Source: a virus. Taken from it: a stretch of 22,911 bases of DNA. Shown here piece by piece: positions 1-22,911 of the stretch. A program made the position numbers and the translations under genes. The DNA is taken from IMG/VR virus record IMGVR_UViG_3300047469_000056, positions 1-22,911 of that record. One strand, written 5' to 3'. Within the stretch, counting starts at the first letter, position 1. Each line of letters starts with the position of its first letter. The notes beneath the pieces are model-generated. The model was given only the letters and a program-made list of their open reading frames with translations. It was not told the origin of the DNA and ran no database searches.

Positions 1-135
1 GCGACCGCCTCGGGCTACTACGGTGCAGCGACCGCCTCGGGCTACTCCGGTGCAGCGACCGCCTCGGGCGACTGCGGTGCAGCGACCGCCTCGGGCGACT
101 CCGGTGCAGCGACCGCCTCGGGCAACTGCGGAAAG
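1..135 (+). repeat. Five tandem 27-bp coding repeats
   Basis: Perfect 27-base periodicity starts at base 1 and continues at 28, 55, 82 and 109; the array probably extends left of the window. In the first four units only two bases vary: unit position 16 (T,T,G,G) and position 20 (A,C,G,C). The fifth unit carries A and G there and then diverges in its last bases. The repeats keep the reading frame and encode the nine-residue units of the overlapping gene. Confidence 0.95.
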
Positions 136-288
136 GTCCGCGGCAAAGAGGGCTGCGCGCTGTTCTTGGCCGAGCGGAACACGAATAACGCCATCGTCGC
201 CGTGTGGGCAGGAATTGCCGGACGCGACGGAATCAAGCCGGACACGTGGTATCGGCTCAAAGACGGCAAGCCCGTCGAAGTGACGTGA
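1..288 (+). CDS. C-terminal part of a 9-residue-repeat phage protein (DUF7666-like), 5' end outside window
   Basis: Reading frame 1 is open from the first base to a TGA at 286-288, giving 95 residues. The first 45 residues are five copies of a nine-residue unit of the form ATASG[Y/D/N][Y/S/C]GA, followed by a globular tail with [25 protein letters not shown] and [13 protein letters not shown]. Repeat proteins with GAASATG-type units followed by a similar GxxGIKPDxWYxL tail occur in many phages and are, as I recall, often annotated DUF7666; their role is not known to me. The start is off the left edge, so the number of repeats is unknown. It lies upstream of the recombination genes on the same strand, separated by 110 bases. 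Confidence 0.8.
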
Positions 289-398
289 TGCGCCGGTAGC
301 TGGTGCCGTACTCCTGGGTTCCCGCGCGTGTCCTCACACCAGCAACGCGCAACTAATTCCAACACGGAGCAGGCCCGTCAGTCCTGCGGAGAATTGAA
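289..398 (+). other. Intergenic region before recombination operon
   Basis: This is 110 bases without a convincing ORF on either strand. GGAG at 385-388 is a plausible ribosome binding site for the gene starting at 399. I see no convincing -10/-35 pair, tRNA or strong hairpin. It is one of the few gaps on the + strand large enough to hold a promoter. Confidence 0.4.
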
Positions 399-914
399 AT
401 GAACGAGTCCGCGAAAACGCATTATCGCAAGGCATTCGACTCGCCGTACCTGAGCAGTGCCGACATCGTTGGCCCCACCACGCTGACCATCAAGATGGTT
501 CGGCTTGAGAGTGACAAGACGAAGAAGACCAAGGACCAGTTCAACACGGCGCACTTCGTCGAGAAGGAATTGCGTCCCGGGGAGAAGCTCAAGCCGATGA
601 TCCTCAACGCGACGAACAGCAAGACGCTGAAGTCGTTGACCGGATCGGCCTTCATCGACGACTGGAATGGCGTCAGCGTGACGGTATACGTGGATACCAA
701 CGTCCGGTTCGGCAAGGAGTCGGTGGAGGGTCTTCGGATCAGCCCGAAGACGCCAGGCAAGCGCCAAGTCACCCCCTCGCAGGAAAAGGCATGGGAGAAC
801 GCCAAGGCGGCATTCAAGCGTGACGGAAACCTTGAGAGTGTTCTCGCCCGCGTGGACATCAGCGAGGAACACCAGGCGCAGCTTATCGGAGAGTGCCTCG
901 ATGCTGTGGCATGA
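399..914 (+). CDS. Conserved phage protein of the recombination module (function unknown)
   Basis: The product has 171 residues, opening MNESAKTHYRKAFDSPYLSS, followed by a beta-rich stretch (LTIKMVRLES, VSVTVYVDTNVRFG) and a charged C-terminal helix ending [12 protein letters not shown]. The HYRK..DSPYL..ADI opening resembles conserved hypothetical proteins seen beside phage exonuclease and SSB genes. It overlaps the YqaJ gene start (901) by 14 bases, so it is probably co-translated with it. A role as DNA-annealing or exonuclease partner is only an inference from position; no catalytic motif is recognisable. Confidence 0.8.
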   Translation: MNESAKTHYRKAFDSPYLSSADIVGPTTLTIKMVRLESDKTKKTKDQFNTAHFVEKELRPGEKLKPMILNATNSKTLKSLTGSAFIDDWNGVSVTVYVDTNVRFGKESVEGLRISPKTPGKRQVTPSQEKAWENAKAAFKRDGNLESVLARVDISEEHQAQLIGECLDAVA

Positions 915-1527
915 CGTTGAGCAGAACACCGATGAGTGGCAGGCGCTACGCCTCGGCAAGGCCACAGCCTCCAAGTTTGGGTGCTTCATGGCTAACGATG
1001 GGAAAGCGTTTGGTGATCCGGCCAAGCAGTACGCGCTACAGATCGCTCTAGAGCGCCTCACAGGAACCAAGTCGGAATTCAGCTTCAAGAACGACCACAT
1101 GGACCGTGGGCACGAACAGGAGCCTATCGCCAGGATGCTTTACGAGGATGAGCGATTTGTTGATGTCGATGGTGGCGGTTTCTTCGACTGTGGCGAGTAC
1201 GGCGATTCGCCTGACGGACTGGTTGGCACTGATGGCGTCGTGGAGATTAAGTCAGTCATTGCGACGACCCACTACGCAACGCTGCGTCGCAACTCGTTTG
1301 ACCCGTCATACAGGTGGCAGCTAATTGGACACCTTGATTGCACCGGACGGGACTGGGTCGATTCCATCAGCTTTTGTTCCGACTTCCCCGAAGGGAAGCA
1401 GTTGTCCATCCACCGCCTGTACCGCAGCGAGTGCGGAGAAGAACTATCAAGGCTTGCCGAGCGGCGTAACGAGTTCATGGCCCTCGTCCAGGCAACGACT
1501 GAATCGATTCTGGAGAAAGCAGCATGA
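901..1527 (+). CDS. YqaJ-family viral recombinase / exonuclease
   Basis: The 208-residue protein belongs to the YqaJ/lambda-exonuclease group of PD-(D/E)XK nucleases that resect double-stranded DNA ends for phage recombination. Visible motifs are DEW near residue 12, RG-HE at 69-72, SPDGLVG with the catalytic Asp at 105, VEIKS with Glu115 and Lys117, and YRWQL with Gln140. An upstream in-frame start at 820 would lie deep inside the previous gene, so the ATG at 901 is preferred; [13 protein letters not shown] is also the expected N-terminus for the family. The TGA stop overlaps the ssb start. Together with SSB it forms a classical end-resection and annealing unit. Confidence 0.92.
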
Positions 1528-2000
1528 GCAAGGGCGTGAACAAAGTCATCGTTCTCGGGAACATCGGAAAAGACCCCGAGACGCGTTACACAGCCGCCGG
1601 TACGGCCATTACGTCGCTGTCTGTCGCTACCTCCGAAGCCTGGAATGACAAGACGACCGGCGAGAAGCAGGAGCGCACCGAGTGGCACCGTGTGAAGCTG
1701 TTCGGCAAGCTCGCTGAAATTGCCGGTGAGTATCTGAAGAAAGGTCGCCAGGTCTACATAGAAGGCTCTCTGCGTACCGACAAGTACACCGACAAAGACG
1801 GCGTCGAGCGCTACTCCACAGACATCATCGCCAGTGAAATGCAGATGCTTGGCGGTAACGCTGATGGCGGTGGCAAGCCTTCACAGGCACCTCGCCAGGA
1901 ACGCACGGCACCGCAGCGTTCGCAGGCCGACGCCTCCTACGGCGATATGTCAGAGGATGACATCCCGTTCATTCCCTTCCGCCGAAAGTCTTACTACTAA
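1524..2000 (+). CDS. ssb: Single-stranded DNA-binding protein
   Basis: This 158-residue protein begins [19 protein letters not shown] and carries a complete bacterial-type OB fold over residues 1-110, including [34 protein letters not shown] and [12 protein letters not shown] Gly/Gln/Pro-rich linker follows, then DDIPF. The usual SSB ends at that acidic DDIPF tip; here the chain continues nine residues as IPFRRKSYY before TAA, turning the end basic. SSB coats single-stranded DNA and recruits partners through its tip. The ATG overlaps the exonuclease stop as ATGA, indicating coupled translation. Confidence 0.96.
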
Positions 2001-2028
2001 GGACACGCCATGAGCGAGAGGAATTCTT

Positions 2029-2310
2029 GTGACACTTTCTGATCTTGTGAAGGATTTTCGCGCCAATCGCGTAGCTTGGATGATGGATCAGTCCGCTGAA
2101 AATACAATTGCATTCTTTGCATCACGAGTAGAGCTGCAAGAAAAAATGACCGAACTGTCCGACATCCTTGACCAAGCGGCGAGTAACTCGTGCTCATGGG
2201 ATCACTATCAGACTGACCGTGATACTGCCCGCGATAACGATAAGAAAGTCATGGGAGCGATACAGGAACTCGATGGTGTCTTAAAACTTGTCCTTGTTGG
2301 AGAACTCTGA
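2029..2310 (+). CDS. Small hypothetical early phage protein
   Basis: The 93-residue product starts at GTG, supported by GAGAGGA eight bases upstream. It is mostly helical and acidic (VELQEKMTELSDILDQAAS, MGAIQELDGVLKLVLVGEL) with no recognisable catalytic motif. An ATG at 2010 in another frame encodes only ten residues and is less likely. The stop overlaps the next ATG by one base. Confidence 0.65.
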   Translation: MTLSDLVKDFRANRVAWMMDQSAENTIAFFASRVELQEKMTELSDILDQAASNSCSWDHYQTDRDTARDNDKKVMGAIQELDGVLKLVLVGEL

Positions 2311-2591
2311 TGGATGACTACACGGGCGGTCCAGCATATCCACTGATGGATACGGATTTAACCGGCTTACATATTCGCCATCCAGGCAAGACGCTGCGCG
2401 ATGACTTTGCTGGTAAAGCTCTTGCCGCGCTCATTTGTGAGCCGCCGTGGATGCGGGGACAGGTCAGCAGCTTGGTTCTGAAGCTCTGCCTCCCCAGTGA
2501 CAACGTTGCACTTCAATATGCAGCGGCAGCCTACAAGCTTGCGGATGCCATGATCATGGCTCGAGATATTGCACCTGGAGACATCTCATGA
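2310..2591 (+). CDS. Small phage protein, GGPAFP/LRDYFA family, copy 1
   Basis: The protein has 93 residues with the signature GGPAYP near the N-terminus, GKTLRDDFAGKAL in the middle, and YKLADAMIMARD at the end. This pattern (GGPAFP ... G.LRDYFAAKAM ... A..IADAML.AR) belongs to a small phage protein family of unknown function. A second copy is encoded at 3369-3593. The start overlaps the previous stop (TGATG) and the TGA overlaps the next start. Confidence 0.8.
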   Translation: MDDYTGGPAYPLMDTDLTGLHIRHPGKTLRDDFAGKALAALICEPPWMRGQVSSLVLKLCLPSDNVALQYAAAAYKLADAMIMARDIAPGDIS

Positions 2592-3007
2592 GTCCTAATG
2601 GTGGTGACGATACCAGTATGGTCGATGGCGAGCATCCATTCTACCGAACCGTATGCATCCTCCTGGATGAGCATCAGGATCGATGGAAAGAACTATCAGG
2701 AGTTCTGGGGGTGGATGACGTTGATGTCGACGATGTCTTCAGCCGAGTGCACACACTTTGCAGTATTGAAGAAGATTTCGACAGAGAGATGAATGAAGTA
2801 GCCATGGCTATTGGATCAACCAGGTATATGGACCCTCCCGACGGAGGAAGTCCGTCTCTCGGTGAGCAAGTTTCCCGTATGGCGAGTGAGCTAGACAACC
2901 TCAAGGATGCCTTACGCAGTATCTCCAACCACCAAGACGCCAACGACGACCCGGTATCTCGGTGGATGGCGAATATCGCTCGCACCGCATTAGCTAAATC
3001 ATTCTGA
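2588..3007 (+). CDS. Hypothetical acidic phage protein
   Basis: The product has 139 residues. It is acidic, with DDVDVDDVFSRVH and predicted helices such as LGEQVSRMASELDNLKDALR. I do not recognise a family. It is in the + operon with ATGA overlap upstream and TGATG overlap downstream. The shadow ORF at 2598-2792 is out of register with this coupled chain. Confidence 0.65.
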   Translation: MSPNGGDDTSMVDGEHPFYRTVCILLDEHQDRWKELSGVLGVDDVDVDDVFSRVHTLCSIEEDFDREMNEVAMAIGSTRYMDPPDGGSPSLGEQVSRMASELDNLKDALRSISNHQDANDDPVSRWMANIARTALAKSF

Positions 3008-3372
3008 TGTGGCCGACGTGGGGTGTTTATCCATTTACTCCGGACTATCGAATTGGCGGGGTTGACCGCTCTGGATCATGGTTCGAACCCAACGATAAGG
3101 ATTGGACTCTCATGAAGCCCGCTAAAGGAAACGAACTCAACCTTGTTGGATACCTCACAGTCCAGGGTCAGCCGCCCTTGATCGTAAACGGTGTGCAAAA
3201 CCTGATGGAGACAAAGGAAAGTCTCTATGAAGCACTTCACCAGCTCACGAACGCTGCGGAATACCTCATCAATCGCGTCGTGGAGACCAAGGGTGTCCGC
3301 TGCGTCGATGACACTGAAGCGGCCATCAAGCTAGCCCACGCCGCCCTCCAGCGTGCCGAGGGGGAAGTATGA
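3007..3372 (+). CDS. Hypothetical early phage protein
   Basis: The product has 121 residues. It has a short aromatic N-terminal part (MWPTWGVYPFTPDYR) and a helical C-terminal half (LYEALHQLTNAAEYLINRVV, AAIKLAHAALQRAEGEV). No known motif is visible. The start overlaps the preceding stop by one base and the stop overlaps the next start by four bases. Confidence 0.6.
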   Translation: MWPTWGVYPFTPDYRIGGVDRSGSWFEPNDKDWTLMKPAKGNELNLVGYLTVQGQPPLIVNGVQNLMETKESLYEALHQLTNAAEYLINRVVETKGVRCVDDTEAAIKLAHAALQRAEGEV

Positions 3373-3593
3373 GCGGCAACGTAGGTGGACCGGCTTTCCC
3401 CGCACCGAACTGGCACGACAACACGCCAGTCGGAATGATGCTTCGCGATTACTTTGCGGCTAAGGCGATGCAATCCTACCTTGCCTTCGTCGCCGACTCT
3501 GACGCTAGTTTCAGCGCTTGCTATGCCGAGGCTGCCAAAGAGGCCTACGAGATAGCTGACGCCATGCTCGTTGCCAGGGAGATGAGGCAATGA
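3369..3593 (+). CDS. Small phage protein, GGPAFP/LRDYFA family, copy 2
   Basis: The 74-residue protein carries GGPAFPAPN, GMMLRDYFAAKAMQ and AYEIADAMLVAREM. It is a closer match to the common phage consensus than the copy at 2310-2591, from which it differs widely outside these three blocks. Function is unknown. It overlaps both neighbours by four bases. Confidence 0.85.
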   Translation: MSGNVGGPAFPAPNWHDNTPVGMMLRDYFAAKAMQSYLAFVADSDASFSACYAEAAKEAYEIADAMLVAREMRQ

Positions 3594-3955
3594 ACGATAT
3601 GTATGTTGGACAGTCACCGATGGAACGCGGCGAGGACGAGATCCATGATGACCCGTTGGTTGTGGAAAACAACCGTCTTACTGACCGCATTGCCGAACTC
3701 ACCACGGAAGTCGCGGACCTAACGGCGAAGCTCGGCTTTGCCAATGCGATGAACACCTATCAGGACAAGACGGTTTCCGAACTCACCGCCGAGGTGGCTA
3801 TCGCAGAAGGCAAGCTTCATTCAGCCATGGAGGAAGTAAGAATAGCTATGGTAGTCAACATTGGGCTTGCTGGCCATACGAACGATAAGTTTAAGAGCCT
3901 TCTGGATGACCTAGCTGAAATAATCGCCAGAAACAAGCCGAAGGACGGGGCGTGA
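3590..3955 (+). CDS. Hypothetical coiled-coil phage protein
   Basis: The product has 121 residues with a long heptad-like central region (NNRLTDRIAELTTEVADLTA, VSELTAEVAIAEGKLHSAME) typical of a coiled coil, so probably an oligomer. The C-terminus is a short helix and charged tail. No enzymatic motif is visible. The start is the ATG overlapping the previous TGA. Confidence 0.65.
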   Translation: MNDMYVGQSPMERGEDEIHDDPLVVENNRLTDRIAELTTEVADLTAKLGFANAMNTYQDKTVSELTAEVAIAEGKLHSAMEEVRIAMVVNIGLAGHTNDKFKSLLDDLAEIIARNKPKDGA

Positions 3956-4146
3956 TGAAAAAAGCACCTAGCGTTTACACAGTTGACGAGATCTACAGGA
4001 CTAGATCTACCACTGCTGTAAATATAAATGGGAAATACGTTGTCTGTCGTCCTATTGGACTTTACTCAGTAGCCAACCGTTTTCGCTGTGCATGGCTTGT
4101 ATTCAGTGGCCGCGCTGATGCTCTTATCTGGCCTGAAGGACAGTGA
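3955..4146 (+). CDS. Small conserved phage protein with GRADALIWPEGQ end
   Basis: The ATG at 3955 overlaps the previous TGA; a GTG one codon upstream (3952) is an alternative. The product is 63 residues: MKKAPSVYTVDEIYR followed by YVVCRPIGLYS, RFRCAWLVFSGRADALIWPE. The CRPxG...RxRxAWxVFxGRADAxxWP pattern is familiar from other small phage proteins, but I know of no assigned function. Confidence 0.7.
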   Translation: MKKAPSVYTVDEIYRTRSTTAVNINGKYVVCRPIGLYSVANRFRCAWLVFSGRADALIWPEGQ

Positions 4147-4147
4147 A

Positions 4148-4684
4148 ATGAACAATGACACAAATATGTTCATCTACTGGGTGAGTGAAAAATCTGGATG
4201 CCTCGTTTCGTCAACGGACAAAAGCAAAGCGGTGGGCCAGAAGTTCGTCACCCACACCGACTACAGGGCGCTTGAGGACGATCACGCCGAGCTTCGCATC
4301 GCGTACGACGCCGAGTACAAGCGCTCACGAGAGCTGGAGCAAGAACTCGCCTCGCTCCGGGCGCGGGTGGGGGAGTTGCAGAACGGGTCCATGACCTTAG
4401 TTACAAGGGATGACGCGAACGCGTACTGCCAGATAGTGACCATTCTTGAAATGGAAGAAGAAGGAGACACCGTAGCCGAAGTACGCAGGCTATTTGATCT
4501 TTCCCGAGCTATAGATGCAGCTTTATTTGACATCGAGTCCGCTGCGCTCGCCTATGCCGAAGAAGGAAGTGAAGGACCAAGCGGAACGTCATATCCGAGT
4601 GCGATTACTAAGTGGCACTTGCTGCAATTCGCCAATGGACTACCGCCGCTCTATTTGTTGGAGTCGACAGAGGTGTCGCCATGA
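4148..4684 (+). CDS. Hypothetical phage protein with coiled-coil centre
   Basis: The ATG at 4148 lies one base after the preceding TGA and is preferred over the upstream in-frame ATG at 4088, which would overlap the neighbour by 59 bases. The product has 178 residues, with a helical Glu/Arg-rich segment (YKRSRELEQELASLRARVGE) resembling small Ea22-like early phage proteins, and an unrelated C-terminal half. The function is not known. Confidence 0.6.
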   Translation: MNNDTNMFIYWVSEKSGCLVSSTDKSKAVGQKFVTHTDYRALEDDHAELRIAYDAEYKRSRELEQELASLRARVGELQNGSMTLVTRDDANAYCQIVTILEMEEEGDTVAEVRRLFDLSRAIDAALFDIESAALAYAEEGSEGPSGTSYPSAITKWHLLQFANGLPPLYLLESTEVSP

Positions 4685-4851
4685 AGATCCTATGGAGTCT
4701 CCGCATGGCCTACTGGATCAAGTGGGCTGGATACGAGAAGACGTGGATAGGTGCCTGGCAGTTCGCCAATGACGAATGCTTCCAGCAGTACCGTGAAGAC
4801 GGCTATTCGCCCCGCCATACGATCATGGAAGACTTGGGGCACGGACTATGA
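4681..4851 (+). CDS. Small hypothetical phage protein
   Basis: The ATG at 4681 overlaps the previous TGA and yields 56 residues beginning MKILWSLRMAYWIKWAGYEK. It is aromatic-rich and ends IMEDLGHGL. It could associate with membrane, but no clear transmembrane segment is present. The longer in-frame version from 4612 would lie inside the preceding gene. Confidence 0.55.
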   Translation: MKILWSLRMAYWIKWAGYEKTWIGAWQFANDECFQQYREDGYSPRHTIMEDLGHGL

Positions 4852-5144
4852 CCGCGCGCCTCACACCAGGCCAGCTACACACCATGGCAGCGGAATGGGC
4901 CCGTTTCTGTGGCGAGGAAATACACGCCGTCCTTATCCAGGCGGCTAACGATGCTCAGAAGCTTGAGGAAATCGAGTACGGCACGGGTGGTTACGCACAG
5001 CGCCTAATGGATGCCATCGAGGGCGAGTGCGACGGCCTATCGATTGACGAGTTCCATGCTACGGCCATTCTTGGCTATGTGATGACCGGGATGTCGTCTG
5101 ACGAACTTGAAACCGCCCGCACCCCCAAGGAGCAGACGAAATGA
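4848..5144 (+). CDS. Hypothetical early phage protein
   Basis: The product has 98 residues. It is helical and acidic (LHTMAAEWARFCGEEIHAVL, DGLSIDEFHATAILGYVMTG). No family is recognised. ATGA-type overlaps on both sides place it in the same translationally coupled chain. Confidence 0.6.
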   Translation: MTARLTPGQLHTMAAEWARFCGEEIHAVLIQAANDAQKLEEIEYGTGGYAQRLMDAIEGECDGLSIDEFHATAILGYVMTGMSSDELETARTPKEQTK

Positions 5145-5806
5145 CAATGACGATTGAGCAGGTTCGCGATGAACTTATCAAGGAGGCAGAGTGGTATGAA
5201 TCTCGCCTTGGCGATTACAAGACCCCTGACTTCCGAGCCATGGCTGACGCCATCGACTTCCACCTCTCCCAGCCCCAGCCCGTTGTGCAGGGGGAGGCTG
5301 TGGCTTGGCTAGACAATCACGGCAACGTGTATGACGAGCTAGTTATGGCACAACACAACTGTGACCCCGGATCAGTACCGACGCCTCTTTATAAGTCAAC
5401 ACCCACCATCCCCACCAGCTACAGGCTCGTGCCTGTTGATGAATTCAGCGACAAGGTTGAGCGTGCACTATCCGAACTGGTCGATAAGATCGTTCCCGGC
5501 CTTGACACCGGGGACATCATCGCCGATGCGAAGGCGGCATCAGAGGCTATGAATGGACGCGTCCTCGCGCCATTAGTGGCGACGCGCGAAATAATAGAGT
5601 CTGGTCGAAAGAGCCTGATCGAGTCAGGCAAGGCAAATGTCACCTATGACACGACAGCAGCATACGCCTACGCCGAAATGCTCAACGCAGCACCGACAGT
5701 GGTGGGTGATGGAAAAGAGGAGGCTAACCGAGGTCACAGCATTCGACCTAACTGCGGCAGTGAAAGGAGGGTACGTCACCATGACCCAAGCCAGTGTGAC
5801 GGATGA
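5141..5806 (+). CDS. Ea22-like modular early phage protein
   Basis: The 221-residue product includes a segment VQGEAVAWLDNHGNVYDELV ending in TPLYKSTP near residues 50-90. The 'EAVAWL ... PLY..P' block is a recurring module of Ea22-like and related small early phage proteins. Helical segments flank it, and a YAYAEMLNAAPTV stretch marks a common domain end; the last 30 residues look unrelated and overlap the next gene. The family role is unknown. Confidence 0.65.
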   Translation: MTMTIEQVRDELIKEAEWYESRLGDYKTPDFRAMADAIDFHLSQPQPVVQGEAVAWLDNHGNVYDELVMAQHNCDPGSVPTPLYKSTPTIPTSYRLVPVDEFSDKVERALSELVDKIVPGLDTGDIIADAKAASEAMNGRVLAPLVATREIIESGRKSLIESGKANVTYDTTAAYAYAEMLNAAPTVVGDGKEEANRGHSIRPNCGSERRVRHHDPSQCDG

Positions 5807-6077
5807 AATGATCGATAAGGCTATGACCGCCTACGACGAATTCATAGGTGCGGATGACGAGGCAGATTACGAAGCCATGCGCGCCGCACTTGAAGCCGCC
5901 ATATCCACCCAGCCCAAGGCAGTGAGTATGGAGAAGCTGGAGGCTTTTCAGGCCGAGTTTGAGTCGTCTCCGGTTCGCAAAGGACAGAGCAGCTACGACC
6001 TTGGCTACTTCGACGGATACCGCGACGCATTGGGTGCAGCGATAGACCTAACGGCCATCATCGGCGAGGGGGATTGA
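5781..6077 (+). CDS. Hypothetical early phage protein
   Basis: AAAGGAGG at 5763-5770 is an excellent ribosome binding site ten bases before the ATG at 5781, so this start is preferred over longer in-frame versions. The 98-residue product has two helical blocks (DEMIDKAMTAYDEFIGADDE, YEAMRAALEAAI) similar to those attached to Ea22-like proteins, and a C-terminal GYFDGYRDALGAAID. It overlaps the previous gene by 26 bases. Confidence 0.65.
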   Translation: MTQASVTDEMIDKAMTAYDEFIGADDEADYEAMRAALEAAISTQPKAVSMEKLEAFQAEFESSPVRKGQSSYDLGYFDGYRDALGAAIDLTAIIGEGD

Positions 6078-6078
6078 G

Positions 6079-6351
6079 GTGAGTGAATACGTGAATCCTA
6101 ATCGTGTTCCAGCGAAGTACATGACGGTGAAGAACTGGCGGTGGTGGGTAAGTCTGCCACTGACAATTGCGCTTCTACCGCCGGTCGCCGTCATCTATGT
6201 CATGGAACCCGTTGGCCGATTCCTACAGAAGATCGGGGAGCGTTGGGACTGGTGGGCCGACCGGAAGTTCGGCCCGATCAGGTCGTGGATACAGAAGGGC
6301 GGCATAACCGCCTACAACCGCCGAAAGGAGGTGGGCAGTGAGCATGGTTGA
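6079..6351 (+). CDS. Small membrane protein
   Basis: The product has 90 residues from a GTG start one base after the upstream TGA. A hydrophobic segment near residues 23-43 (WVSLPLTIALLPPVAVIYVM) follows a basic, Trp-rich leader and predicts one transmembrane helix. The C-terminal half is cytoplasmic-looking (basic, Trp-rich, RWDWWADRKFGPIRSW). No known family; it could be an exclusion or envelope-acting early protein, which is speculation. Confidence 0.6.
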   Translation: MSEYVNPNRVPAKYMTVKNWRWWVSLPLTIALLPPVAVIYVMEPVGRFLQKIGERWDWWADRKFGPIRSWIQKGGITAYNRRKEVGSEHG

Positions 6352-6643
6352 GGAATTGAAGGCTGCGATTGACGCGGTGCGTGCTGCCTATGCTAAGACT
6401 GACTGTATTGAAAGTAGCGAGGCATACGATCTTGCGTACAGCCGAACTTTCGACGTTATCTGCTACCACGGCCAAGCGCTGATTGAGGCAGTGGCTGATG
6501 CGGAGCGTTACAGGTGGATTCGTGAGCACAGCTACGTTGAGTTTACCTGTGACAGCCCGCGAAATGTCTATATGACCAATGAACAGTTCGACTCATATGT
6601 AGACCTTGCCCGAACCAAGGCCGGGGCGGGAGGTGAGAAATGA
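6338..6643 (+). CDS. Ea22-like early protein with DAERYRWIRE motif
   Basis: The product has 101 residues. GTG at 6338 is six bases after a strong AAAGGAGGT; ATG at 6344 is the alternative. The motif ADAERYRWIREHS near residue 56 is a recurrent element of Ea22-like and other small early phage proteins. The remainder is helical. The function is unknown. Confidence 0.7.
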   Translation: MSMVEELKAAIDAVRAAYAKTDCIESSEAYDLAYSRTFDVICYHGQALIEAVADAERYRWIREHSYVEFTCDSPRNVYMTNEQFDSYVDLARTKAGAGGEK

Positions 6644-6840
6644 ATACTGTGGCGATGTGGATCGGATACGTGACCATGGTATCCGGTGGCGTACTTTTCA
6701 TAGCCGGAGTTGTTTGGAGTGCCGCCTATGCAATCAATGTCTCATGCAGTAAGGCACTCGCGTCATACGGGGGCTGGAAAGTGTTCAAGGAATTCGTTAA
6801 GTGGCATCGCCAGAACAAGAATGCGGGAGGTGGGGTGTGA
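6640..6840 (+). CDS. Small membrane protein
   Basis: The 66-residue protein has one hydrophobic segment at about residues 4-32 (IGYVTMVSGGVLFIAGVVWS) and a basic C-terminal tail (EFVKWHRQNKN). It therefore probably spans the inner membrane once, with the tail inside. It is the second small membrane protein in this stretch, and its start overlaps the upstream TGA. Confidence 0.6.
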   Translation: MNTVAMWIGYVTMVSGGVLFIAGVVWSAAYAINVSCSKALASYGGWKVFKEFVKWHRQNKNAGGGV

Positions 6841-7076
6841 GGCTGAGGACTGAACTTGTCGAACACGCCAAGGGAGACTCGCGTCCATTAGTGGCTGGTC
6901 ACTACGACGCATCAATGGACACGTTGGTCAATTCACTAACCCACGACGCAGCCTTGGCCCATGCGCTAACACAGGCCATAGCCGAGGCCCGCAATCACTG
7001 CCACGGATCGTGGGATACGTGCGATTTCATTAGGGAAAGGGCTGACGAACTACTTAAATCGTGGGGTTATCTGTAA
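6837..7076 (+). CDS. Hypothetical early protein, WG-end paralogue 1
   Basis: GTG at 6837 overlaps the previous TGA and follows a GGGAGG stretch; product 79 residues. It has DAALAHALTQAIAEA in the middle and ends RERADELLKSWGYL. The next two genes share this plan (an alanine-rich helix, then a helix ending in W-G), so it is the first of three tandem paralogues. The role is unknown. Confidence 0.65.
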   Translation: MRLRTELVEHAKGDSRPLVAGHYDASMDTLVNSLTHDAALAHALTQAIAEARNHCHGSWDTCDFIRERADELLKSWGYL

Positions 7077-7276
7077 TGAAGTTCAACACAAAACTTACAG
7101 TAGAAGGCGTCAACACAAAGGTCACCGGTAACTATGGGGCCTTCAATCTTGATGCGGCATTAGCCCATGCCATGTACGTAGCCATGAGCGACCTTGACAG
7201 CTCGGGGGATATTTCAGGCATCTCGTTTACCCTCCGCCAAGTTGAGATACGTGCCGACGAACTTTTACGAGAATAG
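7076..7276 (+). CDS. Hypothetical early protein, paralogue 2, ending at TAG
   Basis: The product has 66 residues from an ATG overlapping the previous TAA. It shares DAALAHAMYVAMSDL and IRADELL with the upstream paralogue. It ends at TAG where the paralogue has TGG (Trp): DELLRE-TAG-GY against DELLKSWGY. Reading TAG as an amino acid continues in frame through GYGGAD into the ORF at 7295-7474, making a 132-residue protein. Whether the TAG is a true stop, a Trp-to-stop mutation or a recoded codon is not settled. Confidence 0.6.
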   Translation: MKFNTKLTVEGVNTKVTGNYGAFNLDAALAHAMYVAMSDLDSSGDISGISFTLRQVEIRADELLRE

Positions 7277-7294
7277 GGATACGGGGGGGCTGAT

Positions 7295-7474
7295 ATGAAA
7301 AGCTATGAAATTAAATCGAAACTTCATGCGGCATATCGGGCTGGCTACCTGCTAGCCGTCTCATACGGGTTCGCCGGCTCAGAAGCAGACTTCGATAAAG
7401 ACTCGTTCTCCACTGACGAAGCAACTGATCTTATGCGTATCGATGATGAAACTTATGACTCGGAGGACAGGTGA
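7295..7474 (+). CDS. Small hypothetical ORF in frame with the preceding gene
   Basis: The ORF gives 59 residues: MKSYEIKSKLHAAYRAGYLL, an AVSYGFAGSEADFDKDS segment and an acidic end DDETYDSEDR. A run of G at 7283-7289 may serve as a weak ribosome binding site for the ATG at 7295. It is in the same frame as the gene ending at 7276 with only TAG between them, so it could equally be the C-terminal half of a TAG-readthrough product. No family recognised. Confidence 0.5.
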   Translation: MKSYEIKSKLHAAYRAGYLLAVSYGFAGSEADFDKDSFSTDEATDLMRIDDETYDSEDR

Positions 7475-7818
7475 TGAGATACATAGGTAAGCCTATTGAG
7501 GTCGCCCAGATTCTCGAAGACTACCGATACAACTCCCAAGATATATACGACCCCATAATTGAGATACGAAGTGACGGAAAGGGAGGTTGGTTTCCTAATG
7601 GCCCAGGATGTGGAAATGAGTACGTCTTCTTCCTTGCCAGGGCGTTCTACGATGCCCTACATGCCCTTGAAGAGGTGGAGATGCATGAGGGACACCAAAT
7701 GTTCTCTATAGAGGATCTGAGTGGCCTAATCACGGCCAACCTTAGGCGGTGGGGTGCAATAGATCTTCAGGACGAGCTTTACCCTCTATACATGGGCGAG
7801 GAAGACGTAAATGGCTGA
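7474..7818 (+). CDS. Hypothetical early protein, WG-end paralogue 3
   Basis: ATG at 7474 follows GGAGG (7462-7466) at good spacing; a GTG one codon upstream is an alternative. The 114-residue product opens MRYIGKPIEVAQILEDYRY and contains ARAFYDALHALEEVE and LITANLRRWGAID, the same helix-plus-WG layout as the two genes upstream, with an extended N-terminus and C-terminus. The function is unknown. Confidence 0.65.
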   Translation: MRYIGKPIEVAQILEDYRYNSQDIYDPIIEIRSDGKGGWFPNGPGCGNEYVFFLARAFYDALHALEEVEMHEGHQMFSIEDLSGLITANLRRWGAIDLQDELYPLYMGEEDVNG

Positions 7819-8167
7819 CGTGGATCTCATGCACTGCTTTCGTCGCGCCCTGAAGGATTGGGAAGAACTTCGCATAGGGGAGCATGAAGAATCTGACGAT
7901 GATAGCGAGGCCCCATGGGATGAGTTTTACGTCCGATGGGTGGAGGATCGCGTGGCATCTCTGATGAGGGACGCCGAAGAGAACGGTGTCGACCTTCCGG
8001 AGGTCAATGGTTGTGAATTCTCCCCGGAGATCGCGCTCAACCGTGCCGCTTACATTATCAGTCGTGGAACTGACGTCGATCGCGAGACCAGATGTATGGC
8101 GATCATGGCAATGCAGCTTTATGACTGGGCAATTGGTCGCCAGGGGGTGAGAAGTGGCAAATGCTGA
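7811..8167 (+). CDS. Hypothetical acidic early phage protein
   Basis: The product has 118 residues from an ATG overlapping the previous gene by eight bases. It is very acidic in the first half (EHEESDDDSEAPWDE) and helical in the second (ALNRAAYIISRG, AIMAMQLYDWAIGR). No motif recognised. It is the last unknown gene before the integration block. Confidence 0.6.
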   Translation: MADVDLMHCFRRALKDWEELRIGEHEESDDDSEAPWDEFYVRWVEDRVASLMRDAEENGVDLPEVNGCEFSPEIALNRAAYIISRGTDVDRETRCMAIMAMQLYDWAIGRQGVRSGKC

Positions 8168-8411
8168 TATTCCGGATTGGCTGACCGAGGAACACAAGAA
8201 GCGTCTTCGCCCACAAGAGCCAAGAATAAGGTTCCTTCGCCTTCCGGAGGTGTGCTCGGTGACGGGTCTGAGTCGTACACATGTATACCGACTACAGAGT
8301 CGCGGAGATTTTCCTAAAAGCATCAAGCTAGGCTGCATGACTACGGTGTGGGTTGAGTCCGAAGTCCAGACTTGGTGCCGCGAACGAATCGAATCATCGA
8401 GGTCGAAGTGA
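8154..8411 (+). CDS. AlpA/MerR-like excisionase-type DNA-binding regulator
   Basis: The 85-residue protein starts at GTG 8154. Residues 27-70 read FLRLPEVCSVTGLSRTHVYR, then LQSRGDFPKSIKLG and WVESEVQTW: the canonical AlpA pattern, a winged helix-turn-helix followed by the G-x-FP-x-x-x-xLG wing and a W-x-x-x-EV helix. AlpA proteins activate prophage excision genes or act as excisionases. Lying three genes upstream of the integrase in the same operon, it is a good candidate for recombination directionality factor or int regulator. That role is inferred. Confidence 0.85.
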   Translation: MANADIPDWLTEEHKKRLRPQEPRIRFLRLPEVCSVTGLSRTHVYRLQSRGDFPKSIKLGCMTTVWVESEVQTWCRERIESSRSK

Positions 8412-8554
8412 TGACTGTCGAATGGGATGAATTCATCGGCACACTTGATGGAAACCTAACATCTGACGAAATGAAGCGTCTATGGGATCTAATCAATGAC
8501 GTTGCAGAGAGAAGGCTTCGTGAGAAGTTTGGAGGTTCGGGCGATGAGCGATGA
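8411..8554 (+). CDS. Very small hypothetical protein
   Basis: The ATG at 8411 overlaps the AlpA-like stop. The product is 47 residues, MTVEWDEFIGTLDGNLTSDE followed by a basic-acidic helix (LWDLINDVAERRLREKFG). It overlaps the DUF4224-like start by 11 bases. No family is recognised; the coupling on both sides suggests it is translated. Confidence 0.55.
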   Translation: MTVEWDEFIGTLDGNLTSDEMKRLWDLINDVAERRLREKFGGSGDER

Positions 8555-8756
8555 CAAGCTCTGCCTGTCCCGAGAAGAAATCGCCGAGTTCACCAGGGCG
8601 CACACGCGCGCCCGCCAGTTGGCTTTCCTGCGTAACAACGGGATTCGGCACTACGTGGACAACAACGGCTGGCCTGTGGTGACGGTTGCTGCAATTGAGG
8701 GCATCAAGGCGGAATCACGCCAGCGCACGCCGTGGAAGCCGCACAAGGCCGCATAG
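8544..8756 (+). CDS. DUF4224-like small protein beside integrase
   Basis: GGAGG at 8531-8535 supports the ATG at 8544; product 70 residues. It contains LSREEIAEFTRAHTRARQLA, FLRNNGIRHYVDNNGWPVVT and ends RTPWKPHKAA. This is the DUF4224 pattern (L..eEi.elT......Q...L...GI.h......PvV), a small protein commonly found immediately upstream of phage integrases. Its end at KAA then TAG agrees with the normal family end, so TAG seems to be a true terminator here. If read through, only seven residues would be added before TAA at 8775-8777. The integrase ATG begins one base after the TAG. Confidence 0.85.
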   Translation: MSDDKLCLSREEIAEFTRAHTRARQLAFLRNNGIRHYVDNNGWPVVTVAAIEGIKAESRQRTPWKPHKAA

Positions 8757-8757
8757 G

Positions 8758-9777
8758 ATGGGACGACGCCCGAGTAACCCGAATGCCATCCCTCGCCTGA
8801 GGCTGCGTAAGCGCCCGTCAGGGGTGCACTATTACTACGACCACGGCGGCACACCGCGCCGGGAGGAGCCGCTTGGAACGGACTATGGGCTGGCAATCCT
8901 GAAGTGGGCGGCCTACGAGAAGAATCGGCACGCTCAAGAGGTTGTAGCCGAGGTCGTGACTTTCCGGCATGTCTCCGACCGCTACCGCGCCCTTGTTATA
9001 CCCAACAAGTCGCCGGCCACTCAGCGTGGCAACGAGCGAGAGCTACGCCAGCTCTTGGCGTTCTTCGATAGCCCGCCATGCCCGCTAGACGACATCCAGC
9101 CTCAGCACGTCCGCATGTACCTGAGCAGTCGGTCATCGGCACCAGTACGCGCGAACCGGGAAAAGGCCCTTCTGTCCCACATCTGGAACTTCGCCAGGGA
9201 TTATGGGTTCACCTCCCTCGCGAACCCTTGCGCCGGCATCAAGGGGAACAAGGAGCGAGCGCGGGAGATGTACGTCACGGACGGGGCATTCAAGAGTCTA
9301 TGGAACGAGGCCAGCCAGCCGCTACGGGACGCGCTCGACCTTGCCTACCTCACGGGTCAGCGGGTGTCTGACGTTCTCAGGATGAGCGATGGGGATGTGC
9401 GCGACGGGGCGCTAGAGGTGACGCAGGCCAAGACCAAGGCTCGCCTCCGCATATCGGTCACGGGCGAGCTTGCGGCATTGCTGGAGCGTATCGCCGAGAG
9501 GAAGCGCGGGTATGCCATCCATGCCCTGCGGCTGATCGTGGACGAGCGAGGGAAGCCCCTGACCTACGCCAAGCTCCGAAAGCGATTCGACGATGCCAGG
9601 ATTGCCTCTGGCGTGGACTTCCAGTTCCGTGACCTTCGGGCCAAGGCGGCATCCGACAAGGCCGATTCCAGTGGGGATATCCGGCAGGCTCAGAAGCAGC
9701 TAGGCCATACCTCCGTGGTGATGACAGAGGCTTATGTCCGGTCAAGACGAGGGGCGAAAGTCAGCCCCACGAAATGA
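8758..9777 (+). CDS. int: Tyrosine-family phage integrase
   Basis: The 339-residue protein begins MGRRPSNPNAIPRLRLRKR, the N-terminal arm-binding style of phage integrases; the in-frame ATG at 8686 lies inside the previous gene and is not used. A core-binding SAM-like region spans roughly 65-150 and the catalytic domain 165-335. Catalytic residues are Arg202 (TGQRVSDVL), Lys at 225 or 227 (VTQAKTK), Arg294 in FRDLRAK, His317 (QLGHTS) and Tyr326 (TEAYVRSR). The first position of the usual HxxR box is Arg291, a variant I recall from related phage integrases. The enzyme inserts phage DNA at a tRNA; the matching tRNA-Leu fragment starts 64 bases downstream. Confidence 0.96.
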   Translation: MGRRPSNPNAIPRLRLRKRPSGVHYYYDHGGTPRREEPLGTDYGLAILKWAAYEKNRHAQEVVAEVVTFRHVSDRYRALVIPNKSPATQRGNERELRQLLAFFDSPPCPLDDIQPQHVRMYLSSRSSAPVRANREKALLSHIWNFARDYGFTSLANPCAGIKGNKERAREMYVTDGAFKSLWNEASQPLRDALDLAYLTGQRVSDVLRMSDGDVRDGALEVTQAKTKARLRISVTGELAALLERIAERKRGYAIHALRLIVDERGKPLTYAKLRKRFDDARIASGVDFQFRDLRAKAASDKADSSGDIRQAQKQLGHTSVVMTEAYVRSRRGAKVSPTK

Positions 9778-9779
9778 CG

Positions 9780-10010
9780 ATTGCGGAACGGATCAGGAAT
9801 TGCGGAACGAAATGGCTATGGCGAATACCCTCGCAGCCCTTGGTGCCCGGAGTGGGACTCGAACCCACATACCCTTACGGATGAGGGATTTTAAGTCTGT
9901 CGTGAAATGGCCGTACAAAGCCGTTTATGGACCATTCCTGTTCCGATTACATAGCGATTTCATGATATCCATATCCCTTGTTTTAGGATGCCAAGGAAAT
10001 ATTGCGGAAC
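9780..10010 (+). repeat. Three direct copies of ATTGCGGAAC around the attachment core
   Basis: Exact copies of ATTGCGGAAC occur at 9780-9789, 9799-9808 and 10001-10010, all in the same orientation. Two lie between int and the tRNA fragment and one lies on its far side. A degenerate inverted form (GTTCCGATT) lies at 9940-9948. Short direct repeats on both sides of a core are the usual layout of integrase arm-type binding sites in attP. Direct observation of repeats; function inferred. Confidence 0.8.
9841..9897 (-). other. Attachment-site core: 3' part of tRNA-Leu(UAA)
   Basis: On the minus strand the sequence reads from the anticodon loop ACTTAAAATCCC through a long variable arm, a T arm GTGGG-TTCGAGT-CCCAC (9852-9868), the acceptor strand TCCGGGC and an encoded CCA (TGG at 9841-9843). 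The anticodon is UAA, so the target is a class II tRNA-Leu. The 5' half is missing: no GCCCGGA acceptor strand or D arm is found upstream on this strand. A phage-borne 3' tRNA fragment beside int is the expected attP core; if the window is an integrated prophage with permuted order it could instead be an att end. Confidence 0.9.
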
Positions 10011-10288
10011 TACTTTCCGCCCTCATGCGGCATCCGATGCCTGCCCTTGGCCGGAGCAATCCGGTGGTGGTTGTGATGGGCCCATCGCTCCACGAACTTC
10101 TTGGCCTGAGCTTCGGTGCGGACGTAGGCACCAACGGCCGCCTCATCGTCATTCCCGTGCGGGAAGATGCTGATCCGCCACCGCCCATCCCGGAACGCCG
10201 TCTGTGTCACGTAACCGAACAGGGACTCACACCAGTAGGCGAACTGGGCGGCTCCCTCAACGCTTGGCGGTTTCCAGTAGACGGGCAT
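9983..10288 (-). CDS. Small hypothetical late protein (last gene of late module)
   Basis: From ATG at 10288 the frame gives 92 residues to a TAG at 10010-10012. If TAG is read as Gln, as elsewhere in this module, it continues nine more residues (including the Gln; QFRNISLAS) to TAA at 9983-9985, for 101 residues. The product has MPVYWKPPSVEGAAQFAYWC, FGYVTQTAF and an aromatic/His-rich C-terminal half. I do not recognise it. The extension runs through one of the ATTGCGGAAC repeats, so either end point is possible; under the standard code the gene ends at 10010. Confidence 0.6.
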
Positions 10289-10297
10289 GGCGACATC

Positions 10298-10783
10298 TTA
10301 CGCCCGGCTATCGGCCACCGTGATGTTCTTGAAGGCCGTAGCAAGGGCAGCATCCGTCACGGTGACGCGGTACACGCCGGAGGCCGCACTACCCTGGGGC
10401 GGGTTGCCGGCACGCGCAAAGGTCGTGCTCTGACCGCTTGGTGTACCGAGGGTGTACGTGCTGCCGCTGATGTTGGTCCATGCGTAGGTGTACGGAGGCG
10501 TGCCGCCGCTCGGGCTAGCGAAGCCGGTCCCGAAGATGCTACCCGTACCAGGCCAGCTATCGCCGCTTACATCGTTGGCATTGACCGACAGCGGACCGAC
10601 ACGGGTTGCCCCGTAGAAGTTTGTCAGGCCGATGGCTCCGGAGGTGGGCACGCCTGCGTTAGCTCCGGTATTCGCCACCCACGTACCGCCACGGTAGAAG
10701 GAGGTCAGTCCCGTACCGCGAGGGGCGAGGAATTCGTCCTAGATACTCTGAAGCGATATCGCCCCGCTGGCCGGAAGGGTCAT
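10298..10783 (-). CDS. Tail/fibre-type protein with Ig-like domain; one in-frame TAG
   Basis: The ATG at 10783 overlaps the fibre stop as TAATG. The N-terminus MTLPASGAISLQSI-TAG-DEFLAP is the classic 'LPASGxISLxxI..E' opening of phage structural proteins, including the SFYRGG element, and is found only if the TAG at 10739-10741 (codon 15) is read through; Gln fits. Later comes GGTPPYTYAWTNISGS ... GVYRVTVTDA, an Ig/PKD-like beta-sandwich pattern around residues 90-155. Product 161 residues, stop TAA. Probably a virion surface or fibre-associated protein; inference from domain and position after the tail fibre. Confidence 0.82.
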
Positions 10784-12039
10784 TACTTGCCCTCCAGAGC
10801 CCGTACGCGGGCCGCCAAGCCGATCACTGCCTCAAGGGCCAGCATTGCCTTGTCCACGCCGAGAACGCCGCTATCGTCCTCATAGACGTACTCGGGGGCC
10901 ACCTCGCGAACCTCATCAGCGATCACGCCAAGGTCAGGGCGGCTGTCCTTCTTCCACGTAAAGGAGACGAAGTTCAGCGAGTCGGCAAGATCCTGACGCG
11001 CCTTCCGCTTCTTGACGTACTTCTTCAGGCGGCGATCCGACGTGGCGATGAAGTTCGGACCTGTCCAGACGCCCGTGACCGTCGTGTTGCCCGTCGTGGC
11101 GCTGATGGTGATGGTGTCACCAAGGCCGCCATTGAAGAACAGGCGGGCTGACCCCGTCGTGTAGTACCACTGGGCAGTGGCACCCGAGTTTGTACGATCG
11201 GCGAACGTGAATCCGCAGCCGCCACCATCCACTGCCACCTGATTGTGGACCGTGACCTGACCGCTAGAGGTGATGGCACCCGAAGTCACCAGCGTGGATG
11301 CGTTAATGGCCGTCAGGTTGACGGTTGCCAGCCCTTCGTGGACGAGGCGGTTAGCGACGGCGCCCGCAGACCAGCCACCCACCTTCCACGCGTTGTCCGT
11401 ATCAATACCGAGGTAGGAGGCAAAGGCACCTGTTCGGTTGAATTCGAGGAAGGCCGCATTGGCGCCTGATGCACCAACCACGGCAACCTTGCCCAGCGAG
11501 GCGGTAGCCGTTGCCATGCCGCCCGACGTAGGTGCTGTCGTGACCTTGCCGGTAAGTGTGCCACCGACAAGGGGGAGATAGGCCGCAAGGACCGTCGTCA
11601 GGTCGGCAATATCGGCCGAGGCAATCTTCGATCGCGGCCCCGTCATCCGCCAGTTGCCGGACCCAAGGCTGCGGAAGGTGAAAACGTCCCCCGCGGCTGC
11701 CGTGATATTTGCGGCATTCGGAAGGACAATGGCGGTAGAGTTGGTAATGACGGCACCGGCCGACTGGAAAACTACCTCGCGCTTGATACCGGGAGGGGTC
11801 GTGCCGAAGCTGGTAATCGCGGCCGAGCCGGTGACGATGACGGACTCGGCATCAGCGGTTCCCAGATCCGTCGTCGAAGCCGATGCGAGTGTGGCCGAGG
11901 CAAGGGCATTCGTGGACCGGAGAATGGCCTACACGGCCCGCAGGTAGTCGTCCAGGCTGTTACCAATAGCGTCCGACCCCGCAGGGCTGTTACTAGCCGG
12001 AAGGGTCGCCAGATCGGACATTTTAGACGGAACGGGCAT
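10783..12039 (-). CDS. Tail fibre/spike with C-terminal S74 intramolecular chaperone; one in-frame TAG
   Basis: The 418-residue product starts at ATG 12039 behind GAGGTG. The N-terminus has PAGSDAIGNSLDDYLRAV followed by TAG at 11929-11931 (codon 37), then AILRSTNAL; Gln fits this helical virion-anchor region. A beta-rich central part includes YLPLVGGTLTG and VTSGAITSSGQVTVHN. The end is a peptidase S74 chaperone: ATSDRRLKKYVK (Ser334), FTWKKDSRPDLGVIADEV, YVYEDDSGVLGVDKAMLALE and a terminal helix. This domain trimerises the fibre and then cleaves itself off at the Ser of SDRRLK. The gene follows the ejection genes, as expected for a podovirus receptor-binding protein. Confidence 0.92.
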
Positions 12040-12062
12040 TTCCACACCTCAGAGGGTTAAGC

Positions 12063-12260
12063 ATGCTGTTATTCATCAAGATATTTGGCGGATTCATCAT
12101 AGCTCCGCTCGTCACGGTGCTTTTGTATGGCACCGCCCGGCTTGTCGCGATGGCCGTCGCCAAATGGATGCCAGAGTGCGGGCTCAAAAGAGCCCTACTC
12201 ACCGATACAGAAACGAAGAAGCTGGCTTACATCCCGCCTGCGAGCAAGCCGCGACGCTGA
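12063..12260 (+). CDS. Small membrane protein on the opposite strand within the late module
   Basis: The 65-residue product MLLFIKIFGGFIIAPLVTVL continues through YGTARLVAMAVAKWMP and ends with the basic tail PPASKPRR. It has one transmembrane helix. The layout (hydrophobic helix, ARL...A..MP...LKR.L) is reminiscent of tiny membrane proteins in other phages. AGAGGG lies just upstream of the ATG. Its last 34 bases overlap the end of the ejection-protein gene on the other strand, and it contains no TAG. A lysis or exclusion role is possible but unsupported. Confidence 0.65.
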   Translation: MLLFIKIFGGFIIAPLVTVLLYGTARLVAMAVAKWMPECGLKRALLTDTETKKLAYIPPASKPRR

Positions 12261-14152
12261 TTCACTTGCGGGGCCGCTGTTGACTGACCGAGCAGACCGG
12301 CACTCATGCCCAGATTTTGCAGTAAAGCACTCTTGGTGGCCGGATCGATGGTCGGATCACGCAAGACCTTAGCCAGTACTTGTGGCGAACTATTTAGTCC
12401 CTGGAAGGCTCGTGCAGCACCAACCGCAAACCCCGCAGCGGGAAGATGAGTTGCTCCACCGGCTCCAAGTAGCCCATAGGCAGCGAGCCTCTCAGGTGTT
12501 CCGCTATTCGGAATGCCGTCCTTAAGGAACTGCTGTCCAATTGCAGCAAGCTCGGCAAGATCGCCCCCGCGACCGGATGCTACAGCCTCCTTCTTTGCGC
12601 CAGTCGCCGTTACTCGACCGAGTAGAGCGGCAGGACTGATATTTCCGTTTACCTGGTCCTTGGTGACGAGGTCACGAATTGTCTTTAGGTTGCCGTATTG
12701 CTGATTTGCCTGCCGCCACGCCGCCTGGTCTGCCGGGGAAATTGAATCATCAAGGGCAGAGGAGAGAATGCCGCGGATCTAGCCGGCATAGTTGCCCTTC
12801 TCACCACCGGACCGCGCAATTTGCCCGAGCTGGGACTGGACCGACTGAAACGCCGTGCCAGGAAGCAGCCCTTCCTGGGTAGCCTGTTTCTGGATTCGGC
12901 CGAGAAGGCTGGTGACGGCACGAACACTGTCATCGCTACCCGTCTCCGTGGCTTCACCGAGAATGCCGGCAAGCTTATCCTTGACCCCATTCAGATCAAT
13001 GGTGTTGCGCGATGTGATGTCGTCGTAAGTGGCTCCAATCCGCTTCTTAGCAGCTGAGTACAGGGCCGGGGTTATGGCATCAGCGTCCTCACCGATGGTC
13101 GAAGCCACGGCACGATTAAACGCTTTTTGCTGGTCGGCCCCGATGCGGCCTGCTCCGCTGAAGGGCACCTTTGCGCTAACTGAATCGAGCGTCTTGCTGA
13201 TCCTACTGTCAGATACCTAGCTCGCCTTGAGTGGGATGCCGTAGTCCTGAATGGCCGTCTTCGCGAGAGCTGCGGCCTCTGGCGTAGCCTTGGACATAAG
13301 GTTTCCAGCCACCCATCCAGCAGTTCGACGTGCCACCTGACCGCCACCGGCGATAAGCCCGCGGCCGCCTACGCCAGCACCAGCACCGATGGCTGCATTG
13401 AGTAGGCGGTCACTCTCGTCCTGTCCGGAAGCCAACGGCTGCATAGCCCCTTGCGCAGCTCCGGACATTGCTGTTCCGCCGTAGCCTTCCGGAAGCACTC
13501 CGCGGGCCATGCCAGCTCCCTTGAGCGCAGTTCCCGCAGCCACGGCCTGAAGGGCTTGGCCTGTGATGTTGCCGAGCAAGCCCGACTTCGTCTTCATGAG
13601 GGCGGCATCACTGGCGTTAACCTAAGACTGCTGTTCTTTCAGGTCTCCATAGGTTTCCGCCAGTGGCTTTCCGACAAGGTCGGGGGAGCCCGTAATCTGC
13701 GCAGCCACACTAGTTGGGAGCGTGGCTAGTCTCGCAAGGCCAACCCCAGACTGGGCCATGCCTCGCATATTGTCTAAGACTGATTTCCCTGCTCCGGCTT
13801 CAAAATTTGATACGCCTGGAGACTGACCTATGCCAGTGTCAATTCCGGCGACACTGAGGTTACTGCCACTCTCTGCCGCTGAATTATGGTACGCCGCCAA
13901 TTCTTCCTGTGTCGGACCGCGCAGAGTCGCGCCCTGTGCACGAAGACCACGAAACAGGGCTGTAGATGCTTCGTCGTCGCCTGCTGCGCGGGCGCGGTAG
14001 AAAGCCTGCGCTAGCGCCTCAGGGTCATACTGAGTGGCCGCTTGGGAAGGCTGCGCCTAGTTAATCGCTCCCTGGAGCACTGCGACCGCCTACTAGTCAC
14101 CAGAAGACTAGGCATTGGCTAGTGCAGCCTGAAGCTGTTCAATGGTCGCCAT
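12227..14152 (-). CDS. Large ejection-type internal virion protein; seven in-frame TAG codons
   Basis: ATG at 14152 overlaps the previous TAA as TAATG. A single frame runs to TAA at 12227-12229, 641 residues, if TAG is sense. The TAGs are codons 15, 20, 21, 32, 177, 312 and 458 (14108, 14093, 14090, 14057, 13622, 13217, 12779). The start reads LQAALANA-TAG-SSGD-TAG-TAG-AVAVLQGAIN-TAG-AQPSQ, a helix where Gln is natural. Later parts are Ala/Gly-rich and amphipathic (GNITGQALQAVAAGTALKGA, AIGAGAGVGGRGLIAGGG) with long helices, typical of podoviral DNA-ejection proteins. No TGA or TAA interrupts the frame. The ejection role is inferred from composition and gene order. Confidence 0.9.
14090..14095 (-). 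other. Tandem TAG TAG codons inside the ejection-protein gene
   Basis: Codons 20 and 21 of the gene starting at 14152 are adjacent TAGs, in the context SSGD-TAG-TAG-AVAVLQ. Two more TAGs lie at codons 15 and 32. Translation past this point needs efficient amber decoding. Confidence 0.95.
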
Positions 14153-15375
14153 TACTTGCCCCCATGTAGGGCCAATGCCTGCTCAACAGTCATGCCTTGC
14201 GGTGCAGAAGCCGCCTGCGGAGCCCCACCCGTGGCCTTCTGCACGGCCATGCCCTTCTTCTTAGCCCGCTCAAGACCCTGCCTGAGAACGCCAACGGCGA
14301 CATCTACGTGCTTGATAACATCAGCCTTCGACATATTCGGGTCAATTGCAGAGATGGCATCGGTGGCCTTCTGGCCCTCTACATCCGTGATTGCGCCACC
14401 ACCACGAAGCTGATTGAACGCCTGAAGGAACAGGCTTCCTTTGAAGCTGTCGAGATCACGTCCGAACGTGTAAGCATCCGTGCCGGGGATATTTCGCGTG
14501 ATTCCGCCGATGATGCCTGTGCCCTCTCCAATTCCCTTCGACATTTTCAGCGCGTTGGCTGCATTGATAGCGTTGGTAACGTTGTCGATGCCGGCCTCAG
14601 ATGCTTGCGTGGCGTCAGCATTCTTCAATTGCTGGCTGGTGTCTCGGAAGGTGTTATTGCCGATGACGCCAGCACCGCCAGCCTGCACAGGAGTAACTTC
14701 GCCAGTGATCTTGTTGACGTTGTAATACTGGCCGTCCTTCCCCTGGATGAGCTGGAACGCGCCGGGACCGAAGTGCCCGCCGCCCGCGCCACCAGATCCG
14801 CCAATACCCATCTGCTTCGGGTTCCAGCGAGGGGCGGTAGCGATCGTTTTCCACGAGCCATCCGGCTGCTGCTCCTGCGTCAGGATGTTGTCACCGCTGT
14901 TGATCTCGCGTGTCGTTCCCTGGAGGTCGCGCTGTGCCTTGTCCGTCTGCAAGCCAACTAGCTTGTTGCGTAGTTCGTTCTGGTGCAATTCCATGGCCTG
15001 TTGCGGATACTTCTCCGCGACTTTGGCGATGTAACCCTCCATGTCGTTCTTGCCGTTACTAAAGAACGGAAGCGCCATATCTTGGATGTCACGACGGATG
15101 CGGATCTGCTCCTGCTCGTCGTCCATCTTCGACTGCTGAAACTGCATTTGCTGCTGCTTGAACTTGTCTTGCTGTAGCTGCTGCCCACCCTACTGAGCGG
15201 CCTGAAGACCACCCAACAGACCGCCGGAGATAGCCTGCATGGGCGACACGCCCGGCTGACCGTTGGCCTGAAGAATGCCCAGCCCGGCCTGCAACAGGCC
15301 ACCACGGGCAAGCTGCGCCCTCTCGTCATCCGAGGCGCCGGGGGTGGGGCCGATAAGACCGTCATACCAAGCCAT
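14152..15375 (-). CDS. Gln-rich internal virion / ejection-type protein; one in-frame TAG
   Basis: ATG at 15375 overlaps the preceding TGA as TGATG. The start MAWYDGLIGPTPGASDDERA runs into a helical segment GGLLGGLQAAQ-TAG-GGQQLQQDKFKQQQ; the TAG is at 15190-15192 (codon 62) in a Gln-rich coiled-coil-like stretch. With it read as sense the product is 407 residues, ending TAA. The middle includes DGQYYNVNKITGEVTPVQ and a C-terminal helical region with SFKGSLFLQAFNQLRGGGAI, familiar from phage structural proteins of the ejection group. Function inferred from position between other ejection-type genes. Confidence 0.88.
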
Positions 15376-15788
15376 CAGCGCATACTCCCAAGCAGTCCGA
15401 GACGAGAGCCGTTACCGATGTATCCGGCCTGACCTTGCTGGACCTGACCAAGAGCGCCGCCCGCACGACCGCCACCGAACTATGGCTGACGGTACGCCGC
15501 CATATCCGTCTGTTGCGGGTTAGTCTGCTGGGAATTCAGTGCAGCAAGTGCCTGCTGGAAGGAAGGGCCCTGCGCCTACTGGCCGGGGTACTGGCTTTTC
15601 TGTAGCGCCCACTGGCCGATCTTAGAAAAGTCCAGGCCTTGTGTAGCCGCAGACTATGCCTGTCCGCCACCAAGCACCTGGCTGTAGTCCGTCGCCGGCT
15701 GGAATTGCTGGTATTGCTGCATCGGTATCTACGCTTGTGCATTTGCGTTCGGTGCGGCCATGCCTGAGAGAAAATCGAAAGTGCCCAT
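15375..15788 (-). CDS. Small Gln-rich virion protein; four in-frame TAG codons
   Basis: The frame from ATG 15788 to TGA 15375-15377 gives 137 residues if TAG is sense. TAGs are codons 20, 45, 71 and 103 (15729, 15654, 15576, 15480). Contexts: NANAQA-TAG-IPMQQYQQF, GGGQA-TAG-SAATQ, QYPGQ-TAG-AQGPSF, AAYRQP-TAG-FGGGRAGG. The protein already has 25 Gln codons, so four TAGs would bring Gln to about one residue in five. Under the standard code no product longer than 57 residues remains in this frame, so the gene is missed entirely by ordinary gene finding. Likely a small internal or tail-assembly protein. Confidence 0.88.
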
Positions 15789-15797
15789 GTGTCCGCC

Positions 15798-16886
15798 TTA
15801 GAGGTAATAACCCATAGCAGCAAGTCCGCCACCGATAAGTGCGCCTGCGCCTGCACCGATGGGACCGCCGGCCGCACCAATCGTTGCACCAGTGGCAGCG
15901 CCAGCTAGCGCACCGCCACCTACCGCAGCAGCAGCCCCACCAGCCGTGCGTGGCTTGTACGCGGGGTTGGTGCCAGAGGTGGACGAGCCCTGGAAATTGC
16001 CCGCTACAGAATTGAGGGCGTTCCCGTAGTTATTGAGCCGCTGCTGATCGTAGCCGTAGTTCTTCTGATACCAGTCGTTGTAGTTCTGATCGATGTTGCC
16101 CTGGGCGAAGTCCTGCTGCACCTGACCCATGCCGGCAAGCTGGCTGTTCCATTGCGACTGTAGGGCCTGCTGACCGTTGAGTGCGCTCGATGCGCCAAGG
16201 AAGTTCTGGACGCTCTGCCCTGCCGACTGGAGGTTGTTCTGGAAATACTGCTGGTCCAGTGCCGAGTTGCGCGCAAGGTCGGTCTACTGGGCCTGTACGG
16301 ATCGGTTGAGCGCGTTCTCGGCAAGGCCCTGCTGGGTCGTGTAGTCGTTGAATCGGAGGCTATTCGTGGACTGCGCGAGGTTCTTCGCCAGCGTGTCCTA
16401 GGATGCCTGCCCGGCCTGCTGCATGGCCGAACCGCCGAATGCCCCACCCTGTGCGAACTGGGCCGCTAGAGCTGGCACGGCGTTCTGGTTGTACTGGTCG
16501 GTAATGTTCTGGTTCGAATCATTGACCATCTGGTTGAGGTACTGATTCTGTCCCGCGTAGGGGTTGGTGCCGACGTTGGTCGTTGCGCCCTGATACGCGT
16601 TGCGGTTCACGGGAACGTTGTACAGGCCGTTAAGGACGTTCGTCAGTGCACCCGACTGAGAGTACGTCCCCGGCAGCTACCCAGCGGCACCTGCTTGTGC
16701 CGTCTGCAATGCCTGGTTCTGTCCGGACGAGAGGCCGGCGTTGAGCTGGCCCTAGTAGGACTGGTACGGCTTTGCATTGGCCGCATTTGTCTGCCCGAGG
16801 AAGTCGGTGTATGCCGTATTGAGCCACGGCGGCAGCTCCGTCTTGGTCGTGGAGGTCGTGTTCTTTGGTGCTGAAGACCCGCCCAT
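15798..16886 (-). CDS. Ejection-type virion protein with glycine-zipper end; four in-frame TAG codons
   Basis: ATG at 16886 overlaps the previous TAA as TAATG; stop TAA. The 362-residue product has TAGs at codons 45, 70, 163 and 201 (16752, 16677, 16398, 16284). Contexts include KPYQSY-TAG-GQLNAGL, GAAG-TAG-LPGTYSQSG, QQAGQAS-TAG-DTLAKNL and NRSVQAQ-TAG-TDLARNS. Early ELPPWLNTAYTDFL and 'PYQ.Y.GQ..AGLS' are known openings of podoviral internal proteins. The middle is Gln/Asn-rich helix; the last 50 residues are Gly/Ala-rich (GGGALAGAATGATIGAAGG), a glycine-zipper membrane-inserting segment. Likely part of the DNA-ejection apparatus. Confidence 0.9.
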
Positions 16887-17329
16887 TAGGTAACCTCGTA
16901 ATATGCTTTCATGAGACGAAACCTCTTACTCTTGACCCACGAGGAATCCTGAGTGGTTGAGAACACGATGCGCTCCAGGCCCATTTCACCCGCGATGCGT
17001 TTGGACAGTTCGATGCCGTAATGGCCGTAGTCCGACTTCTCTGCATGACCTAGCCAGATATTAAGGACCGGGCTTGTTTCGTAGGCCACAGGCATCACTT
17101 CGTAGACACCGAATCCGGCATGCACACCCTACATATCGGTAAAGGTGTACAGGGCCGCTCTGCCGGTCGCCAGGGCCGTGTAAACGTCCTCCGGAATCCA
17201 CGACTCGCCATTGCACTCCCTGATCTTCACAATGCCGGGGAGGACGATGGGCCACGCCTGTCTAACGTCGGCCACGTAGGTGTAGTTCAGGACGCCATCG
17301 GCTGTTACGCCGGAGATGTTAGGAAACAT
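16886..17329 (-). CDS. GNAT-like small phage structural-cluster protein; one in-frame TAG
   Basis: The preferred ATG is 17327-17329, three bases after the previous gene's TAA; an upstream in-frame start at 17365 would overlap that gene. The TAG at 17129-17131 (codon 67) sits in LYTFTDM-TAG-GVHAGFGV. Read as sense it joins two halves into 147 residues: EDVYTALATGRAALY, then VLNIWLGHAEKSDYG and RIAGEMGLERIVFSTTQDSS. This layout resembles short acetyltransferase-fold phage proteins found next to tail genes. No substrate can be named. Stop TAA overlaps the next start. Confidence 0.85.
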
Positions 17330-17331
17330 CG

Positions 17332-17640
17332 TTAGTTGCCTGTAAGAGTGCGGACGGGGAGCCATGTGCCTGGCGTACCGGCGACGGTGCAGGTCCAGCC
17401 CTGTACGGTGTATTTCGAGCCAGCGGTGCCCAGTTCAGTCGGGGCGGAGTTGCGTACGAAGTCGCCCGCTGCATTCGTTCCCGACACGGGGATCGTGGCC
17501 TGCGCGTTCTGCACGGCAGCCACACGCCCTTCGGTCAGGTTGTTCAACTGGTTCGTCAGGTCGCGGATGATGTTCGTGAGCCGGAGGACGAGCTGTTGCT
17601 AGTCGCTGGGCAGGCGCGGATCGGTGAGTAGACGGGTCAT
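17332..17640 (-). CDS. Small virion protein; one in-frame TAG
   Basis: ATG at 17640 overlaps the upstream TGA. The N-terminus reads MTRLLTDPRLPSD-TAG-QQLVLRLTNIIRD, TAG at 17599-17601 (codon 14), immediately followed by CAA CAG, so amber as Gln would give QQQ. The C-terminal half (AAGDFVRNSAPTELGTAGSK, GWTCTVAGTPGTWLPVRTL) is a familiar phage tail-associated module ('GDFVRNS.P.ELG..GSKY...GW.C...GTPG.W...R.LTGN'). Product 102 residues, stop TAA. Confidence 0.88.
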
Positions 17641-19094
17641 TCGGTTGTCGTCGCCAGGAGGTCGGGCATGTAGCCGTCGATCGTCATCGCACCCGGCCAG
17701 TCCATCCGGCAACTGTGCCAACGGGCATCGCGATGGAAGTCGAAGCGACCGCGGCTCTGCATGATCGTGGCGTCCTGCACGGGATCGGTGCCAAGGTCGT
17801 AGCGGTAGTAGTTCGTGCCCTGTGCCGAGTCCGGGGCGTTCCTGTATCGCGGGGTGACGCGGCGGAGCATGGAGAAGTTCGTCTCGTCGCCGATGTCGCC
17901 CGTGATGAGGTAGGACGGTCCCGGAATACCGGTCAGGCTGTAGAGCTTATGGTCCGTGCTGATGACGCCAGGAACCGTGTTGTCCTGAATCCAGAACGGT
18001 GAGTCGTAGCTGATGTTCGGCAGGGCGTCGTAGGTGGCGTAAAGCGTTCCCAGTCCATCGTAGGTGACGTTGCCGGAGGAATACTGAATCACCGCCTCGA
18101 TGGATCGAGTGAACTTGCCCCACTTGTTCGTGCGCAGGTTGTAGACGATGCATTCGTCACACGTCCCGTCCGTGGATGCGGTGCTGGGGAAGTACCAGTA
18201 CACCAGATCGCGGGTCAGGTCGGCACCGCCCTTGATATTGCCTCGCTGCAGGCCGTTGAGGTTGGTGAAGAACCATTCGCGAACCGGAGCACCGATGCTA
18301 CGCGGCACCGTGCCATCGTAGACGTAGAAGTCAGCCGGGCCGACGAAGAAATGGGACGAGCCCACGACCACGACCGCCTCTTGCCCGGAGCAGCCGATAT
18401 CGCCGGGGATGCGCTGCCATGACCAGATCAGGGGCGGGCCGGCGTACTACCCAAGGAACATGGAACGCTCCTTGTAGGCCACTACGGTGTCGCCTAGCTC
18501 ACGTCCAGCAGTGATCGGGCCGGGAGCCGTGACCAAGCGACCGTTGGCCGCCTGCGTCGTTGCAGAGGGCGTCCACGAGGCCTGGTTGAACAGGGCCGAG
18601 CACCACCACCCGTCAGGCTGGTCGCCGAAGCCTCCGGTCAGGTCCACGACGTTGAAGGCCAGCACGAAGTTAGCCGCCGAGCAGATGATGGCAGCAGCCG
18701 GTGCATCGGCGATATCGGCGAAGTTGGCCGACTGTGGGGCCTATTGGATGCGTTGGGCACGGTTGGCGGCAAGGATGTTGTTGCCGAACATGGTGAAGCG
18801 CCACGGAGCAAGGCCGGTGTAGCCGCCCACCCTGGATCGATCGGTCCACACGCCACCCGAGATGTCCCACAGCTTTGCGTTGGTGCCCGCGACGATACGC
18901 TTGGTGCCGTCCAGCAGCGTCCCAACGTAGGCACCCTTGCACGCACTGTCCAGCGCGGCGAGACCTGCATCTACCAGGCTGTTGCCAGCAGAGAAACCCT
19001 GCGTAGACGGGATGATATTGTCGCAATCGACGATGGCCCCCGGCGTCGAAGGGTCCAGATCGGGCGTGAAGCCGATAAGCGGGATGTTACTCAT
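17637..19094 (-). CDS. Phage tail/virion protein (propeller-like); two in-frame TAG codons
   Basis: ATG at 19094 overlaps the preceding TGA. The 485-residue product opens MSNIPLIGFTPDLDPSTPGA, continues with DCDNIIPSTQGFSAGNSL and GTKRIVAGTNAKLWDISG, the standard opening of a podoviral tail protein family with repeated beta blades. TAGs are codon 118 (18741-18743: NRAQRIQ-TAG-APQSANF) and codon 216 (18447-18449: RSMFLG-TAG-YAGPPLIWSW). The remaining segments (IGAPVREWFFTNLNG, VYNLRTNKWGKFTRSIEAV) match the same family order. Read with the standard code the gene falls into three pieces. Stop TGA. Confidence 0.92.
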
Positions 19095-19693
19095 GCCGTG
19101 ATGAAGTCCACATGCGGACGCGGCGAGGGTCCGTAGCGCAGCATGTCGTCATTAGCACGCATGGCCGTGAGTGCCGTAGTGTAGCCCTGACCGAACAGGG
19201 CCGTACGCTGGTCGTCGCGAAGGTAAATGCACGCCTCCAGAAGCGTCCCATACAGATACAGCTGTGGCTGGGCCAGAATCAGCCAGTTTTGCGTGGCTGC
19301 ATCGGAAAGACTGGGGATGTTGCCGTAGTAGAACAGACGGTAGTCCGCATCCGCAGCGCCCACGATATTGATGACGCCGTTGACCATGGTGTAGCCAATC
19401 GGGAGCACGAAAAGCTGAGAATTCGTGTCCTGAATCGGCGGAACAGGATACAACTCACGCTCGACGCCGTCAGTGGTGACGATGAGCGCCTGGACCTGTC
19501 GAAAATCCGAGGGCGGCGTGATCTGACCAGCTACAGACGTACCCGTTACAAGTCGCTGCTGAGGCGACAGACGCAAATCGTTGTTCATCCTCGCTTCGGC
19601 AAGCTGGATGAAGGTCGGAATGATGCCGCCTAGATCGGCACGCGCAAGAAACTACGCGACGTTGGATTGTAGGGTGGCGTAGTCGTTCAGCAT
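19091..19693 (-). CDS. Head-to-tail adaptor-like protein; one in-frame TAG
   Basis: ATG at 19693 follows the upstream TAA by three bases. The start MLNDYATLQSNVA-TAG-FLARADLGG leads to IIPTFIQLAEARMNNDLR, the typical opening of phage adaptor/tail-tube-type proteins ('YadL...va.wl.R.DL...ip.fi.laEarinrdLR'); the TAG is at 19652-19654 (codon 14). Later parts are FRQVQALIVTTDGVERELYP, VNGVINIVGAADADYRLFYY and the helical LYLYGTLLEACIYLRDD. Product 200 residues. By family and position it should sit between portal and tail. Confidence 0.9.
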
Positions 19694-19696
19694 TGG

Positions 19697-19984
19697 TTAG
19701 ACCTTGCCCTGCCAGATGCGGAAAGAGGCGAATGCGGACGAATTCAGGAGTCGCCGAAGGTGCTCGGGGTTCACCTCAAACTCGTGGGGCGTGATGCCGT
19801 GGATATTGATGTAATCCTCGACCAGTACATTAGGCAGCTTGGCCGCATGTTTCATTTCATGCGAACCGACAGCGCCCACAGACCTTAGGGCGGCACACGC
19901 GTCGAGAATGGGCTCGATATCCTGAACCCGGTTCTGCGTCATATCGTCTCCGTCAAAGGAGACATAAGTCTTAATCAGGCCCAT
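19697..19984 (-). CDS. Conserved small phage protein ('FRIWQGKV' end)
   Basis: The 95-residue protein begins MGLIKTYVSFDGDDMTQNRV and contains DIEPILDACAALRS, HEMKHAAKLPNVLVEDYIN and ends LLNSSAFASFRIWQGKV. The pattern 'EPIld.a..l....e..h.A.iP..v.e.y....Git..ef..n.eH..rlLn...fa.FRiw.G.v' is common among podoviral head genes; its function is not known to me. No TAG. The start overlaps the previous gene's end by ten bases; stop TAA. Confidence 0.8.
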   Translation of the reverse strand: MGLIKTYVSFDGDDMTQNRVQDIEPILDACAALRSVGAVGSHEMKHAAKLPNVLVEDYINIHGITPHEFEVNPEHLRRLLNSSAFASFRIWQGKV

Positions 19985-20283
19985 TCGATAGGCACCACGT
20001 TAACGAATCCGCCCGCTGCGTTCTGGATGACTGCAAACACGTCGTAATTCTGGACATTGACCACAATCGCGTCACCAGGCATCAGCAGGGTGTCGTTGGT
20101 CGTGGCAGTCGCGGTGGTCTTGTTGAACCTGATGTGGGCGGCGACGGTCGCCGTGGCACGCACGTACTTGGCAACCACGCCTGCTGAGTTGACAGGAATA
20201 GCCGTCTGTGCGGATGAGGCTCCCGAGGCTACCGTGACGCCCACAACGTCAATGTTGAGGCTGGTGATTGGGGACTTGAACAT
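19975..20283 (-). CDS. Small beta-rich head protein (possible decoration/head-fibre)
   Basis: The product has 102 residues, MFKSPITSLNIDVVGVTVAS with many beta-prone Val/Thr stretches (KYVRATATVAAHIRFNKTTA, LLMPGDAIVVNVQNYDVFAV). It lies directly downstream of the capsid gene, where decoration, cement or head-completion proteins are often encoded. The role is therefore an inference from position and composition. No TAG; GGGAG precedes the ATG; stop TGA. Confidence 0.7.
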   Translation of the reverse strand: MFKSPITSLNIDVVGVTVASGASSAQTAIPVNSAGVVAKYVRATATVAAHIRFNKTTATATTNDTLLMPGDAIVVNVQNYDVFAVIQNAAGGFVNVVPIEWA

Positions 20284-20301
20284 TAACTACTCCCAAGGGA
20301 A

Positions 20302-20319
20302 GGCCCCCTTTCGGGGGCC
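20302..20319 (-). terminator. Hairpin after the capsid gene
   Basis: On the minus strand GGCCCCC-GAAA-GGGGGCC forms a seven-pair all-GC stem capped by a GNRA-type tetraloop, 18 bases past the capsid TAA. It is followed by UUCCCUU rather than a clean U run, so it may be an attenuating terminator or an mRNA-stabilising end that raises capsid expression over downstream genes. Confidence 0.6.
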
Positions 20320-20336
20320 AACCACATTGCAGGTTC

Positions 20337-21272
20337 TTACGTGAGGTCGCGGATCTGGGCGTGGGCGTCCTTGTTGTCCATCTGGAGGCCGAATTCCCAG
20401 GTAATCAGCATCTTTTCCGCATCGCCCGTCTTCGCCAGCGGCTTTGCCTCGACGTTACGCAGCGTCTTGAAGCTAACGTGGTCGTAGTCGAGCAGGTAGG
20501 CCGCGGCATCAATGAAACGATCCGGAACCACCTTCAGCGAGCCGAAGTCGGTCACGTATACGTCGTAAGCAGCGTGCAGCTTGTTGCTGTCGGCCTGCTC
20601 GAAACGCGTGGCGTTTCCGGTGAAGCCCGACACGATAACCTTGTCGGACGGACGGACGAGGAGCTGAGACGGAGCACCGCCAGCCGTGTAGGCCGTCTGC
20701 ATCGCCGACTTCACAAGTGCCTCGGAAAGCGCACGAGGCGTACCGGCGACCGGAGCCGTATTGGTGGACGGGACAGGAAAAACGCCAGCACCCGCACCCA
20801 CGGAACCCTGGGTGATCCAGCCAGCGAGTCCGCGCGTCTGGCGGGCGACAGTGGTGGAACCTGCGTTGAACGTGGTGTTCTGAACCAGGCCCGTTTCGGC
20901 GTCGCGCTTCAGTTCCTTGAGCTTCTTCGACTTCTGGTAGGCGATTTCCGACTTGCGGCCGGCCTTGTCGACCACTTCTTCGGTATCGGAGATGATGAAG
21001 TTCTTTGTCGAGACTTGGCAGTAATTGCCCCAGCGAGTAGAAGGAGTAACGGCCGTGAAGCTGGCAACGTCATCGCCTTCGAGCTGGGCGTTATTGGCCG
21101 CGGCAGCAAGGGAGTCGGTCTGCCATTCGAAGAAGCGGGCCGAAGCCTTGCCCTTCTTGAGCGCCGAGTAGAACGGGGTGTCAGTCGGCGAGATCATATC
21201 GATAACGTCCGACAGGTCCTCACGCTAGCCGATCGCGGAGTACGTGGTGTAGGTATTGGCAACAATGGTCAC
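20337..21272 (-). CDS. Major capsid protein, SU10/DUF5309-like; one in-frame TAG
   Basis: GTG at 21272 follows GAGGA at good spacing. The product (311 residues) reads MTIVANTYTTYSAIG-TAG-REDLSDVIDM then ISPTDTPFYSALKKGKA: the invariant start of the SU10-like major head protein family, where the peptide before ISPTDTPF normally includes 'G.REDLsD.I'. The TAG is 21225-21227 (codon 16). Starting instead at the downstream ATG (21197) removes this conserved N-terminus. Other family features are ARFFEWQTDSLAAA, NYCQVSTKNFIISDTEEVVD and FGSLKVVPDRFID. It forms the icosahedral shell. Stop TAA, then a hairpin. Confidence 0.95.
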
Positions 21273-21282
21273 TTAACTATCC

Positions 21283-22308
21283 TCATTTTGAGCGGGCCAG
21301 CAGGAATGCGGCGACATCATCGACATTGCCAGTGCGCTTGGCGCGTTTGGCTAGGTCGTCAACCCTCTTCTGTGCTGGCGTATTTGTGGGGGTGTTGGCA
21401 TTGCCGGCCTGGACCGCCTTGGGCGGGGTTTTGGCCTGCACTACCTGCTTCTGCTTAACTGCCTGCGCGCGATCCCACATAGCTGCCTTGTGGGCAATCA
21501 GGACGGCGCGGTGATCGATGAGTTCGCTCAGTTCGTCGGGGCTGTAACCTTGTGAGACGAGGAAGTCAGCCACATCGCGTTGGGCCGCTGCTCGCTTGGT
21601 CTGGTCACGCCACTCAGGCAACTTCTCCAGCAACCGTTCTTCGTTCTCGCGGAGAGATTCGTCGCGGGCTTTCGCCGCTTCGTTCTTCTTCATCTGCTCG
21701 ATGGCGGAATGGTGGTGCTGAATCTCATTGAGGCGTGCCGATTTGGACGCCATTTCCTGCTGTTTTGCGACCCATGCTGCGGGGTCGCTCTGGGCTAGCT
21801 CGGCAAGTTTCGCTTGGTCCCCTACAAGCTCCTGATAGAGCACGCTGCCGAGCACTTGAAGCTGGTTGATACGGGTCTCGTATTCCTGCTTCACGAACTG
21901 GCGTTCTTGCGTGATCTGCGAGGTTAGCTATGCGGCTTCTTGCGTCTTGCGGGTGTAATCCTGCTGCCGCATGTAGCCCTTGAAGGCTTCATCGACAGAA
22001 ACTTCCAGCTCCTCACCCTGGACGGTGATCTTCTTGGTCTTGGTCAGCCATTCGTCTTCCTTGGCCTTGGCTGCCGCGGCTTCCTTTTCCTCGGGAGTCG
22101 TCGTGTCGTCATCCTTGGCTGTGTCGTCATCCGTTACGGCATCATCTGCCTGTTCGTCGTCATCCTTGGGCTCGTCATCCGTCTTGGCCGGCTCATCCTA
22201 AGCGTCGTCCGGGTACTTCGGCTCAAGGCGCTTGAGAATTTCGTCTTCCGTCATCCCTTGCAAAGGTTCGATGGCGGTGTTTTCGACTTCCCCATTGGGA
22301 TTGGTCAT
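21283..22308 (-). CDS. Scaffolding protein; two in-frame TAG codons
   Basis: ATG at 22308 to TGA 21283-21285 gives 341 residues if TAG is sense. TAGs: codon 37 (22198-22200, PKYPDDA-TAG-DEPAKT) and codon 127 (21928-21930, RKTQEAA-TAG-LTSQITQER). The N-terminal third is extremely acidic (Asp/Glu repeats), followed by KKITVQGEELEVSVDEAF, GYMRQQDYTRKTQ and a long Gln/Glu/Lys coiled coil, with a basic Ala-rich end. This is the usual scaffold layout in phages, directly upstream of the capsid gene. It guides procapsid assembly and then leaves. Confidence 0.92.
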
Positions 22309-22320
22309 GGTGAATACTCG

Positions 22321-22479
22321 TTAGGGTGAAATTGTGGTCCCGTCGTTCAACAGAACCTTCCAGTTGCCTCTTTCTACCGGAGCGCCTGAGCGGGCCCCAG
22401 TCCACGTATCCTGGCATTCGAACGGAACCCAGATGCGACACACGGTAAGTGGCCGGATGAGGCACTCAACGCCACTCAG
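22321..22479 (-). CDS. Very small late protein with uncertain start
   Basis: The frame ending at TAA 22321-22323 encodes CLIRPLTVCRIWVPFECQ, DTWTGARSGAPVERG and NWKVLLNDGTTISP, a plausible small phage protein. There is no ATG. A CTG at 22479 would overlap the previous TGA in the four-base CTGA style and give 52 residues; a GTG at 22443 gives 40. Neither has a clear ribosome binding site. No TAG. Confidence 0.5.
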   Translation of the reverse strand: MSGVECLIRPLTVCRIWVPFECQDTWTGARSGAPVERGNWKVLLNDGTTISP

Positions 22480-22766
22480 AACGCTACAGAGGCTCGGCCA
22501 GTTGCTTGGGCCACGCGCATCTTCAGGGTGGCTTCCGCCATCTTCCCCGATTCGATCAGCGACGACAGGTGCGCTTGCACTCGTTCCGACGCTTTCAGCA
22601 TCAGGTACAACTTTTCGCGGCCGTCCGCGTCTCTTGCCGGTGACTGTGCCCATCGTTCCTGTACCTCGTGTGCGAATACGGCGAATGCTTCGGCGATCAG
22701 TGGCTCAGCGAGGAGCTGTGCTGCCTTCTGGCCGCGCTGGATCTCGGCTTCAAGGACGTCGGTCAT
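22476..22766 (-). CDS. Small conserved phage head-gene protein
   Basis: The product has 96 residues, MTDVLEAEIQRGQKAAQLLA followed by EPLIAEAFAVFAHEVQERWA, DADGREKLYLMLKASERVQA and a final helix. The layout 'LEaEi.RG..A..LL..pl..eAf..........W......D..gRE.L......l..v..hL......G' is a recurrent small helical protein between portal and scaffold genes in podoviruses. The function is unknown. ATG overlaps the upstream TGA. No TAG. Confidence 0.78.
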   Translation of the reverse strand: MTDVLEAEIQRGQKAAQLLAEPLIAEAFAVFAHEVQERWAQSPARDADGREKLYLMLKASERVQAHLSSLIESGKMAEATLKMRVAQATGRASVAF

Positions 22767-22911
22767 TCGCGAACCTCTTGATAGTTGGCGTCCGCATCGG
22801 CTGTGGACGGGTCTTTCGCGCCCATGGTCTTCGCGGACAGAATCTTAGCCTCGGCGTTGATGCGGGCGATACGCTCCGCGGAGGCGAGTTTCATGCCCTC
22901 GATGCGCTCGG
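22763..22911 (-). CDS. C-terminal end of a late gene, probably portal protein
   Basis: The frame is open from the right edge to TGA at 22763-22765 and encodes the last 48 residues: ERIEGMKLASAERIARINAE, then AKILSAKTMGAKDPSTADAD and ANYQEVRE. An Ala/Glu/Arg helical tail followed by a short flexible end immediately before the small helical gene and the scaffold is where the portal C-terminus lies in similar phages. The identification rests on gene order only. The terminase genes would be outside the window. Confidence 0.55.
   Translation of the reverse strand, partial: ERIEGMKLASAERIARINAEAKILSAKTMGAKDPSTADADANYQEVRE

Follow-up and report, generated by a model that had tools for sequence, protein, structure and literature searches.

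TAG as a probable glutamine codon in the late genes of a temperate podovirus-type phage and its relatives

Background

The leftward virion genes of the viral DNA described here are broken again and again by TAG, and by no other stop codon: the question is how this codon is read, and whether it is read in the same way throughout the phage cycle. The reason why phages recode stop codons remains open, and most work on it concerns gut phages that are hard to culture. Reading of TAG as glutamine (genetic code 15) has been described for phages of the gut, crAss-like ones among them (Peters 2022, PMC9523058, with Borges 2022 and Ivanova 2014 as cited in it), and proteomics shows glutamine for two gut phages (PMC9523058 and work cited there). 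Both code-15 phages and the idea that recoding times the late genes are already published (PMC9523058, PMC10879173 and PMC13059738, citing Borges 2022). Suppressor tRNAs linked to theta ribozymes have been described from Bacteroidota/Bacillota phages (PMC10879173).

The whole stretch analysed, referred to as the window, is a linear IMG/VR fragment of 22.9 kb (22,911 nucleotides), whose right edge lies inside the 3' end of a portal gene.

Results

In-frame TAG in the late genes

The features of the window are reported in Table 1. Within the minus-strand late genes (10298-22308), the frames opened by code 15 contain 27 TAG, no TAA and no TGA. One of these, at 20289, precedes a conserved start, which brings the count to 26 TAG in 12 genes, the figure given by the initial annotation. 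What had been claimed about the structure of these genes holds as well: TGA and TAA never interrupt them, all end in TAA or TGA, and no frameshift is involved, since alignments to relatives continue across the sites, where CAG/CAA or TAG is often found. The rejoined pieces do restore known families: PHROG matches of capsid, scaffold, tail, adaptor and ejection proteins cross the TAGs. ORF calling with table 11, as anticipated, splits the virion genes at TAG into a broken string, while a compact virion operon results when TAG is taken as an amino acid; standard annotation will split the virion genes of these phages in general. When the same DNA is read in its other two frames, the stops are 136 TGA, 49 TAA and 45 TAG. 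Since TAG makes up only 20% of this background mix, chance is excluded as the reason for finding 26 stops that are all TAG (probability about 4e-19). The late genes of the window share with those of code-15 phages in-frame TAG and no other stop. Lysis genes of relatives also carry in-frame TAG.

No clear internal sense TAG was seen in the early genes of the window (399..8411 and the integrase region), in agreement with the claim that sense TAG is limited to late genes. Two local features may be mentioned. In the ejection protein at 12227-14152, two of the seven TAGs are adjacent (codons 20-21) and the N-terminus is poorly conserved. Positions 1-131 hold a tandem array, with 4.9 copies of a 27-base unit encoding in-frame Ala-Thr-Ala-Ser-Gly repeats, found also at the ends of two relatives (G003 and G006).

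Table 1. Features of the window, with positions of in-frame TAG codons
Feature	Position	Strand	Remarks
Early genes	399..8411	+	phrog_21613 protein, RecE-like exonuclease, SSB, small genes, excisionase (8154-8411)
Small early gene (probable)	7076..7276	+	ends in TAG
DUF4224 gene	8544..8756	+	upstream of integrase; ends in TAG
Tyrosine integrase	8758..9777	+	phrog_1, E 5e-49; standard code; start ATG 8758 or upstream TTG
attP candidate	9841..9897	-	57 bases like 3' part of tRNA-Leu(UAA); 88% to Dyella tRNA
Extra ORF, no assigned status	9983-10288	-	one TAG
Tail protein	10298..10783	-	TAG at 10741
Tail fibre protein	10783..12045	-	PHROG match; TAG at 11931
DNA ejection protein	12227..14152	-	phrog_26400; TAG at 14110, 14095, 14092, 14059, 13624, 13219, 12781
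Ejection-type virion protein	14152..15375	-	phrog_2534; TAG at 15192
Late gene	15375..15788	-	TAG at 15731, 15656, 15578, 15482
DNA ejection protein	15798..16886	-	phrog_4287; TAG at 16754, 16679, 16400, 16286
Late gene, no assigned function	16886..17365	-	TAG at 17131
Late gene	17332..17721	-	TAG at 17601
Virion structural protein (tail)	17637..19094	-	phrog_3287; TAG at 18743, 18449
Adaptor/virion protein	19091..19693	-	phrog_2941; TAG at 19654
Small head gene	19697..19984	-	phrog_3982; without TAG
Small late gene	19975..20283	-	TAG at 20289, upstream of conserved start (Met 20283)
Major capsid protein	20337..21272	-	phrog_1328, 3-311, E 2e-89; TAG at 21227 (codon 16)
Head scaffolding protein	21283..22308	-	phrog_3927 over nearly full length; TAG at 22200, 21930
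Small conserved late gene	22476..22766	-	phrog_8161; no TAG; just downstream of edge-cut portal gene

Residue encoded by TAG

Capsid relatives at 48-97% identity were taken from IMG/VR. When window genes are aligned to their relatives, conserved columns at the window's TAG sites are most often occupied, in the relatives, by a Gln codon or by TAG. The capsid TAG faces TAG in 17 relatives and CAG in 6; CAG is present in 14 relatives at 18743 (TAG in 6) and in 14 at 16400, while at 15192 seven relatives have Gln and three TAG. BLOSUM-based scoring of the residues at locally conserved sites gives, for the window (21 sites), 22.4 bits to glutamine and 9.4 to glutamate, a lead of 13 bits. The corresponding scores for Gln and Glu are 110 vs 42 bits in clade A2, 185 vs 85 in clade B, where 120 of 169 closest residues are Gln, and 59 vs 30 in a Dyella prophage; glutamine is first in every lineage scored, further relatives and a second lysogen included. 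TAG-free sister phages exist, and several of them have CAG/CAA at the places of TAG.

The reading of amber as glutamine in late genes, proposed by the initial annotation, is therefore supported by column alignment in every lineage, by the CUA tRNAs of relatives described below and by the TAG-free sisters, although no peptide data are available. Serine, leucine, tyrosine and pyrrolysine are ruled out by the Gln columns, even where the suppressor has a Ser-like body.

Suppressor tRNAs of the relatives

No tRNA was found in the window, which stops short of the tRNA site seen in relatives. Nearly complete relatives (37-41 kb) feature one tRNA with a CUA anticodon between the lysis cassette and the terminase, about 5.4-7.1 kb upstream of the capsid gene in the fuller records; in window coordinates, its position may be inferred to fall some 4-5 kb past the right edge. 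The CUA tRNA is present in all 13 recoded relatives that include the lysis-terminase stretch, and absent from the five TAG-free relatives with that stretch (G007, G011, G016, L009, L013), one of which, G016, has a tRNA-Gly in its place. Further recoded records also carry it, and two more TAG-free ones do not.

At least six dissimilar tRNA bodies occur among these suppressors. The clade of the window contributes two class-I types; the others are a class-II type whose variable arm is long, one Glu-like and one Gln-like body, a type of 71-72 bases in which the D-arm is reduced, and a 94-base Ser-like type. All share the same acceptor end, composed of a mismatched 1-72 pair and G73; the tRNA-Gln of the host (Dyella) has U1-A72 and G73. 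E. coli GlnRS prefers tRNAs in which pair 1-72 is weak, position 73 is G and the anticodon contains U35. The acceptor end of the suppressors is thus of a kind typical of glutamine identity and, with the CUA anticodon, would suit charging with glutamine by the host enzyme, the charging itself being inferred. The repeated conversion of different bodies to Gln suppressors, with one acceptor end, amounts to a natural experiment in tRNA identity. That the suppressors arose directly from Dyella tRNAs was rejected, the best matches being only 62-78%.

The Ser-like CUA tRNA, located at L175:2619-2712, also has the 1-72 mismatch and G73; in this record, TAG columns score 22 for Gln vs 1 for Ser. A search of the window and six relatives at Rfam gathering thresholds found only tRNA, and neither a theta ribozyme nor another RNA family beside the tRNAs, weaker members not being excluded. 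In IMG/VR viral contigs, 61 stretches (loci L116-L169, 31-65% GC) match the acceptor-end pattern TGGGG...TCTAA...CCCCCGCCA; many of them feature CUA tRNAs together with TAG-bearing long ORFs, very large contigs included. Judged by this pattern, the suppressor acceptor-end signature is widespread in IMG/VR.

Host and lysogeny

Contig 5 of Dyella sp. SG609 (Gammaproteobacteria) harbours one recoded relative as a prophage, recovered as L030, L015 and G010 and flanked on the left by more than 390 kb of host sequence; a second recoded prophage resides in another genome of the same family, Rhodanobacteraceae. The proteobacterial host guessed in the initial annotation is thereby supported, and the host of the window phage is probably a member of this family, by kinship only. 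The window itself contains an integrase, an excisionase and an attP candidate; together with the integrated relatives, these indicate a temperate phage.

The Dyella host uses the standard code: 11 of its 61 long ORFs end in TAG (18%), there are two genes for class-I release factors, and the 43 tRNA types recovered include none with a CUA anticodon.

As to attachment sites, the attP candidate of the window resembles the Dyella tRNA-Leu(UAA). At its right end the Dyella prophage has 53 bases (contig 5: 429760-429812) that repeat part of tRNA-Arg(CCU) exactly, the intact gene being elsewhere in the host; only 16 bases match on the left.

TAG as a stop in early genes

In the early regions of recoded relatives, 34 of the 217 ORFs end in TAG (about 16%, some of the 34 being doubtful ORFs), near the host rate; antisense ORFs of the late region are left out of this count. 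Repressor genes end in TAG in five relatives (G003, G004, G009, G014, G010), AlpA-type genes in three (G002, G003, G009), and integrase (G004, G010), lipoprotein (G001, G009) and metallophosphatase genes (G002, G003) in two each, the last at the same place where aligned homologues end. No late gene ending in TAG was seen in the set of 201 family members examined as late: in nine, a TAG is found close to where the family ends, but eight of these read on to their customary end, and the ninth is an early gene for which TAG is a genuine stop. That TAG is always sense in the whole genome is thereby ruled out. Early genes of recoded relatives end in TAG and no late gene does, which indicates a code split by phase and not by genome.

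Within the early region of the window itself, TAG probably keeps its role as a stop, in the DUF4224 gene and in ORF 7076-7276. For the former this rests on gene spacing, the terminal TAG preceding by one base the integrase ATG at 8758; no DUF4224 relatives were found in phages, plasmids or viral contigs, by which the TAG at 8754 might be tested as a true end.

In four relatives (G003, G009, G014, G010) the repressor frame runs past its TAG into the next, lipoprotein-type gene, and readthrough would fuse both. Amber might conceivably act as a two-way switch between lysis and lysogeny, terminating repressor and integrase in the lysogen and gating the late genes, a rise in tRNA then causing repressor readthrough and a spoilt repressor, so that lysis is locked in; this remains a speculation to which little weight is given.

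Position of TAG within late genes

TAG makes up 12% of the Gln-type codons (TAG, CAG, CAA) of late genes. Its distribution is not even: 28.5% of TAG lie within the first 40 codons, vs 8.9% of CAG/CAA. Overall, 128 of 449 TAG fall in this interval, where 70.6 are expected from within-gene label shuffles; for the window alone the figures are 11 and 4.7 (reached in 1 of 2000 shuffles). The effect is kept when shared sites are collapsed to alignment columns (57 vs 41.6 expected, 0 of 2000). In clade A, TAGs are also spread over genes: 17 of 18 genes carry at least one in G001 (11.2 expected) and 19 of 20 in G002 (13.1 expected), and in the window 12 of 13 (9.1 expected). Clade B shows a weaker 5' bias and no even spread. 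Such placement fits a checkpoint on each late gene; a plainer cause of the 5' bias could be that failed readthrough costs less near the start.

According to the portal tree, at least three changes occurred between the recoded and the non-recoded state, with the TAG-free G016/L009 nested beside the window's clade. A GC-richer clade (65-66%; G012, L029, G013, L018-L020) features the suppressor tRNA but few TAG codons, and may possibly represent an early or a late stage of recoding.

Discussion

The window would derive from a family of soil viruses, as part of a temperate phage of podovirus type whose hosts are Rhodanobacteraceae (Dyella and related bacteria) and in which TAG has two readings. 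During lysogeny and the early phase of infection, TAG would terminate translation just as it does in the host; at the late lytic stage, a phage CUA tRNA, charged with glutamine by the host GlnRS, would read it as glutamine in structural and lysis genes. As most late genes carry TAG, often near the start, their full translation would have to wait until the tRNA builds up, and TAG would work as a translational checkpoint. Confidence in the decoding part, with late TAG read as glutamine through a phage CUA tRNA, is high: it is backed by the Gln columns and by the co-occurrence of tRNA and TAG in relatives, along with the standard code of one relative's host. The window's own tRNA, its charging by the host GlnRS and a competition with RF1 are inferred. 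The timing role, to which the early TAG stops of relatives and the 5' bias speak, is likewise an inference without protein or expression data, and is favoured only by a modest degree.

The strongest alternative accepts that late TAG is glutamine and denies it any regulatory role: the suppressor would be selfish or drifting, or would serve to disturb host termination, and TAG would drift to wherever its cost is low. A Gln codon is one mutational step from TAG, recoding has been gained or lost several times, and the many TAGs of clade B are not evenly spread over genes, all of which this explanation accommodates well. Drift alone, however, would not leave early genes with TAG stops at about the host rate and without any clear internal TAG, nor is it favoured by the presence, in clade A, of about one TAG per late gene; it remains a serious minority possibility. 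Much less can be said for a host that itself reads TAG as an amino acid, through a code change or a suppressor of its own. The lack of a tRNA in the window would be compatible with it, but relatives carry their own CUA tRNA, TAG-free sister phages exist, and for the Dyella relative a host-wide change is ruled out by ordinary TAG stops, two release-factor genes and the lack of a CUA tRNA among those recovered; such a host is very improbable. That the TAGs are real stops, of short genes or of decayed prophage genes, is suggested only by the broken ORFs of table 11, and is hardly tenable when TAG alone is found, never TAA, TGA or a frameshift, with protein sequence conserved on both sides, one capsid TAG shared by 17 relatives and the same pattern in many separate records. 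Pyrrolysine or another residue can be discounted to the same extent: ARAGORN labels the tRNA as Pyl, a label given to any CUA tRNA, while Gln columns are found in all lineages, the bodies are ordinary tRNA ones with G73, and glutamine prevails even with the Ser-like suppressor of L175.

Late translation gated by a phage tRNA thus remains the preferred reading. Since close temperate relatives with and without recoding are available, along with lysogens in sequenced isolates (Dyella sp. SG609), the timing hypothesis can be put to the test. The initial annotation had described neither the suppressor tRNA nor the 5' bias of TAG, nor the fact that lysogeny genes use TAG under the standard code. In the open literature, which does not prove absence, no earlier report of such recoding in Dyella or other standard-code Gammaproteobacteria was found. 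New here are a GC-rich temperate podovirus clade of Gammaproteobacteria with lysogens in isolates, its convergent suppressors and positional evidence for a gating of late translation.

Among known systems, the phrog_1328 podoviruses (e.g. Pseudomonas and Rhizobium phages) share the capsid family and, by PHROG, scaffold, adaptor and ejection genes, but the identity of the window capsid to those of deposited phages is at most about 47%. Phages with theta-ribozyme-linked suppressor tRNAs (PMC10879173) are similar in that a phage suppressor tRNA is proposed to switch on late genes; here, in contrast, no theta ribozyme at gathering score lies next to the tRNAs. A further parallel is given by the code-15 gut phages, from which the late-gene timing hypothesis originates: they too have TAG as glutamine in structural and lysis genes, a phage CUA tRNA and a standard-code host. 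Unlike them, the present phages form a temperate podovirus-type clade of 37-41 kb and 56-66% GC, found in Gammaproteobacteria and as prophages in sequenced isolates; suppressor bodies are swapped among close relatives, TAG stops are kept in lysogeny genes, and the 5' bias and the one-per-gene pattern of TAG have been measured.

Follow-up and report, generated by a model that had tools for sequence, protein, structure and literature searches.

Glutamine assignment of TAG codons in the late genes of a P22-like temperate phage and their placement near gene starts

The window described in this report is the whole 22,911-base stretch of the viral record IMGVR_UViG_3300047469_000056. It very probably stems from a temperate P22-like phage that uses genetic code 15 for its late genes, with TAG decoded by means of a late CUA tRNA. 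Decoding would be efficient and would compete with release factor 1, and TAG codons near the 5' ends of genes would be tolerated or favored. TAG aligns with glutamine, is confined to late genes and is accompanied by a CUA tRNA in relatives. Thus, the kind of recoding is known and the lineage is apparently new. The part worth following is the biased placement of the TAG codons.

Late phage genes in which TAG is recoded to glutamine, together with suppressor tRNAs, are established in gut phages, crAss-like and others (PMC7886860, PMC9523058, PMC10607447, PMC11210395). In two gut crAss-like phages glutamine at TAG was proven by peptides (PMC7886860, PMC9523058). With the code 15 crAss-like phages (Crassvirales; PMC7886860, PMC9523058) the present family shares late TAG codons for glutamine, a CUA suppressor and code switching at short phylogenetic distance. 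It differs from them as a group of small temperate P22-like phages of ~40 kb and 58% GC whose relatives include prophages of Gammaproteobacteria (Rhodanobacteraceae). Its suppressor lies upstream of the terminase, and its TAG codons are strongly biased towards 5' ends. The phage phAss-1 and the 'Caudoviricetes code 15 clade' (PMC10607447) likewise have TAG in structural genes and CUA suppressor tRNAs of glutamine isotype, but phAss-1 is a gut phage of 136 kb with a large tRNA array. Code 15 gut phages also have suppressor tRNAs linked to theta ribozymes (PMC10879173), whereas the Rfam models detected no HDV-like or theta ribozyme next to the suppressor tRNAs described here.

Stop recoding in phages may serve as a regulatory switch or reflect neutral drift of the code, and the debate has so far drawn mainly on which sets of genes are recoded. 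Borges and colleagues reportedly put forward in 2022 the hypothesis that recoding regulates the translation of lytic genes, and are said to have described recoded prophages in standard-code hosts. Citing papers credit the same work with the idea that recoding sets the timing of lytic genes (Borges et al. 2022, as cited in PMC10746230 and PMC13059738). The present family extends recoding beyond gut phages of Bacteroidetes and Firmicutes. It has recoded and standard-code members that share 79% identity, some of its members are temperate phages of cultivable soil bacteria (Luteibacter, Dyella), and its TAG codons are packed near 5' ends, which makes the choice between switch and drift testable in a laboratory host.

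Record layout and the glutamine assignment of late TAG codons

The record is classed as linear, which often denotes a fragment. The late (virion) gene cluster occupies 9983..22911 on the minus strand and contains 28 in-frame TAG codons; the record end truncates it before the portal and terminase genes. It includes the tail fiber, three ejection-type genes, gp10- and gp4-like tail genes, the SU10-type major capsid and the scaffold. This order is that of P22-like podoviruses, and gp numbers were assigned by position. The early cluster (399..8756, plus strand) encodes a YqaJ nuclease, an SSB, small ORFs and a DUF4224 gene adjoining the integrase. The tyrosine integrase itself lies at 8758..9777 on the plus strand. 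Beside it, at 9841..9897 on the minus strand, an attP-like sequence repeats the 3' half of a tRNA-Leu(UAA); by eye it is nearly identical to the Luteibacter tRNA-Leu(UAA) gene. The phage is therefore temperate and probably integrates at that tRNA gene. The attP-like copy sits within the record, between the integrase and the late genes, and the record looks like an unintegrated phage form. Positions 1–130 hold ~30-base tandem repeats, coding for ATASG-like repeats, that are cut by the record edge. A search with an exact 40-base pattern found no overlapping contig that extends the record.

Relatives were collected in one scan with the gp10-like protein, which yielded 32 viral loci; the analysis drew on 19 recoded records, the window among them. 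Two relatives are prophages, one in Dyella sp. SG609 and one in Luteibacter sp. Sphag1AF, and the host of the window is probably a member of the Rhodanobacteraceae. Other relatives, among them three of ~79% identity (L011, L013 and L015), have no in-frame TAG in their late genes. In the tree of the gp10-like protein, recoded and standard states switched at least twice.

The 17 late ORFs of the window contain 28 in-frame TAG codons, no TAA and no TGA in 4271 codons, and TAG makes up 9.7% of their glutamine codons. The 27 early ORFs contain 97 glutamine codons and no in-frame TAG. By arithmetic, the chance of finding no early TAG at the late rate is about 5e-5. Two early genes end in TAG according to the ORF calls, an ORF without assigned function (7274-7276, plus strand) and the DUF4224 gene (8754-8756, plus strand). 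Late read-through would extend both, the DUF4224 protein by seven residues. Greedy ORF calls on whole contigs were too noisy, due to shadow ORFs, for genome-wide early and late counts, and the figures drawn from them are confined to named conserved genes.

At columns where a recoded phage has TAG, standard-code relatives have glutamine in 48% of cases, compared to 58% at CAG and 54% at CAA columns. Apart from glutamine no residue is prominent at the TAG columns, and glutamine is the top residue there in every recoded genome taken separately. Codon 118 of the gene at 17637-19094 corresponds to a glutamine that is invariant across recoded and standard-code phages. Late homologs terminate with TAA or TGA in all 224 recoded cases, whereas TAG is the terminator in 2 of 94 standard-code cases. 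By comparative alignment TAG is read as glutamine, and its use as a sense codon is restricted to the late genes.

The in-frame stops could also be explained by decay of the gene in a pseudogene or defective prophage, or by assembly errors. Nothing favors this explanation except the stops themselves, and its probability is negligible: TAG alone is affected in the late frames, the early genes are clean and homologous frames in 18 other recoded loci show the same pattern.

The TAG cluster of the ejection gene

The gene at 12227..14152 (minus strand) starts with ATG, ends with TAA and has 641 codons if TAG is read as glutamine. It matches PHROG 26400 'DNA ejection protein' with E=1.5e-73 (profile match). 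It is located after the gp7- and gp20-like ejection genes, the P22 gp16-like position, and its neighbors match phrog_2534 and phrog_4287. A recoded relative (L002) has a homolog with 57% identity over residues 3-623. Since the frame is open with respect to TAA and TGA for 641 codons, matches the PHROG profile and aligns with this homolog, it is coding and not a chance frame. The stop of the upstream gene and the ATG of the ejection gene overlap in TAATG (14150..14154, minus strand), which suggests translational coupling.

The first-pass annotation had described four TAG codons within the first 32 codons. Translation confirms them exactly: codon 15 (14108..14110), the adjacent codons 20 (14093-14095) and 21 (14090-14092), together 14090..14095, and codon 32 (14057..14059), spanning 14057-14110 on the minus strand. 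Further TAG codons are found on the same strand at codons 177 (13622..13624), 312 (13217..13219) and 458 (12779..12781). Codons 15 and 21 correspond to glutamine (CAG or CAA) in L002, codon 32 aligns with glutamine in L004 and L005, and codon 312 with glutamine in L003, a standard-code homolog. At codon 15, L004 and L005 have arginine.

When TAG labels were shuffled among all 285 late glutamine codons, four TAG codons within 18 codons were obtained with P = 0.037 and a tandem pair with P = 0.26. The cluster is thus mildly unusual taken alone. It is an extreme case of a 5' bias of TAG throughout the family, and this bias is the real signal.

In a rival reading, translation begins downstream of codon 32 and the four codons belong to an untranslated leader. 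This refutation had been anticipated with the cluster itself. Weak internal starts are indeed present, for instance TTG at codon 85 with AGGA upstream. The first ATG past codon 32, on the other hand, is codon 129 and has no Shine-Dalgarno motif. Furthermore, the N-terminal module can be aligned from Met1 with L002 and with L004 and L005. The latter two begin with MATIEQLQ, identical to the ejection gene, and have no in-frame TAG there. An internal start cannot rescue the gene because three TAG codons remain downstream, for starts at codons 85-149 as for any start in codons 33-177. A downstream start is extremely unlikely, and codon 1 is, in all likelihood, the true start as judged from the homologous N-termini.

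The sequence reads as two similar helix-hairpin-like units, of which residues 1–33 would be the first. Residues 1-74 have no matches in annotated phages. Conservation of the four TAG codons had been proposed as a check and was not observed: alone among near homologs L002 shares this module, and it has CAG, CAA or a codon for another residue at these positions. Variation of this kind among homologs is expected, since TAG is a synonymous codon.

Suppressor tRNAs of the recoded relatives

Among the recoded relatives whose upstream sequence is long enough, most have a CUA tRNA. ARAGORN at default settings found it in 12 relatives, immediately ahead of the terminase-sized genes and 7.4-8.8 kb upstream from the gp10-like gene. 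A relaxed ARAGORN threshold adds L014 and L018, giving 14 recoded relatives in all. The same region is covered in the standard-code relatives L013 and L015 and lacks a CUA tRNA; this pair provides a natural contrast for loss or gain of the code. Upstream of the tRNA, and on its strand, lies a gene of 440-484 amino acids, in which no TAG occurs among 133 glutamine codons over seven genomes. In the recoded L025, a 20 kb fragment with 25 TAG codons, no CUA tRNA is present within 10 kb upstream of the gp10-like gene. The tRNA of L025 may lie elsewhere, be degenerate or fall outside the fragment.

ARAGORN, Rfam and a hand-written cloverleaf scan of both strands detected no tRNA in the window, a result that is uninformative because the expected site lies 3.5-5 kb past the record end. 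The phage presumably encodes its own suppressor at that site.

The bacterial glutaminyl tRNA identity set comprises G73, U1-A72, G2-C71, G3-C70, U35 and A37 (PMC9976931). The suppressors match this set save for U1-A72. All eight unique suppressors have G73, G2-C71 and U35, and seven of them have G3-C70. Position 1-72 is unpaired in all eight (U-C, A-C or C-C), with C72 in each. In host tRNAs the standard 1-72 pair is missing in one of 44, the initiator. A weak or open 1-72 pair is compatible with charging by GlnRS, as in mischarged amber suppressors.

The scaffolds of the suppressors (L006-L037 loci) differ: ordinary, with a long variable arm (e.g. L012:2619-2712 and L020:2095-2181) and a 71-nt form (L014:2238-2308 being a further suppressor locus). 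Even close relatives have different scaffolds, as in the pairs L018/L022 and L006/L012, as if the suppressor tRNA had been swapped as a cassette. Since scaffolds vary and the TAG columns nevertheless correspond to glutamine in all, the tRNA looks exchangeable with a constrained acceptor end.

A suppressor encoded by the host, or one charged with an amino acid other than glutamine, was considered. The window without a tRNA would fit a host-encoded suppressor. The class II long-arm suppressors of L012, L020 and L021 show features of serine identity (PMC9976931), which would fit another amino acid. However, the genome of Luteibacter sp. Sphag1AF, host of one relative, has no CUA anticodon among 46 Rfam tRNA matches. 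The serine-like identity of the three long-arm suppressors was rejected by the glutamine at their TAG columns: the fractions of glutamine and serine are 0.73 vs 0 in L012, 0.33 vs 0.06 in L020 and 0.58 vs 0.02 in L021. Both variants of this alternative are very unlikely. The preferred reading is a phage CUA tRNA, encoded upstream of the terminase at the head of the late cluster as in the relatives, that would be charged by the host GlnRS and decode TAG late in infection.

Upstream of the suppressor in the Luteibacter prophage region L130, a low-scoring tRNA-Gly(UCC) is present (G021:C2:244544-244617).

TAG placement along late genes and decoding efficiency

Positions of TAG codons were measured on the coordinates of standard-code homologs, which avoids over-extension of ORFs by reading through TAG. 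The share of TAG among glutamine codons is 22% in the first 20 codons, 21% in codons 20-40, 16% in codons 40-80, 9% in codons 80-160 and 7% beyond codon 320. In 18 of 19 records the first 40 codons are richer in TAG. Within-gene permutation in 12 thinned genomes gave 143 TAG codons in the first 60 codons compared to 85.9 expected (z=9.0), with a positive deviation in each of the 12 genomes. After collapsing to independent columns, 107 TAG codons were counted and 68.9 expected (z=6.6); at columns with glutamine in the standard-code homolog the 5' bias has z=3.8. A repeat with slightly different inclusion of genes gave 151 compared to 91.6 expected (z=9.2). In this repeat set the gradient persists past codons 80, 100 and 150 (z 3.3-4.2). 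A TAG lies within the first 60 codons in 113 of 180 genes (68.5 expected). These position tests rest on one phage family.

The choice between CAA and CAG, used as a control, has no 5' bias. TTG versus CTG has a 1.24-fold 5' bias, compared to 0.94-1.10 for most other synonymous choices at the same cut. Since TTG is also weakly favored over CTG near the 5' end, the TAG bias may in part reflect a general effect on codons. Additionally, a purine follows TAG in 65% of cases and CAR (CAG or CAA) in 58%. A purine context favors amber suppression and avoids a C at +4, with which RF1 interacts (PMC6266110).

Because TAG is a sense codon for glutamine, efficient amber decoding is needed in the late phase. 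The first-pass annotation had stated that virtually no full-length ejection protein could be made otherwise, and had concluded that suppression is near complete and not leaky. The need for efficient late decoding stands. Near-complete decoding does not follow from the cluster, which sets a lower bound only, and the placement of TAG is not neutral. With equal initiation, the output of the ejection gene relative to the capsid gene, with seven TAG codons versus one, scales as e^6. It amounts to 1.6% at a per-codon efficiency e=0.5, 12% at 0.7 and 53% at 0.9. In P22, an ejection protein is present in about ten copies, next to roughly four hundred coat subunits. For so few copies, decoding at 0.5-0.7 per codon could already be adequate.

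If lytic amber decoding were near complete, TAG would be a cost-free synonym of CAG. Two observations are in line with this. Relatives have genes with up to 10-11 TAG codons, and the major capsid gene, presumably the most highly expressed one, is not depleted of TAG (0.096 of its glutamine codons, equal to two ejection genes). Free neutral decoding is, on the other hand, argued against by the within-gene 5' enrichment in all 12 representative genomes, by the continuing gradient and by the purine-rich 3' context, none of which it predicts. Given these patterns and the lower bound set by the cluster, cost-free decoding is unlikely.

Probably, either termination at TAG still costs something or 5' TAG codons act as a gate; both may apply. 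The gradient is what residual termination predicts, since stopping far along a gene costs more and produces larger fragments, and the 5' excess of TAG is what gating predicts. In the preferred reading, the four TAG codons of the ejection gene would be glutamine codons of a late gene in code 15, with early genes in the standard code. As long as the tRNA is missing, in lysogeny and early in infection, ribosomes would get no further than codon 15. In its presence decoding would be efficient and would still compete with release factor 1. TAG codons would hence be tolerated or favored near the 5' end, where failed reading is cheap and would gate the gene.

Selection of TAG placement for the gate itself is a more tentative proposition and is somewhat doubtful. 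In that case, translation of late mRNAs that arise in lysogens or ahead of time would be aborted within a few dozen codons, at 5' TAG codons that stand alone or in stacks such as that of the ejection gene, until the late-cluster suppressor tRNA is present. The exchangeable tRNA scaffolds, long-armed ones included, would have converged on an acceptor end suited to GlnRS.

The code 15 phage literature surveyed, which did not include the original of Borges et al. 2022, does not describe recoded stops as concentrated near 5' ends. In phAss-1, an unrelated code 15 phage, a weak 5' trend was observed that may be due to over-extended ORFs.

Follow-up and report, generated by a model that had tools for sequence, protein, structure and literature searches.

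TAG as a probable glutamine codon in the late genes of a temperate SU10-capsid phage lineage

The minus-strand frame from 15788 to 15375 extends from an ATG to a TGA over 137 codons, but stays open only if four in-frame TAGs (15731-15729, 15656-15654, 15578-15576, and 15482-15480) are read through. This raises the question of what TAG means in this phage, and why a phage would keep stop codons in genes whose products it needs late. The gene is placed between ejection-protein-like genes and has homologues in related phages that are 44-65% identical, while Pfam and PHROG searches with it gave no match. An earlier note, made from the letters of this DNA, had proposed that TAG most likely decodes as glutamine because of the glutamines surrounding it. 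Re-reading the frame confirms the four TAGs among 25 Gln codons (19 CAG and 6 CAA) in exactly the quoted contexts (QA-TAG-IPMQQ, PGQ-TAG-AQG, and RQP-TAG-F), and two further TAGs, at 17599 ahead of CAA CAG and at 15190 within AAQ-TAG-GGQQLQQ, are found in their places as well. The neighbourhood is nevertheless a poor ground for the assignment. The gene as a whole is rich in Gln, and the density around TAG (2.25 Gln neighbours versus 1.75 for other non-Gln codons) is not significant (p = 0.30). Of the gene's four TAGs, the one at codon 45 alone aligns with Gln in the relatives. The meaning of TAG is decided by aligned columns from related phages.

The window and its in-frame TAGs

The whole stretch of DNA that was analysed (the window, 22.9 kb) is a viral record without host genome attached. 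Its plus-strand half (399-9777) encodes replication, excision, and integration functions together with many small genes, and its minus-strand half (22766-10298) encodes the scaffold, a SU10-type major capsid protein, and adaptor, structural, ejection, and tail-fibre-like proteins (Table 1). The integrase, the likely attachment site in a tRNA-Leu, and the head and tail genes together mark the window as a fragment of a temperate phage. The long relatives of this phage comprise 37-41 kb, and the window is best explained as covering one half of the genome of a temperate SU10-capsid phage (about 40 kb) infecting soil bacteria, with Rhodanobacteraceae or near kin as the probable hosts. In an annotated phage collection, nucleotide similarity to the window was limited to short capsid stretches, and an Rfam search of the window revealed nothing credible. 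Positions 1-190, at the contig edge, consist of a tandem repeat with a unit of about 30 bases that encodes (G-A-A-T-A-S-G) units, and this repeat may be the reason for the assembly break at the window start.

Table 1. Features of the window with their in-frame TAGs.
Feature	Coordinates	Strand	Matches and TAG positions
Early region (phrog_21613 gene, RecE-like exonuclease, SSB, small genes, excisionase, tyrosine integrase)	399..9777	+	no in-frame TAG
Likely attP	9841..9897	-	3' part of tRNA-Leu(UAA), about 49 of 57 bases match the Dyella gene; adjoins integrase
Tail-associated gene	10298..10783	-	TAG codon 15 (10739-10741)
Tail-fibre-like gene with Peptidase_S74 chaperone domain	10783..12021	-	PF13884; TAG 11929-11931
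Large DNA-ejection-protein-like gene	12227..14152	-	phrog_26400; seven TAGs, codons 15, 20, 21, 32, 177, 312, 458
Ejection/internal-virion-like gene	14152..15375	-	phrog_2534; TAG codon 62 (15190-15192)
Gln-rich late gene, 137 codons	15375..15788	-	TAG codons 20, 45, 71, 103
DNA-ejection-protein-like gene	15798..16886	-	phrog_4287; TAG codons 45, 70, 163, 201
Late gene	16886..17329	-	likely start 17329; TAG 17129-17131
Small virion gene	17332..17640	-	likely start 17640; TAG 17599-17601, then CAA CAG
Virion structural protein	17637..19094	-	phrog_3287; TAG codons 118, 216
SU10-type adaptor protein	19091..19693	-	PF24175, phrog_2941; TAG codon 14
Major capsid protein (SU10_MCP)	20337..21272	-	PF17236 (299 bits), phrog_1328; TAG codon 16 (21225-21227)
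Scaffolding protein	21283..22308	-	phrog_3927; TAG codons 37, 127

The 15 late genes contain 26 in-frame TAGs, which are spread over 12 of the genes, and not a single in-frame TAA or TGA. They terminate with TAA (nine genes) or TGA (six genes) but never with TAG. Thus, multiple genes are open solely with TAG readthrough while termination is left to the other stops, as is characteristic of genetic code 15. An apparent 27th TAG (20287-20289, in the gene at 19975-20325) was dropped because its gene probably starts at an ATG that lies behind it. The 24 early frames, in contrast, contain 95 Gln codons and no in-frame TAG (early versus late, Fisher p = 6e-4). Two early plus-strand frames end in TAG, at 7274-7276 and 8754-8756; in the first case a paralogue has Trp at this position, a few residues before its own end, so that this TAG may have arisen from TGG.

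One of the relatives is the prophage of Dyella sp. SG609, a sequenced isolate, and is identical to the IMG record 2823768270 over the compared stretch. Because cross-genome homology gene calling chose some wrong frames between near-identical genomes, the counts of early and late codons are restricted to the curated genes of the window and to the Dyella record. The 29 late genes of the Dyella prophage (lysis, terminase, portal, head, tail, and ejection) contain 69 TAG versus 416 CAR codons, whereas its 27 early genes have no TAG versus 161 Gln codons (p = 1e-9), and none of the called genes ending inside the record stops at TAG. The best explanation is that the phage of the window has two decoding regimes, the standard code in the early genes and TAG as a minority Gln codon in the late genes for lysis, packaging, head, tail, and ejection. 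Another recoded prophage (L069, on contig C2 of G133 at about 233-234 kb) was found in a different genome of the same bacterial family; it adjoins a tRNA-Gly gene, its capsid protein is 51% identical, and it has its own divergent tRNA with a CTA anticodon. An order-wide prophage search yielded, apart from Dyella, one match, which is free of TAG.

Column scores and suppressor tRNAs

A scan for the capsid protein provided 28 relatives. For the alignment of their late proteins TAG was treated as an undefined residue, and the columns at TAG were then scored for all amino acids with BLOSUM62 probabilities. At the 25 sites of the window Gln scores +10.3, followed by Glu (+1.2) and Arg (-0.2), with Tyr at -13.4 and Trp at -23.5. 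Applied to sense codons as a control, the procedure assigns 58 of 59 correctly for the window, and 57-61 across the lineage groups. Against mainly non-recoded relatives (15 sites) Gln has +4.1 and the runner-up, Asn, +0.7. Gln also comes first in every other lineage group, if narrowly so in the L018 group with its few TAGs (17 sites; Gln +2.9, next Ser +1.1). A Ser, Leu, or Tyr meaning was considered for the class of suppressors with a long variable arm (L011, L014, and L021) and rejected, as Gln scores +57 there and the next residue, Glu, +4.5 (132 sites). Single columns illustrate the pattern: codon 118 of the virion structural gene is Gln or TAG in every aligned relative but one, codon 163 of the phrog_4287 gene is Gln in 15 of 18, and at codon 62 of the phrog_2534 gene the relatives have Gln (7) or TAG (3). 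A Codetta-type analysis of the TAG columns, which the earlier note had suggested as a check, therefore places Gln clearly first for the window and first in each related lineage.

The window itself contains no tRNA gene, but the sequence stops 1.6 kb upstream of the capsid gene, short of the place where one would be expected. In the relatives, a tRNA with a CTA anticodon lies 5.6-7 kb upstream of the capsid gene in the late direction, and no recoded relative with a contig reaching across this locus lacks it. The non-recoded L010 and L016 do not have it, and a scan for the combination of acceptor end and anticodon found no match in non-recoded relatives. The same scan detected suppressors that ARAGORN had missed (L015/L030, the Dyella prophage, L023, and G133). 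The ARAGORN label "tRNA-Pyl" on suppressors is solely due to the CTA anticodon.

The bodies of these tRNAs are very different, with 71-90 bases and normal, long-armed, or reduced shapes, the latter with a reduced D arm and an odd T loop. All have an unpaired 1-72, G2-C71, and G73 in common, and all except L018 have G3-C70. The bacterial Gln determinants comprise G73, U1-A72, G2-C71, G3-C70, G10, U34-U35-G36, A37, and U38 (PMC9976931). The relatives' suppressors have G73, a weak 1-72 pair, G2-C71, G3-C70 (not L018), U35, and A37 of this set, whereas G36, U38 (position 38 is A or C), and G10 (absent in L015) are not of the Gln type; A36 is forced by the CUA anticodon. An amber tRNA-Ser is known to have become a Gln acceptor once its acceptor pairs were changed (PMC9976931). 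The Dyella sp. SG609 genome encodes a GlnRS (690 bits at a cut-off of 426), and among the well-formed tRNAs recovered from this host the combination of U1-A72, G2-C71, G3-C70, and G73 occurs solely in two tRNA-Gln genes. None of the recovered host tRNAs has a CTA anticodon. The host genome also contains two weak, ill-formed tRNA-like sequences that adjoin each other (L120; contig C10, 113700-114200).

Given the Gln-type acceptor ends, the host GlnRS, and the published determinants, charging of the phage suppressor tRNAs with Gln by the host enzyme is well supported at the sequence level. Together with the column scores, this agrees with the earlier note's assignment, and we give the reading of TAG as Gln through a phage suppressor tRNA a probability of roughly 0.93.

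The suppressor genes show a further peculiarity. Over 50 bases on each side, the flanks of the L003 gene (4425-4499) are 94-98% identical to those of L002 (3796-3870) and L006 (4407-4481), while the tRNA bodies in between are 48% identical, which is random identity. The L003 body recurs with 93-100% identity in L004, L005, and L007 amid other surroundings. The suppressor tRNA gene thus seems to be swapped as a cassette of which the acceptor ends are kept.

For the phage of the window we suppose that the corresponding tRNA gene lies outside the contig, about 6 kb upstream of the capsid gene and in late direction. The host GlnRS would charge this tRNA with Gln, and the charged tRNA would compete with release factor 1. 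Such competition would mean that the late proteins have to await the build-up of the tRNA, and would be completed only after the suppressor has accumulated.

Position of TAG and rival explanations

Within the late genes of the window, TAG is found closer to the gene start than CAR (mean relative position 0.28 versus 0.48; within-gene permutation p < 0.0002). The same is seen in L018 (0.08 versus 0.48; five TAGs, one per gene), L023 (0.26 versus 0.53), and L014 (0.41 versus 0.52). CAA and CAG show no positional bias against each other in any genome, and five other synonymous pairs have at most scattered and weaker shifts. The clade of L018, L019, L020, and L029 has a suppressor tRNA, yet the late genes that were compared contain just about five TAGs, at one per virion gene; in L018 all of them are close to the gene start.

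Codon 16 of the capsid gene is TAG in the window and in 16 relatives across four clades, which are nearly all of the recoded ones. Elsewhere it is CAG, another sense codon, or uncovered, with CAG or another sense codon in the non-recoded relatives. Among those relatives with several TAGs that clearly cover the site, L017 alone has CAG; L025 and L026, which align too poorly or are too distant, stand outside this comparison. Fourfold sites between the clades are near random (0.35-0.50 identical versus 0.28-0.36 expected), and, except for capsid codon 16, sharing of TAG sites between clades is not above chance.

We therefore lean towards the view that early TAGs in virion genes are kept by selection as a regulatory translational lock, so that the late proteins would need the suppressor. 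For the more comprehensive proposal, a selected lock consisting of one or more TAGs early in most virion genes, capsid codon 16, and the TAGs of the five-TAG clade, and released by one exchangeable Gln-type tRNA, the chances appear about even. The strongest competitor, which we consider a serious if somewhat less probable alternative, is that TAG is an ordinary reassigned Gln codon that spread by CAG to TAG mutation once the suppressor tRNA was present, its bias reflecting avoidance of costly late truncation. This would agree with the turnover of TAG sites between clades, with the weak or absent gene-start bias in the TAG-rich genomes L011, L015, and L021, and with the lower Gln conservation of TAG columns compared to CAG columns (0.33 versus 0.49). 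However, an ordinary codon is less in line with a TAG at capsid codon 16 that persists across clades with near-random fourfold sites, with the L018 clade keeping its few TAGs so near the gene starts, and with early genes devoid of TAG.

The other explanations are far less probable. That some genomes have one or two TAGs per gene could suggest a leaky stop yielding two products per gene by natural readthrough, with no dedicated tRNA. This is highly unlikely, since one gene of a relative has up to ten TAGs, across which readthrough would be negligible, and since the CTA tRNA accompanies recoding wherever the locus is covered. Even less can be said for a meaning of Trp, Tyr, or another residue. 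The earlier note had left Trp or Tyr possible by eye, but the column scores, negative for both residues in every lineage, rule them out at the sequence level. It is true that the bacterial Trp identity also lists G73, G2-C71, and G3-C70, next to G4-C69, and that one early frame's TAG aligns to a Trp in its paralogue. Still, the CTA anticodon provides U35 as in Gln and not C35 as in Trp, and in Dyella the acceptor of tRNA-Trp differs (C2-G71) and tRNA-Tyr has A73. Another proposal, that the TAGs are sequencing errors or the nonsense mutations of a prophage in decay, has nothing in its favour except the presence of in-frame stops. It is similarly improbable because the same frames hold 26 TAGs without any TAA or TGA, TAGs are found again in independently assembled sequences as well as in a sequenced isolate, and protein conservation continues across the TAGs.

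Comparison with known recoded phages

Gln-inserting amber suppressors are familiar from E. coli, where acceptor mutants of su+2 and supF belong to this group. An amber tRNA-Trp and an amber tRNA-Ser with changed acceptor pairs are further examples (PMC9976931). As is supposed for the phage relatives, an amber tRNA becomes a Gln acceptor there through U35, the 1-72 pair, and G73, but the phage suppressors are natural tRNAs and present an unpaired N1-C72 or N1-U72 instead of U1-A72, on different bodies.

Phages that recode TAG to Gln in their structural and lysis genes and carry suppressor tRNAs are well established, as are such prophages in hosts with the standard code (PMC9523058, PMC10136315, PMC10746230, PMC11210395, PMC10879173). 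Code 15 is known from crAss-like phages, Lak phages, and recoded gut prophages (Peters et al. 2022, PMC9523058; Cook et al. 2024, PMC11210395; Borges et al. 2022, as cited in PMC10746230 and PMC10136315). The window is thus a new lineage of an already known type of recoding. It shares with the code-15 phages the Gln meaning of TAG, the restriction to structural and lysis genes, the occurrence in prophages, and, in the relatives, the CTA tRNA. In contrast to the large gut phages, the lineage described here is a temperate SU10-capsid phage of soil gammaproteobacteria with about 40 kb, in which TAG is a minority codon (about 4-16% of the Gln codons) biased to gene starts and the suppressor tRNAs have several unrelated bodies. 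From the Crassvirales and Lak phages with about 100 kb or more, the long relatives are set apart by their genome size of 37-41 kb and their SU10-type major capsid protein. The suppressor tRNAs of gut phages associated with theta ribozymes have likewise been suggested to turn on genes for lysis and structure (PMC10879173). Here, however, the CCA is encoded in the tRNA gene, and no ribozyme family reached the gathering score in six relatives.

For stop-codon recoding in phages, the leading idea is regulation of lytic genes, and its main basis is the choice of genes in which the codons occur. In this lineage, regulation is favoured by the position of TAG within the genes, by the conserved TAG of the capsid gene, and by the clade in which virion genes have about one TAG each. 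One relative resides as a prophage in a sequenced Dyella isolate, which makes the proposed lock accessible to ordinary genetics in a host other than the gut anaerobes.
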